This document shows, one piece after another, positions 1-64,000 of a DNA stretch of 64,000 nt. The stretch is from positions 1,798,001-1,862,000 of the forward strand of contig NZ_LOAJ01000001.1 of the NCBI RefSeq assembly GCF_001542905.1. The letters run 5' to 3'. The notes beneath the pieces were generated by a model. It was not told the origin of the DNA. It saw only the letters and a program-made list of their open reading frames with translations, and did no database searches. Source of the stretch: Halorubrum aethiopicum (GTDB taxonomy: Archaea > Halobacteriota > Halobacteria > Halobacteriales > Haloferacaceae). The number at the start of each line of letters is the position of its first letter. Position 1 is the first letter of the stretch. The position numbers were made by a program, and so were the translations under genes.

Positions 1-1
1 G

Positions 2-814
2 GAAGGGTATGAAACGTACATCGCTCACGAGGAAGAGGCGAGTAAACGTGACGAGCGAGAAGAGGCGGTAGAGGAAGCGCGGTCCGAATTAGCAGACCTC
101 CGATCTGAAGCGGAGGGAGTCAGAGAAGAAATCAGCGAGTTGGAATCGAAGTTCGACGAGGAACGGTTCGAGGCCTTGGATACCGATATTGAATCGTTTG
201 AGGCGGAGAAAAATCAGCTCACAGGCAAGCGAGAGACCGTTGAAGGGAATCTGAGTGACGCCCGGAGCGAACTGGACGACCTGTACGAAAAACAGTCCGA
301 AAAGGAAGCACTCGAAGCGGAGATTACTGAGCTAGAACGTGACAAGCGGTTCGCCGGGTGGTCGCGGAACACGTTACAGCAAGGGGCGGCGGATCTGCGT
401 GACCTGATGACGACGGATATTGGGCATCGCGCGAACGAGGTGTTTCAGCAGCTCCGCGGGAATCCGACGGAGACGCTGGTGTGGGATAAGACGTACAACC
501 TCCGTGTCCGCGTGAAAGGGCAGGACAAGCCGTTCGATTCGCTGTCCGGCGGGGAGAAAATGGCGGCAGCGCTCGCTGTCCGCTTGGCGATTCTTGAGCG
601 ACTTGCGAGCGTCGGGATGGCGTTCTTAGATGAGCCGACGGCGAATCTGGATACGGAAAAGAAGCAGAACCTCGTGAATCAGTTGGAGTCGCTTGAGGGG
701 CTCGGACAGTTGACCGTAGTGAGTCACGACCGGACGTTCGAGGCGATGACAGAACGCGCAGTCGTGCTTGAAAAAGATGAGACTGATGAGGTTACGCGAG
801 TGGTGTCTCAGTAA
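2..814 (+). CDS. Rad50/SMC-like ATPase, C-terminal part (5' end outside window)
   Basis: The reading frame is open from the first bases, so only the C-terminal ~270 residues are present. The first ~110 residues are a charged, heptad-rich coiled coil. Then come the ABC-type signature (SLSGGEKMAAAL, about 540-580), a Walker B with D-loop (AFLDEPTANLD, about 619-651) and the H-loop region (VVSHDR). This is the head and returning coil arm of a Rad50/SMC-like ATPase, a family that acts with nucleases on DNA ends. Its stop overlaps the NurA start (TAATG), so the two are translationally coupled. The N-terminal Walker A half must lie upstream. Whether it is true Rad50 or an archaeal SMC-related protein cannot be decided from this half. 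Confidence 0.88.
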   Translation, partial: EGYETYIAHEEEASKRDEREEAVEEARSELADLRSEAEGVREEISELESKFDEERFEALDTDIESFEAEKNQLTGKRETVEGNLSDARSELDDLYEKQSEKEALEAEITELERDKRFAGWSRNTLQQGAADLRDLMTTDIGHRANEVFQQLRGNPTETLVWDKTYNLRVRVKGQDKPFDSLSGGEKMAAALAVRLAILERLASVGMAFLDEPTANLDTEKKQNLVNQLESLEGLGQLTVVSHDRTFEAMTERAVVLEKDETDEVTRVVSQ

Positions 815-2043
815 TGCCGTTGTACCCTGACCGTGTCGCCGAACAACTGGAAGCGAACAAAACGGAAATTCATCGCTTCACGCATAACGATACGCGTGTC
901 GTCGAGGTGTACCGTGACCGTCTCCGCGAGGCGGTGACAGAGTCGCAAGCCGTGATTCGTGACGTGGTTGGTGATGATCGGGATTCGTACCCGGGTGCGG
1001 TCCCGACAGGGGAATGGGACGAGAGGTCGGGCCCGGTTGTGCCGTTCGACGTGTCGGTGCCGTGGGATAATCACGAAGCGGTGAACGAGTTCGCAGCAGA
1101 CGTGTTAGCTGGTGTGTCAACGGTAGCGGCGGACGGGTCGGAGATCGGGCCGACACGCGAATTCACAGTGCCGCTCGGACTGGTGCAGACGGCGTGGTGC
1201 CGGAATGGGCATTCACCGTCGCGTGATTACGAGGAGGACGTCACAACTCGGCTGCTTGTGCCCGCTGATCTAACGGAAGACCGTGATGACGGGCGTCGGT
1301 ACGTGGACGGGCAGGCACCGGCGCACGAACGGTACCGTGAGGAAGCGCGGACGATCATCGATTGTATTGAGCGATTCGCGGACGTGACGCCACCGCCGGT
1401 CGTGTTGTATGATGGGCCGCTCGTGCCGTCGTTCGCTAACACGTTCACGCCGGACATCCGAGATGAGTATTACCGTGAGCCGATGTCGATGGTGCTGGCG
1501 GCGTCGGAACATCACGGCGTCCCGGTCGTCGGGTACACGGCCGGGAGCGGCAGCACGAACCTGGCGAAACTGCTGCGCCGGCAGTACCCGGACGCGTTAG
1601 GTGACCGGCCGTTCGTCGCGGACTCCCGGATCCTTGACCCGTTCATCAACCACTGGGGTGACCGATCGCAGTTATTCAGCAACCGGCAGGACGGCGCGGT
1701 TGACGCGCTGACGACACAGTACCGCGGCGAAGCGTACGAGTTCTGGGACGACGTGTTGTTTGCGTACCTCAACATTCCGGGTGGGGACGCTCTCGATCGC
1801 GTTGAGCTTCCAGGCTGGGTGCTTCGAGACAACTGGGCAGAGTACGTGTTCAATGTCGTACGCGCGGAGGCCGGCGTTGGACGTGGGTACCCAGAGGTCC
1901 TGCAGCAAGCCGATGCCAACGCGGTGCTAGACACTGGAGCGAAAAACCGGTTCCTCGCGCTAGTACAGGAGTTCGCAGACGAACACGACCTACCGATCGA
2001 GTGGGATGCGAAGGCCCTCTCGAAGGAACGTCGCCGCCGATAA
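814..2043 (+). CDS. nurA: NurA-type 5'-3' nuclease
   Basis: A 409-residue NurA-domain protein. NurA is a Mn-dependent 5'-3' exo/endonuclease that works with the HerA helicase to resect DNA ends. The first acidic motif, a hydrophobic strand followed by ADGSEIGP, is at about residues 101-111. A second typical motif (VVLYDGPLVPSF) is at about 193-204, and a C-terminal strand with FNVVRAE-like sequence lies near 345. The start ATG overlaps the upstream Rad50-like stop by one base. HerA is two genes downstream, so the order is Rad50-like, NurA, unknown, HerA. Family assignment rests on motifs and context. The gene may serve a mobile element or defence rather than housekeeping repair. Confidence 0.85.
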   Translation: MPLYPDRVAEQLEANKTEIHRFTHNDTRVVEVYRDRLREAVTESQAVIRDVVGDDRDSYPGAVPTGEWDERSGPVVPFDVSVPWDNHEAVNEFAADVLAGVSTVAADGSEIGPTREFTVPLGLVQTAWCRNGHSPSRDYEEDVTTRLLVPADLTEDRDDGRRYVDGQAPAHERYREEARTIIDCIERFADVTPPPVVLYDGPLVPSFANTFTPDIRDEYYREPMSMVLAASEHHGVPVVGYTAGSGSTNLAKLLRRQYPDALGDRPFVADSRILDPFINHWGDRSQLFSNRQDGAVDALTTQYRGEAYEFWDDVLFAYLNIPGGDALDRVELPGWVLRDNWAEYVFNVVRAEAGVGRGYPEVLQQADANAVLDTGAKNRFLALVQEFADEHDLPIEWDAKALSKERRRR

Positions 2044-2059
2044 TACGAACACACAATTT

Positions 2060-2761
2060 ATGACACACCAACCGAACGCGGCTGATTCGACGGCAGTGAT
2101 CTCCCCGAACGACACAACGTTAGGAAGTATCGTGCACTCACACACGCAGATGGATTACGTCGCGCAGACGTTCCGTGACGGTGAACGTGAGGATCCGCCG
2201 ACACGCGACGAGTACGAGTTCGGCCAGCCCGTGTACGCCACGGAAACCGTTCGCGGCACTCCGTACGCTGTGATCGGTGTCGTGTACGACACGCAGCTCG
2301 TTGACCCTGACCAGGGACGTGACGGGCCACGGCTTTCCGCCCCGGATCAGGAAATGTTCGTCCCCGGCTATGTGAACGAGAAGCAAACGATGCTCGGGAT
2401 AGCTCTCCTCGGGACAGCCGAACTCAACGCTGATCCGCACCGGCAATCGAGCAGTGACGATGGAGACGACCCGCAATCGTTCACCGCAGTATCGCAGTCG
2501 ATGCCGCAATGGACGCTTGACATCGATGATTTCGTGTACGCACTCTCGGATGACGGATTCCGACAGTTCCACACGTATGACGGGACGCTCAATTTGGAGT
2601 ACTACGAACGATTGATCGCCACGGCCGGCCAGTTCGGCCCGGAAGTCGCATTAGCTATCGTAGACCGGTTGCGGCGACTCACGGACGCTGACGCCGTGTT
2701 AGATGTCGTCGAAAAGAAAGTCCGCTGGCAGTCCAGCGAGAGCCGCGGGGTGATTCGATGA
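2060..2761 (+). CDS. Unknown protein between nurA and herA
   Basis: 233 residues starting at ATG 2060; the frame also extends upstream across the nurA stop, but that stretch does not look coding. The first ~120 residues (GSIVHSHTQMDYVAQ, then EFGQPVYATE and TPYAVIGVVYD) resemble the small beta-barrel (HAS-barrel) found at the N-terminus of HerA ATPases. The C-terminal ~80 residues are mostly helical. Its stop overlaps the HerA start (ATGA), so the two products are probably made together. I infer a HerA partner or split-off barrel. I do not recognise a named family. Confidence 0.75.
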   Translation: MTHQPNAADSTAVISPNDTTLGSIVHSHTQMDYVAQTFRDGEREDPPTRDEYEFGQPVYATETVRGTPYAVIGVVYDTQLVDPDQGRDGPRLSAPDQEMFVPGYVNEKQTMLGIALLGTAELNADPHRQSSSDDGDDPQSFTAVSQSMPQWTLDIDDFVYALSDDGFRQFHTYDGTLNLEYYERLIATAGQFGPEVALAIVDRLRRLTDADAVLDVVEKKVRWQSSESRGVIR

Positions 2762-4425
2762 CGAGCGACGATGATGATCTCCCGAGTCCACCGGCGACAC
2801 GCGATCTTCCAGCGCTCACCGAGACACCGATCGGAACGGTTGCATGCCCCGGTGACGACCCGTCGGAGTTTGAGTTCATCGCACCCGGCGATCAAGGGCT
2901 TCGAACCGGGGAATTCGTCGCGTACAACGCAACTGTTGGTGGTGAGCAAGAAGCGATCCTTGCTCGGGTGACGAATACAGCGCAGGAACGCGGGTTACCG
3001 GGAGAGTTCTTGGCGAACCCGGATGTGGATCCGGCTGAGGTCGCTGGTGCCCTCGGCGTGCCGACAGAGGATACGGAACTCAGTCGATTCACGGCCCGAA
3101 CGATCGGATATTTCGACGAGCAAATATCCACATTCACGAACCCGCGTATTCAACCGCAGCCAGGAACGCGACTACTGCTTGCTGCCGACACGTACTTGGA
3201 GGCCGTCCTGCCGAGTGCGGACTGGGATTCAGAAAGCGGGACGGGACACCTCGGATGGCTACTGAATCGGCCGCACGGAGCCGCGAACATACACATCCCG
3301 ATCGATACGTTCGCAGCGACACACCTAGCGATCCTCGCATCAACCGGCAGCGGGAAATCCTACACAGCGAGTGTGCTTATTGAGGAGATGATGCGGCCGG
3401 CGTCGCGTGCCGCGATGCTAATCTTCGACCCGCACGGGGAATACGATACGCTCCGAAAGATGCGGCGCGACAAACACAGCCATGTGTTCGAAGGCGACGA
3501 CGGGTACCGGCCAGAGATCGAAATCATCACACCTGATGAGATCACGATCCCGATTCCGGATCTCACATACAGTGACTTGCTCGCGTTGCTTGACGGCCCA
3601 AGCGACCGGATGCGGTACGTGCTTAACGAAGCCTGGCGGGACCTCACCGACGAGAGCAACCACATCACCCCGCAAGATATCATCAACAAGTGCGAAGCGG
3701 TTGAGGGAGAACGCAGCGGGACGGTCGATGCGCTCGCGTGGCGGTTGAACAAGTCGCTCAACCGCGACTTGTTCGTTCCGGCAGCGCGCGACGATCTTAC
3801 CGATCTTGTTGCCCCCGGGCAAGTAACGGTTCTCAAGCTCAATCGGCTGTCGCAGTCCGATCAGCAGATGCTCGCCGCCGCGTTGCTCCGGAAGTTGTAC
3901 GAGGCACGGGAAGCGGCGACGCGAGGCGAAGACGACGCGATCGACCATCCTGTCTTTTCACTGTTCGAAGAGGGACATCGGTTCGCGCCTGACGGAGACG
4001 CTCGGAGCCTTGGGATTCTTCGCCGGATCCTTTCGGAAGGCCGGAAGTTCGGGTTCGGGGTTGGTATCATCAGTCAACGCCCGTCGAAAATCGATCCCGA
4101 TGTACTCTCACAGTGCGGCACACAAATCATTATGCAGATCCAGAATCCGAACGACCAGCAGGCGATCCGCACGTCAGTTGAAAGCGCCGGAGAGGACGTA
4201 CTTGATGAACTACCGGGACTCACGCCGGGGCAAGCCGTGGTGGCCGGGGACGCGATGAACACGCCTGTCCTGTTGAACGTCCGGGCACGTCACACCGAAC
4301 ATGGTGCCGATAGCCCTGAAGCGACGAAAGAATGGAAAACAGCCTACGACCGGGGCGAGAACGAACCAACGGGTGTGACTGACGCGTATGACCGTTCCGA
4401 CGACGTGGACGAAACACCGCTATAA
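2758..4425 (+). CDS. herA: HerA-family hexameric DNA helicase/translocase
   Basis: 555 residues with the HerA/FtsK-type P-loop ATPase core. Walker A (ASTGSGKSYTAS) is at about residue 191, Walker B with acidic pair (FSLFEEGHRFAP) at about 400, and a downstream arginine-finger/sensor region (GIISQRPSKIDPDVLSQCGTQI) at about 440. The N-terminal ~180 residues form the barrel domain. HerA pumps duplex DNA and activates NurA in archaeal end resection. The gene overlaps the preceding one by four bases and closes the operon. The acidic tail is typical of haloarchaea. Very good match to the family. Confidence 0.9.
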   Translation: MTSDDDDLPSPPATRDLPALTETPIGTVACPGDDPSEFEFIAPGDQGLRTGEFVAYNATVGGEQEAILARVTNTAQERGLPGEFLANPDVDPAEVAGALGVPTEDTELSRFTARTIGYFDEQISTFTNPRIQPQPGTRLLLAADTYLEAVLPSADWDSESGTGHLGWLLNRPHGAANIHIPIDTFAATHLAILASTGSGKSYTASVLIEEMMRPASRAAMLIFDPHGEYDTLRKMRRDKHSHVFEGDDGYRPEIEIITPDEITIPIPDLTYSDLLALLDGPSDRMRYVLNEAWRDLTDESNHITPQDIINKCEAVEGERSGTVDALAWRLNKSLNRDLFVPAARDDLTDLVAPGQVTVLKLNRLSQSDQQMLAAALLRKLYEAREAATRGEDDAIDHPVFSLFEEGHRFAPDGDARSLGILRRILSEGRKFGFGVGIISQRPSKIDPDVLSQCGTQIIMQIQNPNDQQAIRTSVESAGEDVLDELPGLTPGQAVVAGDAMNTPVLLNVRARHTEHGADSPEATKEWKTAYDRGENEPTGVTDAYDRSDDVDETPL

Positions 4426-4470
4426 CGCGCACTACGGAACTTAATTAACAGTTCTGCTAAGATTAGGACG

Positions 4471-5099
4471 TCACTCGTCGACAACGGTTGCTTCCTCAGG
4501 CGAAGCAATCTTGAGTTCGTCGGCGCCGCGCTCGATCGCCTCTGGCGTGGTTTCCTCAGCATCGGCGAGCAGCTCAGTGAGCTCCTCGTCCGAGATGGCG
4601 TCGGTATCAGTGGGAGCTTCCCGGCTCATACCTTCTTCTACCCAGTGCGAAGGGATATACGTGGGTGCTGGTTCAACCCCATTCGACCACGACGGCGGCC
4701 GTCCTAGTGACCGGTGTTCCTCGTAGACATCGCTGAAGTACGCGGCTTCACGTTTGAAGTAGTCGACGCAGCCGCGGATCACTGCCCCCGACTCGGCGGG
4801 AGCGGGGAGTGTGTGAGCTTGGGGTGGACGGTTCGCTTCGACTGTCGGGCGACGTCAACGTGGTGTCCCTTGTTGTACACGTTGTGCCCCAGTATGGACG
4901 TCGTTGTGGTCCATCCGGGCGATCCAGGCCCACTCCATTGGGTCGGTTGAGACGTGGTAGTGGAGCTGAATGAAAAGGCGGACTCTACTGGCGGTGTCCG
5001 TCAAACACGACCGTGAAGAGGCAGTCGCGGCGACCGGCCGAGACGTGCTTGGAGACCTCGTCGCCAGTCGGCAGCGAAGGGGCGCTCATTCGTCCGGGC
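4471..5099 (-). pseudogene. Frameshifted remnant of a haloarchaeal plasmid-type hypothetical gene
   Basis: Read on the minus strand, one continuous protein is spread over different frames. From ATG 5099: MSAPSLPTGDEV... to a TAG. The next segment reads RVRLFIQLHYHVSTDP...ARMDHNDVHTG, the next GHNVYNKGHHVDVARQSK...THSPLPPSRG, and the last GAVIRGCVDYFKREAAY to a stop at 4471. At least three frame changes are needed. The last segment alone could be read from GTG 4782 as a 103-residue protein ending in an acidic tail. A 24-residue acidic reading frame ending at 5099 (DDQPVNGDESESN...) looks like the tail of a co-decayed upstream gene. The intact protein would be ~200 residues; function unknown. 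Confidence 0.65.
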
Positions 5100-5233
5100 T
5101 ATCGTCATCCTGTACGGTGTTGCTTTCGCTTTCATCGCCGTTGACGGGCTGGTCATCCACCCTGGATCTCTTATGATGAACAGCGGTTTCATCAAAGAAG
5201 CCAGTTGAAGAACACTAAAATCGATCATCGATT

Positions 5234-5251
5234 GAGGATTTCAATAAGGCC
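5234..5251. repeat. Dispersed IS-end-like motif, diverged copy
   Basis: GAGGATTTCAATAAGGCC, a diverged copy of the motif GGATTTCAACAGAGCC found at several other intergenic sites in this window. It lies just upstream of the decayed gene. Confidence 0.4.
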
Positions 5252-5331
5252 GTCAAAACGAATTTCTTGCGAATCGTTATCTGGCACTTTTTCGCACAAG
5301 GAATTTCTATAGCTGAACTACTATACGATGT

Positions 5332-5982
5332 ATGGGATCTGGACCTGAGTTCTTGCTTGAAACTGCCGAGTTCACAAAAACCTTGAACGAGATCGGGAAA
5401 GTTGTCTCGGACGATTTCTCAGAAGATGAAGTACAGATGGTATTCCTGAATGAAGGCTATTTCCAGCAATTAGGGTACGAAGTGGGAACGACTCTCCGAA
5501 GTGAATGCGAGGTTCCAAGCGGTTATGTTGATTATATTACCTCCGGATATGGAGGCACCTACCGAGATACGAATACGGTCGTATATGAATTCAAATCTCC
5601 CCAACGGTCTTTAAATCGCCATATATCGCAGCTAAAGAAGTATATGAATGATACTGGTGCTAAATTTGGGGTATTGACGAACGGCCTGAGATACCAACTT
5701 TTTGAAGACAAGCCTTCCACCCCTAAGAAAATACGCGATTTTTCCCTTGAATCTGCAACTGATACTGAGGCCAGTGGGATTATTCTTTTCTTAGGATATT
5801 GGAGTATTAAAGAGCAGAACATCAGACCAGTTGCCGAAAAGGCTGCAAGCGAGGTAGTTACTCTAATTCCAGAGGAGGTTCATCTCAAATTTTCCGAGGA
5901 GGGAATTGAACTATTTGCTGATCACCTTGCCCGATATTTGAAGCAGGAATTCCAAAACGAAAAGGAGATTGAACTAGAATAA
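5332..5982 (+). CDS. HsdR N-terminal-type PD-(D/E)XK nuclease domain protein
   Basis: 216 residues resembling the free-standing N-terminal nuclease domain of type I restriction subunit HsdR. The catalytic set is visible: Asp67 in GYVDYITSG, Glu86 and Lys88 in VVYEFKSP, followed by the conserved helix with Gln100 and the strand FGVLTNGLRYQLFE. The fold cleaves DNA in restriction enzymes. There is no helicase domain and no HsdM/HsdS neighbour. The gene is AT-richer than its surroundings and is followed closely by an unknown gene at 6006, suggesting a two-gene acquired cassette. A TATA-like AATTTCTATA about 25 bases upstream fits a leaderless transcript. Confidence 0.75.
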   Translation: MGSGPEFLLETAEFTKTLNEIGKVVSDDFSEDEVQMVFLNEGYFQQLGYEVGTTLRSECEVPSGYVDYITSGYGGTYRDTNTVVYEFKSPQRSLNRHISQLKKYMNDTGAKFGVLTNGLRYQLFEDKPSTPKKIRDFSLESATDTEASGIILFLGYWSIKEQNIRPVAEKAASEVVTLIPEEVHLKFSEEGIELFADHLARYLKQEFQNEKEIELE

Positions 5983-6005
5983 TTAACGGATAGGAGGCTC
6001 GCTTC

Positions 6006-6572
6006 GTGACTCAAACTGCTAATCTTTCCCACCCAGCTGTTGAGGTAAAACTTCCACTTGATGGGAAACATCACCAACTGGTGATTCCCCGAGACACAAC
6101 GCTATTCTTTTGGGTGGCTCTTGCATTGGGTACGCAGGATCGTATTCCGCCGATTAACTCACAGCGTGGGCATAGTATCTTTAGGACAGGGTTAGAGATA
6201 CAGGATCAGCTGTCTTGGTTAGTATTGGTGGATGAAAAACAATGCCCACTCGTCGCTGATTCGTATTATCGAAAGGGTGGATACAAAGGACTAGCTTGGT
6301 GGGTCGCTCGTGACCCAGTCAAGCTACCGGTTACGGTGGATATTCAACTTGAGGTGAGTGGTAGTCAGCCGGTTGAGGAGGGAGATCCCCTTGTTCTTTG
6401 GACTGAGCACGGAGAAAAAATCCCCTGGGGAAAAACTCTTAACAGTTCAATTGAACTTGTCTCCCCTAATTCACGTGAACAAGATTTCTCAACTCAACGC
6501 GAAGATCTTTGGAAAGAGCATCGGGTGTATATTCCCCAGAAGGTCACTGACAAGACTATTCGTTATGATTAA
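6006..6572 (+). CDS. Unknown protein, partner of the HsdR-N-like gene
   Basis: 188 residues, starting at GTG 6006; a ribosome binding site (GGAGG at 5993-5997) decides this start. It lies 23 bases after the nuclease-domain gene on the same strand, so the two are probably one transcript. The protein is beta-rich, without membrane segments or Cys clusters, with tryptophans around 83 and 104-105 (LAWWVARDP). I recognise no family. The same unusual, AT-rich codon use as its neighbour suggests they arrived together. Confidence 0.7.
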   Translation: MTQTANLSHPAVEVKLPLDGKHHQLVIPRDTTLFFWVALALGTQDRIPPINSQRGHSIFRTGLEIQDQLSWLVLVDEKQCPLVADSYYRKGGYKGLAWWVARDPVKLPVTVDIQLEVSGSQPVEEGDPLVLWTEHGEKIPWGKTLNSSIELVSPNSREQDFSTQREDLWKEHRVYIPQKVTDKTIRYD

Positions 6573-6574
6573 TT

Positions 6575-6605
6575 CGGATCTGTCGAAGTCCTCTTCTTCA
6601 GACAT
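6575..6605. repeat. Dispersed IS-end-like repeat
   Basis: Begins GGATCTGTCGAAGTCC and continues with TTCAGACATA, matching in order the repeat at 51407 (GGCTCTGTTGAAATCC, then GTCGGACATA). Probably a degenerate transposon end. Confidence 0.4.
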
Positions 6606-6640
6606 AATATAGTATGAAACAGCCAGTAGGTGAATAGTGC

Positions 6641-6805
6641 TTACTGATACACCCGTTCAAAAACAGACTGTGTAACGATTGTAACGAAGACGACAATCGT
6701 AAACCTCGACAACAGCCCAAAATCCGTCAAAGCCCGTAGGGCGACAATAGCAACGAGGACAACCACAGCAGAGGCGGCTAGTTTCTGGTTCTCACGGGAG
6801 ACCAT
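6641..6805 (-). CDS. Small two-segment membrane protein (54 aa)
   Basis: Complete minus-strand frame, ATG 6805 to TAA 6641. The product has a charged start (MVSRENQKLAA), two hydrophobic stretches (SAVVVLVAIVALRAL and FTIVVFVTIVTQSVF) separated by TDFGLLSR, and a short tail (ERVYQ). This layout is unlikely by chance in non-coding DNA and is typical of small haloarchaeal membrane proteins. No function can be assigned. Confidence 0.6.
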   Translation of the reverse strand: MVSRENQKLAASAVVVLVAIVALRALTDFGLLSRFTIVVFVTIVTQSVFERVYQ

Positions 6806-6910
6806 AATCGTAAATCAACAGAATTGAACAAAGTACCTACCGAAAAGTGGTTCCTCTGTACTGACCGATCCGTGAGCCCTCTGTACTGAGAGATTTCGGA
6901 TTCAAAAATA

Positions 6911-6938
6911 TCAACTGCAGAGGATTTCAACAGGGCAG
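6911..6938. repeat. Dispersed IS-end-like motif, near-consensus copy
   Basis: Contains GAGGATTTCAACAGGGCAG, one or two changes from GGATTTCAACAGAGCC. It lies in a gene-poor stretch (6806-7026) that otherwise holds only AT-rich, repeat-like sequence. Confidence 0.45.
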
Positions 6939-7026
6939 ATGATTTCGAACTCCTTAACTAATGGCTGTTTCAGCCAATTTCTATCTGATGAATAGGATTT
7001 GAACAGAGCCACTGATCACTAGTGTC

Positions 7027-7767
7027 TCAACCGAGATATGACTGAACCGCGTTTTCCTCAGTCAACTGAAGTCGATGCCGTGGGCGGCCAATGTCCATTG
7101 GAACTTTCTCTGTCGTGATCACACCTTCATCCTCAAGGATGCTTTTTCTCCGTGAGAACGTCGCTTTCGAACTGATTCCGACATCCTCTCCCCATTTGGA
7201 AATTCGATATTGTTGTTCACCGTGTTTTGCAGCAATCAGCAGCGCGACAGTAACAGCATTAGTATCCTCGTTGACGCCCTCAATCCGTTCAATTGTGGTT
7301 CGGAAATCAGTCGCAATACTTTCGTTAAACTCCTCGGCAAGAGTTTTCTCAACCATCGAGAGAGGTGGTTCTCGTATATTGTACGTGTGGGCGTGCTCGA
7401 ATTGGTCGCGGTAGGCCTGTGCCTGTTCTACGAGATCGTCATTATCAGTCATAATCGCTTCAACATCTTCCACACAAATGAGCGGTGAAACAGTATCAGT
7501 TCCAACGAGAACCGTGTTCTCAGTCGGGTCCTGGAGAATATGGATTGTGAGACTCTTGTCCGCGACGCAGTCAGCTGCTCGTGTCGCAGTATAGAAGTCA
7601 TTAAAGACCGCTTTGAGTGAGTCAGTGGATGCGAGAATGTTGATCGAATGATTGCGATCAGTCTCGCCAAGATAGTCGATCAGTCGGGCAATCACCCGGG
7701 GAGAAGGATCGACAAGGAGTGGCATTCGTGTGTTCCTGAGAGTAGTTTCAAAGGTTTGGACACCCAT
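7027..7767 (-). CDS. TbsP/DUF5821-like transcriptional regulator
   Basis: 246 residues. The C-terminal winged-helix part (ISKWGEDVGISSKATFSRRK, then VITTEKVPMDIGRPRHRLQL) and the N-terminal nucleotide-binding-like half with VDPSPRVIARLIDYL match the haloarchaeal TbsP (DUF5821) family as I know it. A family member acts with TrmB on gluconeogenic genes in Haloferax; that role is not shown here. The gene stands alone, divergent from the gene at 7989. A TATA box 26 bases upstream fits a leaderless transcript. It may be an accessory paralogue rather than the core copy. Confidence 0.75.
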   Translation of the reverse strand: MGVQTFETTLRNTRMPLLVDPSPRVIARLIDYLGETDRNHSINILASTDSLKAVFNDFYTATRAADCVADKSLTIHILQDPTENTVLVGTDTVSPLICVEDVEAIMTDNDDLVEQAQAYRDQFEHAHTYNIREPPLSMVEKTLAEEFNESIATDFRTTIERIEGVNEDTNAVTVALLIAAKHGEQQYRISKWGEDVGISSKATFSRRKSILEDEGVITTEKVPMDIGRPRHRLQLTEENAVQSYLG

Positions 7768-7787
7768 TAATTACGCGTTTGGTTATG

Positions 7788-7799
7788 AGTATAAAATCG
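7788..7799 (-). promoter_or_regulatory. TATA box for the TbsP-like gene
   Basis: On the minus strand the sequence reads GATTTTATACTC, centred about 26 bases before the ATG at 7767. That is the spacing expected for a haloarchaeal leaderless transcript. Confidence 0.55.
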
Positions 7800-7988
7800 C
7801 GTTGGATCAATTTTTGGAATATCTTGCATTACACTCTTGAGACGTGCTGAGAAATGAGGGCAAGAAATATCCCGAGACAGTCGGCTAGAAGACTTCTTCG
7901 AGGCTGTCGAATCTTAATGGTTCCGAGTACCAGTGGTACTGAGAACGTAGTTGAACGCTTATCTTATGAGGGTGCGTTGTCCCGGTAG

Positions 7989-8381
7989 ATGTCAGTAATT
8001 CCAACGGAGTGGGGTGAGCCAGGTTCTCGCCCAGGCGTCTACTACGAACTCCTCTGGATAGGACTGGCGATGGTCGTACTCGTTGCGCTCGCGTACTGGG
8101 AACCGTTCTCAATCACCGTATCGGTCACACCACAACGACTTGCCGGCGCAACACTTCTCGGTGGGGTTCTCGGCATTGCTGTGACGTACGGCTCGTTCGT
8201 GAGCGAGCGGTTCCAACGACTCTGGGCAGCTTTCCGCATCCGGTTCATCAGTCTCTTCGTACTCATTATGGGCGGTCAGCTCGGACTTGCCGTCGCCCCC
8301 TCGTGGACGGTGCTCACGATGCTAGCGACATTTCTCACACTTATCCCCCTTCGTGTCGCCATCTACCTTCGTGCACGATAA
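7989..8381 (+). CDS. Four-segment membrane protein
   Basis: 130 residues with hydrophobic segments at about 20-40, 54-75, 86-103 and 105-126, joined by short basic loops (SERFQRLWAAFRIRF). The ATG at 7989 follows a leader with CTTATCTTA as possible TATA. Single-gene unit between the TbsP-like regulator and a convergent histidine kinase. Conserved-looking but not recognised. Confidence 0.7.
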   Translation: MSVIPTEWGEPGSRPGVYYELLWIGLAMVVLVALAYWEPFSITVSVTPQRLAGATLLGGVLGIAVTYGSFVSERFQRLWAAFRIRFISLFVLIMGGQLGLAVAPSWTVLTMLATFLTLIPLRVAIYLRAR

Positions 8382-8476
8382 GTACTACAGTTGATCGCTG
8401 CGCAGTTCGCCTGCACTGACTGATCCGTGAATCGCCTCGGGGTATTCGCCTTAACCGCCGATAAATCTCTTTTCTA

Positions 8477-9895
8477 TCAGTTGTCGAGTTCGGTCGGGAC
8501 GGTTACTGTGACGACACTCCCACGTGGTTTATTTTCTCCAAACCGTAGGGAGCCATCCGATTGAGTAACGACACTATGAACGAACAGTAACCCGAGTCCG
8601 GATCCGTGGTTCAGTTGATCGATCGGCTGTTCCAATCGCAACAGTTCTTTCTCAACTGCAGGAATTCCAGGGCCGTCATCACGGACACGAATCCCGATCG
8701 TAGTCTGATCAGGGCGTTCCAATTCGACCTGCACGTGCGGCGTCTCAGTATCGTTGTGTTCGATTGCGTTCTCGATCAGCTCCCCGATCGCCTTCGGAAA
8801 CTGTGGCGTCGCCTCAATCTCGACAGTAGCTTCCTGCACACCATCGATTTCTGCGTGTGGATATTCCGTTTGCTTCGTTTGGATCTGGTCGTCGATCGCG
8901 CTTGTGACACTGAGAGAAACGAGCGGCGGTTTCCCTACGAGCAGTTCAACCATCTCCTGTCCCCGGTCTGCTTGATCAACCAGATGTTCAACGTGTGCTT
9001 GAATGGCAGTCGCACTCTCTCCAACGCGTGGTACGTTCTCCTCACGCAGTTCTCCCGCAATTCCGTGCACGATATTCATTTCGTTTCGGATGTTGTGCCG
9101 GAGCCACGTACTGAGAACCGCTAACTGACGGGCGAACTCCTCACGCTCGGTCACGTCGAGGATGATTGCCTGTCCGATATCGCCTCCAAGATAACTGCCG
9201 ATCGCAGTAGCGACCTGAATGTGTCGTACTTGATCGTCGGGTCGAAGGAGTTTCATTGCGGTTGGGCCGACGGAGTCCTTCTCGTCGATAACGGTTTCGA
9301 GTTCCTGGCGAGCAACGGGTCGATCATCCGGGTGGATGAACTCAAAAATCGACCGTCCGACGAGTTCATATCGACTCTCAAGGCCGAGTAACTCCACTAC
9401 GGCATCGTTTCCCCAAATCGTGGTCCCCGCCTCATCAAAAATGTTGATCGGAGCTGGTGCCATCTGAACGAGTCGTTGATACCGATGATGACTCTCCTCA
9501 TCTAGTGAGGAGTTCCTGTTGTCAATATCGGCCCGGATCCGCGAGAGAACGGTTTTCGTGTCATCGGCTTGCGGCACGTAGCCGCTTACTCCGGCAGCGA
9601 TCGCCTCTCCTGCGATCGATTCGGAGCCTTCCGTCGGTACCAAAATGAAGGGCAGCGTCGGGTTAGAGATCCGAATCGAGCGAAGCAGGTTGACGCCGTC
9701 GAAATCAGGGAGCGCGTATTCGCTCACAACGCCGGCTACTGACCGCTGTTCGGCCAGTCGGATACATTCGCTGGCTGTATCCACAGTCGTGACTTCGTAT
9801 CCATCAGTGACTAACGCCGTTTTGAGTCGTCGGCTGAGGTTGCCACTTTGTTCGACCAGTACGACCAATTCAGATGGATTGGTAGCAACCCCCAT
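8477..9895 (-). CDS. Receiver(pseudo)-PAS-histidine kinase
   Basis: 472 residues in three parts: a receiver-like domain (10-122), a PAS domain (about 138-255) and a kinase core. The phospho-accepting His267 sits in WLRHNIRNEMNIV, and the ATP lid has the N box ELIENAIEHND, DDGPGIP and GSGLGLLFVHS. This is the usual cytoplasmic haloarchaeal sensor layout. The receiver is degenerate: the acidic pair is Glu15-Gln16, the phospho-acceptor position is Glu59 (VVSEYALPDFDG) and the conserved Lys is Gln109. It is probably a pseudo-receiver that cannot be phosphorylated in the normal way. No cognate response regulator is adjacent. Confidence 0.88.
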   Translation of the reverse strand: MGVATNPSELVVLVEQSGNLSRRLKTALVTDGYEVTTVDTASECIRLAEQRSVAGVVSEYALPDFDGVNLLRSIRISNPTLPFILVPTEGSESIAGEAIAAGVSGYVPQADDTKTVLSRIRADIDNRNSSLDEESHHRYQRLVQMAPAPINIFDEAGTTIWGNDAVVELLGLESRYELVGRSIFEFIHPDDRPVARQELETVIDEKDSVGPTAMKLLRPDDQVRHIQVATAIGSYLGGDIGQAIILDVTEREEFARQLAVLSTWLRHNIRNEMNIVHGIAGELREENVPRVGESATAIQAHVEHLVDQADRGQEMVELLVGKPPLVSLSVTSAIDDQIQTKQTEYPHAEIDGVQEATVEIEATPQFPKAIGELIENAIEHNDTETPHVQVELERPDQTTIGIRVRDDGPGIPAVEKELLRLEQPIDQLNHGSGLGLLFVHSVVTQSDGSLRFGENKPRGSVVTVTVPTELDN

Positions 9896-9907
9896 AGATC
9901 ATCTATG
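9893..9907. promoter_or_regulatory. Perfect inverted repeat at the kinase start codon
   Basis: CATAGATCATCTATG is a 7-base perfect inverted repeat with a one-base centre, and its first three bases are the complement of the kinase ATG. It could be an operator that blocks initiation, or a chance palindrome. Confidence 0.3.
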
Positions 9908-10037
9908 GATACCCCTACCGTAATTCTTGCCCTCTTTGTGATTGTCTACTAGTCGCTATTGACAGAGCCGGGTCTCCAAAAGCTTCCTTGGCAAATCCAG
10001 CCGGAACTACTAACCGCTGGCTGAACGAAATACTCGT

Positions 10038-11495
10038 ATGTCGACCCGTCGTCTTCTGGGAATATTTGCGGTTCTTGGGCTGGTTCTCCTCGCAGGATGC
10101 GCTGGGGCGATCACCGATACTGATGGAGAACCGGTTTCGCCGACAGAGACAGACGAACAACCGACAACAGAGATCGAGACAACAGGCGAGACAGCACCAG
10201 AGGGCGAGTTAGCTGTTCATCAGTTGAATGTCGGGCAAGGATCGAGCACACTTGTTATTGGGCCAGATGGTGAAACGCTCCTCATTGACAGTGGGGACTG
10301 GAGGGATGATGGTGAGGGCGTTATTGCGTATCTCGAATCCCAGGACGTGACGCGAATTGATCACCTCGTGACTACCCACCCTGATGCGGACCATATCGGT
10401 GGCCACGCTGCGGTGATTGAACACTTCGAGACCGAACACGATGGCGTTGGGGCGGTGTACGATCCCGGTATTGCGTCGAGTTCGGCAACGTACGACGAGT
10501 ACCTCGATGCGGTTGAGACACACAATGTAACCCTCTACCGGACACAGGCAGGGGACTCGATCCAAATGTCCGGAGTGGAGGCGAAGATCCTCGCGCCGCC
10601 GGAAGGATATCTTGCCAACGAGGATCGGAATGAAAACAGTATCGTCATACACCTCCAGTTCGGTGCGTCAAGCTTCTTACTCCCAGGTGATGGAGAAACC
10701 GCGAGTGAAGAATATCTCGTTGAAACCTATGGTGACAGTCTCAATTCCACGGTGCTCGCCGTCGGCCATCACGGGAGTCAATCGAGTACGAGCGAGGCGT
10801 TTCTTGAGGCCGCCTCTCCGCAAGCAGCTGTGATCTCGAGCGCGTATGATTCGCAGTACGGACACCCGCACGAAGAGGTCTTGGTGCGGTTGGAATCGGA
10901 CTCAATCCCGACGTACTGGACCGCGACGCACGGGACAACCACGTTCACGAGCAATGGATCGGCCGTGACGGTCGCAACACAACAGGACGCACCGACGACT
11001 GCAACAGATCTCCGGTCGAGCGACGCGATCGAACCTGAGACGGATAGCCCTGTGACGGACCGGTTCGTGATCGATGCGGATGGATCGGGAACAACGCCCA
11101 TTACGGATCCAACTGAAACGACAGCTAACACGCCAGAGGAAACTCCGACGGCGACGCTTGAGACCACTGCTCTCGATATCGTCGCTATCCACGCTGACGC
11201 GGAGGGGAACGACCGAGAGAACCTGAACGACGAGTACGTCGTTTTCGAGAATACGGGAACATCGTCGATAGATCTTTCCAACTGGGAGCTTGCTGATGCA
11301 GCCGATCACACGTACAGCTTCCCCGACGGGACCGTTCTTGCTCCCGGCGATACAATCACTATCTACACAGGCAGCGGAACTGATACCGAGAGTGAAGTGT
11401 ACTGGGGACAATCCAGCCCTGTCTGGAATAATGACGGTGACACTGTCATCCTTCTCAACGACAAAGGGACAACCGTGATCGAGGAAACCTACTGA
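10038..11495 (+). CDS. Exported ComEC-like metallo-beta-lactamase lipoprotein with lamin-tail domain
   Basis: 485 residues. An N-terminal signal with lipobox (LVLLAGCAG, Cys21) is followed by an acidic Thr-rich linker. The ComEC/Rec2-type metallo-beta-lactamase domain (about 60-320) carries the metal motif THPDADHIGG and the downstream GHHGSQSSTSE and YGHPHEEVL. A second Thr-rich linker leads to a C-terminal lamin-tail (LTD) domain (about 375-485, ending DTVILLNDKGTTVIEETY). The family hydrolyses phosphoesters, including DNA, outside the cell. The LTD is an attachment module. It is two bases from the DUF3006 gene, a pairing common in haloarchaea. Secreted nuclease is the likely role, by inference. 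Confidence 0.88.
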   Translation: MSTRRLLGIFAVLGLVLLAGCAGAITDTDGEPVSPTETDEQPTTEIETTGETAPEGELAVHQLNVGQGSSTLVIGPDGETLLIDSGDWRDDGEGVIAYLESQDVTRIDHLVTTHPDADHIGGHAAVIEHFETEHDGVGAVYDPGIASSSATYDEYLDAVETHNVTLYRTQAGDSIQMSGVEAKILAPPEGYLANEDRNENSIVIHLQFGASSFLLPGDGETASEEYLVETYGDSLNSTVLAVGHHGSQSSTSEAFLEAASPQAAVISSAYDSQYGHPHEEVLVRLESDSIPTYWTATHGTTTFTSNGSAVTVATQQDAPTTATDLRSSDAIEPETDSPVTDRFVIDADGSGTTPITDPTETTANTPEETPTATLETTALDIVAIHADAEGNDRENLNDEYVVFENTGTSSIDLSNWELADAADHTYSFPDGTVLAPGDTITIYTGSGTDTESEVYWGQSSPVWNNDGDTVILLNDKGTTVIEETY

Positions 11496-11497
11496 CG

Positions 11498-11782
11498 ATG
11501 CCTACCCACGAATACACCGGCGTGATCGATCGTTTAGAGGACGACCTCGCAGTAATCCTGCTAGAAGCAGATGGCGAGATCGTTGATGAGATCGTTCTTG
11601 ACCATAAGGAACTCCCGGAGGAAGCTGTACATCCCGACGCAGTACTGGATATCACCCTCACTGATGGAGAGGTGACTGACCTCGTGTATGATACGGCCGA
11701 GACTGAAAATCGAAAGGAGCGAGCACAGTCTCGGTTTGATCGGCTTGCTGAACGGCCACCCAATGACGAGGAATCTTCGTAG
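11498..11782 (+). CDS. DUF3006 family protein
   Basis: 94 acidic residues: the start TGVIDRLEDDLAVILLE and the core DHKELPEEAVHPDAVLDITL are characteristic of DUF3006, a small beta domain of unknown function often encoded beside ComEC-like hydrolases. ATG 11498 follows the upstream stop by two bases, so translation is probably coupled. Confidence 0.85.
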   Translation: MPTHEYTGVIDRLEDDLAVILLEADGEIVDEIVLDHKELPEEAVHPDAVLDITLTDGEVTDLVYDTAETENRKERAQSRFDRLAERPPNDEESS

Positions 11783-11802
11783 GGAACTTGCTTCCAAAAT
11801 TG

Positions 11803-11852
11803 ACACGTAGCGAGCGGAAGCCCACCCTACTGTTCAGGGATGGGAGGAAGTC
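11803..11852 (+). mobile_element. Orphan IS200/IS605-type right end (hairpin)
   Basis: The block GCGAGCGGAAGCCCACCCTA, followed by TTCAGGGATGGGAGGAAGTC, has the layout of the right end of haloarchaeal IS200/IS605 and TnpB elements: a purine-rich lead, an imperfect hairpin (CCCACCCT with AGGGATGGG) and AGGAAGTC. No tnpA or tnpB frame is left upstream; it abuts the DUF3006 stop region. In intact elements this end also forms the guide RNA scaffold of TnpB. It is best read as a solo end or a short non-autonomous (PATE-like) remnant. Confidence 0.5.
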
Positions 11853-12221
11853 AAGAAGGAGCGTGTGGAATTCTTCGGCATTCATATCTTCGCCGCTGTT
11901 TGCCGGGAAGGCAGTGGCTTCGTCTTCTCCGTCGTCGCTTTCCCGATATGCGGACGCCATATCGAGGCCGATACCTGCTTATCAGATGAATGTTCGTCTA
12001 TTTCAGAGCATTGTTTAGATTAGCTGATTGAGTGAGTCATCTCCAGCAGGTCGGGTTCTCTCGCCAAGCAAACGATCACTGGGAACTCGGTGTGGCTAGT
12101 GGAGAATACGTCAAGCAAGATGATATAGCGACGTTACCCTGAGTTATATGTGACCGGAACGTTGGATTCCGAAATTACTCGGGTCTGAACGGCCGCTTGA
12201 TGGATCATTGAGTGACATCGT
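11853..12221. other. Gene-poor stretch with a possible truncated minus-strand fragment
   Basis: On the minus strand from ATG 11960 about 40 codons look protein-like (MASAYRESDDGEDEATAFP..., ..EDMNAEEFHTLLLDF) and then run into the hairpin end at 11852, suggesting a gene cut off by the insertion. Around 12004-12028, CATTGTTTAGATTAGCTGATTGA resembles the IS6-like end at 14357 with a few changes. Nothing else is recognisable. Confidence 0.3.
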
Positions 12222-14132
12222 TCAGTTGTGCTCTTGAAGGAGACTCTGGTCGGTGGTGTCTAGAATATCGCTTGTTTCCGCGGGTTTAGTGTCGGGGAGG
12301 TAGAGTGCGTTTAGCCCGGCTTCTTGGAGACCGGCTTGCAGGACATCCCGGACGAATGGTTGAGAGATAGTTCGGTAGAATTGTTGTTCGCTGAGTGCGG
12401 CGATTGTTCGAGGGACGAATCGTGCGTGATGGAGGGATTCGGCTCCAATGGCTGTTTTGAGAGGGTCTGGGATGGTTTGGAGGGCGTTCTCGACGCCGTG
12501 CCAGAGGAGTTCGTTTCCGACAAGGAGCGTGTTTCCGTCGCGGTGGTAGAGAATGGTCGTGTCGCCTTGGTTGTCGCACTCGTTGAGGACGGCTTGTGTG
12601 TCGACGGCATCGTAGAAGACGGCTGTGCAGGCGGCAAGAGGAAGGGTATGGAACGAGAGCGGCATATCTGGCAGTCGATGGTGATCGTTGAGGTTTGCGA
12701 CCAGTTCGGGGAACGTCTCTGGGTGAAATGGGGTTTCTGCGAGGAGATACTGGATGAGTTGGTGGCGAATGTCTGGGTCGTTGATCTCGATTTCTGTGAT
12801 GAATTTCTGAAAGACGTCGGGTTTGAGTGCCGCTGTGGGTCCAACGGTATCAAGTACTGTTGCAAGTGTGGTGGCGAGTTTTCGTTTTGGCTCTGGGGCG
12901 GTTGATGACGGCAGGTGGAATGAGTGTGTGTCGTCGGCTGTGGAAATTTCGATTTCTCGTCCGGTGTTCGGGGATTTCTCAGAGAGCACGATGTTGGTGG
13001 CGTAATAGGTGTCGTAGCGGTGGGTCACGTCGAATGAGACGGTGTCGCCAACCTCTGCACCATCGGGGAGCGCGTGAACCGCTATACAGACGGTGCTCTT
13101 ATCGGGAGTTCTGATTCGACCGAGATATTGGTCTGGCCGATCAACGATAATTCCTTCAGTCGTGGTTGGTTCTTGGCCGAGAGCCGTTAGGACGGCCTGC
13201 GTTTGGCCAGCTAGCCACTCTCGTTGCGGTTCCGGAAGTTCTGTTTTGATGTTGGTAATTGTCCAGCGATTCGAGAGTGAGTAACCATCGACGAGGTGGA
13301 GTGTCCAGAGCAGGCAGGGAAGAACAGTGAGCAGGTTTGTCGCTTGCTGTGTCGAGAGCCGCTCGTTGTTTTGAACGACGCGTAGGAGTTCATCAGTCGT
13401 GATTCGAAGGCCGAATTCGTGGTCTGTTCCTGGGGCGATGGTTACTGGCCAGTCGAAATCCAGTGACTCCGGACGGCAGTCTGCGAGCTTCCAGGTAACA
13501 CCGGCTGTACTGAATTGGAAGGAGGGAGAGCCGTGGTCGTTGACTTCGAAGGATCGTGGTGTGATCGGATGGTTGCGAACGAATTCGTAGACAGCGGAAT
13601 CGAACGTAGCTGGGTGGCTACAGTCGGCGCGAAGTTGTTCTGCTCGCTCGCGGTCGACTGATTGTTCATCAAGGAGTTCTCCGAGCGCTGTAACCGTTCG
13701 TTTAGGGAGGGGATCCGGCTCGTGGTTCGTATTGGGATGGAGGGATTCGAGCTCGGATCTCAGGTCGTCGACAGCGCTTGGATTGAAGTCGTCGATCTCC
13801 GCGTGGTCAGCGGCTTCGTTCAGGATTGAATAGACACGGTCTAAACTTTCTGAGTTGAGGTCCGGGATATCTGTGTCATCGATTGGGTGGAGCCCGGTTT
13901 GTTTTGCAGGGTCACCAGTGCCATTACCCTCAGTCCAGTGAAGTCCAGCGTTGAAAAGGCGTGATGTGAGCTCATTCGGAACGCGATCACCTGGCTGGAA
14001 GCCGAGTGACCGGTAGATCTGTTCGGTTAGCGCTGGCGTTTGGAGTGGATATGGGTGTGGGGCGCTCCAATTGACGTTGACGTAGTAGCCCGATTTATGA
14101 TACGAATCAGAATACTCGTGGAGGACTGGCAT
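12222..14132 (-). CDS. Large unknown haloarchaeal protein (636 aa)
   Basis: 636 residues with no signal peptide or membrane segment. The start (MPVLHEYSDSYHKSGYYVNVNW) and middle (SFQFSTAGVTWKLADCRPESLDFDW, about 210-235) are of unknown fold. Around 330-395 the stretch IIVDRPDQYLGRIRTP...VGDTVSFDVTHRYDTYYATN looks like a TRAM/S1-like small beta barrel, often nucleic-acid binding. The C-terminal ~200 residues are helical, with a stretch containing TTILYHRDGNTLLVGNELL. Single gene flanked by IS-derived DNA. Codon use is less GC-rich than the core genes, fitting acquired DNA. Function unknown. Confidence 0.75.
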   Translation of the reverse strand: MPVLHEYSDSYHKSGYYVNVNWSAPHPYPLQTPALTEQIYRSLGFQPGDRVPNELTSRLFNAGLHWTEGNGTGDPAKQTGLHPIDDTDIPDLNSESLDRVYSILNEAADHAEIDDFNPSAVDDLRSELESLHPNTNHEPDPLPKRTVTALGELLDEQSVDRERAEQLRADCSHPATFDSAVYEFVRNHPITPRSFEVNDHGSPSFQFSTAGVTWKLADCRPESLDFDWPVTIAPGTDHEFGLRITTDELLRVVQNNERLSTQQATNLLTVLPCLLWTLHLVDGYSLSNRWTITNIKTELPEPQREWLAGQTQAVLTALGQEPTTTEGIIVDRPDQYLGRIRTPDKSTVCIAVHALPDGAEVGDTVSFDVTHRYDTYYATNIVLSEKSPNTGREIEISTADDTHSFHLPSSTAPEPKRKLATTLATVLDTVGPTAALKPDVFQKFITEIEINDPDIRHQLIQYLLAETPFHPETFPELVANLNDHHRLPDMPLSFHTLPLAACTAVFYDAVDTQAVLNECDNQGDTTILYHRDGNTLLVGNELLWHGVENALQTIPDPLKTAIGAESLHHARFVPRTIAALSEQQFYRTISQPFVRDVLQAGLQEAGLNALYLPDTKPAETSDILDTTDQSLLQEHN

Positions 14133-14167
14133 TGCTTACTTGCCCGGAAATTGGCCGAGGAGAAATA

Positions 14168-14341
14168 CCTGAGTACACCGGTAAAGTGGTGACCTGACCA
14201 AGAGTATCCTGTCCGTTTTCGAAGTTCGCGCAGCGACTCCCGATCCACCTGTTTGCGTGTCGTGACCTGTATGATGAGTTTGAAGGTAAGGTGAAGTCGG
14301 AATTGGCCGACATTCGTACCGAGATTCAGACGGCAGAGTAA
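14168..14341 (+). pseudogene. C-terminal fragment of an unknown gene, frameshifted
   Basis: One plus frame ends FAQRLPIHLFACRDLYDEFE, then GKVKSELADIRTEIQTAE, and stops at 14341. Upstream, the matching text (LTKSILSVFE) is in another frame, so at least one frameshift has occurred. About 50 recognisable codons remain and no start is left. Identity unknown. Confidence 0.35.
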
Positions 14342-14356
14342 TCGCCGAACGCTCTG

Positions 14357-14661
14357 GCATTGTTCAGATTACTAATTGAAGCAGGCGGCAAATGCTTGCA
14401 ACCACGTTTCTACTGTGTTCGGATCGGCGTGTCTGAAGTGGTTGGCGAAGGCTTCGGTTCGACGTTTCAGTTTTTTAACACTCGTTCGACGGCACTCCGA
14501 TTCTCGTAGGTGACGTGTTGGAATCGGAGTGAGTAGCGATGGCAGGCCGCCTGTAGCCAGGGTACACCATTGACCAGGAAGATCACGTCGTCAACGAGAT
14601 GTTTCTCGCGGAGTTCTGCGAGGAACATCTCGGTCAGCGCTTGGGTCCTAGTCGGAAATAG
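14357..14661 (-). mobile_element. IS6-type transposase remnant with one end
   Basis: Read leftward, the frame from about 14661 gives LFPTRTQALTEMFLAELREK, then DVIFLVNGVPWLQAACHRYS and VTYENRSAVERVLK. The C-terminus (LKRRTEAFANHFRHADPNTV, ETWLQAFAACFN, stop at 14372) is in a different frame. The C-terminal phrase NTVETWLQAFA is typical of haloarchaeal IS6-family transposases. The remnant thus carries a frameshift and lacks its N-terminal half. GGCATTGTTCAGATTA at 14356-14371, just outside the stop, is the likely terminal repeat. Confidence 0.65.
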
Positions 14662-14913
14662 TCGCACCTGGAACTTGAAGAGCAGAACAACATCTCGACG
14701 CCGTTGGCCGAGCGGGTCTCCGCGATCACCGAACGCGTGTACCGGGAACTCGAAGTGTTGCAGGCCTTCGACGAGTCGATCTCGCGGTCGGAGTTGGAAG
14801 CCGCAGTCGATCTTTCTCCCGAGGACATAGAGGAGGCTATCGAACATCTCGTAGAGAAGGACGTCGTCGCGGTAGACGACGACGTGATTGTTCGGAAGTC
14901 AACCAATCTTTGA
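14662..14913 (+). pseudogene. Winged-helix protein, C-terminal fragment truncated by the IS6 remnant
   Basis: The frame is open from just after a stop at 14659 and reads LELEEQNNISTPLAERVSAI, then VYRELEVLQAFDESISRSEL, EAAVDLSPEDIEEAIEHLVE, and ends VRKSTNL. The second half is a winged-helix-type DNA-binding fold. A start at ATG 14704 would give 69 residues, but homologous-looking sequence continues upstream to the IS junction, so the N-terminus was lost. Confidence 0.5.
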
Positions 14914-14916
14914 GAG

Positions 14917-14945
14917 ACGCAAGGGCGGCAAGAGTGCTTGCGTTT
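14917..14945 (+). terminator. Hairpin after the truncated winged-helix gene
   Basis: ACGCAAG (14917-14923) pairs with CTTGCGT (14937-14943), followed by TTA. Weak terminator candidate. Confidence 0.3.
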
Positions 14946-15055
14946 ATCGGTTCCATTTCCCCAGCTAGCCCACAACCCGCCAATTGTCGTCGATACGTCG
15001 CCACGGTAGGTGATGTACGATGACATTTATGTGCGTACTCTAACATCTGTGAGGT

Positions 15056-16426
15056 ATGTCCAACGCCGAGGGGGAGGAGTTCCGCAAAAAGATACGCGAT
15101 GCGAGACACGACTCCGTAACTTCCGATCTTCTTGGAAAGGAGACGGGAGGGGTAATGGATGCACGGCTGAATGATGGGGCGCTTCTTGTCCATCTTCGAA
15201 GCTACGAGCAGCCACACTTCATCTTCCGCGGACAGAAGAAGACGCCCGAGGTGTACGGGTCGATCTCTCCGAGTGAATTGTCTCGATCACGACGCCACAA
15301 GGTGTTCCACGTCGTCACTGACGAGCGTTGGCTCTGCGTCGTCGGCAACTCGGAGGGCGATCAGACGCTATCGATCCCACTCGAAACCATCGAAGAGGCG
15401 AACTACAGGGAGGTTGATGGGATCAAGCCCGATATTGCCTCCCGAGTTTCGAAGTGGGAGGTTGCCCTCGAGACTGAGCTTGGATTCGTGCAAATTCCCA
15501 TCGTCGACGACATTGATGAGGCGGATTTTCACGCTCTGAGCGAGTATCTAGGAGCTGAAGCGGACGTCACTATCGGAGAAATTCCGGTTGATTCCGACGA
15601 AGCGGGATACACGATCGACGGGATCGAGAACTACGAACCGAGCGAAGAGACGATCGCGAACCTGCTTGACAAGGTGCCACCTGCGGCTCGTGACGAGGCT
15701 GACGAGATCATCAGTGAAGCCGACGATGCCGCTGATCTGGTCAGGGACCTGAGATCGCTAATCAATGAGTACGAGGATGAGAATCGCTCGATCAATGACG
15801 TAGGCGCGGGCGCACAGAGTACTGACGATCTCCGAACGCAAGTTGCATCGAAGAGCGATAAAGTTCGAACACAGGCGGAGAGAGGTTTCGAGGAGGTACA
15901 GACCACTCTCAAAGAGACAGACTCAGAGGAGGTGGGTGAGTTCGCCGTTCAGACGGCGCGTGCAGCTGGGCCCGTCATCAGGTACGCTAGCGACCCGAAG
16001 CTCGCCCTGTTGGGGACGTTACTCGCTGCGAGTGCGGCCGGCGCCCGCAAGAGTAGCGATCGGCCTTCCATATTTGATGAAGTTGACCCCCAACAGCTTG
16101 CGGCTACTGCAAGCGCGATGGCGACGCGTGGAGGTGAGATTCACGAGGACGAAGGAAAGGGTAAGGCGGTTGGAGCGATTCTCGGTATGTCCAGCGAGAT
16201 GGCGAAATCGATGGCACCCGAGGAGTACGCCAAATGGGTCACCCAAGCCGATCCGGAAGCAATTATGCAGGGTGCTGAAAAGGCGGCACAGCTGCATACG
16301 CAGAACGGCCGGGCGAACACGACGACGACACGCCTTGCAGGCGGGAGTTTTGGTCTTCTGTACGGATACACCGATCAAGCAGAGATGGACGACATCGAGA
16401 TGCTGGAATCTGCAGACTCGGAATAG
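15056..16426 (+). CDS. Unknown protein with PH-like N-terminal domain
   Basis: 456 residues. Residues ~30-115 (DGALLVHLRSYEQPHFIFRG, ..HVVTDERWLCVVGN) look like a bacterial-type PH domain, as found in several haloarchaeal hypotheticals. A long acidic helical region follows (about 190-300, many E/D). Near 320 there is a short hydrophobic Ala-rich segment (LALLGTLLAASAAGA), and the C-terminal third is rich in Ala, Met and Glu. No transmembrane anchor is certain. Stand-alone gene; function not recognised. Confidence 0.7.
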   Translation: MSNAEGEEFRKKIRDARHDSVTSDLLGKETGGVMDARLNDGALLVHLRSYEQPHFIFRGQKKTPEVYGSISPSELSRSRRHKVFHVVTDERWLCVVGNSEGDQTLSIPLETIEEANYREVDGIKPDIASRVSKWEVALETELGFVQIPIVDDIDEADFHALSEYLGAEADVTIGEIPVDSDEAGYTIDGIENYEPSEETIANLLDKVPPAARDEADEIISEADDAADLVRDLRSLINEYEDENRSINDVGAGAQSTDDLRTQVASKSDKVRTQAERGFEEVQTTLKETDSEEVGEFAVQTARAAGPVIRYASDPKLALLGTLLAASAAGARKSSDRPSIFDEVDPQQLAATASAMATRGGEIHEDEGKGKAVGAILGMSSEMAKSMAPEEYAKWVTQADPEAIMQGAEKAAQLHTQNGRANTTTTRLAGGSFGLLYGYTDQAEMDDIEMLESADSE

Positions 16427-16510
16427 CTACTCTCTCTGAAATCCAATTTTCTGGGGCGCGATCAATCGCTGTAGACTACTACTCTAAGGTTCGATCTCCA
16501 GTTTATCGGC

Positions 16511-16556
16511 GGTCAAGGAGAATACCCCGGGGCTTGACCCCGAGGCGATTCACCGT
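16511..16556 (+). mobile_element. Second orphan IS200/IS605-type right end
   Basis: GTCAAGGAGAATACCCCGGG, then GCTTGACCCCGAGGCGATTC and ACCG. GTCAAG pairs with CTTGAC, and the CCCCGGGG...CCCCGAGG stretch matches the typical right end of haloarchaeal IS200/IS605/TnpB elements. No transposase or TnpB frame is next to it. Confidence 0.5.
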
Positions 16557-16560
16557 GGTG

Positions 16561-16576
16561 TGCTCTGTTGAATATT
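16561..16576. repeat. Dispersed IS-end-like motif
   Basis: TGCTCTGTTGAATATT matches most of GGCTCTGTTGAAATCC. It lies directly after the IS200/IS605-like end, in AT-rich DNA (16577-16915) that holds no gene. Confidence 0.35.
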
Positions 16577-16915
16577 TCTTCATTCTGACTTGTTTGGATG
16601 GTTAAAGTCTTGTTCGGTGATCCTGTGTGACTCTGAAACAAGGACCACTATTAGTAACAATTTTCTTATATTTCTTCTATATTACTTTTTCCAAGGTATT
16701 CAGAGATAAAAACATTTGAGTATAATATTCCGCCAAAGCACGCGAAGAGCAATAAAACCCAATTTAGACGAATCGGCGTAACAGATTTACAATTGTTTAA
16801 GTCAGTACGGGCGCTATTATGTGGTACTGGTACGTTAACGATAACAGTCTACGATCGGCCGCCGTATCGGCAAATGAAATCCGAACGTATCACAGAACAC
16901 AAAAACATCAAAACT

Positions 16916-17335
16916 ATGAAGTTAATCCGCTACGCTATCGTTCCAGGCGATACAGAGGAAGAAGCGATCGAACAAGCCCGCAACGCCTTTGGCAAGCTCT
17001 GTCAAGGCAATCGAGAACCGCGCAGTAATGACAGACTCGCAGTTTATCAACGATGTATATTGATCACGGACGCACCGACCGACGAGACTGGCATTTGGAA
17101 GACCGCCTCGCCCGAAGGAGTTGACCTACTCGAAGCGATCTGGGACGATATGATCAACGAGTTGCAAGACCTCCACGAGAGCGACGAAACCACCAATCCG
17201 CCCGGGTCACACCCTCGGACACGAAAATACCGTATCTATGATCAGCACGGTGGCGCCGTAGTGTGCGGACACCGAATGACGGACCTGGTGGAATCGGACG
17301 ATCACTGGCTCGTCGCCGCCCAGTGCCGTTACTGA
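16916..17335 (+). CDS. Unknown small protein
   Basis: 139 residues if started at ATG 16916 (MKLIRYAIVPGDTEEEAIEQ). In-frame ATG 16874 and an earlier frame opening exist, but their codons do not look like protein. The product has a ferredoxin-like beginning (strand, helix) and a C-terminal CGHRMTDLVESDDHWLVAAQ with one Cys and His. Unrecognised. Divergent to nothing; it converges with the regulator at 17408. Confidence 0.6.
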   Translation: MKLIRYAIVPGDTEEEAIEQARNAFGKLCQGNREPRSNDRLAVYQRCILITDAPTDETGIWKTASPEGVDLLEAIWDDMINELQDLHESDETTNPPGSHPRTRKYRIYDQHGGAVVCGHRMTDLVESDDHWLVAAQCRY

Positions 17336-17407
17336 GCGACCGCATTAGTTCAAAATCACGTCAATCAGTCCCAGATTGTTTCGTACCCGGTGGGACGGAT
17401 GACCCTC

Positions 17408-18469
17408 TCAGATATTTCTGTGACCCGGATTAATAGAGATCTTGGATGCTTCCAATGCCGTCTTAAGCACTTTTGTTGTCGATTCCATTGATTCTGGGGG
17501 CGTGAGAGGTCCATTCCACAGTAGTGTTACCGTCTCTAATGGGATCTGCGAAAGTTGGGTAAGTGGGTACAGACGGAGAAGGTGCTCAATGTTATGCCGC
17601 TTATGAACCTCTTCTGAATAATCGAAGACCGAATTAATCGAATTCTCCTGACGGATGTGATCAAGAAGTACGTCTGGGAGACTGAAGCTCGCAGACGGTC
17701 GTTCCACGTCAATATTCGATTTCGCGTACATCTCCAAGACCTGCCAGTCAACCTCGTCGTACGCCTTCTTTACGTCGTAAGGGACGTGGTGTTCAACGGC
17801 TTCAATGAGCGTCCCGTCCTCGTTTGGAATTTCTGGATGTGGGAGAGGGTAAACCGTGTAGTTCCATTGGCGCTGATAATGTGGTGTTCGTCTCCAAGAG
17901 GTATGAGAGACTCCTCGAAGCGATCGTTTCAAGAACACGCCACAGTCGGCATCAACGATATAATAGACAAGTAGATGACGAACCGTGTCCCCATCCTGTG
18001 CTTCGGCTGTCAGAGAATACATCCATGAATATGGTACATGGAAGTCTCCTACGTGGAACGCGACTTGAGCATTCGCTTCTGTCGAATCCGTTTCGAATTG
18101 TCCTTCCCAGAGGAGATGATCGTCAATGGTCGGGTCAATGAGATCGGCTCTTTCAGCGCGAAATTGACCGATAATTCGAGCTAATCTCGGATACTTGAGA
18201 ACCATTTCCCGTACTGAACGAGTGTGTTTCGTAATCGCGGGCGACGTGACGCCGTATTGTTCTGCGAGTTCTTTGGTACTGAATCCGAATTCGTATCGTA
18301 GTAGATAACGTTCCGCTGCTTTTGGACCGATCCCGCTTACATCTGCGCTGAGTTCTTCAACGGCAGCGGTACATTCAGCTTTCGCAGCGTCGAAGTCAAC
18401 ATTCGGTTTCGACGTTGGAATGATCTCATCGAGAGATGTATCCACATCGTTCGGCGCGAAACCATCCAT
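17408..18469 (-). CDS. Unknown HTH protein (353 aa), putative regulator
   Basis: 353 residues. The N-terminal ~100 contain a helix-hairpin-helix-like stretch (SGIGPKAAERYLLRYEFGFS) running into an HTH (TKELAEQYGVTSPAITKHTRSVREMV) like the sigma-70 region 4 / TrpR type. The remaining 250 residues are of unknown fold. It is divergent from the integrase gene, with two palindromes in the shared promoter region. I infer autoregulation and possible control of the neighbouring integrated element. Confidence 0.65.
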   Translation of the reverse strand: MDGFAPNDVDTSLDEIIPTSKPNVDFDAAKAECTAAVEELSADVSGIGPKAAERYLLRYEFGFSTKELAEQYGVTSPAITKHTRSVREMVLKYPRLARIIGQFRAERADLIDPTIDDHLLWEGQFETDSTEANAQVAFHVGDFHVPYSWMYSLTAEAQDGDTVRHLLVYYIVDADCGVFLKRSLRGVSHTSWRRTPHYQRQWNYTVYPLPHPEIPNEDGTLIEAVEHHVPYDVKKAYDEVDWQVLEMYAKSNIDVERPSASFSLPDVLLDHIRQENSINSVFDYSEEVHKRHNIEHLLRLYPLTQLSQIPLETVTLLWNGPLTPPESMESTTKVLKTALEASKISINPGHRNI

Positions 18470-18502
18470 AAGCCTATGTCTCGTGGCTCGCTCATAGGTG
18501 TT

Positions 18503-18579
18503 CCCCTTAGAGGGTTACTTTTCTATATGGGATCGGTTATAATCACTCTCAGACCGATATAGATAACCCCTATAGGGTT
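18503..18579. promoter_or_regulatory. Two operator-like sites upstream of the HTH gene
   Basis: The perfect inverted repeat AACCCCTATAGGGTT (18565-18579) is followed by AATTTTGAG. An imperfect sister, CCCCTTAGAGGGTTACTTT (18503-18521), lies about 60 bases away. Both sit between the divergent HTH and integrase genes and look like binding sites of one regulator. A related CCCCTAAGGGG occurs at 22850. Confidence 0.4.
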
Positions 18580-18629
18580 AATTTTGAGTAAACTTTATAA
18601 CAAACCAGATGTTATGAGCCAGTGAGGGG

Positions 18630-18785
18630 ATGAAGTCACAGGTCATCAGAACGCGTCAGTGGAGGACACCCGTCTGCCAACGAGAGGTCCCCCACAGGTT
18701 CTGGCCATGGCTACATCCAGCACAAACCAGAACAATGCAACAGCAAACTCCTAACACAAAGACAGTTTCGGGGTGGTCACGTTGA
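18630..18785 (+). CDS. Possible 51-aa leader protein before the integrase
   Basis: ATG 18630, preceded closely by GTGAGGGG, opens a 51-codon frame (MKSQVIRTRQWRTPVCQREV ... KTVSGWSR) whose stop overlaps the integrase start region. The product is basic and lacks haloarchaeal acidity, so it may not be translated. Confidence 0.2.
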   Translation: MKSQVIRTRQWRTPVCQREVPHRFWPWLHPAQTRTMQQQTPNTKTVSGWSR

Positions 18786-19933
18786 AGCTCCCAGAAGAGC
18801 CGGGAGATTTCAACCCCACCGCCGCGGGAGAGTACTGGATCAACAAGCGAAAAATTGACCACACTGATAACACGATTCGCTCAAATCAGAAGGATCTTGA
18901 CCCATTCCTGATGTGGTGTAACGAGCACGACATCAACCGAGTTGGCGATCTGACGGAGTGGAAAATCGAACAGTACGAAGACTATGCACACGCACGTGAC
19001 GACTGGAGCGCAATCACGATTAAGAACAAGCTCCAGACGTTGAAGCAATTCCTTCGATTCCTCGGTGAGAAGGGAGCATTCGACGGGTACCTTCATCCAG
19101 CCGTCACTGTCCCCGATCTGGATCGTAGTCAAGAGGTGAATACAGAGAAGTGGGACAAGACGGACGCCCTTCCGCAGATTCGATTTATGCGGAATTCTCC
19201 GAAGTGGTATGGAACGTTCGAACACGCAGTGACAGAAATTGCGTGGTTCACGGGCCGGCGAGTCCAGGCCATCGCCGGTCTAGATCTCAGCGATTATACC
19301 CGGGACCCAGACGAGGAAGATCCCGCTGACGGCCCATACCTCGACTTCAAGCATCGGGCAGATGAGGGAACGGGCCTCAAGAACAAACTTGATAGTGAAG
19401 ACCCAGTCGAAATCTCCGACGACGTCGCCGACGTCCTTGACCACTACATCGCTCGGGAACGGAATGATAAGCGAGACGAAAATGGACGTGAGCCGCTGTT
19501 GACCACTCGGCAGGGGCGAGCAAGCATAGGGAAGATTCGGGGAGCGATCTATCTCGCTACCCAGCCCTGCATCCGAATCGCGTGTCCACACGGTGAGAAC
19601 GCAAAGAAGTGCGAGTACCGCAAGCGGGATCACGCCAGCAAGTGCCCCAGCTCGCGGTCGCCCCACCGAATTCGAACTGGGTCGATCCAGTGGCAGCTAG
19701 ACCAAGGAATCGCCCCCGAAGACGTATCAGATCGAGTCGACGCGAGCGTGGATACGATTCGACGACACTACGACGTTCCCGACGACCGCGAGAAAATGGA
19801 GAATCGTCGCCGGAAATACACTGGGGTCCTCGAAGACTCGATAGACGAAGCCGATGAGTCCACAGAGCAGACTCAGTCTGAGCAAGGTGACGACGACTCA
19901 GACGCCAGTTCCGATCCCTCAACTACACTATGA
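18773..19933 (+). CDS. Tyrosine recombinase/integrase
   Basis: 386 residues. A SAM-like core-binding domain (about 20-115) is followed by the catalytic domain: Arg163 in WFTGRRVQAIAGL, His298-x-x-Arg301 in SPHRIRTGSIQW, and the nucleophile Tyr333 in IRRHYDVP. A Cys cluster precedes the second motif (C266, C271, C280, C291), as in many haloarchaeal integrases, and the tail is acidic. The GTG at 18773 is the likely start. It sits at the left edge of the 20-38 kb element and is the best candidate for its integration enzyme. No att repeat or tRNA gene was recognised beside it. Confidence 0.9.
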   Translation: MVTLKLPEEPGDFNPTAAGEYWINKRKIDHTDNTIRSNQKDLDPFLMWCNEHDINRVGDLTEWKIEQYEDYAHARDDWSAITIKNKLQTLKQFLRFLGEKGAFDGYLHPAVTVPDLDRSQEVNTEKWDKTDALPQIRFMRNSPKWYGTFEHAVTEIAWFTGRRVQAIAGLDLSDYTRDPDEEDPADGPYLDFKHRADEGTGLKNKLDSEDPVEISDDVADVLDHYIARERNDKRDENGREPLLTTRQGRASIGKIRGAIYLATQPCIRIACPHGENAKKCEYRKRDHASKCPSSRSPHRIRTGSIQWQLDQGIAPEDVSDRVDASVDTIRRHYDVPDDREKMENRRRKYTGVLEDSIDEADESTEQTQSEQGDDDSDASSDPSTTL

Positions 19934-20089
19934 CTCGTCAAACAAGTCTGGTTAAAAATAGGTGTGGTGCTCTATGTCATTCCCCCTCGAAAACGGGCAT
20001 AAATGGGGATCAGATTGTGCAAAAACGACTGGTTGGAGTCCCTCCGGCCCCATGGCAGTTTTCAGGTTAACTTATCACATCTTAGTAAT

Positions 20090-20126
20090 AGATATTTAAC
20101 GAAAAACAGGTCCGCAGCCGGAGGTG
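20090..20126 (+). promoter_or_regulatory. Promoter and ribosome binding site of the replication operon
   Basis: GATATTTAAC at 20091-20100 is a good TATA candidate, and GGAGGTG at 20120-20126 is a ribosome binding site seven bases before GTG 20134. The stretch 19934-20090 holds no gene. Confidence 0.5.
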
Positions 20127-20133
20127 TCGGCGC

Positions 20134-20361
20134 GTGAGCCTCGGCCACTCCGGATCCTTCACCGTCACGAAGGACTCCGAGTTCCGTTGCGGGACCTGTA
20201 AGGCTCGGTGTACACGGAGCCCGAACGGCGACCTCGAGTACGGTCACCTCATCGGCTGCCCGAACCGCCCTGACGAGTTCGCGAAGAGTACCTCCGACGG
20301 TGGCCGGTACTACCGTGGCGAGGATACCGATGACGGTGCTGACGGGGGTGCGTCCGCGTGA
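20134..20361 (+). CDS. Small Cys-containing acidic protein (75 aa)
   Basis: Starts at GTG 20134, placed by the GGAGGTG site. It has CGTC at residues 19-22, a third Cys at 26 and a fourth in IGCPN, so it may bind zinc, followed by an acidic tail. First of five overlapping genes leading into the winged-helix replication-type protein. Small zinc proteins of this kind are frequent in haloarchaeal plasmids and viruses. No specific function. Confidence 0.65.
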   Translation: MSLGHSGSFTVTKDSEFRCGTCKARCTRSPNGDLEYGHLIGCPNRPDEFAKSTSDGGRYYRGEDTDDGADGGASA

Positions 20362-20498
20362 GCGACGACGATCTCGGTCACGCGAGTTCGGTCGCCGACC
20401 AGCTTCGGCTCGCCGAGGAGAACGACAACCTCCCGGAGGACCTCGAGGAGAAACACGATCTCGACGCCGGTGACGAGGAGGGAGACGATGTCGAGTGA
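20358..20498 (+). CDS. Very acidic 46-aa protein
   Basis: GTG 20358 overlaps the previous stop (GTGA) and the frame ends at 20498. The product, MSDDDLGHASSVADQLRLAE followed by ENDNLPEDLEEKHD and DAGDEEGDDVE, is strongly acidic and helical, typical of real haloarchaeal small proteins. Part of the tightly packed early operon. Confidence 0.6.
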   Translation: MSDDDLGHASSVADQLRLAEENDNLPEDLEEKHDLDAGDEEGDDVE

Positions 20499-20712
20499 GT
20501 CACGCTCGGCTCCCGGCGTCGGTCACGCCGGACCGCTTCTCTCGGCGCGGTGTACCGGATGCGGGAAGCTCTCGGAGAAGCGTACCGCCGAGATCGTCGG
20601 CGAGCGGTCACGCGGATCGTTCCAGCACGTCTGTCACTCCTGTCAGTGCGTCACGTGGTGGAACGTCCTCCGTGTCCTCCAGGAAGAGAAATCTGCGGGG
20701 GGTGTCCAATGA
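20488..20712 (+). CDS. Zinc-ribbon-like small protein (74 aa)
   Basis: ATG 20488 overlaps the end of the previous gene by 11 bases. Cys pairs in CTGCGKL (about 23-26) and CHSCQCV (about 49-54) are spaced as in a zinc ribbon. It is probably a DNA- or protein-binding adaptor of the element. Stop and next start overlap (ATGA). Confidence 0.65.
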   Translation: MSSESRSAPGVGHAGPLLSARCTGCGKLSEKRTAEIVGERSRGSFQHVCHSCQCVTWWNVLRVLQEEKSAGGVQ

Positions 20713-20888
20713 CGGGGTGCCCGCACCCTACGCAGCGCCCCAGCGGCCGTTGTGAGATGTGCGCCGTTGAGGAGACGTTCGACGGCGTCGAGTTCGACGA
20801 CCTGGATGAGTACGAGTGTCCCGAGTGCGGACGCGGGACGTCGGGTCGCGACGTCGTCTGTTACCGGTGTCGGGGTGAGTCCGCGTGA
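20709..20888 (+). CDS. Zinc-finger small protein (59 aa)
   Basis: ATG 20709 overlaps the upstream stop. Three Cys pairs or triplets (CEMC, CPEC, CYRC) suggest one or two zinc sites. The stop overlaps the next GTG (GTGA), coupling it to the large replication-type gene. Confidence 0.65.
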   Translation: MTGCPHPTQRPSGRCEMCAVEETFDGVEFDDLDEYECPECGRGTSGRDVVCYRCRGESA

Positions 20889-22546
20889 GCGTCGACATGC
20901 CCTCGACGCCCGATGCGACGATCGGGACACTTCCCGATCCGCGCCTCGAGGAGCGCGTCGCTCCCCGGCCCGCCGCACATGGGGCGGCCGTTCAGGCCGT
21001 CTTCAACGACGCGGCTCGAGACCTCCCCGTGTACTCGGCGGTCCACCAGCTGTGGTACGACGTCGTCGGCGATCGCGACCAAGAGCCCGGCGTCGTCCTC
21101 GAGGTCGACCACGACGATCTCCCGTGGCTCGAGGCTCCGACGCCCGACCGCGAGTGGGTCGTCGTCCTCTCCTCGAGTCGATGGAAGGCCGGCACCGGGA
21201 CGGGAGATGACTACTCGGCGTACTACAAGTACGACCTCACGCTCCGCGAGCGCGACGAGAACGGAGACCTGTACAAGACCGGGAAGGCGTGTTCGCTCCG
21301 CGTCGTACCACAGTTCTCCGATCTCAACTACAAGGACGGGAACAGCCTCACGCTACAGTACGGCGAGGGAACGCTCGTGCGCTGTTCGACGACGTGGGCC
21401 GATACCGCCGACGAGGTCGAGGGACAGATGCTCGATGTCCTCGAGCGCGTCCTCGACGTCGACCGCGGCCGGCTCCTCACCGATCGCGACGCCGACTCTC
21501 GGCGCATCGCGAAAGCCGAGGCGCACCATCGGTTCGATATCGGGTGGAAGCGCCAGGTCGTCGAGACGATCGACCAGACTCGCGAGCTGATCGCGTACGG
21601 CGGCATGTCCGAGATCGAGGCGCACCAGCTCCGTCAGCGCGAGGGATACCTCGAGGCGCTCCTCGACGCCGATCGCTGGCACCTCCTCGGATTCGAGCGG
21701 ACGACCTACGACATCGAACTGAAATGCTACCAGGCCGCCGGCTGGGCCGACATTCCGCGGGAAGACCCGGCGCACCATCCGAAGCTCGAGGCGTCGTTCG
21801 CCGGCGTCGACGGCGACGGAGCGCTCCCGCACGTCGACGACTGGGAGGAGGTCATGTCGGTGCTCCGGTCGATCGTCTCGGCTCACCTCGACTGGTCCGG
21901 CGTCGGTCGCGACGAGCTCGTCGCCGACGACTATCAGCCCGGTCCCGCGAGCCCGGAGTACCGGTACCGCCACCCGGCCGGTCGTCGCGAGCAACTCCGT
22001 GAGCGCTTCGAAAGCGTCTCCACGGAGATCCACCGCGAGGCGTTGAAGGCTAACACGCGCGCGGTTTACGACATCCTCCGCGTCGTCGCGACCGAGTCCG
22101 GTGCGTCCTACGATACGCTCGAGGAACGGACGGGGCTCGCCCGGTCGACGATCCGGTACCACGTGACCCGGCTCGTCGACGTCGGCGTCGCCGAGAAGGT
22201 CTCGAATCCGGTGCTCGTCGTGTTCCCGTCGCTCGCGGTTCTCGAGGAGGCCGAAGACATCCTCCGGACGATCTACCCGGACGACCAGGTAGACGACATG
22301 AAGGAGCGCGCCGAGAAGCGGCGCGACCGTCGCGAGGAACGCGACGATCCGGGCACCGTCGACGACCAGGAGGAAAGTGACGACCAGGCCGACGAGGCCG
22401 GCGACGGAGATCGTGGTCGTTCCGAGTGGGCGTACTTCGAGGACCTCTCGTTGAAGCCGCACCAGCTCGCGACCGCGCTCGAGCGCGAGTACCTGGACGG
22501 TGACGAGGTCCGCGTGCGGACGGATCGTCGGACCTGGGTCGAGTAG
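20885..22546 (+). CDS. Probable replication initiation protein with winged helix (553 aa)
   Basis: 553 residues. The N-terminal ~370 residues are of unknown fold with conserved-looking aromatic motifs (WYDVVGD, YSAYYKYDLTL, WKRQVVETIDQTRELI). A clear winged helix lies at about 390-445 (ASYDTLEERTGLARSTIRYH, then VTRLVDVGVAEKVSNP), followed by a highly charged KR/ED linker and a short C-terminal domain (LKPHQLATALEREYLDGDEV). Large proteins with a C-terminal winged helix, unlike rolling-circle Rep, are known as replication proteins of betapleolipoviruses such as SNJ2. Size, position in an early operon and lack of another Rep support that role here, as inference. A terminator follows. Confidence 0.6.
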   Translation: MSVDMPSTPDATIGTLPDPRLEERVAPRPAAHGAAVQAVFNDAARDLPVYSAVHQLWYDVVGDRDQEPGVVLEVDHDDLPWLEAPTPDREWVVVLSSSRWKAGTGTGDDYSAYYKYDLTLRERDENGDLYKTGKACSLRVVPQFSDLNYKDGNSLTLQYGEGTLVRCSTTWADTADEVEGQMLDVLERVLDVDRGRLLTDRDADSRRIAKAEAHHRFDIGWKRQVVETIDQTRELIAYGGMSEIEAHQLRQREGYLEALLDADRWHLLGFERTTYDIELKCYQAAGWADIPREDPAHHPKLEASFAGVDGDGALPHVDDWEEVMSVLRSIVSAHLDWSGVGRDELVADDYQPGPASPEYRYRHPAGRREQLRERFESVSTEIHREALKANTRAVYDILRVVATESGASYDTLEERTGLARSTIRYHVTRLVDVGVAEKVSNPVLVVFPSLAVLEEAEDILRTIYPDDQVDDMKERAEKRRDRREERDDPGTVDDQEESDDQADEAGDGDRGRSEWAYFEDLSLKPHQLATALEREYLDGDEVRVRTDRRTWVE

Positions 22547-22568
22547 CGGCGCTCCGCGTCACGCGTTC

Positions 22569-22603
22569 GCCGCGGTCGACAGCCGCGGCTCCGTCTCTTT
22601 TTT
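22569..22603 (+). terminator. Terminator after the replication-type gene
   Basis: GCCGCGG (22569-22575) and CCGCGGC (22583-22589) form a 7-base perfect stem with a 7-base loop, followed by TCCGTCTCTTTTTT. A stem plus U-run 23 bases after the stop is a convincing terminator. Confidence 0.65.
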
Positions 22604-22849
22604 GCGTCTAACCAACGATCCGCTCCTCTTGACCCTCGATGTTGGTTTACTCGGCGTGTCGTCGATGTCAATCCCGCGCCGATCGTGCCTCCGAGAGGAT
22701 TACACTCGATACCGAAGTGTATTTTAAAACATAACGATTCCTAATAGTCATTCGCGGATCGCGCTTTTCGAGGCGTCGAGCGTCGCGAGACCGGCGGGTA
22801 GAGCGTTTGCGGTGCGTGGGTAGGTTAGCGGGTGTCCCTACGGGTGTAG

Positions 22850-22897
22850 CCCCTAAGGGGGGAGACAATAACGGCCGGAGCCAGAACGGCTCCGGCC
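22850..22897. other. Palindrome plus strong hairpin in a 590-base non-coding region
   Basis: CCCCTAAGGGG (22850-22860) is followed by a perfect 10-base stem, GGCCGGAGCC (22873-22882) with GGCTCCGGCC (22888-22897), and the loop AGAAC. No U-run follows, so it is not a simple terminator. The surrounding stretch 22604-23138 contains an AT-rich patch (TATTTTAAAACATAA, about 22721) and no convincing gene. Such a layout downstream of a replication gene would fit an origin; this is inference. Confidence 0.4.
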
Positions 22898-23138
22898 TAC
22901 CGCCACATACCGCTCCGCACGTGGAACCTACAGAACGGTCGTAGAACGCCCCTTCAGCCGAATCAACACGGCCTCGTGGCTGACGGTACCCCGAGAAGGA
23001 AGGTTGTCAAGAAGCCTTACACGGCCATGTCGCCGGCCCCGACTGATTCTTCTAGGCCGAAGCCACAAATCGTGGAACTCGCCTCTATCTTCCCTGAGAG
23101 CGGCAACAACTATGTTCCACTATTCACAGGGATAGCGT

Positions 23139-23864
23139 ATGTCCGGGGAGATCGTGGAGCCGGAAGATCCTGATCAAACCGCTCTCCTCTCGATGTATGA
23201 TCAGCTGCGGCAGGAGGTTCGTGCTCATGGGAAGCGAAAGACCCGCCGAAACCTCGGCTCGTTCACCGTCATCGGACTCATCGTGGGCTATATATTCGCC
23301 AGCAACGGGGATGCGCGTGTCTTCGTTCTCGTCCCTTACGTACTCGCCTTCCTGTACCTGGCACATATCTCTTCGGTGAATTACGTGATCCAACTGGCCG
23401 CTCTCCTCGCACTGATCGAGACACAGATCGATGTTCCCGGCGCGGAATACGAATATTACCACGGTGGACTTGACATCGACACGAGCACCCGATTTGATGA
23501 GGTTGATGGAGTGGATCGCAGCCAAGAGGAACTCCAAGAGACGGTACAGTCACACGTCCGAGGAACGATGAACATACTTGCGGTTGTCGCTTATTTTGGC
23601 GCTTCTATTGCCGGCTTCTATATTCTCTCGACTCAGGGCCTACCAGAGATGGGGATGGAATCATTTCCGGAGGCGATCCCTCTTGCCGCTCTAATCCTGT
23701 TATCACAGAGCCTTCTCTTCTACCCAGTCTGGGCCTCTTGGGACGCATACGTAGATCATCGAAAAGTTCTGAGCGCCAACGTCAAAGGCGCATATAAGGG
23801 CGAATTAGAGGGAGATATGGCCATATTACACTCAGAGAACTGTTCAGGCGATAGTGAAGGCTGA
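23139..23864 (+). CDS. Four-segment membrane protein of an accessory locus
   Basis: 241 residues: cytoplasmic charged start with KRKTRRN, hydrophobic segments at about 40-56, 60-80, 146-165 and 183-202, and a ~60-residue loop between the second and third containing EYEYYHGGLDI. Less GC-rich than the flanking replication and envelope operons, so probably gained separately. It is followed 32 bases later by the 2H phosphoesterase gene, although that has its own TATA. Function unknown; a membrane effector or immunity role is only a guess. Confidence 0.6.
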   Translation: MSGEIVEPEDPDQTALLSMYDQLRQEVRAHGKRKTRRNLGSFTVIGLIVGYIFASNGDARVFVLVPYVLAFLYLAHISSVNYVIQLAALLALIETQIDVPGAEYEYYHGGLDIDTSTRFDEVDGVDRSQEELQETVQSHVRGTMNILAVVAYFGASIAGFYILSTQGLPEMGMESFPEAIPLAALILLSQSLLFYPVWASWDAYVDHRKVLSANVKGAYKGELEGDMAILHSENCSGDSEG

Positions 23865-23896
23865 AATATTATACTCACTCTCGATGAACCACCACT

Positions 23897-24412
23897 ATGT
23901 CTGATATCTATTCGATTTGGCTCCAGCCGGATCAGGACTCCAATGAATACCATCGCTTGAGTGAATTGATCGACCACTACTCACAACGATACGACGACGC
24001 GCCGATCTTCGCGCCCCACACTACTCTTCTCGGTGGGCTGTCCGATGATCAGGATACGATCACTGAGACCACGCGAACTCTCGCTCAAGAGCATGAACCG
24101 TTCGAAGTCTCCTTTCCCCGCGTTCACTGCTCAACGACGAGGTACCAGTGCGTCTTTCTGTTGGTAGAACCGGTTCTGGAGCTTCTGTCCCTCTATGAGG
24201 ACGCCGTAGGAGCGTTCGAAGCTGGCAGTGAGATGTACGTCCCTCACCTGAGCCTCATTTACAGCGATATGAGCCTCCAAGAGCGATTGGAGCTGGTTGA
24301 AGATATCAAGTCGGAGTCGATGCCTGGTACGGCTCTTCTCGACACGCTCGTCGTTGTGGAGACCACGGGAGACGCCAAAGAGTGGGAGACGATCGCGGAG
24401 TACGAGCTCTGA
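23897..24412 (+). CDS. 2H phosphoesterase (cyclic phosphodiesterase-like)
   Basis: 171 residues of the 2H superfamily. The first catalytic motif is His41-Thr-Thr43 (APHTTLLGG) and the second His117-Leu-Ser119 (VPHLSLIYSD), at the usual distance, in a protein of normal CPDase length. These enzymes open 2',3'-cyclic phosphates or hydrolyse cyclic oligonucleotides. Some phage members (Acb1) destroy CBASS signals, so an anti-defence role on this element is possible. An ordinary RNA-end enzyme is equally compatible. A TATA-like AATATTATAC lies 25-30 bases upstream. Confidence 0.85.
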   Translation: MSDIYSIWLQPDQDSNEYHRLSELIDHYSQRYDDAPIFAPHTTLLGGLSDDQDTITETTRTLAQEHEPFEVSFPRVHCSTTRYQCVFLLVEPVLELLSLYEDAVGAFEAGSEMYVPHLSLIYSDMSLQERLELVEDIKSESMPGTALLDTLVVVETTGDAKEWETIAEYEL

Positions 24413-24523
24413 TCTCGGATCTAGAAGCGAGTTGAGGGCATTCGTCTTGGCGACCTCCTGTTCCACACGAGACTTCTCGGGATCACCAGTCTCAACGAAG
24501 GGGTCGTCAGCTCGTGACCGGCG

Positions 24524-24847
24524 TTACGCAGCCACTCCCTCAAGCCAGCCGAGGAGGAGCTCCAGAACCCAGCGCCCGACCGTGTCGTAGACCGTGCGGC
24601 CCGCACCCAGCGCGTCGCCGACGATCTCGCCGACCGGCGGTTCCCAGTACCCGAGCGCGACGAGCGCTAACAGCGTCACGACGACCGCCACCGCGACCGT
24701 CGCCGTCGACGACGCCGCGCCGACTGCCGCGCCGCCGATCGCCTTGTACCGACGATACCGGAGCAGGACCACCACACCGATGATGGCGATAAACAGCGAC
24801 TCCCCGACGTGATCGCCGAGGAAGCCGATGATGAGTGGGTCAGCCAT
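24524..24847 (-). CDS. Small membrane protein at the end of the envelope operon
   Basis: 107 residues with three hydrophobic stretches (LFIAIIGVVVLLRY, a long ATVAVAVVVTLLALVAL, and a C-terminal amphipathic VGRWVLELLLGWLEGVAA). It overlaps the end of the 1431-residue gene by eight bases and is the last gene of the operon. Likely a virion- or envelope-associated membrane protein. Unrecognised family. Confidence 0.7.
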   Translation of the reverse strand: MADPLIIGFLGDHVGESLFIAIIGVVVLLRYRRYKAIGGAAVGAASSTATVAVAVVVTLLALVALGYWEPPVGEIVGDALGAGRTVYDTVGRWVLELLLGWLEGVAA

Positions 24848-27800
24848 CGTCGTCCTCTCGAGCGTCGATCTCGAGGCGCGTCACGTTGTCCGGCGTCGAC
24901 GCCTCCGCGCGCCACGCCGACAGTGCTCGCCAGCCGAGCAGCACCGCGCCAACCACGATGATCACGCCCGCCTCCTCGGCGATCGTCGTGAACGTCTCCG
25001 GCGCGAGCTGCCAGATGCCCAGCACTGCGACTACCGCGGTCGAGCCGGCCCAGATCCGGAAGTCGAACGAGTCGAACTGCTGGAGCACGAGGAACATCCC
25101 GACTGGGACGCTCCCCGCCGAGATGATCAGCCGCTCGGTGGCGGTGAACGCCCCCGACGTGAGCAACCACACCCCACCGCCGAGCGTCAGCGCGGCGAGC
25201 ACGATCTCGTTGTCGAAGACGCGCTCGAGGAGCCCGCCCGCTCGTGACGCCACGCCGATCGCCGCGTCCGCGGCCGCATCGCTGCGGGTCCCCTCGTCGA
25301 ACAGCCCCGTCCGCCGCGAGATCACGGCGAGACCGAAGAGTCCGGCGAGTCCGAACACGAACACGTCAGTTCCCGGCAGCAGGCCTCGGAGCCCGCTAAA
25401 GCCGTTGAACGGTGACGAACTCGTCACCATCGGACCACCGCCACCACCGCCGACGAACCCGGAACTCCCGCCGCCTCCAGAGCCGCCAGCGGTACCGTCG
25501 TCCTCGCGGAACTGGATGATCCGCGTGCCTTCCGTGTCCTCGGTCGACAGCGTGAGCGGACTCGATGCGATCCCCTGATCGAGGACGATCTCGTCGGTTT
25601 CGTCCCACAGGACGTACGGTTGTCCGTCCGTGGCGTTCAGATGCGTCACGTCGTAGTCGTCTCCGGTCCGCTGACCCGGACTGACGCGGTAGACAGGCTC
25701 CGTCTCGGAGAGCCGGCCGTCCGGGATGTCTACGTCGATCGCGCCGGTGTTGACATCGAACGCGAGCGGGAGCGTCCGGATCGCCGTCTCGCCGTTATCC
25801 GGCGCGTTCGGGATCCGCATCTCGTTCACGCCGCGTCCCGTGAATTGGGTCGCTTCGGAGCTGTCCCACGACGTATTCGCGAGATAGTGGAGCTGGCCGC
25901 CCTGTGCCGTCTCCCCGACACGGAGGTAGACGTCGTCTGACGGGTTCGAGAGCCGGATTCTGGAATTCAGGTCCTCGCCTTGGTCGGTCGGCTCGAGGAC
26001 GGTCATCTCCGCGCCCTCGACCTGAACCTTCGAGCCGTTCGCCGTGACGGTCGTGGTCCACCCACCTTCGACATCGCCGAGGTCGACGACGACCGAGCCG
26101 TTCGTCAGCTCGTAGTCGGGCGTCGGCCGCGGGCTCGGCGTCGTCCCGCTCTCGTCGGTGTACTCGACGGAGACATCCCGCACGGCGATCACGCTGTCGG
26201 AGGCCCACGGGATGGTGAGCGTCGCGTTCGACGTGTTCTCCGTCCACGACTTCGAGACCGAGTACCGCTCGGAGAAGGCCTCAGCGGAGTACGAGACGGT
26301 GCGGCTCTCGCGGATGTCGTGTGAGAGGCTCACGCCGACTTTCGGGATCGGTGATCCTGCGATCAGCGAGCTGTCGTTTAGCGCGATGTCGACTGTGTTC
26401 GTTCCTTCCTGGATCCACGCATCCTCTCCGCTCAGTGTCACCGTTTCGCCTTCGGCGACGACGCCGTCGTGCGACATCGCGTTGCCGTTGAGCGAGACGG
26501 TCGGGTCGATCGTCTCGGTCACTTCGGTCCACGAGACAGCGGTGTCGACATCGCCGCCGGTGGAGATGTCGAGCGACTGTGAGCCGGTCGAGAGGTCGAC
26601 CGACTCGGAGTACGTCTCGCCGTCGCCGAGGACGCCGGCGTATGAGACGGTCTGTCCGTCGACCGTCACTGTCGGGTCCTCGGTCGCGGTGACGGCCGTC
26701 CACGAGGCGTCAGCCGTGACTTCCGAGCCACCGTTCGTCGAGACACTCACCGAGTTCGAGCCGGGGGAGAGATCGCCCCCGGAGAGAGTGACTGTCTCTC
26801 CTTGTGAGAGGATACTCGAGTGGGAGACCGTCGACCCGCCGAGCGTGACTGACGGGTCCTCGGTCGCGGTGACGGCTGTCCACGACGCGTCGGCGGTGAC
26901 TTCCGAGCCGCCGTTCGTCGAGACGCTCACGGAGTTCGAACCGGGAGAGAGGTCACCACCAGAGACCGTCGTCGTCTCTCCCTGTGTGAGGATTCCGTTG
27001 TAGGACGCGGTCCCGGAGCCGAGAGAGACCGACGGGTCCTCCGTCGCCGTCACCTCCGTCCATGAGGCGTCATAACTGAGCCCGCTCGATGCCCCGGAGT
27101 AACTCGCGGAGATCGATTCGGACCCTCTCGAGAGGTCCACGTCCCGAGTGATCGATCCGTCGAGCGGTCCCGAGTGCGTTATCGTTGACGACCCCACATC
27201 GACGGAGAGATCGGTCGGAGCGTCCGTCTCCGTCCATGATACATCATAATTTACTGACCCATCCACGCTAATCGGGATCGTGTTTGAACCGTCCGAGATC
27301 GGGACTGTCGTCGAGCCAGTCGGGGAGATCGTGGTGCCGTCGACAGTCGCCTCACTCGGTGCTGCGAACGATAAGACAATATCTCCGCCGGAGCTTCCGT
27401 CACCGATGCGGCTTGCGCTATCACCCACCGCGTACATCCGAACGGTGAACGGTCCAGAATCTAATGAAACTGGTAAGTCGCCCGAGTCGAACGTTTCGGT
27501 CGTAATGCCCGACCCCGAGCTTGTCTCGATTGTTTCGGTGGTTCCGAGTGATTGGCCGTCCTGGAGAATTTCAAAGTATTGTGCCGGTTCACTACCATAA
27601 ATGTCATTATTATTCAGGTCAACAATAATTGAATCAAGCTGTCCAGATGCCTCTGCGGTAAATTCTAAGTCGGTGGAGTCGTCTGTAGCAACGTAGACTT
27701 GGTCAAATCTGCTGATGCTTTGCGCCTGTGGGTTCGATAGGTCGACCGTCGCGTCGGAGTGACTCACACTCCCGCCGACTCCCGAGATCGTCGCCGAGCC

Positions 27801-29135
27801 CGAACCCGTGATCGTCCCGGATTCACTCCGCGACTGTGTTGTGGTGTCTCCCGTGAGCGTGACCGACTCCGAGGTAGGAGCCTGGTTCCCACCGATGTCG
27901 AATGAGTCGCTCGCACCGTCCGCGAGCGACCCGCTCGTCGACCCGCTCGACGTCGTCTCGACCCCCGTGAGCGTGACCGACTCGCCCTCCGCGTCGACGT
28001 TGCCGCCGACCGAGACGCCCGTGCTTGAGCCGTCCGAGAGCGTTCCAAGCGAGGCCGAGCCCGACGCGGTCGTCTCGACGCCGGTCAGCGTCACGCTCTC
28101 GTCGGTCGCCGGCTGGTTCCCACCGACATCGACGGTCGTGCTCCCGCCATTCGAGAGTGTGCCGAGCGAGGCTGAGCCCGACGCAGTCGTCTCAACACCC
28201 GTCAGCGTCACCTCTTCGTTCCGCGGCGCAGTCGTCCCGCCGACGGTCGCGGTAAGTGACTCGCTTCCCGAAACGGTCGACGAGGTCGACATCTGTTTTG
28301 TGTTCTCGACGCCGGTCAGTTCGACCGAGAGGTTCTCGCCGCCGTTCGGTGCTTCGTAGGTGATCGTGTCGCCGTCGGTCGCCGACTCGGCGCTCACCTG
28401 GAGCTCGCCGTCGAAGGTCACCGTGTTGCTCGAGAAGCCTTCGACGTAGAACGCTGCCGAGCCGCCCTGAACGCGGATCGGAGCCGAGTAGCTCCCGTTC
28501 GTCTCGTGGTCGATGTAGGCACGAGCCGGCACCTGTCCGAGATGCTGTTCGAACCACGACGTGTCGATCGCCACCCAGCGACCATCGTGCGTGCGGTCGT
28601 CCTCGAGAATGATCGCCGGCTCGCCGTCGACGACGCCCGTTGTCACAGCCATCGTCTGACTACCGGCCGAGGTCTGAATTTGCTTCGGCGCGGCCGGTGC
28701 CGTACCGGGTGCCTCGACCCGGCTCGTCACCACCTGCCGATACGTCGGCTGCTCGTCACCGGTATCGGACTCGTCAGCTGTGCCGCTCGGTTCCAATGTT
28801 TCGGGCGTCGCCGACGGTGTCTCGTCATCGACCGTCGTGTTCCCGGTCTCGGGTTCCACGCTGGGACCGGTGTCGCCGCTTCCGAACGGCGCGGCCGGCA
28901 CCGCGATCGCGGCCACGAGCAGCACGCCGGCGAGCAGCAGCGGCTTCACCGCACCCGCCGGTACGTGGATGCTCGAGACCGTCCCGCGGAGCTGCGGCGC
29001 GATCTCGTCGACCGACTGTGAAATCGCGCCTCGAACCCGCGCCAGGTACGAGACTAGCGTCGCTTTCAGCCACGCGATCAGCTCGCGATATCGTTCCTCT
29101 TCGTCGTCGGCGTCCGTATCCGTGTCATTAGTCAT
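24840..29135 (-). CDS. Giant repeat-rich surface protein with C-terminal membrane bundle (1431 aa)
   Basis: An acidic cytoplasmic start and an amphipathic helix precede a membrane segment at about 62-84. The long exported region begins with a Thr/Glu linker. One array of ~38-residue repeats follows (GESVTLTGVETTASGSASLG type, about 280-455), then a distinct AT-richer domain (about 480-630), then a second array of ~60-residue Ig-like repeats (LSPGSNSVSVSTNGGSEVTA type, about 640-930), then further beta domains. After a Gly-rich stretch, about four membrane segments end the protein (about 1245-1415). It resembles an adhesin or host-recognition protein. It sits directly after the ATPase gene, overlapping it. 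Confidence 0.8.
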   Translation of the reverse strand: MTNDTDTDADDEEERYRELIAWLKATLVSYLARVRGAISQSVDEIAPQLRGTVSSIHVPAGAVKPLLLAGVLLVAAIAVPAAPFGSGDTGPSVEPETGNTTVDDETPSATPETLEPSGTADESDTGDEQPTYRQVVTSRVEAPGTAPAAPKQIQTSAGSQTMAVTTGVVDGEPAIILEDDRTHDGRWVAIDTSWFEQHLGQVPARAYIDHETNGSYSAPIRVQGGSAAFYVEGFSSNTVTFDGELQVSAESATDGDTITYEAPNGGENLSVELTGVENTKQMSTSSTVSGSESLTATVGGTTAPRNEEVTLTGVETTASGSASLGTLSNGGSTTVDVGGNQPATDESVTLTGVETTASGSASLGTLSDGSSTGVSVGGNVDAEGESVTLTGVETTSSGSTSGSLADGASDSFDIGGNQAPTSESVTLTGDTTTQSRSESGTITGSGSATISGVGGSVSHSDATVDLSNPQAQSISRFDQVYVATDDSTDLEFTAEASGQLDSIIVDLNNNDIYGSEPAQYFEILQDGQSLGTTETIETSSGSGITTETFDSGDLPVSLDSGPFTVRMYAVGDSASRIGDGSSGGDIVLSFAAPSEATVDGTTISPTGSTTVPISDGSNTIPISVDGSVNYDVSWTETDAPTDLSVDVGSSTITHSGPLDGSITRDVDLSRGSESISASYSGASSGLSYDASWTEVTATEDPSVSLGSGTASYNGILTQGETTTVSGGDLSPGSNSVSVSTNGGSEVTADASWTAVTATEDPSVTLGGSTVSHSSILSQGETVTLSGGDLSPGSNSVSVSTNGGSEVTADASWTAVTATEDPTVTVDGQTVSYAGVLGDGETYSESVDLSTGSQSLDISTGGDVDTAVSWTEVTETIDPTVSLNGNAMSHDGVVAEGETVTLSGEDAWIQEGTNTVDIALNDSSLIAGSPIPKVGVSLSHDIRESRTVSYSAEAFSERYSVSKSWTENTSNATLTIPWASDSVIAVRDVSVEYTDESGTTPSPRPTPDYELTNGSVVVDLGDVEGGWTTTVTANGSKVQVEGAEMTVLEPTDQGEDLNSRIRLSNPSDDVYLRVGETAQGGQLHYLANTSWDSSEATQFTGRGVNEMRIPNAPDNGETAIRTLPLAFDVNTGAIDVDIPDGRLSETEPVYRVSPGQRTGDDYDVTHLNATDGQPYVLWDETDEIVLDQGIASSPLTLSTEDTEGTRIIQFREDDGTAGGSGGGGSSGFVGGGGGGPMVTSSSPFNGFSGLRGLLPGTDVFVFGLAGLFGLAVISRRTGLFDEGTRSDAAADAAIGVASRAGGLLERVFDNEIVLAALTLGGGVWLLTSGAFTATERLIISAGSVPVGMFLVLQQFDSFDFRIWAGSTAVVAVLGIWQLAPETFTTIAEEAGVIIVVGAVLLGWRALSAWRAEASTPDNVTRLEIDAREDDDG

Positions 29136-30366
29136 CGGCAGGCCCCCCCTGTGATGTCACTTCCCCTCGCGCGCGGGCGTAAGGCTGTGAGAGCGAAATC
29201 TTCAGCCAGCGACTGTCATCTTCCGGAAATTCGTGGATATCGTCCCACGATATCGGGTTGAAGCCGCCTTCCGTCCAGAAGATACAGTGACCCACGTCTC
29301 GCCTCGAGAGGAGATCGTGCTTCATCGGGATCTGGTTGAACCCGAGCGGCGGCCGATCGTTGTTCTCTTTACACGGGTTCGCCGTGCCGTCGGGCATGTT
29401 CACACGCCACTGGATGGTTCGTCGGATCTTCGAGTGGAGATTCTCCTCGTGATGGGCGAGGAAGAACAGCGAGAAGTGGAACTTCCGTGAGTCCGCCATC
29501 ACCCGGCGGAGTGCGTTGACCTTCTCGTACGTCTCGTGACGGTCCGCTCGAACGTTGTCGGGAGCGAAGTCCGCCGTCTCGTCGAAGATCAGCGAGACCC
29601 AGCCGTACGGCCCGTACTCGAGCTTCGCAATACAGTACGCGAACCACCAGTGAACGAGTGGCGTCGCGTCGTCTCCCTCCGTGGCGTTCCACTTCGGCGT
29701 CCACTCGACGGGCTGTGCCATGTAGTCGGACTCGGCCATGATCTCGCCGCAGCCGCTGAACGACGGGTCCGGATAGACGACGTTGAACGTCCCCGGCTTC
29801 AGCTGCTCGTTGACGTCTCGTGGGTCCTCGTAGTAGATCACCTCACGGACGATCTCTTCCAAGTCCGCGCTCTCTCCGTCGAGATCCTCCGTAATGACCT
29901 TCGGTTTCCACGTCGCATCGACCTCCGCGTTCGCTGGGAGGAACAACCGTGTCCACGGCTTCAGTGGAAGCCACTCCGAGCGCGTCGGCGCTCCGCGCCA
30001 GACGACGGCCTCGTTGTTGACCTCCATGAGGCGAGTCGCCCAGTAGAGCCCCCACGTCGACTTTCCGGAGCCTTTCTCGCCGACTGCGAGCCAGTTCGTC
30101 CCGCCGACGTGGCTCGTTCCGCGGTCTTCGGTCCGCGTCTCGTGAACGAGACAGTTCGGGTACGGATCCCAGTGGTAGTCGTTCGCGAACGGTTCGATGC
30201 CGAACCGACGGCGGATGTTGTCCGCGTCGGTGTTCTTGTTGTGCCAGCCCGTAGGCTTCGGCTCTGGGTCCGGGAAGTCCGGATGCGTCTGCTTGGTGTT
30301 CTCGCCCCATGCGACTCCGTCTGGCGGTCGACTCTGACGGCCGCCGTCTTGATGTTCTAAGCTCAT
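29128..30366 (-). CDS. P-loop ATPase of the envelope operon (412 aa)
   Basis: 412 residues with Walker A at 96-104 (VGEKGSGKST) and Walker B at about 252-260 (WVSLIFDETADF), then a sensor-like SRKFHFSLFFLAHHEE. Such stand-alone ATPases accompany envelope proteins in pleolipoviruses and resemble FtsK/HerA-type DNA pumps or VirB4/VirD4-type motors. The first 80 residues are polar and Pro-rich. The stop overlaps the start of the giant surface protein; the start lies two bases after the previous gene. Probable energy source for DNA loading or envelope assembly (inference). Confidence 0.75.
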   Translation of the reverse strand: MSLEHQDGGRQSRPPDGVAWGENTKQTHPDFPDPEPKPTGWHNKNTDADNIRRRFGIEPFANDYHWDPYPNCLVHETRTEDRGTSHVGGTNWLAVGEKGSGKSTWGLYWATRLMEVNNEAVVWRGAPTRSEWLPLKPWTRLFLPANAEVDATWKPKVITEDLDGESADLEEIVREVIYYEDPRDVNEQLKPGTFNVVYPDPSFSGCGEIMAESDYMAQPVEWTPKWNATEGDDATPLVHWWFAYCIAKLEYGPYGWVSLIFDETADFAPDNVRADRHETYEKVNALRRVMADSRKFHFSLFFLAHHEENLHSKIRRTIQWRVNMPDGTANPCKENNDRPPLGFNQIPMKHDLLSRRDVGHCIFWTEGGFNPISWDDIHEFPEDDSRWLKISLSQPYARARGEVTSQGGPADD

Positions 30367-30368
30367 CG

Positions 30369-31136
30369 TTATCCTTTCTGGAACTCTCCGGGGTCTTCGT
30401 CGGTCTCTACGTCCGACCGCTCACTCCCGTTGAGCGACCGTGCCGCGCTGAAGAACGACGGCATGATGATACCGATCGCGAACCGATAGCGGACCGACAG
30501 CGCCTCTCTCGACTCCGTATCGAGAAGTGCCTCGAGCATCACGGGCGACGAGACGATCCGTTCCATCAGCCGCTCCGGTTTTTCTCCGTTCGTCGGAGCC
30601 GACAGGCTCCGGACCCAGCGCCCGAGCGCCTCTCGGTCCTTGAAACCAACCCACAAGCTGTCGAGCGCGCTCGCTTGGGTCTCGTCGAGGATCTTGAACG
30701 CGGGACGGTTCAGCGGGTTCTTTTCGTAGCCGTCGGCCGTACCCTCACGATCGGAATCAGAATCGATGGTTTCCGTTGCCCGTTCCCTGAACTGGCGGTA
30801 CGCCAAGTCACACGTCTCGTCAAGGCGCTCGACGAGACGACGTCGGACGTACTGTGATTCGGGATCTGAAGCATCGACCAGATGTTCCAACACCCCAGCC
30901 AGTGGGAGCATGTGCTGCGGTTCGAGGACCGCCCCCACGTGCCCGAGCGTCCGGATACCTGCCGCTTGGTACCACACGAGCGCCTCTCGATACGTTCCGA
31001 ACCCGTCGCTCAGTGGACGTATTGGCGGGTTTCGGTGGTTGTCGCCATCGTACAGTAGCCGATCCTGATCACGGTCGAGCACGTCGAGCGCCCGCCGCGT
31101 CGTTCGTCGATCAGGTGTAGACTCGTCAGTCGTCAT
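30369..31136 (-). CDS. Soluble helical protein of the envelope operon (255 aa)
   Basis: Start at ATG 31136 (MTTDESTPDRRTTRRALDVL), which overlaps the end of the 617-residue gene by 11 bases; a longer frame upstream is only the shadow of that gene. Almost all-helical and charged, without membrane segments. GYEKNPLNRPAFKILDETQA in the middle and an acidic tail. Position between the large membrane protein and the ATPase suggests a cytoplasmic or internal partner. No family recognised. Confidence 0.7.
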   Translation of the reverse strand: MTTDESTPDRRTTRRALDVLDRDQDRLLYDGDNHRNPPIRPLSDGFGTYREALVWYQAAGIRTLGHVGAVLEPQHMLPLAGVLEHLVDASDPESQYVRRRLVERLDETCDLAYRQFRERATETIDSDSDREGTADGYEKNPLNRPAFKILDETQASALDSLWVGFKDREALGRWVRSLSAPTNGEKPERLMERIVSSPVMLEALLDTESREALSVRYRFAIGIIMPSFFSAARSLNGSERSDVETDEDPGEFQKG

Positions 31137-32979
31137 CGTCACCTTCCGCTTTCCGCGTGTCTTCGTCGCTATCCGCCAGTGCCCCGTCCGTATCCAAGCC
31201 AGAGCCGGCGTTGGCGTCCATCCCGAGCACGTCGAGATCCATGCCGACCTCTCCCTCCGAGAGCTGCTGTACGAGCGTCTTGTTCCGACGGCTCTCGATC
31301 TCACGGGCCTCCAGGGCCGTCCGGGATCGCTCGTTCCACGCGACTTCCTCGAGCTCGTCGATCGTCTTCGCGTCGGCGTGCTCGCTCTGGAGCACCGTCA
31401 GCGACGCGTCGGCCGTGATGTCGTGTCGCGGTGCCGGTTCGAAGCTGATCGAGCCGTCGACCGCCTCGTAGCTCTCGATCGCGAGGAGCACGACGCCGAT
31501 GAACGCGCCGACGAACGGGACGTTCGCCACCGTCCCGCCGACGTGCCAGCCGATGAGCGGCAGCGCCAGCACGCCGATCGTCAGCAGCGCGTAGAGCCCT
31601 CGCGTGATCGGCGAGAGTTTCTCGCCGTCGGCTGGCTTGGGAAGCCGATGCCAGACCGGCATCCGCCGCCGGAGGTGTGCCGGCCGGTGGTCGACCGCAG
31701 TCTCACCCTCCGGGTCGACGTACACCTTCTGCGAGGCCGACCCCGATACTCGGACCCGCGTCCGAAGATCGGAGAGGTCGAGCTTCGCGGCGCTCGAGAA
31801 CAGCCTCGCGAAGAACGGCCGGATCCCCTTCTTCGGGAGGAGCCGTCCACCCGTCGGTGCGCGGACCGTCGGAAGCAGCTTCAGGTCCTCATACAGCTCA
31901 TCGAAGTAACCGTCGTCGTCGAGCCCGACCCTGTCGGTCACGCTCGAGGCTGGCCCACTCCCTCCGTCCGGCACCGCATCCGGGTCGGCCTTCTCTTCGG
32001 ACTCGCCGCGCCGGAGGCTCACCGCCTCGGTGAGTTCTTTCCGCTCGAAGGCGATCCGTTCGAGCGGGGGCGACATCCGAAGGCCGCCGCCGTAGGCGAT
32101 CGGGAGCAGCGACATCCCCATCAGGATGTCGAGGTGCTCGACCACGACCGCCAGCTCGTAGTACAGTCCCGCGAGAGCGAGCAGGATGCCGACACCGGAG
32201 ACGAAGCCCCACGTCCCGAGCGAGTACCCCGGACCGCGGCCGGTTCGCTTGAGCGTCGCTCTCGCGCCCGAGAGACCGATCACGATCGCTCCGATCCCCG
32301 GTAGGATCGCGGTTCTGAAGACGTACCACCAGGCGTCCGCCTGCGTGTCGATCGCGACCTGCTGGGACGCCGGGGCTGAGGCATGGCCGAACCGCCAGCG
32401 CGCGCCGTCGACGAGCTCGCCGTCGCGTTCGAGCCACATCGTCGCCTCGACGCTCTCGTTGTAGTGGGAGTTCAACGCGATCGGCGCGGTCGCGTAGCCC
32501 GACTCGACGTCGACCGTCACGCGCTGAACTTCCTGGTCGGCCGCGTACTCGACGGTCGTCCCGTTCACGGTCTGACTCGCCGGCTGCCAGTAGACGATCA
32601 CCGCCTCGTACTCGCCAGTCGACTGCGAGCCGAACACGGTCGAGTAGAGCTCGATCTGGTCGGTGTTCAGCGTCGTTCCGCGTTCGAGGTGGACCGGCTC
32701 GTTCTCGAGCGGCCCGGCCGGCGTGTACCGGATCGCCATCGCTCCGCTCGGCGGCGAGCCGCCCACGTAGCGGACGGCAGGCGGAGCCGCTGCCGGCTGG
32801 TTCCCGCCCGTCCGCAGTTCCGAGATCTCGAACGGGCCGGGCGGCTCGAAGTCGACACTGCTGTTCTCGACCTGTGGTGCTGGTGCCGCGGCCGCCATCG
32901 CGGGCATCGCCGCCCCGAGCGCCGACAGCACACACAGGACTGCGAGGCTTGCCGCGGCGACCGCGGCACCCCGAGTCAT
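31126..32979 (-). CDS. Signal-peptide membrane protein with large cytoplasmic domain (617 aa)
   Basis: A clear signal peptide (about 1-31, ending MPAMAAAAP) leads into a ~190-residue beta-rich ectodomain with N-glycosylation-type sequons (NGT, NES). A group of membrane segments follows at about 220-305. A charged cytoplasmic region leads to two more membrane segments (about 463-500, GLYALLTIGVLALPLIGW) and an acidic C-terminal tail. The layout is that of a polytopic envelope scaffold with both outer and inner domains. It precedes the soluble helical protein and the ATPase, so these three may form one machine. Confidence 0.75.
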   Translation of the reverse strand: MTRGAAVAAASLAVLCVLSALGAAMPAMAAAAPAPQVENSSVDFEPPGPFEISELRTGGNQPAAAPPAVRYVGGSPPSGAMAIRYTPAGPLENEPVHLERGTTLNTDQIELYSTVFGSQSTGEYEAVIVYWQPASQTVNGTTVEYAADQEVQRVTVDVESGYATAPIALNSHYNESVEATMWLERDGELVDGARWRFGHASAPASQQVAIDTQADAWWYVFRTAILPGIGAIVIGLSGARATLKRTGRGPGYSLGTWGFVSGVGILLALAGLYYELAVVVEHLDILMGMSLLPIAYGGGLRMSPPLERIAFERKELTEAVSLRRGESEEKADPDAVPDGGSGPASSVTDRVGLDDDGYFDELYEDLKLLPTVRAPTGGRLLPKKGIRPFFARLFSSAAKLDLSDLRTRVRVSGSASQKVYVDPEGETAVDHRPAHLRRRMPVWHRLPKPADGEKLSPITRGLYALLTIGVLALPLIGWHVGGTVANVPFVGAFIGVVLLAIESYEAVDGSISFEPAPRHDITADASLTVLQSEHADAKTIDELEEVAWNERSRTALEAREIESRRNKTLVQQLSEGEVGMDLDVLGMDANAGSGLDTDGALADSDEDTRKAEGDDDD

Positions 32980-33158
32980 CGAGCGCCCTCCGTAGCGATG
33001 TACTGTTCGGCGAGTACAGCTGCCACGAGTGTCAATCCGATACCGACGAGAAGCGCGTACGGCCCAAGGTGCGGAAAGAGGGCTTCGGAGGTTGCTTTGA
33101 TCGCACTCACGATCATCTCGATCGGCGCTATCAACAGCGCTACGAACGCCGAGATCAT
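32976..33158 (-). CDS. Small membrane protein, paralogue group A (60 aa)
   Basis: MISAFVALLIAPIEMIVSAI, then HLGPYALLVGIGLTLVAAVL: two hydrophobic stretches. The second, beginning with GPYA, matches the C-terminal segment of the 163- and 153-residue proteins of the same operon (FGPFALIAGTGVVLGSFW; FGPLAYPIGIGVVVGSFW). It overlaps neighbours on both sides by four bases. Probably a shortened member of that family and an envelope protein. Confidence 0.65.
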   Translation of the reverse strand: MISAFVALLIAPIEMIVSAIKATSEALFPHLGPYALLVGIGLTLVAAVLAEQYIATEGAR

Positions 33159-33352
33159 CGGTTACCCCCTACGTCGACGACCTCGGCACCGTTGTCCGAC
33201 TCGCCAGCTCGGTCCCGCTTGATCGCGACCAGAATCGCCACGATCCCGAACAGCCCGATTGCGAGACCCGCGCTAGGTCTCACCAGTGTTGCTCCAGCTC
33301 CCATCGAAAGGCCGAGACCGAGCGCCGCGAGTTCGTTGTTCGTGAACGTCAT
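33155..33352 (-). CDS. Small membrane protein (65 aa)
   Basis: Two hydrophobic segments (ELAALGLGLSMGAGATLV and GLAIGLFGIVAILVAI) followed by KRDRAGE and an acidic tail, so the C-terminus is probably cytoplasmic. Start and stop overlap neighbouring genes (ATGA). Confidence 0.6.
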   Translation of the reverse strand: MTFTNNELAALGLGLSMGAGATLVRPSAGLAIGLFGIVAILVAIKRDRAGESDNGAEVVDVGGNR

Positions 33353-33582
33353 CGAGCGCCCTCCTTTTCGAGTTCGTCGAGTGCGGCCGACTCGAGATAC
33401 GCGTCAGCAGCGCCGAGCCCGAACGCGAGTAGGCCACCGGCGATCACCCAGTTTTCGAGGAGCGTCGACGGGCCGGCGGCGAACGTCTGGACCGCGAGGT
33501 AGAACCCTATGAGTGCGAGTCCGAGACTCACCGCGATACGGCTCGGTGTCGGCTCGTCGTCCCACAGTCCCGAGACCGCCAT
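33349..33582 (-). CDS. Small membrane protein (77 aa)
   Basis: Polar start (MAVSGLWDDEPTPSR), two hydrophobic segments (IAVSLGLALIGFYLAVQTF, WVIAGGLLAFGLGAADAYL) and a charged end (LDELEKEGAR). Overlaps both neighbours. Envelope component by context. Confidence 0.6.
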   Translation of the reverse strand: MAVSGLWDDEPTPSRIAVSLGLALIGFYLAVQTFAAGPSTLLENWVIAGGLLAFGLGAADAYLESAALDELEKEGAR

Positions 33583-33836
33583 CAGGCGTCACCCCACACA
33601 GCCTCGTTCTCTGGCTCGGCGTCGAGCAGCTCATCGATGTCAGCGAACTCCTCTTCGCTGTGTTCGAGTGAATCCGCGAGAACTCGAAGCGCCTCTGACG
33701 GAGTATCACCTGCGCACGGTCGATCGAGTCCCTCGGCGTCGACTCGCCAGCGCTCTTCAACGCTGTCGTCGGCGCGGTTGCGTGCGTGGTACCGCTCCAG
33801 AACCAGATCGATCTCGGCATCGTCGAAGCCGGGCAT
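33582..33836 (-). CDS. HicB-like small soluble protein (84 aa)
   Basis: MPGFDDAEIDLVLERYHARN, then a strand-rich core (WRVDAEGLDRPCAGDTPSEA) leading into LRVLADSLEHSEEEF. The core pattern, a strand with a DTPSEAL helix start, is that of the HicB/partial RNase H-like antitoxin fold. No HicA toxin is next to it. It is the only soluble small protein among the membrane genes, so it may regulate the operon or be a structural reuse of the fold. Confidence 0.55.
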   Translation of the reverse strand: MPGFDDAEIDLVLERYHARNRADDSVEERWRVDAEGLDRPCAGDTPSEALRVLADSLEHSEEEFADIDELLDAEPENEAVWGDA

Positions 33837-34213
33837 CAGTCGTCACCTCCGAAGACGGCGTAGCCGATCATGAACACGACGACCCCGATCAGCAGGAACT
33901 GGACGCCCGTCAGCGACCCGAGGAACCCGCCCGTGCCGAGCGCGCCGGCGATCCCGGCGACAGCCGCGACCGCCCACCCCGGATCCGCGAGGATCGCGTT
34001 CACCAGCTCGTTCCCGTACTGGATGCCGACGCCTGCACCGAACACGCCCGCGGCAGCCGTCGACCGGAGGCCGCGGGAGGCTGCCGAGCCGGCCGTCGAC
34101 GCCGCCGAGCCCGCGGTCGAACCGGCCCGCGAAGCGGCTTCACGGCTCTCCTCGAGGCCGACGAAGTACACCAGCGCGCCGACCGCCGCGAGGCCGAGCG
34201 CGAGCGTCAGCAT
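33836..34213 (-). CDS. Membrane protein with Ala/Ser linker (125 aa)
   Basis: An N-terminal membrane segment (LTLALGLAAVGALVYFVGL), then a repetitive Ala/Ser/Gly stretch (STAGSAASTAGSAASRGL), then two further hydrophobic segments (AVAAVAGIAGALGTGGFLGS and FLLIGVVVFMIGYAVFGG). Envelope component by context. Starts inside the end of the 23-residue frame at 34207. Confidence 0.6.
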   Translation of the reverse strand: MLTLALGLAAVGALVYFVGLEESREAASRAGSTAGSAASTAGSAASRGLRSTAAAGVFGAGVGIQYGNELVNAILADPGWAVAAVAGIAGALGTGGFLGSLTGVQFLLIGVVVFMIGYAVFGGDD

Positions 34214-34278
34214 CGGTGCTCACCTCCATCTCTCTGCGTGCGATTCCACTCGGTTCGTCCGCTGTCGTTGTGTGTCAT
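34207..34278 (-). CDS. Possible 23-aa coupling ORF
   Basis: ATG 34278 overlaps the stop of the upstream 92-residue gene, and its own stop at 34207 overlaps the start of the next gene (ATGCTGA). The product is polar (MTHNDSGRTEWNRTQRDGGE). It fills the only gap in this part of the operon and may mainly carry ribosomes across it. Confidence 0.35.
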   Translation of the reverse strand: MTHNDSGRTEWNRTQRDGGEHRC

Positions 34279-34553
34279 AGTTCTCGATCGATGTTGCTGT
34301 AGATCTGCTGTCCCAGGTACGCCAGGAACACCACGCCGGCGGCGACCACGGCCCATTCGCCCGCGTTCGACGGCGGGAGGACCTGTGGAAGCGTCAACGC
34401 GGACAGTGAGATCACCGAGAACAGCTGCGGCCCCGACGCGATGAGCGCGTCCGTCAGCGCCCACACGACCTCGGGGTTCAGCAGCGCGGCGATCCCGCTC
34501 AGTCCCGCGGTGAGCTGGGCGAGCGGATCCTCTGCGAGTTCTTTCAGTGTCAT
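34275..34553 (-). CDS. Small membrane protein (92 aa)
   Basis: Helical start (MTLKELAEDPLAQLTAGLSG), a central hydrophobic stretch (ALIASGPQLFSVISLSALTL) and a C-terminal membrane segment (AVVAAGVVFLAYLGQQI). Overlaps the preceding gene by four bases. Confidence 0.6.
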   Translation of the reverse strand: MTLKELAEDPLAQLTAGLSGIAALLNPEVVWALTDALIASGPQLFSVISLSALTLPQVLPPSNAGEWAVVAAGVVFLAYLGQQIYSNIDREL

Positions 34554-35047
34554 TCTGTGAGCCCTCCGAGCTGGAGGAGGTCGGCGACCACGTACACGAT
34601 CCGTCGGAAGACGACCAGCGCGACGACGATCTCGGTGGTGACGACCACGGTCACGACGATCGGCGAGAACGGACCGGCCGCTCCCGCCGCCTCGAAAATG
34701 CCGCCGTTGATCGTCCGTACCGTCGAGATCAGCGCGTCTCCGAGCGACGCCCCGACTCCGCCGATGTCGCCGGCGATCGCCACCGGAATGTCCGCGATCC
34801 CGAGCGTCTCGCCCGGTGCGTCGAACCGTGCCGGCTGCGATCCACCGAAGATCAGCAGCACGGTGTCGATGAACTGGGAAACGACGCCGAACGCGCCCTC
34901 GAGCAGCGTCGTCAGTACCGCACCGAGGATGAATCGCCGAGGATCGCTGGCGAAGTCGACGATCAGGCCGACGAAGTCGGCCAGCGGCTTCAGATCGAAT
35001 ATCCAGGTCGGAAGCGGTGACCCGCCGTCACCTCCTTGCGCGGACAT
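34550..35047 (-). CDS. Membrane protein, paralogue group A (165 aa)
   Basis: Start at ATG 35047 (MSAQGGDGGSPLPTWIFDLK), overlapping the previous stop; a longer upstream frame is arginine-rich shadow. It has amphipathic or hydrophobic helices in the first half (DFVGLIVDFASDPRRFILGA), a Gly-rich middle (IAGDIGGVGASLGDALISTV) and a C-terminal segment starting GPFSPIVVTVVVTTEIVV. The order of elements is the same as in the 153- and 163-residue neighbours, so the three are probably duplicated copies. Confidence 0.65.
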   Translation of the reverse strand: MSAQGGDGGSPLPTWIFDLKPLADFVGLIVDFASDPRRFILGAVLTTLLEGAFGVVSQFIDTVLLIFGGSQPARFDAPGETLGIADIPVAIAGDIGGVGASLGDALISTVRTINGGIFEAAGAAGPFSPIVVTVVVTTEIVVALVVFRRIVYVVADLLQLGGLTE

Positions 35048-35508
35048 CACGACACCTCCCGGATGCGGTCGATCCCGCGTCCCATCACCCAGAACGAGCC
35101 GACGACGACGCCGATCCCGATAGGATACGCGAGCGGGCCGAACTGCGTCAGCGAGAACGACCACGCACCGCGGATCGCCGCGATACCACTCCCGAAGATG
35201 ACGTCGATCAGGCCGTCGAACTCCTGCTCGAAGCCGCCGACCGCGTTCGGGTTGTTGACGAACTCCGTACCGCCGGCGAGGAAGCCGCGGACCCCGTCGA
35301 CGATTCCCGTGTAGGCCTCGGTCAGCCCGCTGATGATCGTGTTCGCACCCAGCGCGACCACGAACACGATCGAGCCGGCGATCGCTCTCCCGACGCGCCC
35401 GGCGTCGATCCCGGACGCCAGCCCGAAGCTGACGCCGTCGATCGACTCGGTCCCAGTGAGGAACGACTCCTCTTGGTCATCCGTCAGCACGTCGTCGCCG
35501 TCAGCCAC
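35047..35508 (-). CDS. Membrane protein, paralogue group A (153 aa)
   Basis: Starts at GTG 35508. An acidic N-terminus is followed by a hydrophobic helix (IAGSIVFVVALGANTIISGL) and a C-terminal segment, LTQFGPLAYPIGIGVVVGSF, ending WVMGRGIDRIREVS. The last segment is strikingly like that of the 163-residue neighbour. Envelope or virion membrane protein by context. Confidence 0.65.
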   Translation of the reverse strand: MADGDDVLTDDQEESFLTGTESIDGVSFGLASGIDAGRVGRAIAGSIVFVVALGANTIISGLTEAYTGIVDGVRGFLAGGTEFVNNPNAVGGFEQEFDGLIDVIFGSGIAAIRGAWSFSLTQFGPLAYPIGIGVVVGSFWVMGRGIDRIREVS

Positions 35509-35554
35509 CGCTCACCACCCCCGCATGCGGGTTGGGTCGCGATGGCTCGAGCAT
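35501..35554 (-). CDS. Possible 17-aa coupling ORF
   Basis: ATG 35554 overlaps the previous stop (ATGA), and the stop at 35501 overlaps the next GTG start region. The product (MLEPSRPNPHAGVVSGG) has no features. Probably maintains translational coupling. Confidence 0.25.
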   Translation of the reverse strand: MLEPSRPNPHAGVVSGG

Positions 35555-36045
35555 CAGTTCTCGTCCTCCTCTCCGTCTTCGGTGACCCCGACGTCGATCG
35601 GTCCGATCGCGGGGATGTCGGGGAACCCAGGGATCGCGAGCGTGTCACTCGTGTCCTCCTGCTGGAGGTACGTCGAGATCAGCCAGAACGAGCCCAGCAC
35701 CACGCCGGTACCTGCGATCAGCGCGAACGGTCCGAACTGTGCGCTGATCGATGTCGCCGATGTCTCGGCGGTTGCCGAGATGATACCGAGCGGCTCGAGG
35801 ATGGTCGCGTCGATGAACTGACCGATAGCGGCCGTGATCGCGTCGAGCGGTGCGACGACCAGCCCGATGATGCTCTGGATCAGGTTGATCCCGCCGGTCG
35901 CGACCGACACGAGCGTGCCGAAGATAGCGCCCTGGAGCAGCGTTCCGAGCGTTCCGTCGGCGTTGAGATACCCGATGGTGCCCGTCAGCACCGTGTTCGG
36001 GCTCGGATCGTCTCCGGACGGCAGCTCGTCGGCTGCGGACGACAT
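35554..36045 (-). CDS. Membrane protein, paralogue group A (163 aa)
   Basis: Acidic start (MSSAADELPSGDDPSPN), a first hydrophobic region (TLLQGAIFGTLVSVATGGIN), LVVAPLDAITAAIGQFID, then ISAQFGPFALIAGTGVVLGS leading to FWLISTYLQQ and an acidic tail. It matches the 153- and 60-residue proteins in the last segment and the 60-residue protein also in the APLD/APIE helix. Overlaps neighbours on both sides. Confidence 0.65.
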   Translation of the reverse strand: MSSAADELPSGDDPSPNTVLTGTIGYLNADGTLGTLLQGAIFGTLVSVATGGINLIQSIIGLVVAPLDAITAAIGQFIDATILEPLGIISATAETSATSISAQFGPFALIAGTGVVLGSFWLISTYLQQEDTSDTLAIPGFPDIPAIGPIDVGVTEDGEEDEN

Positions 36046-37499
36046 TACGACCCTCCACCGCCGCTGAACAGGCGGAACCCGACGAAGCCGGTGATCGAAC
36101 TGACGATCAGGCCGGGGACCGACAGGAGCCAGCTGATGATCCCGCCATCACCCGACGACATGACCGCCGCCCCGCCGCCCGAGGCCGCGCTCTGGATCGC
36201 CGAGACCTCGTCGTTCGTGAGCACGACGTCGTAGCTCACGACGTACGCAGTCCCTGGCGAGACGGTCGAGTCGAGCGTGATCTCGGTCGACCCGTCGTAG
36301 CTGCTCGCGACCGACGTGTAGTCGATCTCCGAGAACTCCGTGTCGTCGCTTCCCTCGGCGATCTCGACCGCCTTGTAGCGCTCCGAGGGAAGGTTCGGCT
36401 CGTCGACGAACTCCGGACCCGAGTAGCTCAGATCGAACGCGGTCGGCAGTTCGAGCCGGAACGCGATCTCGCCGAGCTGGTCCCACTGCGGGTAGTCGCT
36501 GGTCGGGCCGAACTCTGCGGACACGTCCTCGTCGTCGGTGATGTCGGACGCCTGGAAGACCGCGTCGACGGTGACGCCGTAGATCGTCGCGTCCGACATG
36601 ACCTCGTCGAACGTGTCCATGCCGGTTACGGAGTAGGAACCGCGCGGCTCAGTGATCGTCACGGTCTCGAGCTCGTCGTCATCGTCCGTGTCCTCGAGGC
36701 GCTCACCGAAAGTGAGAGCGCGCGTCCGCTCCGCGTCGAGGACGGAAACGTCCACGTCGGCGTCGCCGGAGATCGTGATCTCCTCGGTTGAGCCGAAGGA
36801 GCCGTCTCCAGTGCCTGCGACGGTGAGGTCGCCGACCTGCTGCTGGAGGACCTTCCCCTCGCCCGTGGAATTCGCGAGAACGCTGTCGTCGCTCGCGGAC
36901 GCCGCGGAGTCGTAGAGCGTGATCTCGACGTAGTCGCCGTCACCGTCGGTCAGCTGGAGCGTCGGGGTGCCCGACGCCGAATTGATGTCGGCGGCGATCG
37001 TGAGGTACGACTTCTCGCCGTCGTTCACCGAGAAGTTCGAGTAGGTCGCCGAGTCGGAGCTCGCCGAGCCGGCGTAGTTGAGCGCGTCGACGCCCGGCGC
37101 GGTCGACGACTCGCTCACGGTCGCTCCCGAGGTGGTCCACTCGCTCGAGTCGAGCGCGGACGCCGAGTTGTCCGAGCCCTCGTCGTTCTTCCGCGGGGAC
37201 TCGTTGCGGTCCGCGAAGTCGATGTTCGTCGCGGTCAGCGTAATCGGGTTGTCGTTCGACTCGTTCACCGAGGCCGGCAGAGTGGCCGGGTGGCCGGCAT
37301 CGTCGTAGTACTCGACGGCCGTGTCGAAGTCAGCGTTCGACCACTCGTCGATCGTGACCTCGGTCGCGATCTCCGGGTTCGGCGTTTTGGTGTCCTCTCC
37401 CCAGCCGATCCCGCCTGCGGCCATGATGGGCGTCGCGACCATCGACGAGAGCACGGCGAGCGCGATCAGCGCCGCGAGTCCGGTTTTCTTGATGTTCAT
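36045..37499 (-). CDS. Exported, C-terminally anchored surface protein (484 aa), spike-like
   Basis: Signal peptide (MNIKKTGLAALIALAVLSSM ... AAGG, about 1-30), a ~410-residue acidic beta-rich ectodomain with NES/NFS glycosylation-type sequons, and a C-terminal membrane anchor (GIISWLLSVPGLIVSSITGF) ending in Gly/Ser. This is the architecture of pleolipovirus spike proteins and of some plasmid-vesicle proteins. No sequence identity to a named spike can be claimed from here. It is the first large gene of the envelope operon and overlaps both neighbours. Confidence 0.7.
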   Translation of the reverse strand: MNIKKTGLAALIALAVLSSMVATPIMAAGGIGWGEDTKTPNPEIATEVTIDEWSNADFDTAVEYYDDAGHPATLPASVNESNDNPITLTATNIDFADRNESPRKNDEGSDNSASALDSSEWTTSGATVSESSTAPGVDALNYAGSASSDSATYSNFSVNDGEKSYLTIAADINSASGTPTLQLTDGDGDYVEITLYDSAASASDDSVLANSTGEGKVLQQQVGDLTVAGTGDGSFGSTEEITISGDADVDVSVLDAERTRALTFGERLEDTDDDDELETVTITEPRGSYSVTGMDTFDEVMSDATIYGVTVDAVFQASDITDDEDVSAEFGPTSDYPQWDQLGEIAFRLELPTAFDLSYSGPEFVDEPNLPSERYKAVEIAEGSDDTEFSEIDYTSVASSYDGSTEITLDSTVSPGTAYVVSYDVVLTNDEVSAIQSAASGGGAAVMSSGDGGIISWLLSVPGLIVSSITGFVGFRLFSGGGGS

Positions 37500-37660
37500 A
37501 CGACTCCTCCGTAGCTACCGCTTTCCATTCGTGTCATGAGTTTCTGAAAACAGCCGTGTTCGACCGCCAGTTCCTCGTCGATCGGGTGGTTCGCGCGGAA
37601 CTTCTCGAGGTAGTCGGCGAACGCCTCGCCGACCACGATCCCGTCAGGGAGACGGCTCAC
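37496..37660 (-). CDS. Small soluble protein ahead of the spike-like gene (54 aa)
   Basis: GTG 37660 to TGA 37496; the stop overlaps the ATG of the 484-residue gene. The product, MSRLPDGIVVGEAFADYLEK followed by FRANHPIDEELAVEHGCFQK, is a compact helical acidic protein. A further 11-codon frame overlaps its start. Likely regulatory or assembly-related; unrecognised. Confidence 0.6.
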   Translation of the reverse strand: MSRLPDGIVVGEAFADYLEKFRANHPIDEELAVEHGCFQKLMTRMESGSYGGVV

Positions 37661-37688
37661 TCGCCGGTCCCCCAGATGCGGGTGGGGA

Positions 37689-37778
37689 TCACGCGTTGCC
37701 CCCGTGGTTCCGCCAGTCGGTCCACCGTTTCGGCTCGCCGTCGGGCTCTTTTCTGGAGCCCTCGTCGTCTTCGGTCAT
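37689..37778 (-). CDS. Possible first gene of the envelope operon (29 aa)
   Basis: ATG 37778 opens MTEDDEGSRKEPDGEPKRWT, then DWRNHGGNA, ending at 37689, where an 11-codon GTG frame overlaps and leads into the 54-residue gene. The codons are GC-rich like the rest of the operon. Translation is plausible but unproven. Confidence 0.4.
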   Translation of the reverse strand: MTEDDEGSRKEPDGEPKRWTDWRNHGGNA

Positions 37779-37790
37779 GCCTTTGACAGC

Positions 37791-37812
37791 CGGTCCGACA
37801 CTCGGTCCGACA
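37791..37812. promoter_or_regulatory. Tandem direct repeat in the divergent promoter region
   Basis: CGGTCCGACA occurs twice (37791-37800 and 37803-37812), two bases apart, between the envelope operon and the divergent AbrB-like gene. One-turn spacing fits a dimeric or tandem binding site, perhaps for the AbrB-like product. Confidence 0.4.
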
Positions 37813-37926
37813 TCCGAACGTCGCCGCCGCCTCGCCTAAATCACAGAAATTTGGGAGGTTTCAGAGAGGATCTCCGAGATTCCGTCGGTTCTATCGATTT
37901 ATTACGCGAGAATCAGGAGAGAGGCC

Positions 37927-38112
37927 ATGGGAATCCAGGACCGGTTCGCCGACTGTCGGACCGCTCAGGAAGGAGACGGCAGCGTCACGGTGACGATCCC
38001 GCGACCGATCGCGGAGGAGTGGGAGATCGAACAGGGAGATCAGATCCCGTTCTTCGCCGAAGAGGGCTCGGATACGGCGGAGATCCGTCGACCTGGTACA
38101 TCGTCCAATTAA
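37927..38112 (+). CDS. AbrB/SpoVT-like small DNA-binding protein (61 aa)
   Basis: MGIQDRFADCRTAQEGDGSV, then TVTIPRPIAEEWEIEQGDQI has the AbrB swapped-hairpin pattern (strand, IPRxIAEEWxIExGD). ATG 37927 follows a ribosome binding site (GGAGAG) and a TATA-like TTTATTAC. Divergent from the envelope operon, so it may be its regulator. The C-terminus (RRPGTSSN) ends right at a dispersed repeat, so the native tail may have been lost. Confidence 0.6.
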   Translation: MGIQDRFADCRTAQEGDGSVTVTIPRPIAEEWEIEQGDQIPFFAEEGSDTAEIRRPGTSSN

Positions 38113-38123
38113 TGGAGATTTTT

Positions 38124-38180
38124 GGATCTGTCGAAATTATTTGAAACTGATAGGAAGTGTTTGCTGAATACAGCGCGCGA
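38124..38180. repeat. Dispersed IS-end-like repeat at the right edge of the element
   Basis: GGATCTGTCGAAATTATTTG, then GAAACTGATAGG and TTGCTGAATACAGCGCG. It combines the two words seen elsewhere: the (GG)CTCTGT(T)GAAAT type end and the GCTGAATACAG type end (also at 44480 and 53008). Confidence 0.4.
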
Positions 38181-38248
38181 ATCGGCCAGACACAGTTGCC
38201 AAAGAGAGCCAAGAGCACGGAGTTATGGTAGTTGTTCCTCAGGCTCTG

Positions 38249-38719
38249 TTAGGATCGTTCCTCGAGCGGCTTGTGATAGAGACCAAACCCTATTATCGCA
38301 GACAGACATGCGAAGACGTTCCCTTGCCACGGAGGGTTCGCAGGCGTGGTCTGAAGCACGGTGAGTGTTGCCCACAGGTTGGGAAGATAGAATAGCAGAA
38401 TGGTCATAGGGATAGCATAAAGAACCCACTTACGGTCGTTCCGGAACGGAAATACTAACAACAGCACAAGGACCACACCGACTGTGAACCATCCACCGCC
38501 GGCGACGGTCATCAGCGCCGAAATCAGAACCTGATTCGCGGCTTCGACCACGTTCCAACTCTTCCCGATTACGTCCGCGTGATACGGCATAAACGACTGT
38601 TTGAACAGATAAACACCTCCTAGAATTAGGCTTACCACAGCTGTCATACCATACGAGAGTGCCGCAGCTCTCTTCCGTAGTTTCGCACCGATCCGCAAGC
38701 CCAGTACCTCGACAGCCAT
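38249..38719 (-). CDS. Four-segment membrane protein (156 aa)
   Basis: Basic start (GLRIGAKLRKRAAALSYGM), hydrophobic segments at about 20-38, 64-92, 98-115 and 134-148, and a short basic/acidic end. Probably cytoplasmic-membrane; no transport motif is visible. It has host-like codon use and heads a run of minus-strand single genes (38.2-39.8 kb) unlike the neighbouring element. Confidence 0.65.
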   Translation of the reverse strand: MAVEVLGLRIGAKLRKRAAALSYGMTAVVSLILGGVYLFKQSFMPYHADVIGKSWNVVEAANQVLISALMTVAGGGWFTVGVVLVLLLVFPFRNDRKWVLYAIPMTILLFYLPNLWATLTVLQTTPANPPWQGNVFACLSAIIGFGLYHKPLEERS

Positions 38720-38891
38720 TATCGATTACCCTCTGTAATGGGTTGTCCCGCTACCGTGGTTGGACTGCCAAGGGTCCGGTCCGTTCCGCAGGTCGTGAGC
38801 GGGGCCGCGACCTCGGGCCACGGGGGACTCCAGTGTCCAAACTGTGTAACTCGTTTGTAATATTGAGTGGGCTTTCGGAGTACTGGCACTG

Positions 38892-39470
38892 TTAATCCAC
38901 TCTCGGTGTGGCCGCCGTACCATCTTCTGCTGACTGTTGGAGTGGCGAGTCGGTCCCATCAGTATGTCCGATTCGGCCGGCTGCCGTATTCCGCTGGTCC
39001 GACGCTGGAACGATCTCAGTGTCGTCGCAAGCTCCCAAACCGTGCGGCGGCATGTTGTTATACACTGTTTCGTACTCATCAGGGTCGATCACGTAGGTCT
39101 CGTGCCAGATCCCGACTGCGGCGTCCTCTTTTGTCCCGTCCTCGTAGTACTCTTGCCAGGCGGATAGATGTAGATAATCGCTGTCGCGCGCGTAATCGCG
39201 AAGAGCATCAAAGGAATCCCAGTACTGGATGAACCCGAGGTTTCGGATCCCTGGTCCAACGACGGTCCGGCTTCCGAGGAGACCTGACTCTGGATCCGAA
39301 GCGAGCTCTCGGACCATCCGAGGTGCGATCAAAACGATCGGCAGCCATCGGTGAAATTTCCAAAATGTGTTGATACGAACGCCGATATGGAACACGACGA
39401 ACTCCTCGGACCGGTCTGCCGCGACTTTCTGTTCTATCGGGATCGAGCCTGGATTATCGTTGTTAGACAT
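38892..39470 (-). CDS. DUF4188 protein (ferredoxin-like, oxygenase/dehydratase-related)
   Basis: 192 residues. FVVFHIGVRINTFWKFHRWL, MVRELASDPESGLLG and FIQYWDSFDALRDYARD match DUF4188, a dimeric alpha-beta-barrel family related to phenylacetaldoxime dehydratase and monooxygenase-like proteins. Reaction unknown. The C-terminal ~40 residues are a low-complexity tail. It is followed upstream (39492) by a DUF2798 membrane protein gene. Confidence 0.8.
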   Translation of the reverse strand: MSNNDNPGSIPIEQKVAADRSEEFVVFHIGVRINTFWKFHRWLPIVLIAPRMVRELASDPESGLLGSRTVVGPGIRNLGFIQYWDSFDALRDYARDSDYLHLSAWQEYYEDGTKEDAAVGIWHETYVIDPDEYETVYNNMPPHGLGACDDTEIVPASDQRNTAAGRIGHTDGTDSPLQQSAEDGTAATPRVD

Positions 39471-39491
39471 TCGTGCGATCCGTGAACCGTC

Positions 39492-39770
39492 TTACTCAGT
39501 CTTCGACTTACTACCGATCGCCTGCTGGGACTCGCCGGTAGCCAATAGAAACAGCCGATCTACAATCGTGTTCACGACAGGGAAAAACACGACAGCTGCC
39601 GGCCACGCAACGATAAACGCGATCGTGGCCGTCTGTAGCCAGGCACCAACGAATCCCGGCCCGATTCCATCAAGCAGTACTCTTAGCGCCAGTGCGATGG
39701 TGAGACTCATGAAGAACGCCATCAAACCAGCCGTTGCCACGTTCCGAACGATCTTTCGACGCGCTACCAT
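39492..39770 (-). CDS. DUF2798 two-segment membrane protein
   Basis: 92 residues: RRKIVRNVATAGLMAFFMSL, then a second membrane segment ending AWPAAVVFFPVVNTIVDRL. Basic N-terminus and the phrase PxVxxxVxxL are typical of DUF2798. It is 21 bases from the DUF4188 gene, same strand, so probably co-transcribed. Function unknown. Confidence 0.75.
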   Translation of the reverse strand: MVARRKIVRNVATAGLMAFFMSLTIALALRVLLDGIGPGFVGAWLQTATIAFIVAWPAAVVFFPVVNTIVDRLFLLATGESQQAIGSKSKTE

Positions 39771-39921
39771 ACTTTACCCACGAGGTTGTCTCCCCTGTGA
39801 GAGAGCTCTTGTAGTCCGTTATCGATCCAGTTACTGCTCGAATCCTTCTGTACCTGGGCTTCAGACATTGCGTTATTGTATAGGGAATACTCCTCTAATG
39901 GGGTTTTCACTAGAAAAGTAA

Positions 39922-40311
39922 GGTTCTCAATCCAATATACTCGAAAATCAAACCCATTTCGTGGACCGCTCTATCCCTGAACGGTGAGACCGAAAATTGC
40001 TTTTCAGGGTTGTTTCCCCGCAATTCGCCAGAACAGGCAGTTAGTGCTACCCAGAGATCGTCTCACAGAAGTGGGGGCAGATTCCGTGCCTGACTCCCCA
40101 CTAAAAGATCACGACTTTTTTGATTTGAATATCTAATTCATGTAGTGGCTAACCTCGATTTTACAGTGAAAAATGAAGTGAACCATCACAACGTAGTCTT
40201 TGCTGTGAGAGATTTAATGATCACAAGACTAAGATCATCTCTCGTCCGTGACAGACAGTGGAAGCGTGATCGCCAACACCGAACACTCCAACTCTTGCTG
40301 GATGGTCTGAT
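39922..40311. other. Non-coding stretch with two hairpins
   Basis: No convincing gene. CCCTGA (39975) pairs with TCAGGG (40004-40009). AGTGGGG (40070-40076) pairs with CCCCACT (40096-40102), and AAAAGATCACGACTTTTTTG follows, which could terminate transcription. The last ~40 bases are the leader of the hydrolase gene. Confidence 0.35.
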
Positions 40312-41139
40312 ATGAAGGTCACAATTCTGGCCGATAACACGGTCGCAACGGGGATTCCGAAAGGCCTCCGTGGCGAGTGGGGATTCGCAGCCGGAATCGA
40401 CGACGTGCTGTTCGACACCGGCCAGTCCACCGCCGCCCTCAACAACGCACGGCTGCTCGACATCAGCACCGACTTCGACGACATCGTATTGAGCCACGCG
40501 CACTACGATCACACTAAAGGGCTCGAGCCGTTCCTTGACCCGCATGAGAGGCCGACCGTTTACTGCCATCCTGATATCTGGAACGCTCGATTCATTCGAG
40601 AACCGGCGGACGGGAGGACTTTGAACGAACCGATTCACATTGGAGTTCCCTATTCTCGTGCGGAAGTGGAAACAGGCGCTGAAATAGTCGAACACCGCGA
40701 CCCTGTGGAGGTGAGCGACGGAGTGTTCGCACTCGGTGAAGTTCCCCGACTCCACGCTGATAATCCCGTCCACCTGCGCGAGGAAGACGGTGAGCTGGTC
40801 AAGGATTCAGTGCCCGACGATCAATCGGTCGCAGTCAAAACGACCGATGGGACGGCGCTCGTGCTCGGATGCTGTCACGCAGGCCTTCAAAATACCATCG
40901 AACATGCTGAAACGGTCACTGGCCAGGAAGTCCGTTACGTCATCGGCGGAACACATCTCGTCGCCCGTGACGCCGACGAAATCCACGAACTAGCGGATTG
41001 GCTAGACGGCAAACTCGACGTGTTCGCCGGGACGCACTGTACCGGTTTCCAAGCCGAGAAGATCTTCTCGGAACGGCTCCCTGGTCCATTCCGCTCTGTC
41101 GGTGTCGGGAGTTCGATTGAATTGCCGCCGAAGATCTGA
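40312..41139 (+). CDS. Metallo-beta-lactamase fold hydrolase (DHPS-like subfamily)
   Basis: 275 residues. The metal-binding motif LSHAHYDHTKGLEPF is at about residues 61-75. Later ligands are in LGCCHAGLQNTIEH and the His pair in GGTHLVARD / GTHCTGFQA. The start MKVTILADNTVATGIPKGLR matches the subfamily annotated as 7,8-dihydropterin-6-methyl-4-aminobenzene 5'-phosphate synthase-like, found in many archaea. The true substrate is uncertain. Single gene next to a TRASH regulator in convergent orientation. Confidence 0.8.
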   Translation: MKVTILADNTVATGIPKGLRGEWGFAAGIDDVLFDTGQSTAALNNARLLDISTDFDDIVLSHAHYDHTKGLEPFLDPHERPTVYCHPDIWNARFIREPADGRTLNEPIHIGVPYSRAEVETGAEIVEHRDPVEVSDGVFALGEVPRLHADNPVHLREEDGELVKDSVPDDQSVAVKTTDGTALVLGCCHAGLQNTIEHAETVTGQEVRYVIGGTHLVARDADEIHELADWLDGKLDVFAGTHCTGFQAEKIFSERLPGPFRSVGVGSSIELPPKI

Positions 41140-41361
41140 CGCCGCTCATATGTTCAGCTCCGCAGTCTGGTCGTTCCGGTGGCTTGCTGGTCGGTTGGCT
41201 GAATTGAGCCAGTGTAAGTATCATCAGGAACTACCGTGGACTGCGGATCGTTGATCTCACAGGTAGTTGAAAGACAGATCCTTGAAGAGATTGTCGGATT
41301 ATATGCTGTCACGATACTATATCTAGAATGCTGACGTCCCGTAACTTGGATCTCGAACCAC

Positions 41362-41949
41362 TCAGACACCTTCTTTGAGTTGGTTCAACTGGTCTTTGAA
41401 TTGGTGCTGGCAGGTGGAACAACAGAAGTGATACATACGGTCGTCTATCCATTCGGACTCTCCCTCGCTATCGACGGTGTTTCCACATTCCACGCAAGTG
41501 AGTGCAAAATCCGTCCCGTCGATCGAGGGTTGCCATTCAATCTCGTCGATGAGAGTCACGGTGTATTCGGTGTTCTCAGCTGGTTTGAGAAGGCCGCGAA
41601 TCCACGGATTAACGTTGTGTACCTCTACTCGAGCGTTAAACCAGAGTTCCCCACCGGCAGTGACCATCACGTGTTCCACCGCGTCGGATTCGTCAAGACG
41701 GGCCCGGAGTTGGTCGAATGAGTCTCCCGGATTGAGCTGGACGAAAACCTGTGCGCCGGCTTTGAGTTGTGTTCGGTCGATATCGACAGTGAATCGGTTG
41801 ATAACCCCCGCCTCCTGTAACCGGTCGATACGGTCGGCTACGGCAGGGCCGGACATGTCCACTTCCTCGGCGATGTCGGTAATCGTTCGACGGGCATTGT
41901 GACTGAGGAGCCGCAGAATTTCGATGTCAGTCTCGTCTAGGGATGCCAT
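41362..41949 (-). CDS. Lrp/AsnC-type regulator with C-terminal TRASH metal-sensing domain
   Basis: 195 residues. The N-terminal Lrp/AsnC helix-turn-helix (DETDIEILRLLSHNARRTIT, DMSGPAVADRIDRLQ) is followed by a ligand-binding alpha-beta domain (about 60-140). The C-terminal TRASH motif has Cys in LTCVECGN and FCCSTCQHQF. The closest described type is the Halobacterium Lrp-TRASH regulator of copper efflux, so metal sensing (Cu or Hg) is likely. It is divergent from the ABC-2 exporter genes, which may be its target; no metal ATPase is nearby. Confidence 0.85.
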   Translation of the reverse strand: MASLDETDIEILRLLSHNARRTITDIAEEVDMSGPAVADRIDRLQEAGVINRFTVDIDRTQLKAGAQVFVQLNPGDSFDQLRARLDESDAVEHVMVTAGGELWFNARVEVHNVNPWIRGLLKPAENTEYTVTLIDEIEWQPSIDGTDFALTCVECGNTVDSEGESEWIDDRMYHFCCSTCQHQFKDQLNQLKEGV

Positions 41950-42070
41950 GCCTGATATAAAAATCGAGGGGAGAAATAATCTCTGGTTAGAATATATAGA
42001 TTCTCACTCATGTCTCCTATCTTTTCTAGTGAAAATCGCATTGAATCATAGACCCTATTGTATACACGTG

Positions 42071-42892
42071 ATGCAGATGGACTCGGCACCGATTTCAGAC
42101 GCACAGCTCGGAGCGACTAGTGCGAGGGAGACAGTCATCAAGGCCACTGGTCTCACAAAACGATACGGATCTCTGATCCCGTTTAGACGCACCGTCGAGG
42201 TCCTGGACGACGCCTCCCTTCGTGTCGAGCGAGGACAGATCGTCGGGATCATGGGCGAGAATGGCAGTGGAAAATCTACGCTGATGAACATCCTCGCCGG
42301 CGTTCTCGACTACGACGCGGGTGAGGTCGAACGAACCGGCCAGATCGGCTGGTGCCCACAGGAACCACGGCTCTACGATCGTTTGACTGTCGATGAGACG
42401 TTCCAGTTGTTCGGCCGTGCCTACGGGATGAACGACGCCGCGATAGCGGACTCGCGTGCGTGGCTCTTGGACGAATTGGATTTCGAACGATTCCATAACC
42501 GCCAGGTCCGTCATCTCAGCGGCGGGACCCGACAGAAGTTGAATCTCGCAGTCGCACTGATGCACGATCCGGACCTGCTCTTGCTGGACGAACCCTACAC
42601 GGGATTCGACTGGGAGACGTTCTTGGCCTTCTGGGAGTTAGCAGACGATCTCCGTGCTCGTGGTGTTGGAATCGCCATTATTTCCCATATCATCAGCGAA
42701 CACGACAGGTTCGACGTGGTCTACAAACTACGGGACGGAAACCTGACTAGGACGGCGACTGAGTACGACAACCAACCCGCCGGTTCTCGGTCTGATTCGG
42801 CTGCTGAGTCGGGCGCAGATCGCACTGGGACGTCGAACGCTGATGAATTAGGCGCGAATACCTCTGACCAGTGGGGGGACGATCGAGTATGA
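42071..42892 (+). CDS. ABC-2 exporter ATP-binding subunit
   Basis: 273 residues from ATG 42071; an upstream extension of the frame is non-coding. Walker A GENGSGKST at about 62-70, Q-loop WCPQEPRLYD, signature HLSGGTRQKLNLAVAL and Walker B LLLLDEPYTGFDW are all intact. The disordered acidic Ser/Asp C-terminus is unusual but common in haloarchaea. The stop overlaps the next gene's start (ATGA). Two permease genes follow, giving a complete exporter of unknown substrate; divergent to the Lrp-TRASH regulator. Confidence 0.88.
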   Translation: MQMDSAPISDAQLGATSARETVIKATGLTKRYGSLIPFRRTVEVLDDASLRVERGQIVGIMGENGSGKSTLMNILAGVLDYDAGEVERTGQIGWCPQEPRLYDRLTVDETFQLFGRAYGMNDAAIADSRAWLLDELDFERFHNRQVRHLSGGTRQKLNLAVALMHDPDLLLLDEPYTGFDWETFLAFWELADDLRARGVGIAIISHIISEHDRFDVVYKLRDGNLTRTATEYDNQPAGSRSDSAAESGADRTGTSNADELGANTSDQWGDDRV

Positions 42893-43638
42893 ACAGCGCC
42901 CAGCGAGTGACGATCAGCGTCCGTGCGAAAGTGCGGTCGTTCACGGCAAAACCGTTCCTTCTCGTGTTATTCCTGCTCATGCCGATCGTTTCGATTCAGC
43001 TGTATGGATTGAGCGTTGGGGGAATTGCTGATTTCGGTCTCTTTGATACGGAGGTTCCCTTACGGCTTATTGGAAAGATTACCGGGGCTATCTTTGTAAC
43101 CAGCACTCTCGCCGGCATCCTCGGACTATTCCAAAGTCTCAGTGTTCAGAGGGCCGACAGTCGGCTGGTGGTTTCAGGATACCACCGGCTCGAACTCGCG
43201 GCCGCACGATTTGTAACAATCGTCTTCGCAGCTCTGATTGTAGCAGTGGTGACCACTATCTCACTCAAATGGTCGATCGGTGGCCATCTCGCCTCGGCAG
43301 CGATAACGTTGGCTGGGCTGTTCGTAGCTGGTGTGCTCTACGGAGCGCTTGGCGTCCTCATCGGGAGCGTTCTACCACGGTCGCTTGAAGGCTCACTTGT
43401 GCTCGTCGCGCTCGCAGATGTCAGTGCAATCGTCGCAAGCGGGCTCTTCCCCATCAGCGACAGTCTCACCCATCTCTTCCCCCTATCTCATATACACGAT
43501 ATCGTCCTACAAGCCGTGGTTGAAGGGTCAACTGCGACTACCCACGTACTCCCTGTACTCGGCTACCTCCTCGTCGTCATTCTCTTCGCCGTTTTCGCGT
43601 ATGTACAGGCCCTGTCAGCAGGCGGTGATACAGTGTGA
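42889..43638 (+). CDS. ABC-2 exporter permease subunit 1
   Basis: 249 residues from ATG 42889, which overlaps the ATPase stop. Six hydrophobic segments: about 21-40, 60-82, 104-125, 132-155, 163-185 and 222-243. The ABC-2 layout has the first segment preceded by basic residues (RAKVRSFTAKP). Stop and next start overlap (GTGA). Confidence 0.8.
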   Translation: MNSAQRVTISVRAKVRSFTAKPFLLVLFLLMPIVSIQLYGLSVGGIADFGLFDTEVPLRLIGKITGAIFVTSTLAGILGLFQSLSVQRADSRLVVSGYHRLELAAARFVTIVFAALIVAVVTTISLKWSIGGHLASAAITLAGLFVAGVLYGALGVLIGSVLPRSLEGSLVLVALADVSAIVASGLFPISDSLTHLFPLSHIHDIVLQAVVEGSTATTHVLPVLGYLLVVILFAVFAYVQALSAGGDTV

Positions 43639-44378
43639 ACCGACGAACCTCGACCGCAGTCACGATGGGAGTGCGAGAGTTCTATCGAACTCCAGTCCTC
43701 GTCGCCGTCCTCCTCATCCTGCCCGCGTATCTCGTCGGTGCGTTCGTCCTTCTCGTCCCGAAGACAAATATCCCGGTGAGCCTCGGAGAAACGACAGCTA
43801 CTGTCTCTATGCCAGCCTTCGCCACTGTGTTCGAGACGGCTGTCTCAGTTGCTATCCTGTCCGGAATCATAGGATTATTCCTGGTATTGAGTTCAAAAGC
43901 GGCTGACGACCGCCTCCGACTCGCAGGCTATAGCGAGCTTGAACTCATCGTTTCTCGAATCGGGACGTTGGGAACAAGCGTCGTTGTGGTGACTGCGGTC
44001 ACCGTTAGCATCGCCGTTCAAGTGTTCCAGCCAGCTAACTTCTGGACCTTCACGGCGATTGTGGGCCTCCTCGGTCTTACGTACGGTGTCGTGGGCGTTC
44101 TCGTCGGACTTCTGTTCGACAAACTGGGTGGCGTGTATGTGATGCTTCTCGTTCCGTTCTGGGACGTTCACTTCCTACTGTTCCAGGAGACGCTAACATC
44201 CGACCTCCTCTGGTGGGCCGAGTATCTTCCTGGCCACTACGCGACAACGGCACTCTTTGATGCTGCATTCACTGCCGGTGTTGAGATCAATATGATTCTC
44301 GGTATTGTTGGATACGCGGCCGTCCTCACTGTGGTGAGTGCCGTTGTATTCTATCACATGTCTCGGATCAAGTCATAA
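43635..44378 (+). CDS. ABC-2 exporter permease subunit 2
   Basis: 247 residues, GTG start at 43635 overlapping the upstream stop. Six hydrophobic segments in the same order as subunit 1, with similar phrases (ILSGIIGLFLVLSS versus STLAGILGLFQSLS), so the two permeases are paralogues forming a heterodimer with the ATPase. Host-like codon use. Confidence 0.8.
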   Translation: MNRRTSTAVTMGVREFYRTPVLVAVLLILPAYLVGAFVLLVPKTNIPVSLGETTATVSMPAFATVFETAVSVAILSGIIGLFLVLSSKAADDRLRLAGYSELELIVSRIGTLGTSVVVVTAVTVSIAVQVFQPANFWTFTAIVGLLGLTYGVVGVLVGLLFDKLGGVYVMLLVPFWDVHFLLFQETLTSDLLWWAEYLPGHYATTALFDAAFTAGVEINMILGIVGYAAVLTVVSAVVFYHMSRIKS

Positions 44379-44479
44379 ATGAAGGGAACGACGAAAGCTC
44401 GTTCAGACTTCAATTATCTCCGCTAACAAGACTAGAGCCGATCAGATAGGACAATCGCCAAGGGGGATACACGCTCTGT

Positions 44480-44530
44480 ATTCAGCATGACCACCGGGAT
44501 ATGTTGCTGATTGAGGATTTCACCAGAACC
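44480..44530. repeat. Pair of IS-end-like words next to the integrase
   Basis: GCTCTGTATTCAGCATGACC (inverted copy of the GCTGAATACAG word) is followed within 30 bases by GATTGAGGATTTCACCAGAACC, close to GGATTTCAACAGAGCC. Probably a small transposon relic. Confidence 0.4.
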
Positions 44531-44542
44531 AAATTTTTGAGT

Positions 44543-45148
44543 CTATGCGAATCCTGCTTCCTCGAAGGCCTCATTCACGACTTCAGGTGTCGGGGCGTTG
44601 AGGTACGGCTCGATCGCCTGAAAGGAGTCCCACCCGCCGACGGTCATGACGACGCGCGGGTTCACCTGTTTATCGACGAGGAGGCGCTGAGCGAACCGGC
44701 GACGGAGATCGTGGCTCGACACGTGGAGGAAGTCCTCGTCGCCCGTGTTCTCGGCCGCGCGCTCGGCCGTGCGTTTCACCACCGCCCGGACGCCACTCTC
44801 GGAGAGGTCCACGATCGGCTCGTGGCGACCGACGTCTTCGGAAGTGACGTACCGGTGGATGTCGCCCTCGACGTCGCGAGGCAGATAGGCGTCGCGAGGC
44901 TTCCCGCCGTTCCCGGTCGTGTCCTTCCCCTCTGGAACGCGGAGCCGGAAGTGGTCGCCGTCCGGGGTGCGTTTGACGTGTTTCGGTGCGACCTGTGGGA
45001 TCTCGAAAGCGCGGAGCCCGACGAACCCGCCGAGTTGGATCACCAGGTCGTCGCGGATGCTCCCCGAAGCGCGGCGGAGTTCCTCGAGTTCGTCGTCGGT
45101 GAGCCAGCATTTGTACTGGTCCGGCTTCCCGGTGGACTCTAATCGCAT
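44543..45148 (-). CDS. Catalytic-domain-only tyrosine integrase (201 aa)
   Basis: Arg46 in GLRAFEIPQV, His146-Asp-Leu-Arg149 in SSHDLRRRF, Trp173 in GGWDSFQAIEPYL and Tyr182 give the complete catalytic set. The usual ~100-residue N-terminal SAM-like arm-binding domain is absent, so it resembles the short haloarchaeal integrase class. A perfect inverted repeat lies at its start codon. It may have moved the right accessory block (45-55 kb), but no att repeats were found. Confidence 0.85.
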   Translation of the reverse strand: MRLESTGKPDQYKCWLTDDELEELRRASGSIRDDLVIQLGGFVGLRAFEIPQVAPKHVKRTPDGDHFRLRVPEGKDTTGNGGKPRDAYLPRDVEGDIHRYVTSEDVGRHEPIVDLSESGVRAVVKRTAERAAENTGDEDFLHVSSHDLRRRFAQRLLVDKQVNPRVVMTVGGWDSFQAIEPYLNAPTPEVVNEAFEEAGFA

Positions 45149-45151
45149 ACC

Positions 45152-45168
45152 ACCTTCTCAAAGAAGGT
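45152..45168. promoter_or_regulatory. Inverted repeat at the short integrase promoter
   Basis: ACCTTCT CAA AGAAGGT is a 7-base perfect inverted repeat with a three-base centre, ending four bases before the integrase ATG on the minus strand. Likely operator, or an attachment-core palindrome. Confidence 0.4.
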
Positions 45169-45324
45169 AGCACTTAGTACGGCAGAACCGACGAGGGCCC
45201 CGGCGTGATCGGGGCGGATTCAGGGGGTCTGGTGACGACTTGTATAAGAAGTCGTCCACCCTGATTTTTCGTACAGGCGCATCACCGGCGGTAGAATTAG
45301 TAAAAAGCCGACAAAAATATCGGT

Positions 45325-46803
45325 ATGCCCAGTTCTGAATATGAAATTCCCAACGAGCCGGATATAGGCCCAGAAGAAATTGAACCTGAGGTGGACTTCA
45401 ACAATGCTAACCTCACCGATGCGACTCTCTCCAGATCTAACCTCATTGCCGCGAACCTCGAAGAGGCCAATCTCTCTCACGCGGACCTCAAACGGGCGGA
45501 CCTCACCGACGCGAACCTCGAAGGGGCAGATCTGTCTGACGCAGTTCTCTCTGGGGCCGATCTCACCGACGCAGTTCTCTCTGGGGCCGGTCTCACCGAC
45601 GCGAACCTCGGAAGTGTCAATTTCACCGACGCGAACCTCGGAGATACAAACCTCACCGACGCGAACCTCGGAGAGGCCGACCTCTCAGGTGCGATCCTTT
45701 CTGGAGCTAACCTCACCGACACGAACTTACAAGCTGCCAAATTTCCTAGAGTGAACCTATCCAGAACAGATCTTAGCGGCAGGAACTTTCGACATGTCGA
45801 ATTCTTTGATGCTAACCTCAGATACGTCGATCTCACTGGTGCGAGCCTTGAGGATACGGTTTTCACCTCTGCAAACCTCTCAGGAGCCGACCTCACCGAC
45901 GTGAGTCTCGAGGGTGCCAAGCTCACCGATGCCAACCTTACCGGAGCCGATCTTGCCAACGCGAACCTCGAAAATGCCGATCTTGCCAACGCAAACCTCC
46001 AAGATGCTGATCTCACTGACGCGAATCTTGAGGGAGCCAATCTCACCTATGCGAACCTCGAAAGTGCCGATGTTATGATCTCTAACCTCATAGAGGCTGA
46101 CCTCAGACATGCCACCCTTCACCGTACTGCTCTCGACGGTGCCGATCTTCAGAACGCCAACCTGTCACGAACAGATTTACGCGGTGTCAGCTTAGCCGAC
46201 ACGAGTGTGAATCAGGGGACGACAGTCGGTAGAATGTGTCTTAATTTGTCGAGCCCAGACGAGTATGATGAGTTGGCCCAGGGTTATCACGAATTCAAGC
46301 AAGCACTTAGTAGAGAGGGACTCAGCCAGCGGGCACGACGGGCGTGGGCGCTTGAACAGCAGGCACGTACCGCTGAAGCGTGGGAGCGGTTTAAGCAGCA
46401 ATCGATTTTGAGTGTTCGAAATCTGCGGACCCTCAACGACTTGCGTGTGTGGTTATTACCACCTTGGCCCGACCCCGAACTCCGTACACAATTCTTCACA
46501 TCGGTCGGCGGCACACTCTCTCGGTACCTCACGGGATATGGCACCCGACCACTCTACGTCCTCCTGTGGTCGGCGGTAATCCTGTTTGTTACAACTGCCC
46601 TATTCGCACTCGGCCCGGTTCCGGCTGAAGGTTGGGAAGGCGGACCACTATACTACTCAGTTGTTACGTTTGTGACGGCACCGCCCCATCCGCCAAGAGA
46701 TGCGGGTTCTATCACACGGGCAGCCGTGTTACTTGAAACGTATCTCGGGACGGCCCTGATTGTTTTGTTGGGTTACGTACTCGGTACTCGCGAGCGCGTG
46801 TAG
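45325..46803 (+). CDS. Pentapeptide-repeat protein fused to a two-TM pore-like domain
   Basis: 492 residues. From about 27 to 295 the protein is an uninterrupted run of A(D/N)Lxx pentapeptide repeats (ANLTDANLGD and similar), which fold into a right-handed beta helix. A helical linker follows (about 310-385, SREGLSQRARRAWALEQQAR). The C-terminus has two membrane segments (about 405-425 and 465-485) around a pore-like loop, YYSVVTFVTAPPHPP, in the place of an ion-channel filter. The filter does not read TVGYG, so selectivity is open. Similar fusions occur in haloarchaea and bacteria; role unknown, perhaps a membrane-gating effector. The DNA repeats are codon-level direct repeats, not CRISPR. 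Confidence 0.8.
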   Translation: MPSSEYEIPNEPDIGPEEIEPEVDFNNANLTDATLSRSNLIAANLEEANLSHADLKRADLTDANLEGADLSDAVLSGADLTDAVLSGAGLTDANLGSVNFTDANLGDTNLTDANLGEADLSGAILSGANLTDTNLQAAKFPRVNLSRTDLSGRNFRHVEFFDANLRYVDLTGASLEDTVFTSANLSGADLTDVSLEGAKLTDANLTGADLANANLENADLANANLQDADLTDANLEGANLTYANLESADVMISNLIEADLRHATLHRTALDGADLQNANLSRTDLRGVSLADTSVNQGTTVGRMCLNLSSPDEYDELAQGYHEFKQALSREGLSQRARRAWALEQQARTAEAWERFKQQSILSVRNLRTLNDLRVWLLPPWPDPELRTQFFTSVGGTLSRYLTGYGTRPLYVLLWSAVILFVTTALFALGPVPAEGWEGGPLYYSVVTFVTAPPHPPRDAGSITRAAVLLETYLGTALIVLLGYVLGTRERV

Positions 46804-46846
46804 CTGTCCTCTATATTGTATACCAAGTGAAGACTCGTCTAACTAA

Positions 46847-47779
46847 CTACACTTGGTGAAGCGTGGTAGAAACGTCTAATTCATAGAGTGATATATGATC
46901 CAACGCAGATACAGCATGTTTAATTCTGGAAGTGAAGCTCTCGGCAATAAGAATTCCATCAACTGATTGTGACTGATCAGCTGATTTTACACCAACGTAT
47001 CCTAGAAGCTGACCGAGTGCTCGGTCGCCCGCTCGGCCGTATTTGATCTCGATTACTGTTTCACCGTTCTCAGACTCAGCTAGAATATCAACACGACCTG
47101 CCTCGGTTCGAACCTCTCGCTCCGGATTGTACAATCCGAGGGTTCGAATGTTGTTTGCCACCCACTCTTGTATTTGTGATTCTCGTTCTGGCCCGAAAGC
47201 ATCTCCGGAGATATCAACAGTCTCTGTTTCAGAGATCTCCTTGACAAGTGTCTCTATTCGATCTCGATCAGTTGCCAAACTCCCATACTGATTCAGTGTC
47301 ATCGGGGTAGGGATCTGATCGGAACCATTGACCTGGTACCGCTTCGAAAGGTCAGTAACAGACACAGGCGTCCCCCAGTCGAACCAAGATACTGGTCTCC
47401 AGTAGTAGTGATCAGCTACTTTCGCTTCCTCCGCTTCTTGCTCACTAAGGTACCGGAACGTCTGATCTTCATCGTAGCGAATATCTCCTACTTTCCCAAC
47501 CCCAGTGAGATGGCCTTTTCCGGGAGCGTATGCTATCACGATATCATTTTCTTCCATCCCATCACTGTGATGACCAATAAATTTTGAAAGTTGGTTGTTA
47601 TGTGACGGATCACTATCTCGGAATGTCTCAGGATCTACACTTCGAAAGTCTCCCGCACTATCTCCCCATCCGGTGGTGACTATATTGCGATCCAACCAGT
47701 CATCTTCCAAAACACCACCTCGTCCCGCTTTCAGGCACCACCAAGTTGTATCCTCTTCTGTCTGAATTTCAACAGTCAC
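46847..47779 (-). CDS. EVE/PUA-like domain fused to NucS-type PD-(D/E)XK nuclease
   Basis: 310 residues from GTG 47779, chosen because a TATA box lies 24-30 bases upstream; an ATG 15 codons earlier falls on the TATA itself. The N-terminal domain (WWCLKAGRGGVLEDD, NIVTTGWGD, then NDIVIAYAPGKGHLTGVGKV) is EVE/PUA-like and may read modified bases. The C-terminal domain carries the nuclease set: Asp in GRVDILAES, Glu-x-Lys in VIEIKYGRAG, and a Gln/Gly-rich helix DRALGQLLGYVGV, like NucS/DUF91. Such fusions are typical of modification-dependent restriction. Last gene of a run of nuclease genes. Confidence 0.75.
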   Translation of the reverse strand: MTVEIQTEEDTTWWCLKAGRGGVLEDDWLDRNIVTTGWGDSAGDFRSVDPETFRDSDPSHNNQLSKFIGHHSDGMEENDIVIAYAPGKGHLTGVGKVGDIRYDEDQTFRYLSEQEAEEAKVADHYYWRPVSWFDWGTPVSVTDLSKRYQVNGSDQIPTPMTLNQYGSLATDRDRIETLVKEISETETVDISGDAFGPERESQIQEWVANNIRTLGLYNPEREVRTEAGRVDILAESENGETVIEIKYGRAGDRALGQLLGYVGVKSADQSQSVDGILIAESFTSRIKHAVSALDHISLYELDVSTTLHQV

Positions 47780-47798
47780 GTTCTTTATCTGTGGTATG

Positions 47799-47812
47799 AT
47801 GATTATATATTT
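47799..47812 (-). promoter_or_regulatory. TATA box of the EVE-nuclease gene
   Basis: AAAATATATAATC on the minus strand, about 25 bases before GTG 47779. It supports the shorter protein and a separate leaderless transcript. Confidence 0.5.
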
Positions 47813-47850
47813 TCCTACATACACGTGCTGAGTTTATTGACCTCGTGAGC

Positions 47851-48471
47851 TTACGTGTGAGCATCCTGGACGATCCAGCTGATTACGGCGCCCTTCTGGT
47901 GATGTGGGTGGCGGAGACCATCGAACTGTTCTACGGCGACTGTTTCGATGTCGACGTCGAACCAGTACTCGACGTCTATTTTGAACTTCTCAGCAATCCG
48001 ATCCGCTCGTAGTTGCTCATACTCCTCGTTTTCTTCCTCGTAGTAGATACCGAGCAACCCGTATGGGGACGAGAATTCGGATTCTATGAGCTTTTGAGCA
48101 TCCGTGAGTAGTGACGAGGAACTTCGCTCCGGGAACGGACTAAAGACGCTCTTGTACATGTTGGGATCGATGTTCCCATTATCAAGCCGGAACCGGAGGA
48201 GCTTCGCTTCGGTCGGGACCTCAAGATCTCCATCGTGGACCACGAGGTCGCATCTACGCCCGCTTTCCGGATAGCTCACTTCGCGCTCAATGTTGTCAGG
48301 AACGTTGCCTCTGGTAGCGAGTGTATCCAATATCATTTCGAGCTGTCTCTCCTCCTCGAAGGGTCCGATACCTGGATCCCAACGGTCGTGCGTCGCCTTC
48401 TTGTCGATCTCGGGAATTACACTCGCGAAGTCGTTCGTAATCTCTCGGAGTAACTCAGTTGTCTGCGTCAT
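47851..48471 (-). CDS. PD-(D/E)XK-like protein beside the restriction gene
   Basis: 206 residues. GRRCDLVVHDGDLEVPTEAK is a PD-(D/E)XK-type core (Asp, then Glu-Ala-Lys at about 73-93). SSLLTDAQKLIESEFSSPYG forms the following helix, and DVEYWFDVDIETVAVEQFDG the late strands. No extra domain is fused. It starts five bases downstream of the Mrr-like gene, so both proteins probably act together. Whether it cuts DNA or is a nuclease-fold helper is open. Confidence 0.7.
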   Translation of the reverse strand: MTQTTELLREITNDFASVIPEIDKKATHDRWDPGIGPFEEERQLEMILDTLATRGNVPDNIEREVSYPESGRRCDLVVHDGDLEVPTEAKLLRFRLDNGNIDPNMYKSVFSPFPERSSSSLLTDAQKLIESEFSSPYGLLGIYYEEENEEYEQLRADRIAEKFKIDVEYWFDVDIETVAVEQFDGLRHPHHQKGAVISWIVQDAHT

Positions 48472-48476
48472 CCTTG

Positions 48477-49640
48477 TTATCTCTCTAGTCCGACGGCCTT
48501 CTCAATATCTGTGACGACGCGATCAGTGAGTCGACGATCGTCTACGAGTTCGGTCTGAGCGAGGAGTTTCACGAGATCTCCACCGGAGAACAGCCGGTTC
48601 GGGTACGCGGAGAGGTTCTCCTCTTGGGCCTGTTTCGTGTAGTGTGACGTCGTGAAGAATAGTCCGGTCTCCCCGTCTTCGACACGCGAGGCGAGTCGGC
48701 TCAGTTCCTTGCCCGAGACGCTCGATCCCTTGTTCTTAACCTGCGCTTTGAACTCGATCCCGGTGTCGGTCGAACCGAGCGGCGCATCTGGGAGGAGGTC
48801 GATCTGCCCCTCGAGATCCACGCCACGATCGCCACTCGTCGGTGTCTGTTTTACCTGGCTGAAGTTCGGAAGGGTCTCGAGGAGGTACTGAACGAGATAT
48901 TCCATCTTTTCGCCCTTCTTCGGGTCGTCGAGTCGGCTTCGGATGTCGTCGAGGAGGGGCTGATAGTCGGAATCGGGGAGCTGTGCGTCCTTTGAACGGA
49001 TCCGATCTTTGTAGATCGAGTATCTCTGAACGCGTCCACTGTCCACCCATTCGTCCCACGCACCGGGACCACCGACGTCGATACCGGTCCGTGACTTACG
49101 ATGGATCCATTCGAGGTCGACGGTGTCGGCATCGAGGATCGCGAGATCGAAGAGGTAGTTCACGACGGTGTCGTCGCCGTCCTTGTAGCGCTCGATGCTG
49201 ATCTCCGTCAGAATACAGACGCCCTGGAAAGTGATTTCCCCCGAGCGTGGTTTCTCGAAGAGGAGAATCGGCGGAGCGTCTTCACGATCGTCCTGTGCGT
49301 AGGTCTCGCAGTAGTCGGTCTTCACCCACCTGTTCCCGTTTGCGTTCTCCGGGTTGGGGTTGTGCCGGGCTTTCGCATCTCCCCAGTAGCGGACGATTCC
49401 TTCCTCGCGATTGATCACGTCCTCCCACGGGTTCTGCGGGCCCCCTCGCTCTTGACTGGAGACGAAGACGAGGAATTCACGCTCTCCGGTCGTCGAATTC
49501 ACGATCGCGCGGATGCCGCCACTGTTCCGGATTCCGTTGTCGATCGGTCCATTCAGCCACGACTGAAATTCGTCTTTTTCTGGATCCGAGGAGCTACGAT
49601 ACGTTTCGCCGACGACGTACTGCCCTCCATAACCCGGCAT
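48477..49640 (-). CDS. Mrr-type restriction endonuclease with N-terminal DNA-reader domain
   Basis: 387 residues. The N-terminal ~200 (GGQYVVGETYRSSSDPEKDE, FLVFVSSQERGGPQNPWED, VRYWGDAKARHNP, FQGVCILTEISIERYKDG) match the reader domain of AspBHI-type 5-methylcytosine-dependent enzymes as I know it. The C-terminal Mrr-cat fold has GDRGVDLEG, the catalytic EFKAQVKNKG and a following ELSRLASRVEDGETGLFFTT. The protein therefore probably cleaves modified foreign DNA. It heads the nuclease run; a RelE/RHH pair lies just upstream on the same strand. Confidence 0.8.
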   Translation of the reverse strand: MPGYGGQYVVGETYRSSSDPEKDEFQSWLNGPIDNGIRNSGGIRAIVNSTTGEREFLVFVSSQERGGPQNPWEDVINREEGIVRYWGDAKARHNPNPENANGNRWVKTDYCETYAQDDREDAPPILLFEKPRSGEITFQGVCILTEISIERYKDGDDTVVNYLFDLAILDADTVDLEWIHRKSRTGIDVGGPGAWDEWVDSGRVQRYSIYKDRIRSKDAQLPDSDYQPLLDDIRSRLDDPKKGEKMEYLVQYLLETLPNFSQVKQTPTSGDRGVDLEGQIDLLPDAPLGSTDTGIEFKAQVKNKGSSVSGKELSRLASRVEDGETGLFFTTSHYTKQAQEENLSAYPNRLFSGGDLVKLLAQTELVDDRRLTDRVVTDIEKAVGLER

Positions 49641-49707
49641 GTTTTCGCTATCGTGTCTCTTTCAGCCGACCTTGTGAAACCGAGTGGTGTGACAAGTCGA
49701 CTCTCTA

Positions 49708-49971
49708 TCAGGGTGGAAGATGACGATCGTAGACGTTCCGACGGTGACCCACCGCTTCGACACGGAGGAGGTCCTTCGATCGGTCCCACGTGATGATCGC
49801 ACGGTAATCGCCGGCGCGAAGCTTGTAGTACGGATAGTTCGTGAGCGGCTCGAGTCGGTGATCCGTCCACTCGGTCGCTTCGTCGACCTTGTTCATCACG
49901 CGGTCGGCGACCTGTGGATCGAGTCCTTCGAGATGCTCGACCGCCTGCTCGGTGTACTCGACCTCCGTCAT
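49708..49971 (-). CDS. RelE/ParE-type toxin
   Basis: 87 residues: TEVEYTEQAVEHLEGLDPQV, YKLRAGDYRAIITWD and VEAVGHRRNVYDR are classic RelE/ParE features, with the C-terminal RxxVY. It overlaps the RHH antitoxin gene by four bases (ATGA). RelE-type toxins cut mRNA on ribosomes; ParE types act on gyrase. The RAGDYR and GHRRNVY forms favour the RelE group. Confidence 0.88.
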   Translation of the reverse strand: MTEVEYTEQAVEHLEGLDPQVADRVMNKVDEATEWTDHRLEPLTNYPYYKLRAGDYRAIITWDRSKDLLRVEAVGHRRNVYDRHLPP

Positions 49972-50249
49972 TCGTCGCCGTCGAGTCCGAGACGTTCCCG
50001 CACTTCGTCCGCATCGTAAGTCTCACCGCGCTCGGCCTGTTCGCGGCTCTTCTCCAAGTCCTCGAGCGTTTCCTCCGAAAGCGTTGCCGGAGGGTTCACC
50101 CAGTTTCGCAGCGCGTCACGGATGGCCTCGGATTTGCTCGAATACCCGCGGTGCTCCCACTCCTCTTCGATCTGGGTGAGGAGCTTCTCGGGAACTCGAA
50201 CGTTGATCTTCTCCATCCGATCGTCACCGGAGTCCGTGTCGATACTCAT
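49968..50249 (-). CDS. Ribbon-helix-helix antitoxin
   Basis: 93 residues from ATG 50249. A strand-helix-helix core (KINVRVPEKLLTQIEEEWEH, RGYSSKSEAIRDALRNWV) is followed by an acidic C-terminal toxin-binding tail. Overlap with the RelE-like gene and antitoxin-first order are those of a classical pair. It is divergent from the Orc1/Cdc6 gene, with origin-box-like repeats between, so it may help stabilise a replicon. Confidence 0.85.
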   Translation of the reverse strand: MSIDTDSGDDRMEKINVRVPEKLLTQIEEEWEHRGYSSKSEAIRDALRNWVNPPATLSEETLEDLEKSREQAERGETYDADEVRERLGLDGDE

Positions 50250-50290
50250 AGTCTGTGATACAGCGGTGATACACAAAAGGATTCGGGGAA

Positions 50291-50333
50291 GTTGGAACCC
50301 ATCCGGAACCGATCGGAACACTGGGGGTTCCGC
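50291..50333. repeat. Origin-recognition-box-like repeats upstream of orc1/cdc6
   Basis: GTTGGAACCCATCCGGAACC, then GATCGGAACACTGGGGGTTC and C. Several GGAAC/GTTCC words and a G-run are present. The core GGAACCGATCGGAAC followed by a G-rich stretch recurs at 53792. Position directly before an Orc1/Cdc6 gene suggests ORB elements of a replication origin. Confidence 0.45.
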
Positions 50334-50363
50334 TTATGTCCCATCGCCGTCTCGGGGTCAGAC

Positions 50364-51401
50364 ATGCTCCGTGATGGGGAGGTGTTCAGAGACGATCACC
50401 TGCCCGACCCGATCGTCGGCCGGAATCGACACATGAACGAGGTGACGGACGCCCTCGCACCGATTGAGGAGGGTTTTCGCGCCGAGAACGTCTTCCTGTT
50501 CGGGCCCTCCGGCGTCGGGAAAACGACCGTCGCGAAGGCGGCCGTCCGCGAACTTCGGCGTGAAGTCCTCGAGGTTCCCTACGCCTACGTGAATTGCTGG
50601 CGAGATCACACCAGAAACAGGATCCTCGACCAGATCGCACGCGGACTGGTCGGCGCAACGCTCCCCCGATCCTCGTCGACCAGCCGGCTTATCGACCTGA
50701 TCGAGAGCAACCTCCACGGGCCGGGCGTCGTCATCCTCGACGAGGCCGACCAGCTCCGCGGCACCGAGGTGCTCTACGATCTCCACGAGATACACGGGCT
50801 CTCGTGGATCGGCATCGCGAACCGGGAGATCGACCTCTTCGCCGACCTCGACGACCGGATCACCTCGCGGATCAGCGTCGCCTACCGCGTCCGGTTCGAC
50901 ACCTACGGCACGGACACGATCACGGAGATCCTCTCTCGACGAGCTCGGGATGGGCTCGGTCCGGGGGCCGTCAGCGATGACGTGCTCGCGCGGATCGCGC
51001 GCCTCTCCGAAGGAGACGCGCGCCAGGCGATCACGGCGCTCCGAGTCGCCGTGCGGATGGCGAGCCAAGAAGGGCTCGCCGCGATCCCTGAACGCCTCGT
51101 CGAGGACGCGGTCCGTAACGCCGAGCACGAAGTGCGACAGAAGACGATCTCGAAGCTGAACACACACCAGCGTGCGCTCCACGAGGTTCTCGTCGAGGCG
51201 GAGGGCGGGCTCATTCAGAAGGACCTCTACGCTCGGTACGAGGAGCGCCACGACGACCCCGTGACGTTGCGGTATCTCCGGGAGAATCACCTGCCGAAAC
51301 TGGAGCACTACAATCTGATCGAGGTCGAGTGGGACAGGGGGACGAAGCGGTACTCTCTCGTCGGCGTTGACGAACCGGAATCGCGCCCCGAACAGCTCTA
51401 A
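50364..51401 (+). CDS. Orc1/Cdc6 family replication initiator
   Basis: 345 residues from ATG 50364; the frame opens earlier across the repeat region but that part is not protein-like. AAA+ features: Walker A GPSGVGKTT at about 48-56, Walker B VVILDEADQL at about 122-131, sensor 1 IGIANREIDLF, sensor 2 EGDARQAITALRVA. A C-terminal winged helix follows (about 272-335). The initiator-specific DIVGR-like start PDPIVGRNRHMNEV is present. This is a plasmid-type paralogue near a toxin-antitoxin pair, probably serving an integrated replicon. Confidence 0.9.
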   Translation: MLRDGEVFRDDHLPDPIVGRNRHMNEVTDALAPIEEGFRAENVFLFGPSGVGKTTVAKAAVRELRREVLEVPYAYVNCWRDHTRNRILDQIARGLVGATLPRSSSTSRLIDLIESNLHGPGVVILDEADQLRGTEVLYDLHEIHGLSWIGIANREIDLFADLDDRITSRISVAYRVRFDTYGTDTITEILSRRARDGLGPGAVSDDVLARIARLSEGDARQAITALRVAVRMASQEGLAAIPERLVEDAVRNAEHEVRQKTISKLNTHQRALHEVLVEAEGGLIQKDLYARYEERHDDPVTLRYLRENHLPKLEHYNLIEVEWDRGTKRYSLVGVDEPESRPEQL

Positions 51402-51406
51402 ATCTC

Positions 51407-51470
51407 GGCTCTGTTGAAATCCTATTCGTCGGACATATTCTCGTCGGAAACAGCAGTTCGCCGAAGACTA
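51407..51470. repeat. Consensus copy of the dispersed IS-end-like repeat
   Basis: GGCTCTGTTGAAATCCTATT, then CGTCGGACATATTCTCGTCG and GAAACAGCAG. The first 16 bases are the exact complement of GGATTTCAACAGAGCC at 52961. Together with the inverted copy at 52221 it brackets the lipoprotein gene. Confidence 0.5.
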
Positions 51471-51581
51471 CATGCTACTCACCGAGGGTTCCACCAATCC
51501 GAGAAGATGTTTCGCCGGCCGTGCGAGATGTAAAGCGTGTGTCCCGTATCTCCACTGAAAACGGCGAACCGTGGGCAGGAC

Positions 51582-52013
51582 TTACGTCTCAGCACACGGG
51601 GTCTCGAACCGGAGGTACTGACCACCCTCCTCGATTCGGACGGTCAGTTGTAGGCACTGTGACTCCGGCGGGTCAGACTCGGTGTATCTGATGTGGTGTG
51701 TTTCGCCGTCGTCGACCGTCACTGAGACAGCGGTAGCTCGCTGTGTACCGACGGGTGCGGAGATCGTGTGACTGTTCCACGGCGGCACGGCATCGGATTC
51801 CGGCGGAGCAACGTTGTACGTCTCCGAAAACAACTCTCGTTCTGAACGAGTGATTCGAATATCGAATCTCCGTCGTGTTTCACTGGCATTTCGCAACCGT
51901 AATTGGTCGGGAGTGAACGGCACTGACTCCGAGGCATTCAAAATACAGCCGCTTCCGCCAGCCAACACAGCCACGAGGCCGCCGAGGAAGACACGGCGTG
52001 CTGGAAGGCTCAT
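51582..52013 (-). CDS. Tat-exported lipoprotein of unknown function (143 aa)
   Basis: MSLPARRVFLGGLVAVLAGG, then SGC: a twin-arginine signal with a lipobox Cys at about 23. The ~110-residue mature part is a single beta-sandwich-like domain (LRLRNASETRRRFDIRITRS, ..SVTVDDGETHHIRY) with two further Cys near the end. Many such lipoproteins sit on haloarchaeal membranes. Neighbouring IS-end-like repeats bracket the gene, so it may have been carried as cargo. Confidence 0.75.
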   Translation of the reverse strand: MSLPARRVFLGGLVAVLAGGSGCILNASESVPFTPDQLRLRNASETRRRFDIRITRSERELFSETYNVAPPESDAVPPWNSHTISAPVGTQRATAVSVTVDDGETHHIRYTESDPPESQCLQLTVRIEEGGQYLRFETPCAET

Positions 52014-52220
52014 GGTTGAGATCTCCGTTTGTGTACTGTAAAACCATACTACTCGTTCATATCTCGCAGATCATAGTTCATCCAATGGGACTGACGGCTC
52101 TGGTGAAACACCCATTTCTGGAGGTGAGAAGAGCTGAATCAGACGACCGTCGAACCCCGATTCCTGATCGATGGCGGGAGTGTACTGACCGGAGCCCGTT
52201 CAAAACGTATTACCTGCTAA

Positions 52221-52270
52221 AGATTTCAACAGAGCCTATCTCTCATATATTCTCGTCTGAAACATCCGAT
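52221..52270. repeat. Inverted consensus copy of the dispersed repeat
   Basis: AGATTTCAACAGAGCC, then TATCTCTCATATATTCTCGT and CTGAAACA. Fifteen of 16 bases match the core; the 3' flank again reads TATTCTCGTC(T/G)GAAACA, like 51407. The stretch 52014-52220 holds no gene. Confidence 0.5.
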
Positions 52271-52328
52271 AGACGAAGCGTGCGTATTGATTGCCTTCGC
52301 AAGGATGGGTGTCGAGAGCGATCTAGAA

Positions 52329-52841
52329 TTACTCGCTGCGGCCGGTATCCAATCCGTGCCGTTCCAAAAGTTGCGGAACGCTTTCAGGATCTAACTCGAA
52401 GTCATATCGAGCGTGTAGTTCTGCCAGTTGTTCAACGGCTTCTCCGTCTGGTTCGCCGCTTTCGGGAAGAATTGTATCTGTTTCTGCGAAGTACCAAGCG
52501 AACTCTCCTGGGGTAATGATCTCCAGAAATCGGAGCTGTTCAGGGCCCGGATTCCAAAACGTGTGCCAAACACCGCGCTCTTTCACAGCTGCCTCACCAG
52601 CTTCGACTATCGACACTTCGTCTTCTTCTTGGACACCCATTCGCCCTTGAAGGATGTATGAGATCTCATCTTCGTTGTTGTGCCGGTGTAACGGAGCAGC
52701 GAGTTTCTCCGGTGGTAACGTGTGTTCGACGACAGCCACATCGTTATCACCGTCTCCCGGAGCGACTTTGAGTTCAGCCCCGAGATTACGATCAAGACCG
52801 ACAGAGACCGAATACTTCCCGTGTTGAGTTCGATCGGACAT
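52329..52841 (-). CDS. Cupin domain protein
   Basis: 170 residues from ATG 52841; an alternative ATG is 14 codons upstream. The first cupin motif is LHRHNNEDEISYILQGRMGV and the second GVWHTFWNPGPEQLRFLEII, so the metal-binding His/Glu set of a mono-cupin is present. The relatives I know are annotated quercetin 2,3-dioxygenase-like, but the substrate is open. The C-terminal ~50 residues form a helical tail not seen in the minimal fold. Confidence 0.8.
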   Translation of the reverse strand: MSDRTQHGKYSVSVGLDRNLGAELKVAPGDGDNDVAVVEHTLPPEKLAAPLHRHNNEDEISYILQGRMGVQEEDEVSIVEAGEAAVKERGVWHTFWNPGPEQLRFLEIITPGEFAWYFAETDTILPESGEPDGEAVEQLAELHARYDFELDPESVPQLLERHGLDTGRSE

Positions 52842-52960
52842 CCGACTGAGTACACCCACAGATGAAATGTTAGGGACCAACAATAACGGTCCGGATGTGT
52901 TGATAACGATATGCTTACCCTGTATTGACCACAGCCGGGACAGAATGTCTCATCTATTGA

Positions 52961-53015
52961 GGATTTCAACAGAGCCGATGAGGCGGCTCTAGTGAACGAA
53001 CGGTCTGCTGAATAC
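52961..53015. repeat. Compact pair of IS-end-like words
   Basis: GGATTTCAACAGAGCC (consensus) is followed within 35 bases by TCTGCTGAATACAG. The same two words occur at 38124-38180 and, inverted, at 44480-44530. The short spacing suggests a MITE-like relic. Confidence 0.45.
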
Positions 53016-53053
53016 AGAAGAGATATTCCGCAACGTAGGATACGCCGATAGTA

Positions 53054-53668
53054 TCACTCGGCTGCGGTGGTACATTCGGAACGGCAGAGGACGCTTTTAA
53101 ACGTTCGGTCAGGGAGGGAATGAGTTCGTGTCTCTATGATCGTGAAGCTATTCGATTCGACATAGGTCTCTGCCGTATCTTCGTCGAGATGATACTCGGT
53201 GACCGAGTCGTCCCATCGGTCTTGGGTGTCTTCTCCGTCACCGAGTTTGAAACCGACGTGGAGAACACCTCCCTGCGTGAGTACACGCCGAAACTCACGA
53301 AGGGCGGCCTCCATCTCGACAGGGGGAAGAAAGTAGATCGAGGCCGGGCACCAGACGCCGTCGAAACGGTCTGTATCGAACGCAAGGTGGCGAATGTCCA
53401 TCTGTTGGTAGATACCCGGGCGAGTTCGACGGGCACGCTCGATCATCGGCCTTGAGATGTCGATGCCGATCGGATCGTAGCCGTTCGTGTGGAAGTATTC
53501 GGTATCTCGTCCGGGGCCGCAGCCGGCGTCGAGGATCGCTCCGCCGTTGAGTTCTGCTTCGAAGGCCTCCAGCAGGCTTCGGAAAGCGTCGGGGAGTTCG
53601 TCGAGTCTATTTGCCTCGTCAAATTCCTCCGCGTGGTTCCCGAAGAATTCGCTGGGCTCCAGCACCAT
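53054..53668 (-). CDS. Class I SAM-dependent methyltransferase
   Basis: 204 residues from ATG 53668; an in-frame ATG lies seven codons upstream. Motif I ILDAGCGPGRDTEYF, the acidic loop GIDISRPMIERARR, DIRHLAFDTDRFDGVWC and the late motif LTQGGVLHVGFKLGDGED define a class I methyltransferase of the small-molecule (UbiE/BioC) type. Substrate unknown. Stand-alone gene. Confidence 0.85.
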   Translation of the reverse strand: MVLEPSEFFGNHAEEFDEANRLDELPDAFRSLLEAFEAELNGGAILDAGCGPGRDTEYFHTNGYDPIGIDISRPMIERARRTRPGIYQQMDIRHLAFDTDRFDGVWCPASIYFLPPVEMEAALREFRRVLTQGGVLHVGFKLGDGEDTQDRWDDSVTEYHLDEDTAETYVESNSFTIIETRTHSLPDRTFKSVLCRSECTTAAE

Positions 53669-53727
53669 CACTGACAGAGGTGTTCTCAAACTACCTGGTT
53701 TAGTGTTTTCGTGCTATCGATCGAAAC

Positions 53728-53813
53728 ACCATCCGGAACACCGTCCGGAACTCGGATAACTCGGTGACGGCTCGTACTTCTCACCCGTTCGGAACCGATC
53801 GGAACCCCGCGGG
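53728..53813. repeat. Second origin-box-like repeat cluster
   Basis: ACCATCCGGAACACCGTCCG plus GAACTCGG (53728-53755), then CGTTCGGAACCGATCGGAAC plus CCCGCGGG (53786-53813). The second shares GGAACCGATCGGAAC with the site upstream of the Orc1/Cdc6 gene 3.5 kb away, again followed by a G-rich stretch. Either a second arm of the origin or operator copies. Confidence 0.45.
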
Positions 53814-53848
53814 TCAGGCTAAACCGGCACCGACGACCAGCGCTCGGT

Positions 53849-54169
53849 ATGGCTTCGAAGCAACCGACACACGGCAGCAGCGCTCGGACGAAGGAGTTCG
53901 ATATCGACCTCGCCGCGGAGGGGAGCGGCCGCCACCGAGGGCCTAATTACGTGCTCGCGGAGGTCAGCGTCGACGCGAACTTCACGCTCCGCATCGAGAT
54001 CGAGGCGGCGAACCAGTACGACTGGCAGCTCGACGCGCGATTCGTCGACGGCTCGCTGGAGGTCGGCGACGTCTTCTGTGAGGGTGACAGCGTTCCCGAC
54101 GACATGGTCCCGAGCTGGGTCGAACGCGTCGTCGGCGTGGTCGGGAGACGGCTCGCCGGGGGTCGATGA
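53849..54169 (+). CDS. Unknown small protein before the methylase remnant (106 aa)
   Basis: Polar start (MASKQPTHGSSARTKEFDID), then a strand-rich core (VLAEVSVDANFTLRIEIEAA, YDWQLDARFVDGSLEVGDVF) and a C-terminal helix. The stop overlaps the methylase start (ATGATG). GC-rich like viral and plasmid genes here. No family recognised. Confidence 0.6.
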   Translation: MASKQPTHGSSARTKEFDIDLAAEGSGRHRGPNYVLAEVSVDANFTLRIEIEAANQYDWQLDARFVDGSLEVGDVFCEGDSVPDDMVPSWVERVVGVVGRRLAGGR

Positions 54170-54717
54170 TGCCCGACGCCGTCTTTCCCTACCCGGGCGG
54201 GAAGAGCCGCTTCGCGTCGTGGATCCTCGAGCAGGTTCCCGAACATGTCTGCTTCGTGGAAGTGTTCGGGGGCGCGGCCGGCGTCCTCGCGAACAAGGAC
54301 CCGGACACGAGCGACGTCGAGGTGTACAACGACCGCGACGGCGATCTGGTCCAGTTCTTCGAGGTCCTCCGCGATCGCTCCGAGGAGCTGATCGAGTGGC
54401 TCGACCGGACGCCGTACTCGCGCGAGCTCCACGACGAGTGGGCGCACAAGTTCTTCCACGGCTACCGGCCGAGCGACCCGATCGAGCGTGCCGGCCAGTT
54501 CTTCTACCTCCGGTATACGCAGTGGGGCGGGAAGTACGACGGGTTCGCGGGGTTGGAGGGCGACTGGATCTGCTCGTACGAGGACCTGCCAGAGTGCTTC
54601 GAGGACGTGTACGTGCTCGACCGCGACGAGAAGCGGTTCATCAACAGCGGAAAGCGCGGGTCGGCGAAGGACGCGAAAGAGCGGCTCGTGATGAACTTCG
54701 ATCCGGAGAAAGTCTAA
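54166..54717 (+). pseudogene. D12-class DNA adenine methylase with internal deletion
   Basis: 183 residues with an intact reading frame. The N-terminal part is clear: FPYPGGKSRFASWILEQVPE (motif X), FVEVFGGAAGV (motif I) and VEVYNDRDGDLVQFFEVLRD, ending at FFYLRYTQWGGKYDGFAG. The text then jumps to LEGDWICSYEDLPECFEDVY, which is normally near the C-terminus, and ends RERLVMNFDPE-like (AKERLVMNFDPEKV). The whole middle with the catalytic DPPY motif is missing, and the family length is ~260-300. The protein may fold but should not methylate. Overlaps the preceding gene. Confidence 0.65.
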
Positions 54718-54782
54718 TGAAAATGAACGAACTCACAGGGTAGTAACGCCACCTTCAATTCTATGATCGTCGATGAAACGGC

Positions 54783-55367
54783 CTAATCCCTGATTCGAGC
54801 GAGTGCGTGTCTCCAAATGGCGCGCAAACTGTCAATAAATCCATATCCTAGGTCAGAAGTGTCTACATCATAGGTTTTCCTTTCGTCAGTAGTTGTTCCC
54901 TCATCGGTGATTTTCTTTCCGTTCCCACTGGATTTCGTCGTTTCAAGTTCAGTCCGCAGCCGACGGACGCGCCTCCGTTGAGGTCCCCGGTAATCAGTCA
55001 GGTACTGAACCAACTCCCTACGAGTCTGTTCACTTAGACGGGCCGGTACGCCGTTGTGATTAAATGCCTTGTAAACATTGGCGCTCATACCTTTTGTTTC
55101 TGTAGAATTGCTTGTCGAAACTAAATTGACATCATACATTGCCCAAACAAGTTTTGTCGGTACCGTATCAGCATCACCATATCCATTATCCTTGAAGATG
55201 CGAGCAGCTAAGTCAGAAACTTGAAGCGTAATTGGCGCACCTGCTCCCACGTTTGCCTGTATATAGTATCCATTCTTGTCTGAATTTGGCACATACCGGC
55301 GTAGTGTTGGCACAACGATAGAGAAATTATCTAGAAATATATTCTTACTGGAAACATAATACGACAT
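54783..55367 (-). CDS. Unknown AT-rich orphan protein (194 aa)
   Basis: ATG 55367 (MSYYVSSKNIFLDNFSIVVP) is preferred; an ATG at 55490 would overlap the next gene by 40 bases and adds Ser-rich, unlikely sequence. The middle (ITLQVSDLAARIFKDNGYGD, ADTVPTKLVWAMYD) looks like a small HTH-type domain, and the C-terminal third is basic (RRRVRRLRTELETTKSSGNG). It is the lowest-GC gene in this part of the window. Function unknown. Confidence 0.55.
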   Translation of the reverse strand: MSYYVSSKNIFLDNFSIVVPTLRRYVPNSDKNGYYIQANVGAGAPITLQVSDLAARIFKDNGYGDADTVPTKLVWAMYDVNLVSTSNSTETKGMSANVYKAFNHNGVPARLSEQTRRELVQYLTDYRGPQRRRVRRLRTELETTKSSGNGKKITDEGTTTDERKTYDVDTSDLGYGFIDSLRAIWRHALARIRD

Positions 55368-55449
55368 AACAGAATTCGGCAATGTCGACGAACAAGTCGA
55401 ATTTGTGGATAAACTAATATGAGACAAGATCGAAGTCAGAGATCGCTGC

Positions 55450-55785
55450 TCAAACTTCTTCGGTGAAGATTTCCAGTTCAGACCTGTCATATCCGTACTT
55501 CTCCATTACCTGCTCGATCTTCCGAACGCAGTCGTTCGCGGAGAAGTTGGTTTCAAGGTACAGATCGGTATCTGGAATCCGTCGAGGCGCAACCAGGTCT
55601 GACTGCCGTCCTTTCTCCACGAAGTAGCTCCGCGTCCAACCTTCGATCTCGGTGATCCGCCCGTGGTCGTCGGTGTCGCGAAGGATCTCCGCGACGGCCA
55701 TCGTGAGTGCGTCCGCCCAGCTGTCGACGTCGCAGTCAGAGGCTAAGAATATCTGATAAAGCTTTTCTCGATACTCGCTTCGCAT
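55450..55785 (-). CDS. Unknown helical protein (111 aa)
   Basis: MRSEYREKLYQIFLASDCDV, then a middle RSYFVEKGRQSDLVAPRRIP and an acidic end. It is followed by the AT-rich orphan on the same strand. No recognised family. It is the last accessory-looking gene before the conserved chromosomal part. Confidence 0.55.
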   Translation of the reverse strand: MRSEYREKLYQIFLASDCDVDSWADALTMAVAEILRDTDDHGRITEIEGWTRSYFVEKGRQSDLVAPRRIPDTDLYLETNFSANDCVRKIEQVMEKYGYDRSELEIFTEEV

Positions 55786-56016
55786 GGTAATATTTGGAAC
55801 TTCGAATGATAAAATGTATCGTTGTATGAAGTTCGCGTCCGCCGTTCGAGGCTTCGCGGGTCGGGCGGGACCGCTCGTCGGGGTAACCGCGACGCACGCC
55901 GACGGACCATCGACTCGTCGAGGCGGACGTCGCGACCCGTCGGATCGACGGGTCCGTCGAACGAACGACCGTCTCGAGATACGAGCCTACAAGTCGGTCG
56001 CGACGGGAACTCCTCC

Positions 56017-56760
56017 ATGGCACGCGTCACGGTCTGGAACGAGTTCCGTCACGAGCGCGAGAGCGACGACGTCGCGGAGGTCTACCCCGACGGGATCCAC
56101 GCGGTTCTCGCCGAAGTGTTCGAGGCGGCCGGCCACGAGGTCCGGACCGCCACCCTGGACGAGGGCCCGGACCACGGGCTCACGGAGACGGTCCTCGACG
56201 ACACCGACGTGCTCACGTGGTGGGGCCACGCCGCCCACGACGAGGTCCGCGACGAGGTCGTCGACCGCGTTCACGAGCGCGTCCTCGACGGGATGGGACT
56301 CCTCGTGCTCCATTCGGCGCACCACTCGAAGATCTTCAAGCGACTGATGGGCACGAGCTGCTCGCTCAAGTGGCGCGAGGCGGCCGAGACGGAGCGGCTG
56401 TGGACGGTCGAGCCCGGTCACCCGATCGCCGACGGGATCGGCGAGTACGTCGAACTCGAGGAGACGGAGATGTACGGCGAGCGGTTCGACATCCCGCAGC
56501 CCGATTCGCTCGTGTTCACGTCCTGGTTCGCCGGCGGCGAGGTGTTCCGCTCCGGCTGCTGTTACCGGCGCGGGAACGGTCGGGTGTTCTACTTCCGGCC
56601 GGGCCACGAGACGTACCCGATCTACCACGACGACGACGTTCGGCAGGTGCTCCGGAACGCGGTCGAGTGGGCGGCCCCGGGCGACGGACCGACGCCCGAG
56701 TTCGGGAACGCCGACCCGATCGAGGAGATCGACACGAGCGACGACCGCACGGTCCACTGA
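56017..56760 (+). CDS. ThuA-like protein (class I glutamine-amidotransferase-like fold)
   Basis: 247 residues from ATG 56017; the longer upstream frame is arginine-rich and non-coding. [56 protein letters not shown] and [20 protein letters not shown] are the standard blocks of the ThuA trehalose-utilisation family, common in haloarchaea. The biochemical role is not established. Strongly GC-rich, so it belongs to the chromosomal core. Confidence 0.88.
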
Positions 56761-56815
56761 CCGCGTCGTCCCGTCCACTGACGCGCCGCACCGACGGGTC
56801 CCGTCGGTCGAACCC

Positions 56816-57484
56816 TCACGGCACCTCGCGCAGATCCATGAACGCGGCCATCACGGCGGACTCCGCCTTCCGGAGGTGTTCCGAGGCGGTGCTGGCGGAG
56901 GCGTCGATCCGCTCTGCCACCTCCTCCACGGTCGCCTCCCGCGGGGACTCGTAGTACCCGCTCTCGACTGCGGCCGCCAGCGCGTCGAACTGCCGGTCGG
57001 TCAGCCCCGGATCGAAGAGGTCCTGTCGCCAGTCGTACTCGCCGATCCGGAGCACGGTGGTCTCGATCCGCTCCGGGAGCCCCGCGAGCGCGTCGCGCAA
57101 CGGTCCGCCGTTCCCGATGACGGTCAGGCGCGCGACCCCGTTCGGCCGGAAGTCTATCGGCGGGACGACGACGACGCCGGTCCGCTGGAACGGGTCGAAG
57201 GTCGCCTCGTCGACCGCGTCGCGTCGCTGCGTGAGAAAGACGTAGTGGCCGCTCTCGTCGATCCGCGTGACCTCGAACTCCCGGATCCGGTCGACGGATC
57301 GGAGCGCGTCGGTGTACACGTCGATGTCGCCCTCCACGTAGAACAGGAAGGTGTCGTCGGGTTCGTCGAGGACCGTCCCGTGGAGGAGCACGTCCCGATC
57401 GACCGCGTCCGACTCGTCGATGAGCCGATGTATCGGATGGATGAGGTCCGGCGGGTACCGGAGTTCGACCCGGAGGTACTTCAC
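56816..57484 (-). CDS. HTH-bat (bacterio-opsin activator-like) regulator
   Basis: 222 residues from GTG 57484. The N-terminal ~150 form the haloarchaeal sensor-like domain seen in single-domain Bat paralogues (FLFYVEGDIDVYTDALRSVD, GVVVVPPIDFRPNGVARLTV). The C-terminal HTH_10 domain is clear: DPGLTDRQFDALAAAVESGY, YESPREATVEEVAERIDASA, STASEHLRKAESAVM. A TATA box 24-32 bases upstream fits a leaderless transcript. Target unknown; it is divergent from the NuoCD gene. Confidence 0.88.
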   Translation of the reverse strand: MKYLRVELRYPPDLIHPIHRLIDESDAVDRDVLLHGTVLDEPDDTFLFYVEGDIDVYTDALRSVDRIREFEVTRIDESGHYVFLTQRRDAVDEATFDPFQRTGVVVVPPIDFRPNGVARLTVIGNGGPLRDALAGLPERIETTVLRIGEYDWRQDLFDPGLTDRQFDALAAAVESGYYESPREATVEEVAERIDASASTASEHLRKAESAVMAAFMDLREVP

Positions 57485-57507
57485 GTCGGCCAGTGACGAC
57501 GGCTCAC

Positions 57508-57518
57508 TTATAAAAACC
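57508..57518 (-). promoter_or_regulatory. TATA box of the HTH-bat gene
   Basis: TTTTTATAAG on the minus strand, about 28 bases before GTG 57484. Confidence 0.5.
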
Positions 57519-57568
57519 CGTCCCAATCCGGCAGAAGCGTCGGGGCCTCCGGTCGCGTTCCTTCGAAC

Positions 57569-59224
57569 ATGTCGACCGACGCGCCGATCGAACGCGGGCG
57601 AGCCGACGCGGAGACGGACCCCTTCTCGCCGATCCGGGAGCTGATCACGGCACGCGAGACGCACTTGAACGCCCCCGCCGCCCGGATCCGGCCGGACGCC
57701 GTCCAGGAGGCGCTCGCGACGCTGAAAGCGGAGGCCGGCTACGACCACCTCGCCTGCGTGACTGCCCAGGAGTACGCGAACCGCTACGAGACGATCTACC
57801 ACCTGCGTTCCTTCGACGACCCGACGCGGGAGGCGAGCGTCGTCGTCCCCGCGGACAAGGATCGGCCGGTCTCGGAGTCGGGCGAGGCGGTCTTCCGCAC
57901 GGCGGACTGGCACGAGCGGGAGGCGTACGACCTGATCGGGATCGAGTACGACGACCATCCCGACCTCCGGCGGATCCTGTTGCCCGAGACGTGGCAGGGC
58001 CACCCGCTGTCGATGGACTACGACGAGGACCGCCCGCAGATCGTCACGCTCTCGGAGAACGAGCCCGTCGAACCCGGATCGTCGACGGCGACCGGGAGCG
58101 ACACGATGCTCCTCAACGTCGGGCCGCACCACCCGGCGACCCACGGCGTCCTCCACCTCCAGGTCACGCTCGACGGGGAGGACGTGGTCGGCGTGGAGCC
58201 GGACATCGGCTACATCCACCGCTGTGAAGAGCAGATGGCCCAGTCGGGGACCTACCGCCACCAGATCATGCCGTACCCCGACCGCTGGGACTGGGGCGGC
58301 GGCGGCCTGCTCAACGAGTGGGCGTACGCGCGGGCGGCAGAGGACCTCGCGGACGTCGACGTCCCCGAGTACGCGCAGGTGATCCGGACGATGAGCGCGG
58401 AGTTCAGCCGGATCCTCTCACACATGCTGGCGATGGGGGCGTACGCGCTCGACGTGATCGGCGACTTCACCGCGACGTTCATGTACGCCATCCAGGAGCG
58501 CGAGCGCGTCCAGGAGATACTCGAGGACCTGACGGGCCAGCGGCTGATGTTCAACTACTTCCGGCTCGGCGGCGTCGTCTGGGACCTCCCCCAACCCCGC
58601 GGCGAGTTCCTCTCGGAGATCCGCGAGTTCCTCGACGGCCTCCCGCGGCGACTGGAGGAGTACCACGACCTGCTCACCCGCAACGAGATCCTCCAGCTGC
58701 GGACGATCGACACCGGAGTCCTCCCGCCGGAGGTCGCGAAGGACTACGGCTGTACGGGACCGGTGCTCCGGGGTTCGGGGGTCGACTACGACCTGCGTCG
58801 CGACGATCCATACGGATACTACGACGAGCTCGACTGGGACGTGGTGACCGAGGACGGCTGTGACAACTACTCGCGGCTGTTGGTCCGGATGCGCGAGGTC
58901 GAGGAATCCGCGAAGATCATCGAGCAGTGCGTCGACCTCCTCGAGGACTGGCCCGAGGAGGAGCGCAACATCCAGGCCAACGTCCCGCGGACGCTCCGGC
59001 CCGACGACGACACCGAGATCTACCGCGCGGTCGAGGCCGCCAAGGGCGAACTCGGCATCTACATCCGCGCGGACGGCACCGACGAGCCCGCCCGCTTCAA
59101 GATCCGCGGTCCCTCCTTCTCGAACCTCCAGGCGCTCCCCGAGATGGCCGACGGCGAGGCGATCCCGGACCTGATCGCCTCGCTCGGGAGCCTGGACACG
59201 ATCATGGGGGAGGTCGATCGGTGA
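57569..59224 (+). CDS. nuoCD: Respiratory complex I subunit fusion NuoCD
   Basis: 551 residues: an N-terminal NuoC part (about 15-160; EREAYDLIGIEYDDHPDLRR) fused to NuoD (about 175-551; NVGPHHPATHGVLHLQVTLD, EPDIGYIHRCEEQMAQ, MAYALD-like MGAYALDVIGD, and the end FKIRGPSFSNLQALPEMADG). NuoCD forms the quinone-side connecting module of complex I. The other nuo/fpo genes are not next to it; the flanks are a regulator and threonine synthase. It is thus an isolated copy, possibly a second paralogue or a broken-up operon. Confidence 0.9.
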   Translation: MSTDAPIERGRADAETDPFSPIRELITARETHLNAPAARIRPDAVQEALATLKAEAGYDHLACVTAQEYANRYETIYHLRSFDDPTREASVVVPADKDRPVSESGEAVFRTADWHEREAYDLIGIEYDDHPDLRRILLPETWQGHPLSMDYDEDRPQIVTLSENEPVEPGSSTATGSDTMLLNVGPHHPATHGVLHLQVTLDGEDVVGVEPDIGYIHRCEEQMAQSGTYRHQIMPYPDRWDWGGGGLLNEWAYARAAEDLADVDVPEYAQVIRTMSAEFSRILSHMLAMGAYALDVIGDFTATFMYAIQERERVQEILEDLTGQRLMFNYFRLGGVVWDLPQPRGEFLSEIREFLDGLPRRLEEYHDLLTRNEILQLRTIDTGVLPPEVAKDYGCTGPVLRGSGVDYDLRRDDPYGYYDELDWDVVTEDGCDNYSRLLVRMREVEESAKIIEQCVDLLEDWPEEERNIQANVPRTLRPDDDTEIYRAVEAAKGELGIYIRADGTDEPARFKIRGPSFSNLQALPEMADGEAIPDLIASLGSLDTIMGEVDR

Positions 59225-59519
59225 GGCGACCGCGACCGGACGAGTGACGGGCCACCCTCGACGAGCCGTCGGCTAACGGCTGTAGGGCGACCGCCGCTAC
59301 GGTGCGGACGTTGAAAGGTGACCGCCTCACGCGAACGCGAGACGACCAGCGGTGTCACACACCGGCGGCCGGTCACGCGGGTCTCGTCCGCCGCCACGGA
59401 TAAACCCTCGCTCACGCCGCCGAGCCCTCGCCGCGTGTCCGAACGGCGCGACGGGGCCCCCCTGGCTCCCGTCACGGGATAACGGAAACGCATACCTCGT
59501 CGGCGATCCCACGGACTCC
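59225..59519. other. GC-rich intergenic region
   Basis: No gene, tRNA or clear terminator recognised. It contains the leader of the threonine synthase gene with short GC-rich inverted words. Confidence 0.3.
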
Positions 59520-60734
59520 ATGGCCGTCCACTCGAGCTGTTACCGCTGTGGAAGCCGGTACGACGACGAGTTCCGCGTCCGGTGTGACTGCGGGGAGCCG
59601 CTCTGGATCGAGCCGGAGACGGCGGCGTTCGCGTGGGACGACCGCCGTGACCGACCCGGGATGTGGCGGTACGAGTCGCTGTTGCCGATCGACCGCCCGA
59701 ACGGTATCGCACGGGCCGCGGGGGGCACGCCGCTCGTCAGAACCCCCGGACTCGACGACGTCGCCGGCGGTCGGGTCTACGTCAAGGACGAGGGAGAAAC
59801 CCCCACGGGCGCGTACAAGGACCGCGGGAGCGCCGTGGCGGTTCCCCACGCGATCGCCACCGGCGACGACGTCGTCGGCACGGTCTCGTACGGGAACATG
59901 GCGATAAGCACCGCCGCCCACGCGGCGAGCCTCGACCGGGAGTGTGTCGTCTTCGTTCCCGAGGACATCCCGCCGGTGCGGCTGGAGCTCATCGCCCAGT
60001 ACGAGCCGATCATCGTGCGGGTCGGCGGGGAGTACGGCGCGCTGTACGAGGACGCGCTCGACCTGTCGGACCGGCTCCCGATCACCGTCCTCGTGAGCGA
60101 CGCTCCGACCCGGGTCAGCGGGTACAAGACGGCGCTGTTCGAGATCTGCGAGTCGTTCGCCCCCGAGACGCCCGACGTGATCGCGCTGCCGGCGAGTTCG
60201 GGCGGCTTCGCCTCGGGCGTCTGGCTGGGGATCCGCGAACTCGAGCGCGCGGGGCTGATCGACGAGCCGCCGCGCCTGTGTCTCGTTCAGACCGCCGCTT
60301 CCGACCCGATAACGCGGGCCTTCGAGGACGGGTCGACGGACCCGACGCCCCTGTCGCCGGAGGAGACCGGCGAGACGATCGCCCGCTCGATCGGCAATCC
60401 GGACCCGCCGAGCGGGGCTCGCGCGCTCGCCGCGGTCCGCGACACGGACGGCGCGGTCGTGTCGGTCACCGACGACGAGATACGCGCCGCGCAGCGCCGG
60501 TTCGCCGTCGAGGGCGGCTTCTACGTCGAACCGGCGTCCGCGACGACGCTGGCGGGCGTCTCGCGCCTCGCGGAGCGGGGCGAGATCTCCGCCGAGGAGT
60601 CGGTCGTGCTCGTCCCGACCGGAACGGGCTTCAAGGAGCTTGGAACCGGCGGCACGGACGTCGCGACCGAGACGGTCCACAGGACGGACCTCGCGGACCG
60701 GCTCGAGTCGTTGCTCCCGCGGCGGGAGGACTGA
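59520..60734 (+). CDS. thrC: Threonine synthase (PLP-dependent)
   Basis: 404 residues from ATG 59520. An N-terminal zinc-ribbon-like part (SSCYRCGSRYDDEFRVRCDC) precedes the PLP fold. The Lys of GAYKDRGS binds PLP, VSYGNMAISTAAHAASLDRE is the phosphate/substrate loop, and ALPASSGGFASG and LVPTGTGFKE are later PLP contacts. It converts O-phosphohomoserine to threonine. The frame also opens 56 codons earlier, but that part is Arg-rich and not coding. Haloarchaea often carry more than one ThrC-like gene, so paralogous function is possible. Confidence 0.82.
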   Translation: MAVHSSCYRCGSRYDDEFRVRCDCGEPLWIEPETAAFAWDDRRDRPGMWRYESLLPIDRPNGIARAAGGTPLVRTPGLDDVAGGRVYVKDEGETPTGAYKDRGSAVAVPHAIATGDDVVGTVSYGNMAISTAAHAASLDRECVVFVPEDIPPVRLELIAQYEPIIVRVGGEYGALYEDALDLSDRLPITVLVSDAPTRVSGYKTALFEICESFAPETPDVIALPASSGGFASGVWLGIRELERAGLIDEPPRLCLVQTAASDPITRAFEDGSTDPTPLSPEETGETIARSIGNPDPPSGARALAAVRDTDGAVVSVTDDEIRAAQRRFAVEGGFYVEPASATTLAGVSRLAERGEISAEESVVLVPTGTGFKELGTGGTDVATETVHRTDLADRLESLLPRRED

Positions 60735-60741
60735 TCGCGAT

Positions 60742-61602
60742 CTACTCCGGGCGGTGGACCTTCCCATCGCGGCCGTCGGCGTCCTTCCGGCGGAGCGCGG
60801 CGGCCGCGTTGTTTGCGTCGTAGCCGAAGAACACGTCCTTCGCGTACGTCTCCGCCACCTCGGCGGCGTGGATCAGCTCGTCGACGCCGACGTTCACGGC
60901 GTAGAGCTCGGCCGAGACGGGCGTCTCCGGCGGCGCGCCGTGGAGGTCGTAGTCGCCGCCGAGCCGCGAGCGGAACCCGCGGAGGATCGACTCCAGCCAG
61001 TAGGTGGTCGCGTACTCGGTGTCGTACAGCGGGACGACGAACTCGTCGACGTGTGCCGTCAGGGCGTCGAGGTCGAGCCCGGAGCGGGCGCGGAGGTGGC
61101 CGGGATACGGGTCGGGGTAGAGGGTGAGCAGCGTCCGGCCGGGGATCCGGTCCGCCGCCTCGGCGACGAACCCCGTGATGACGTCGGCGCGCCAGTCGGC
61201 CCACTCCTCGCGGTCGCTCTCGGCGAACAGCCGCTCACAGCGGTCACAGCGACAGAACCCTTCCCGCGGGAACCCCACGTCGTCGAGGCGCACGTCGTCG
61301 CTCTCGGCGGCGCAGTCCTCGATTATCTCGAGGAGGCCCTCGCGGTACTCCGGGTGGGTCGGGCAGACGTACGCCCAGTCGAAGTACTCGCGGTCGCGGG
61401 TCGCGGGCTCGCCGCGGTCGTCGACCGGGACGAGCTCCGGATTCTCGCTCGCGGCCGCGTTGTCCCCGAAACACGACACCATGTTCACGGCGTTCGGGAG
61501 GGGCGCGGCCGCCCGCCCGGTGACGTCCTTGACCTCGTAGAACCCGAGGTCGAACGGCTCCATCTCGACCTCGTCGGCGTTCCGCGTGACGACCCCGTAC
61601 AT
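60742..61602 (-). CDS. Conserved protein, glycoside-hydrolase-like TIM barrel (uncertain)
   Basis: 286 residues. Alternating strands and helices read like a TIM barrel: YFDWAYVCPTHPEYREGLLE, DVRLDDVGFPREGFCRCDRC, TLLTLYPDPYPGHLR, VDEFVVPLYDTEYATTYWLE. The FCRCDRCERLF cluster is a CxCxxC motif also seen in putative glycosyl hydrolases. Acidic residues lie at strand ends. Substrate and reaction are unknown. It converges with threonine synthase, seven bases apart. Confidence 0.65.
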   Translation of the reverse strand: MYGVVTRNADEVEMEPFDLGFYEVKDVTGRAAAPLPNAVNMVSCFGDNAAASENPELVPVDDRGEPATRDREYFDWAYVCPTHPEYREGLLEIIEDCAAESDDVRLDDVGFPREGFCRCDRCERLFAESDREEWADWRADVITGFVAEAADRIPGRTLLTLYPDPYPGHLRARSGLDLDALTAHVDEFVVPLYDTEYATTYWLESILRGFRSRLGGDYDLHGAPPETPVSAELYAVNVGVDELIHAAEVAETYAKDVFFGYDANNAAAALRRKDADGRDGKVHRPE

Positions 61603-61688
61603 GCGAGTCGCTACGCGGGTGACGGGTAAAAACGGCGGGCTTGCGCCCGAGCGGTCGCGCGTCCGCGGCTGTTCTTTCCTGTGGTCCC

Positions 61689-61784
61689 CTACTCCACCTC
61701 GACCGGCTGTTTATCGCCGGAGAGGAGGACGTACGCGAGGACCACGAGCGACAGTACGACGACGAGTTTCGCTTTCGTTCCCAT
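61689..61784 (-). CDS. Tiny membrane-anchored protein (31 aa)
   Basis: ATG 61784 to TAG 61689: MGTKAKLVVVLSLVVLAYVL, then LSGDKQPVEVE. A short basic N-terminus, one membrane segment and an acidic tail are typical of tiny haloarchaeal membrane proteins. Too short for standard gene calling, but well formed. Confidence 0.55.
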   Translation of the reverse strand: MGTKAKLVVVLSLVVLAYVLLSGDKQPVEVE

Positions 61785-61898
61785 GCGCGTACCATCGACC
61801 GGCGGTCGCTAAAAACTATCGACGTTCGGGCGCTCGGATGGGGGAACCCGACGACCGTACGGGGGCAAGGAGAGCCGACGACCGGGACGGCCCGTGAG

Positions 61899-62357
61899 CT
61901 AGACGTCGATGTGGTCGGCGATGTCGGACCGCAGCACCGTCGAGCAGTAGTCACAGCGGACGCCGTCGGCGACGACCTCGAACCGGGTGTCGACCGGCTC
62001 GTCGGCGTTGGTGATACAGTTCCGGTTGGGACACGAGAGGACGCCGACGACGCGGTCGGGCCGAGTCACGCGGTTCTTCTCTACGACCTCGAACTCGCGG
62101 ATGATGTTGATCGTCGCCTCGGGCGCGATGAGCGACAGGACGTCGACCTCCGACTGGGAGAGCTCCCGTCCCTCGACCTTGACGAGGTCCTTCCGGCCGA
62201 GCCGGTCGGAGGGGACGTTCATCCCGACGGAGACGCCGAGCCCCTCGGAGCCGTCGATGCCGAGGATCGCGAGGACGTTGAGCGCCTGCCCGCCCTCGAC
62301 GTGGTCGATCACGGTGCCGTCGCGGATCTTCGAGACGCGAAGCTCGTGGTCGCTCAT
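61899..62357 (-). CDS. pyrI: Aspartate carbamoyltransferase regulatory chain PyrI
   Basis: 152 residues: start [40 protein letters not shown], and the zinc site CPNRNCI ... CDYCS near the C-terminus. PyrI binds nucleotides and regulates PyrB in pyrimidine synthesis. It overlaps the end of pyrB by four bases (ATGA), same operon. Confidence 0.95.
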
Positions 62358-63295
62358 CGGTCCACCTCCATCCCCTCGTCCGCCTCGGCGTTCTCCAGTA
62401 AGGTATCGAGAAGCGCCATCCGGACCGGGATCCCGTTGTGCGCCTGTTCGAAGTAGCGGGCGTGCTCGGTGTCGTCGACGTCGGGGGCGATCTCGTCGAC
62501 GCGGGGGAGCGGATGCATGACGGTGAGGTCGTCGGGGGCGGCGTCGAGCGTGTCGGCGTCGATCCGGTACTCGCCGGCGACGCGGTGGTACTCGTTCTCG
62601 TCGGGGAACCGCTCCTTCTGGATGCGGGTGACGTACAGCACGTCGAGCTCGGGGAGGACCGCCTCCAGGTCGTCGTGTTCGCGCACCTGCGCGCCCGTCT
62701 CGTGGAGGTCGAACCGGACGGATCGGGGCAGCCGCAGCGACTCCGGGCTGATGAAGTGCTGGCGGGCGTCGAAGTTGGTCAGCGCGGTCGCGAGCGAGTG
62801 GACCGTCCGCCCGTACTTCAGGTCGCCCATGATCCCGACGGTGAGGTCGTCGAGCCCGTGGTTCTCCCGGATCGTGTGGAGGTCGAGCAGGGTCTGGGAG
62901 GGGTGTTGGCCCGCGCCGTCGCCGGCGTTGATCACGGGGACGTCGACGAACTCCGCGGCGAGCGTCGCCGCGCCCTCGCTCGGGTGTCGCAACACGATCG
63001 AGTCGGCGTACCCCTCGATGACGCGGACGGTGTCCGCGAGCGACTCGCCCTTCGAGACCGACGAGGAGTCGACGTCGCCCATGTCTATCGTGTCGATCCC
63101 GAGCCGCTGGGCGGCGGAGTCGAAGCTCATCCGCGTGCGCGTGCTCGGCTCGAAGAAACAGAGCGCGAGCATCGTCCCCGCGTGTCGGCCCGCGTACGCT
63201 TCGGGGTCGGCGGCGACCTCGCGGGCCCGATCGAGCACCGCCTCGATGTCATCCCGCGAGAGCTGGGTCGCGGTGATGAGGTGGTCCTGACGCAT
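62354..63295 (-). CDS. pyrB: Aspartate carbamoyltransferase catalytic chain PyrB
   Basis: 313 residues from ATG 63295 ([20 protein letters not shown]). [19 protein letters not shown] holds the carbamoyl-phosphate STRT loop; [40 protein letters not shown] and [16 protein letters not shown] complete the active site. It carries out the first committed step of pyrimidine synthesis, together with PyrI encoded directly after. Confidence 0.95.
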
Positions 63296-63447
63296 CGTCG
63301 GAGTAGGCGTTCGGCAGTATCTTGAATCCCTCGGGTCACGGAGGCGAGAGGGTGTCCATCCCCGTGGATCGCCGACGGACGGAACGTTTCGAGATCCGCA
63401 ACGCCTCCGCCACAACCGCCTTACCGACGGGGACCCTACCCCCGCTC

Positions 63448-63873
63448 ATGAGCGACACCGACGCGGCGTCGACCGACGCGGACGATCCCGCCGATCTGAC
63501 CGACGAGGAGTGGCGCGAACGACTCTCCGAGGAGGAGTACCGCGTGCTTCGCGAGAGCGGCACCGAGGCGCGCTTCTCGGGCGAGTACGTCGACCACCTC
63601 CCCGAGGACGGCGAGTACCGCTGTGCGGCCTGCGGCGAGGTCCTCTTCGACGCCGAGACGAAGTACGAGTCCGGCTGCGGCTGGCCGGCCTTCTACGCCG
63701 CCGAGGAGGACTCCGTGACGACGACGCTCGACACCAGCCACGGGATGCGCCGCACCGAGGTCCGCTGTGCCTCGTGCGACTCCCACCTCGGGCACGTCTT
63801 CGACGACGGGCCGGAGCCGACCGGCAAGCGGTTCTGTATCAACTCCGTCGCGATGGAGTACGGGGAGGAGTGA
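63448..63873 (+). CDS. msrB: Peptide-methionine (R)-S-oxide reductase MsrB
   Basis: 141 residues from ATG 63448. Zinc pairs CAACGEVL and CASCDSHLGHVF, the substrate loop ESGCGWPAFY, and catalytic Cys in GKRFCINSVAM. It repairs oxidised methionine. The N-terminal ~35 residues form an acidic extension usual in haloarchaea. Divergent from pyrB. Confidence 0.92.
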   Translation: MSDTDAASTDADDPADLTDEEWRERLSEEEYRVLRESGTEARFSGEYVDHLPEDGEYRCAACGEVLFDAETKYESGCGWPAFYAAEEDSVTTTLDTSHGMRRTEVRCASCDSHLGHVFDDGPEPTGKRFCINSVAMEYGEE

Positions 63874-63916
63874 CCGACGCGACCGACGCGACCGGCGATC
63901 GACGGACCCGCGCCGA

Positions 63917-64000
63917 TCACGCCGCAAGGCGGAGTTCGACGACGAAGACTGCCCCCTTCGGCTCGTTGTCCTCGACCCAGACGTCCCCGCCGTAGCTCTC
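63917..64000 (-). CDS. Histidine kinase, C-terminal end (5' part outside window)
   Basis: The last 27 codons read ESYGGDVWVEDNEPKGAVFV, then VELRLAA and a stop at 63917. This is the final strand pair of a GHKL ATPase domain as in haloarchaeal sensor kinases. Nothing more can be said from the fragment. Confidence 0.7.
   Translation of the reverse strand, partial: ESYGGDVWVEDNEPKGAVFVVELRLAA

What the first reader, a model, noticed from the sequence alone, without database searches (positions are those of the whole stretch)
32976..36045. Duplicated family of envelope membrane proteins
The 163-, 153- and 60-aa proteins share a last segment (FGPFALIAGTGVVLGSFW, FGPLAYPIGIGVVVGSFW, HLGPYALLVGIGLTLV). 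The 165-aa protein has the same order of elements. The 163- and 60-aa proteins also share an APLD/APIE helix. Four related membrane proteins in one operon suggest subunits of one hetero-oligomeric layer or pore that diversified by duplication.
Basis: partly seen in the sequence, partly recalled or inferred. Interest (0 to 1): 0.58.

Follow-up and report, generated by a model that had tools for sequence, protein, structure and literature searches.

The report
Triplicated membrane proteins of haloarchaeal mobile elements
A mobile DNA element in a salt-loving archaeon carries three related small membrane proteins, plus a shortened fourth, that probably build the envelope of an uncharacterised virus-like particle or DNA-carrying vesicle found across many haloarchaea.

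Summary
The duplication is real. Profiles built from up to 30 orthologues show that the 163- and 153-aa proteins are homologous (hhalign P 97, score 73.5; 0 of 100 locally shuffled nulls reach the matching score). The 60-aa protein is a shortened relative of the 163-aa one. The 165-aa protein is a more distant relative, seen only with profiles. The three genes sit side by side in nearly all 31 distinct loci compared. The 163-aa family occurs in 65 of 391 sampled genomes of the class, 23 of 86 genera. They are the core of an operon: surface protein, trio, small membrane proteins, 617-aa membrane protein, P-loop ATPase, 1431-aa protein. It lies in an integrative element with an integrase like that of lemon-shaped virus LSV-48N and a Rep-Arvir-type replication gene. 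The ATPase belongs to the pTN2/PAV1 ORF375 family. No trio relative was found in the virus records tested. The surface protein is swapped between elements while the trio stays.

My reading: the trio are envelope or matrix proteins of a particle or vesicle (0.55); a DNA-transfer pore is the main rival.

The parts
36045..37499 (-). 484-aa surface protein: signal peptide, beta-rich ectodomain with a carbohydrate-binding-module-like domain (residues about 96-265), Gly-rich tail and C-terminal hydrophobic segment
   Evidence: AlphaFold2 pLDDT 82.7, pTM 0.77; best Foldseek PDB hit HFTV1 turret 8qpg E 1.7e-5; VIA Z 10-11 to CBMs and 10.2 to the turret, tied; hydropathy; in 26 of 31 loci
35554..36045 (-). 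163-aa trio member 1: helical hairpin membrane protein with acidic C-terminal tail
   Evidence: 30 of 31 loci
35047..35508 (-). 153-aa trio member 2, paralogue of member 1
   Evidence: hhalign P 97.4 to member 1; 0 of 100 shuffles; 29 of 31 loci
34550..35047 (-). 165-aa trio member 3, distant paralogue
   Evidence: 0 of 100 shuffles to members 1 and 2, not significant as a single sequence; 29 of 31 loci
34275..34553 (-). 92-aa protein, conserved next gene
   Evidence: 23 of 31 loci; no Pfam hit above cut-off
33836..34213 (-). 125-aa membrane protein
   Evidence: 13 of 31 loci; hydropathy
33582..33836 (-). 84-aa acidic protein, window only in this set
33349..33582 (-). 77-aa membrane protein
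33155..33352 (-). 65-aa membrane protein, window and L028 only
32976..33158 (-). 60-aa protein, shortened relative of the 163-aa member (matches its residues 78-129)
   Evidence: (E 1.1e-4 in a whole-genome search with the 163-aa profile)
31126..32979 (-). 617-aa membrane protein with N-terminal signal and several hydrophobic segments
   Evidence: 29 of 31 loci; hydropathy; also on pNG300 and pNYT2
30369..31136 (-). 255-aa protein between the membrane protein and the ATPase
   Evidence: 29 of 31 loci
29128..30366 (-). 412-aa P-loop ATPase, phrog_22963 (pTN2 gene 8 family)
   Evidence: E 1.3e-15; pTN2 gene 8 hits the same PHROG with 591 bits; hhalign P 98.9 over 266 columns
24840..29135 (-). 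1431-aa protein: N-terminal hydrophobic segment, long repeat-rich beta-type region, C-terminal hydrophobic segments
   Evidence: 180-nt repeat pair; 27 of 31 loci
24524..24847 (-). 107-aa membrane protein
   Evidence: 19 of 31 loci
37496..37660 (-). 54-aa small protein before the surface protein, probably first gene of the operon
   Evidence: similar gene in 15 loci, window included
20885..22546 (+). 553-aa DUF7845 (Rep-Arvir type) replication initiator with winged helix
   Evidence: PF25227 62.9 bits, cut-off 27; family described in PMC13107129 (passages)
18773..19933 (+). 386-aa tyrosine-recombinase-type integrase
   Evidence: PF02899 above cut-off; phmmer 5.2e-76 to the LSV-48N integrase

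Best explanation
The four proteins are one paralogous family of small helical membrane proteins. They are the conserved core of the structural module of an integrative mobile element. Most likely the element makes an enveloped particle, either a virus or a self-encoded plasmid vesicle. The trio would sit together in the particle membrane as hairpins and shape or line it (a matrix or envelope layer). The Gly-tethered 484-aa protein would bind host surface glycans. The 617- and 1431-aa proteins would be further surface or fusion parts, and the ATPase would move or recruit DNA. Shown: homology, ancient triplication, derivation of the 60-aa copy from the 163-aa group, conserved gene order, mobile-element context, interchangeable surface protein. 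Inferred: membrane insertion, co-assembly, particle formation, every role.
For: Homology. In one search, 15 of the 17 genomes with more than one match have a second match on the same strand within 600 nt of a first; all 15 matches with E between 1e-8 and 1e-3 are such neighbours (14) or the window's own 60-aa gene (1), so stray membrane proteins do not score. Conserved order. Mobility: an integrase like that of LSV-48N; a DUF7845 gene, the Rep-Arvir family that PMC13107129 reports in pleomorphic SNJ2, lemon-shaped LSV-48N and PAV1, and which Pfam finds here in HGPV-1, HRPV-3 and LSV-48N; the module on circular plasmids pNG300, pNYT2 and a Halosegnis plasmid and twice in one genome (G139). ATPase: same PHROG as pTN2 gene 8, which PMC3543421 equates with ORF375 of spindle-shaped virus PAV1 and the A3 VLP provirus. 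Surface protein: CBM-like fold, replaced in L040, L042-L045 and pNG300 by a protein of about 175-190 aa with a signal sequence and Gly-rich anchor, in 4 of the 5 loci with an MNIKK-type signal, while the trio remains. No Pfam domain of a conjugation system was reported in the operon proteins scanned.
Against: No particle, virion proteome or capsid match is known. Trio profiles do not match pleolipovirus proteins, LSV-48N or His1. tblastn with the ATPase and the 617-aa protein finds no phage record, and four scans of IMG/VR found no relative (pattern scans that reach mainly close relatives). The DUF7845 paper also lists integrative conjugative elements among carriers. The 163-aa model is poor and has no viral fold match.
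Confidence: 0.55

Rival explanations
1. The operon encodes a cell-to-cell DNA transfer apparatus. The trio forms a hetero-oligomeric channel in the donor membrane, the ATPase pumps DNA, and the large surface proteins hold the recipient cell.
For: A P-loop ATPase with many membrane proteins and adhesin-like proteins; the pT26-2 core was read this way (PMC6972569 passages); integrative conjugative elements also carry DUF7845; no match to any capsid family tested.
Against: No relaxase, VirB4 or pilus domain was reported for the operon proteins scanned; the ATPase family is that of PAV1 and the A3 VLP rather than VirB4; the surface protein changes like a receptor-binding protein.
Confidence: 0.25
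2. The similarity reflects only hydrophobic helices; the proteins have separate origins.
For: As single window sequences, 165 against 163, 153 and 60 is within chance (172, 795 and 799 of 1000 shuffles).
Against: Profile scores exceed all 100 hydrophobicity-preserving shuffles for all trio pairs and for 163/60; reversed alignments and other membrane families of the same operon do not score; whole-genome hits are neighbours.
Confidence: 0.04
3. The module serves the host (cell-surface structure, adhesion, vesicle trafficking or contact-dependent antagonism) and is only carried by islands.
For: It is kept in many chromosomes: 65 of 391 sampled genomes; the 1431-aa protein looks adhesin-like.
Against: Patchy presence within the genus, two copies in one genome, and plasmid copies; linked integrase and replication gene.
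Confidence: 0.12

Closest known systems
pNG300 (Haloarcula marismortui), pNYT2 (Haloarcula taiwanensis) and the Halosegnis marinus plasmid
   Same: Same structural operon. pNG300 and pNYT2 carry the trio, 92-aa, 617-aa, 255-aa and ATPase homologues; pNG300 has an extra 106-aa protein that resembles the 163-aa one in its acidic tail (weak profile score).
   Different: These genes are listed there nearly all as hypothetical proteins; other replication genes; pNG300 has a small surface protein in the first slot.
LSV-48N, lemon-shaped virus of Haloferax (PP151251; PMC12714723, sections and passages read)
   Same: Related integrase (5e-76) and a DUF7845 Rep gene; integrated provirus with a run of small membrane proteins.
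   Different: No structural protein matches; its CDS6 shares only the Walker A stretch with the ATPase (29 columns).
pTN2-like plasmids and spindle-shaped virus PAV1
   Same: Same ATPase family (equivalence of pTN2 gene 8 and PAV1 ORF375 from PMC3543421, passages).
   Different: No other pTN2 protein matches beyond background or a P-loop stretch; PAV1 itself was not available here (one search found no record).
Pleolipoviridae (HRPV-1, -2, -3, -6, HHPV-1, HGPV-1, His2)
   Same: Plan of spike, small internal membrane protein and ATPase; HGPV-1 and HRPV-3 carry DUF7845 Reps.
   Different: Trio not related to VP3, surface protein not related to the spike by profile; only a weak P-loop match of the ATPases (P 53).
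pR1SE and apHPV plasmids in plasmid vesicles (PMC10818511, passages)
   Same: Mobile element with many surface proteins and an ATPase.
   Different: apHPV core includes a subtilisin-like protease and a VirB4-like ATPase; neither seen here. pR1SE sequence not held.

Membership tests
One paralogous family (163, 153, 165, 60 aa) | Significant mutual profile similarity beyond hydrophobicity | tested here: met
   strong for 163/153 and 163/60, weaker for 165; 153/60 alone and 60/165 not shown
One paralogous family (163, 153, 165, 60 aa) | Common fold | tested here: inconclusive
   Only the 163-aa protein was modelled, at low confidence
One paralogous family (163, 153, 165, 60 aa) | Hetero-oligomer | not testable with these tools
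   No multimer prediction offered
Pleolipoviridae | VP3-type internal membrane protein, VP4-type spike, ORF6, ORF7 | tested here: not met
   hhalign of 11 operon families against 5 pleolipovirus families; trio scores are at background
Pleolipoviridae | VP8/ORF8-type ATPase | tested here: inconclusive
   P 53, 60 columns, P-loop ATPase part only
LSV-48N-like viruses | Homologous structural genes | tested here: not met
   11 families against 18 LSV-48N proteins, none beyond Walker A
LSV-48N-like viruses | Homologous integrase and Rep | tested here: met
   Integrase 5.2e-76; both carry PF25227
pTN2/PAV1 ORF375 ATPase family (phrog_22963) | Whole-domain similarity | tested here: met
   1.3e-15 over residues 86-331; 266 columns to pTN2 gene 8
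Rep-Arvir (DUF7845) replication initiators | PF25227 domain followed by a winged helix | tested here: met
   PF25227 62.9 bits (cut-off 27), HTH_20 at residues 395-438; catalytic residues not checked
apHPV (pR1SE-like) plasmids | S8 peptidase and VirB4-like ATPase among core genes | tested here: inconclusive
   Neither domain found by Pfam in the large window proteins scanned; pR1SE not held
Spindle-shaped virus major capsid protein | Homology of the trio to His1 proteins | tested here: not met
   Best His1 hit is a different ORF at E 0.04; other spindle viruses except LSV-48N not tested

The most novel reading that the evidence does not exclude
The operon is the virion module of an undescribed group of haloarchaeal enveloped viruses or vesicle-borne plasmids. 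Its envelope is built from a triplicated hairpin protein instead of a single matrix or capsid protein, with a swappable glycan-binding surface protein and a pTN2/PAV1-type ATPase, carried by about one in six sampled haloarchaeal genomes.
Probability: 0.4. Interest if true: 0.78.

Novelty: new variant of a known kind. Interest (0 to 1): 0.58.

Why it matters
A conserved module of a dozen or so genes occurs in 23 of 86 sampled haloarchaeal genera (by its 163-aa gene), yet none of its trio, surface, 617-aa, 255-aa or 1431-aa proteins that I scanned has a Pfam match above cut-off or a convincing PHROG match. If it makes particles, a common group of archaeal viruses or plasmid vesicles has been missed by the virus catalogues searched here, and pNG300 in a type strain becomes a ready test system. 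The old triplication also shows how a hetero-oligomeric membrane coat might evolve from one hairpin protein.

Tried and rejected
Single-sequence and profile searches of the trio against Pfam, PHROGs and PDB gave nothing above chance. Relation to LSV-48N, His1, ABV (first 18 kb), pleolipoviruses and pTN2 structural proteins was tested and dropped. In one search the 165-aa profile touched HRPV-1 VP3 (E 0.0073) and the 617-aa profile touched HRPV-1 ORF6 (E 0.0063); profile-profile comparison did not support the first and put the second in a 20-column N-terminal stretch, likely signal sequence. LSV-48N CDS6 scored against the ATPase but only over the Walker A motif. The 92/77-aa match is not an independent result, because the two sets share members. 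Element ends were sought through relatives' DNA and repeats without result. Foldseek of the 163-aa model found nothing. The only tRNA call in the window lies antisense inside the 617-aa gene and looks spurious. The literature searches I ran listed no paper that I recognised as describing this module; most were seen only as listings. Halfvol2, a novel-group induced provirus of 12.3 kb with ten membrane proteins (PMC7911831 passages), was considered but not compared by sequence.
Full report
WHAT IS THERE. The window is part of a 3.3-Mb haloarchaeal genome (G000:C1:1798001-1862000); a close relative of the element lies in Halorubrum salinum. On the - strand, 37660 to 24524, runs a compact operon: 54-aa, 484-aa, 163-aa, 153-aa, 165-aa, 92-aa, 125-aa, 84-aa, 77-aa, 65-aa, 60-aa, 617-aa, 255-aa, 412-aa ATPase, 1431-aa and 107-aa genes.

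ARE THEY RELATED. I collected relatives with the 163-aa protein (28 of 170 genomes of the family), fetched 29 stretches of mostly about 18 kb, and called the three genes by position in each. With L021-L023 and the window, and after removing two duplicate places, this gives 31 loci. Profile-profile comparison, with reversed alignments and six other operon families as controls, gives 163/153 P 97.4, 153/165 P 64.7, 163/60 P 76.9 and 163/165 P 23.5. No shuffle in 100 reached the observed score for 163/153, 163/165, 153/165 or 163/60. 153/60 also exceeded its 100 shuffles, but two control pairs come nearly as close (1 of 100), so it is not counted. With single window sequences, only 163/153 and 163/60 stand out (0 of 1000 each), 60/153 is borderline (14 of 1000), and all comparisons with 165 are within chance. 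A search of 391 genomes of the class with the 163-aa profile is an independent control: 65 genomes match, in 23 of 86 genera. In 15 of the 17 genomes with more than one match, a second match lies on the same strand within 600 nt, where the 153-aa gene is; in the window genome the second match is the 60-aa gene, E 1.1e-4.

HISTORY. A maximum-likelihood tree of 89 rows separates the positions: the 165-aa group is one side of a branch (100/96); the 163-aa group with the 60-aa protein is another (95/93); the 153-aa group is not one clade. Long branches make details unsure. So the triplication predates the spread across genera, and the 60-aa protein branches inside the 163-aa group on a long branch. 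The proline at position 85 is nearly invariant in the family.

SHAPE. The 163-aa model has two long helices, 33-82 and 85-128, the second at pLDDT about 80-88 for most of its length, but the whole is low confidence (pLDDT 63, pTM 0.30) and has no viral fold match. The hydrophobic stretches are 45-78 and 104-127. A membrane hairpin is therefore inferred, not shown.

NEIGHBOURS. The 484-aa protein folds confidently outside its ends (pLDDT 82.7, pTM 0.77). Residues about 96-265 resemble carbohydrate-binding modules (Z 10-11). The best Foldseek hit in the PDB is the turret of Haloferax tailed virus 1, E 1.7e-5, but it covers part of the chain and many CBMs tie with it. Passages of PMC12494034 describe that turret domain as a proposed glycan binder. 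In five loci (L040, L042-L045) and pNG300 another protein fills this slot, with a signal sequence and a Gly-rich C-terminal anchor; in four of the five loci the signal is of the same MNIKK type. The trio does not change with it. The ATPase matches phrog_22963 (1.3e-15); pTN2 gene 8 matches that family with 591 bits and our ATPase profile over 266 columns. PMC3543421 (passages) states that these plasmid ATPases correspond to ORF375 of spindle-shaped virus PAV1 and occur in the A3 VLP provirus. The 617-aa, 255-aa and 1431-aa proteins had no Pfam or PHROG match above cut-off or chance.

MOBILE CONTEXT. Beyond the 107-aa end of the operon lie an integrase most similar to that of LSV-48N (5.2e-76 among the virus ORFs tested) and a DUF7845 protein with a winged helix. 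PMC13107129 (passages) names DUF7845 proteins Rep-Arvir: shown there to be a rolling-circle initiator in SNJ2, and found in LSV-48N, PAV1, plasmids and integrative conjugative elements. The operon lies on circular plasmids in Haloarcula and Halosegnis with other replication genes, and in two places in genome G139. Both DNA flanks that I tried are poorly conserved in the genus, so the ends were not fixed.

WHAT IT DOES. The best reading is a particle module: an exchangeable surface protein, a constant set of related envelope hairpins, further large surface proteins and a DNA-handling ATPase. It resembles the plan of pleolipoviruses and plasmid vesicles but shares no structural protein family with the pleolipoviruses tested, with LSV-48N or with His1. 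A conjugation-like pore remains open. No phage record matched the ATPase or the 617-aa protein, and four IMG/VR scans found no relative; these scans reach mainly close relatives, so absence from viromes is not shown.

VERDICT. Observation confirmed. Interpretation of duplication supported; layer or pore untested. The more important finding is the widespread, unnamed module around it.

Noticed in passing
window 36045-37499 and loci L040, L042, L043, L044, L045, L056: The surface-protein slot before the trio holds either the 484-aa protein or a protein of about 175-190 aa with a similar signal and anchor but another ectodomain.
   Followed up: partly
window 23897-24412: A 171-aa 2H phosphoesterase of the cyclic phosphodiesterase family (PF07823, 4.8e-21) lies beside the operon; possible nucleotide-signal or RNA-processing role, perhaps counter-defence (recalled idea, not tested).
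   Followed up: no
window about 38180-44500: In relatives L028, L029, L033 and L034 the DNA similar to 37.8-38.2 kb is followed within about 0.4-2.5 kb by DNA similar to 44.5 kb, so the window has several kb more there, with an ABC transporter, an AsnC-like regulator and a metallo-beta-lactamase-like gene (named by eye from the translations).
   Followed up: partly
window 16502-16556: A short sequence of about 30-54 nt is repeated, often at 85-98% identity, in many Halorubrum genomes and elsewhere in this genome; it may be the end of a small transposable element.
   Followed up: no
window 45325-46803: A 492-aa protein with pentapeptide-type repeats (30-nt spacing of repeats in the DNA).
   Followed up: no
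L056 17735-18055 (pNG300): An extra 106-aa protein between the 163- and 153-aa homologues, with the same acidic tail type; probably another copy of the family (E 0.005 with the 163-aa profile).
   Followed up: partly
window 22398-22416 and 44696-44714: An exact 19-nt direct repeat 22.3 kb apart; could be chance in GC-rich coding DNA.
   Followed up: no
window 26614-26973: A tandem 180-nt repeat (78% identical) in the 1431-aa gene, whose homologues vary from about 765 to 1466 aa between loci.
   Followed up: no
L024 and L025 (Haloarcula plasmids): The ATPase occurs in these stretches without the trio or the 617-aa protein, so it is more widely spread than the envelope module.
   Followed up: partly

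What the first reader, a model, noticed from the sequence alone, without database searches (positions are those of the whole stretch)
46847..49640. Three PD-(D/E)XK proteins in one strand run: candidate composite modification-dependent restriction locus
An Mrr-type enzyme with an AspBHI-like reader domain, a single-domain PD-(D/E)XK-like protein five bases downstream and an EVE/PUA-like-NucS-like fusion follow one another. Two carry putative modified-base readers of different type. No DNA methyltransferase is attached, which fits type IV restriction. The middle protein has no assigned role.
Basis: partly seen in the sequence, partly recalled or inferred. Interest (0 to 1): 0.62.

Follow-up and report, generated by a model that had tools for sequence, protein, structure and literature searches.

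The report
Restriction genes in a swap slot
Three intact nuclease genes, at least one of them a methylation-dependent restriction enzyme by sequence, sit side by side in a haloarchaeon, but comparison with relatives shows that they are separate passengers in a spot where each strain carries a different set of DNA-defence genes, not one machine.

Summary
In detail: three same-strand genes at 46847-49640 encode three different PD-(D/E)XK-type proteins with conserved catalytic residues. The composite-system reading is not supported. P0001 (AspBHI_N + Mrr_cat) is a complete relative of the MspJI/AspBHI cytosine-modification-dependent enzymes. P0003 has a NucS_C nuclease domain behind a probable EVE/PUA-like domain. 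P0002 belongs to no listed family; it is found in 46 of 391 haloarchaeal genomes, with D75, E88 and K90 invariant. The trio occurs nowhere else. P0001+P0002 recur together, same strand, once (Halobellus salinus). Two closely related genomes carry P0001 without P0002 behind it, and P0003 relatives are never beside the others. The genes lie in a slot between a tyrosine recombinase and an orc1/cdc6 gene, a frame conserved in ten Halorubrum genomes, with different cargo in each: McrBC, a C5-methylase R-M set, HNH nucleases, AspBHI-Mrr, toxin-antitoxin pairs. New here: the P0002 family recurs within 3 kb of GIY-YIG, SRA-like+HNH, DUF6884 or AspBHI-type genes in about 25 of 47 loci, against none in 400 kb of control DNA. 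Most likely P0001 restricts modified-cytosine DNA alone, and P0002 is a separate or accessory nuclease. Function is untested.

The parts
48477..49640 (-). P0001: AspBHI_N (SRA-like reader) + Mrr_cat nuclease, 387 aa; catalytic D275, Q300, K302
   Evidence: Pfam; PADLOC mREase_II; PDB sequence hits 4f0p (1.7e-19) and AspBHI 4oc8 (9.9e-17); alignment
47851..48471 (-). P0002: unnamed PD-(D/E)XK-like protein, 206 aa; E40, D75, E88-x-K90
   Evidence: no hit above cut-off in Pfam, NCBIfam, PADLOC or PHROGs; 46 of 391 genomes; alignment; model; tree
46847..47779 (-). P0003: probable EVE/PUA-like domain + NucS_C nuclease domain, about 310 aa from the GTG at V16 (ORF as listed begins at 47824)
   Evidence: Pfam; PADLOC PDC-S02; PDB NucS 3.7e-11; alignment
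45325..46803 (+). pentapeptide-repeat protein with C-terminal hydrophobic segments; neighbouring cargo, similar genes in the same slot of other Halorubrum
   Evidence: Pfam (L233, L235, L241)
44543..45148 (-). 201-aa tyrosine recombinase, left frame of the slot; DNA conserved to about 45254
   Evidence: Pfam Phage_integrase; 84-93% identical DNA in about a dozen Halorubrum genomes
49708..50321 (-). ParE-like toxin (49708-49971) and RHH antitoxin (49968-50321), cargo beside P0001
   Evidence: Pfam; syntenic with P0001 in G014 (L132)
50292..51401 (+). orc1/cdc6 family gene, right frame of the slot
   Evidence: NCBIfam TIGR02928; synteny
54166..54717 (+). D12-class N6-adenine methylase, broken: lacks about 237 nt incl. 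DPPY present in relatives
   Evidence: Pfam; intact 263-aa copy in L132; gap pattern

Best explanation
The run is a set of independent nuclease-type defence cargo genes in a variable slot between a tyrosine recombinase and an orc1/cdc6 gene in Halorubrum. Shown: intact genes, conserved catalytic residues, P0001 without P0002 behind it in two close relatives, and different restriction and other cargo at the same position in other Halorubrum genomes. Inferred: P0001 alone reads modified cytosine with its SRA-like domain and cuts incoming DNA nearby with its Mrr-type domain, as MspJI/AspBHI do. P0003 is probably a second stand-alone reader-nuclease for another modification. P0002 is a PD-(D/E)XK nuclease of a haloarchaeal family that often travels near other nucleases; in this window it most likely acts alone or adds a second cut, and is not needed by P0001.
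For: P0001 matches the MspJI/AspBHI architecture end to end. In G363 the P0001 and recombinase DNA (84-85% identical) are joined by about 600 bp without P0002/P0003; in G014 (93%) the 139 nt after P0001 do not match P0002. The frame recombinase-cargo-orc is syntenic in ten Halorubrum genomes with cargo of 0.6-5 kb; the same recombinase flank carries MrcB_N+McrBC, EVE-like+HNH, C5 methylase + type II REase, HNH, or a HicA-type toxin in others. G+C differs: P0001 58%, P0002 53%, P0003 46.5%. P0003 relatives stand alone, or in a type I R-M operon in Acinetobacter. Only 3 of 47 P0002 loci have a C5 methylase within 5 kb.
Against: The 5-nt gap means P0001 and P0002 are probably co-transcribed here. 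They recur together on one strand in Halobellus salinus (L109), and AspBHI_N-type genes lie within 3 kb of P0002 in L130 and L148, more than random placement would give; a functional link is not excluded. No activity, expression or modification specificity was measured. The fold search for P0002 gave no confident match.
Confidence: 0.75

Rival explanations
1. P0001 and P0002 form a two-gene modification-dependent system: P0001 reads and cuts, P0002 makes the second cut or degrades the product.
For: 5-nt gap, same strand; same order in Halobellus salinus L109; AspBHI-type genes within 3 kb of P0002 in 4 of 47 loci; the P0002 family keeps company with several other nuclease types.
Against: The closest P0001 orthologues lack P0002; of eleven full-length-type P0001 loci outside the window (L109, L132-L141) only L109 has P0002 within 3 kb (L132 and L133 are cut by contig ends on one side); most P0002 copies have no AspBHI-type neighbour; MspJI/AspBHI enzymes work alone (PMC4499157, PMC3874153).
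Confidence: 0.13
2. The three genes are one composite modification-dependent restriction locus with two readers and three nucleases.
For: Adjacency, same strand, two reader types, intact active sites.
Against: Trio in no other genome of 391; P0003 never next to P0001 or P0002 elsewhere; cargo slot with changing content; different G+C of the three genes.
Confidence: 0.04
3. P0002 is not a defence nuclease but a regulator or DNA-maintenance protein of mobile elements; RefSeq calls some plasmid copies 'transcriptional regulator'. (This concerns P0002 only and can hold together with the main explanation of the locus.)
For: Plasmid records name it so; one clade lies near a recombinase (7 of its 10 rows in the tree) and two copies lie inside a provirus-like element.
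Against: Invariant D75, E88, K90 in the PD-(D/E)XK order, no DNA-binding domain found; recurrent nuclease neighbours against none in the control.
Confidence: 0.12

Closest known systems
MspJI / AspBHI family of cytosine-modification-dependent restriction enzymes (for P0001)
   Same: SRA-like AspBHI_N reader and Mrr_cat domain over the full length; catalytic D and Q-x-K conserved
   Different: About 26-28% identical to bacterial members; haloarchaeal; specificity and cut distance unknown
EVE/PUA-like reader fused to a PD-(D/E)XK nuclease; PADLOC candidate PDC-S02; NucS/EndoMS C-terminal domain (for P0003)
   Same: NucS_C nuclease domain with D246, E259-x-K261 and Q272 invariant; weak EVE match in a homologue; EVE-PD-(D/E)XK fusions are predicted modification-dependent enzymes (PMC7641849)
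   Different: Far below the cut-off for full-length NucS (48 against 216 bits); the EVE match is below Pfam's cut-off
Characterised enzymes of the nuclease types found near other P0002 genes: HHPV4I/HhiV4I (PUA-wH-HNH, m6A) and CMoRE (GIY-YIG, 5hmC) (PMC10101028, PMC11037411, PMC12923530)
   Same: Neighbours of P0002 elsewhere are SRA-like+HNH and GIY-YIG proteins
   Different: Homology of the neighbours to these particular enzymes was not tested directly; P0002 itself is unlike them
Integrase-bearing genomic islands with R-M genes in Halorubrum ezzemoulense (PMC11078007) and the Listeria immigration control region (PMC10059834)
   Same: A spot with different restriction genes in different strains, recombinase-linked in Halorubrum
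   Different: This recombinase-orc frame and its cargo list across species of the genus are described here; I did not check whether it equals one of the published islands

Membership tests
MspJI/AspBHI-type modification-dependent restriction enzyme (P0001) | N-terminal SRA-like reader of AspBHI type | tested here: met
   PF18062 165 bits, cut-off 27
MspJI/AspBHI-type modification-dependent restriction enzyme (P0001) | C-terminal Mrr-type PD-(D/E)XK domain with conserved catalytic residues | tested here: met
   PF04471 43.5 bits; D275, Q300, K302 invariant in 8 sequences
MspJI/AspBHI-type modification-dependent restriction enzyme (P0001) | No cognate methyltransferase | tested here: met
   None in the run; the nearest is a broken D12 gene 4.5 kb away
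MspJI/AspBHI-type modification-dependent restriction enzyme (P0001) | Cuts only DNA with modified cytosine, at a fixed distance | not testable with these tools
   Needs a biochemical assay
PD-(D/E)XK superfamily (P0002) | Conserved D...E-x-K on adjacent core strands | tested here: met
   D75, E88, K90 invariant in 36; strands 73-80 and 83-92
PD-(D/E)XK superfamily (P0002) | Fold match to solved members | tested here: inconclusive
   No Foldseek hit under 0.001; BglII Z 5.9, SwaI 5.5, BglI 5.1, mixed with unrelated folds
Type II restriction enzyme with methylase partner (P0002) | Adjacent DNA methyltransferase | tested here: not met
   C5 methylase within 5 kb in 3 of 47 loci; none of amino type by motif; the window copy has none adjacent
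NucS/EndoMS mismatch endonuclease (P0003) | Full-length NucS with its own N-terminal domain | tested here: not met
   Only NucS_C matches; NCBIfam 48 bits against cut-off 216
EVE-nuclease type IV enzyme (P0003) | EVE/PUA-like reader domain | tested here: inconclusive
   PF01878 19.8 bits, cut-off 23, in homologue L145 only; structure model too poor
Composite three-gene restriction system | Conserved co-occurrence of the three genes | tested here: not met
   Trio in no other genome of 391
Defence-gene hotspot with exchanged cargo | Conserved frame, different defence cargo at the same place | tested here: met

The most novel reading that the evidence does not exclude
The P0002 family is the constant core of an undescribed haloarchaeal defence module: a PD-(D/E)XK protein that works with exchangeable partner nucleases (P0002-DUF6884-GIY-YIG in one clade, GIY-YIG-P0002 in another, SRA-like+HNH or AspBHI-Mrr in others), so that P0001-P0002 in this window would be one more variant of that module.
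Probability: 0.22. Interest if true: 0.62.

Novelty: new member of a known kind. Interest (0 to 1): 0.42.

Why it matters
It turns an apparent three-enzyme machine into a cleaner and testable picture: Halorubrum strains swap DNA-defence genes at one recombinase-orc slot, including enzymes that attack methylated DNA and a methylating R-M set. It also points to a nuclease family without annotation (P0002, in 12% of sampled haloarchaeal genomes), probably misnamed as a regulator in some records, with a recurrent DUF6884-GIY-YIG operon that deserves a virus-defence test.

Tried and rejected
Viral contigs: no relatives of P0001 or P0002, and only NucS-domain relatives of P0003. Phage records: no P0002, one distant P0001. 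Structure of P0003 from an alignment of distant nuclease domains: pLDDT 35.7, not used. Fold search for P0002: only middling Z values, mixed folds. Idea that P0001 excludes host C5 methylases: rejected, 7 of 11 P0001 genomes have one against 101 of 194 in the class, and the window's own genome has one. Idea that the provirus-like element at 19-33 kb is a known halovirus: no match for two of its genes in phage records, though one gene fits a viral regulator family. DUF6884 literature: nothing on function found. Relation of P0002 to P0001's nuclease by profile: none. The left flank of the slot (window 42800-44470) is not shared by other Halorubrum, so no empty site was defined.

Full report
What is there. 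The window is G000:C1:1798001-1862000 of a 3.3-Mb haloarchaeal genome. Its genus holds Halorubrum lipolyticum and H. saccharovorum (matching contigs). Three intact minus-strand ORFs follow one another: P0001 48477-49640, P0002 47851-48471, P0003 46847-47824. P0001 and P0002 are 5 nt apart. Homologues of P0003 begin near its residue 18, so the probable start is the GTG at V16.

P0001. RE_AspBHI_N (165 bits) and Mrr_cat (43.5 bits) cover the protein; PADLOC calls it mREase_II. By sequence it matches the solved enzymes 4f0p (MspJI, name from my own knowledge) and AspBHI 4oc8 over nearly the full length. D275 and Q300-x-K302 are invariant in eight orthologues of 57-95% identity, while E296 is not conserved; the active site is therefore of the D...QxK kind. 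The 5mC/5hmC specificity is inferred from the family.

P0002. No library names it. It occurs in 46 of 391 genomes of the class. In 36 aligned homologues D75, E88, K90 and several other residues are invariant and E40 nearly so. The AF2 model (pLDDT 82.7) shows helix 40-53, strands 61-66, 73-80 and 83-92, helix 121-129, strand 137-145, the order expected of the PD-(D/E)XK core, with the conserved residues where the active site would be. Profile comparison with the NucS-like domain of P0003 aligns all four putative catalytic residues in register, though with low probability (32%). Fold searches were inconclusive.

P0003. NucS_C is the only confident domain. The segment 'GMEENDIVIAYAPGKGHLTGVGKV' resembles the EVE/PUA-like core by eye, and the homologue in L145 gives a sub-threshold EVE match. 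E215, D246, E259, K261 and Q272 are invariant down to a 27%-identical Acinetobacter relative, which lies inside a type I R-M operon. Close relatives in haloarchaea are few (four in 391 genomes) and stand alone. My structure model failed.

Are they one system? Neighbourhoods of 60 fetched loci were compared. The trio is found only in the window. P0001 and P0002 are neighbours on one strand only in L109, Halobellus salinus, where the order is HNH, AspBHI-Mrr, P0002, DUF6884, GIY-YIG-like (the last by sequence motif and family profile; NCBI names longer relatives GIY-YIG nuclease). In Halorubrum G363, P0001 (84% DNA identity) and the recombinase (85%) are separated by only about 600 bp, and P0002, P0003 and the pentapeptide gene are absent. 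In G014 (93%), the sequence right behind P0001 is not P0002. So P0001 is maintained without the other two.

The slot. The recombinase DNA at 44543-45254 is 84-93% identical in about a dozen Halorubrum genomes. In ten genomes, the window's included, the orc1/cdc6 gene follows within about 5 kb, often with the D12 methylase block behind it. Cargo at the recombinase flank differs: a C5 methylase with a type II REase match (L239), MrcB_N and McrBC (L236), McrBC with an AAA partner (L241), HNH with an EVE-like 177-aa protein (L235; EVE-like by eye and by its match to P0003), HNH (L233), a HicA-type toxin pair (L231), unassigned genes (L234, L237, L243), and P0001 with short ORFs resembling that toxin pair (L133). 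G010 keeps only the first 30 codons of P0001, and G335 only the last 29. In L233, L236, L240 and L241 the orc gene was not found within the stretch fetched, so for these only the recombinase side is shown. The three genes of the finding are therefore best seen as cargo, and their different G+C (58, 53, 46.5%) agrees.

What P0002 does. Profiles made from its recurrent neighbours (GIY-YIG-like, DUF6884, SRA-like+HNH, AspBHI-Mrr) hit within 3 kb of P0002 in 25 of 47 loci (26 if a weak NucS-like hit is counted) and in none of twenty 20-kb control stretches of the same genomes. The profiles were built from those neighbourhoods, and loci of one clade are not independent, so the p-value is only indicative. 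In the tree, the DUF6884 context is confined to a group separate from the recombinase context, each compatible with a single origin. The window copy belongs to the recombinase clade, nearest to two copies carried inside a provirus-like element in other Halorubrum genomes. The same element lies in the window at about 20-33 kb with other cargo in that position. Only 3 of 47 P0002 loci have a C5 methylase within 5 kb, which argues against a classical type II partner. I commit to P0002 being a PD-(D/E)XK nuclease of defence type that acts alone or as an accessory; the catalytic fold is fairly well supported, the defence role is inferred from its company.

Known background. MspJI/AspBHI-type enzymes act as single proteins (PMC4499157, PMC3874153). 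SRA/PUA-wH-HNH (PMC10101028, PMC11037411) and GIY-YIG (PMC12923530) modification-dependent enzymes have been characterised, the first from a haloarchaeal virus. EVE-PD-(D/E)XK fusions were predicted as such (PMC7641849). Patchy R-M genes in Halobacteria and integrase-bearing islands with R-M genes in Halorubrum ezzemoulense are published (PMC6471742, PMC11078007). The finding thus fits known kinds; the P0002 family and its partner pattern are the element I could not find described in the papers searched.

Verdict. Interest is moderate, mainly for the P0002 family and the slot.

Noticed in passing
window 54166-54717: D12 adenine methylase gene lacking about 237 nt that include the DPPY motif; relatives (e.g. 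L132:4594-5385) are intact. The window copy is probably inactive.
   Followed up: partly
window 18773-33000: Provirus-like element with integrase, a viral-type regulator (phrog_15150) and a tRNA-Gly at its end; cargo position 22.9-24.5 kb holds a membrane protein and a cyclic-phosphodiesterase-like (2H) protein, where G206 (L092) carries a P0002 homologue.
   Followed up: partly
L121 8004-8609 (G000:C1:90422-91003): Second P0002 homologue (44% identical) in the same genome, beside an RlmE-like gene and a 520-aa ORF; same context in L123 and L125.
   Followed up: no
L105, L106, L107, L109, L110, L147: Compact operon P0002-DUF6884-GIY-YIG, with DUF6884 remnants in L103 and L104; candidate defence module.
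   Followed up: partly
L181-L200: DUF6884 genes without P0002 often have a GIY-YIG-like gene next to them; some upstream genes look like other PD-(D/E)XK nucleases by eye (L183, L198).
   Followed up: no
window 45325-46803; L233, L235, L241: Pentapeptide-repeat proteins recur in the recombinase-linked slot next to restriction genes.
   Followed up: no
L176 6004-6939: P0003-like NucS-domain protein placed between HsdS and HsdR in a type I R-M operon on an Acinetobacter plasmid; similar matches on five other Acinetobacter plasmids.
   Followed up: no
NZ_CP084473.1, NZ_CP026313.1, NZ_CP100458.1: P0002 homologues are annotated 'transcriptional regulator', probably a misannotation; the Halomarina copy lies near BREX genes.
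   Followed up: no
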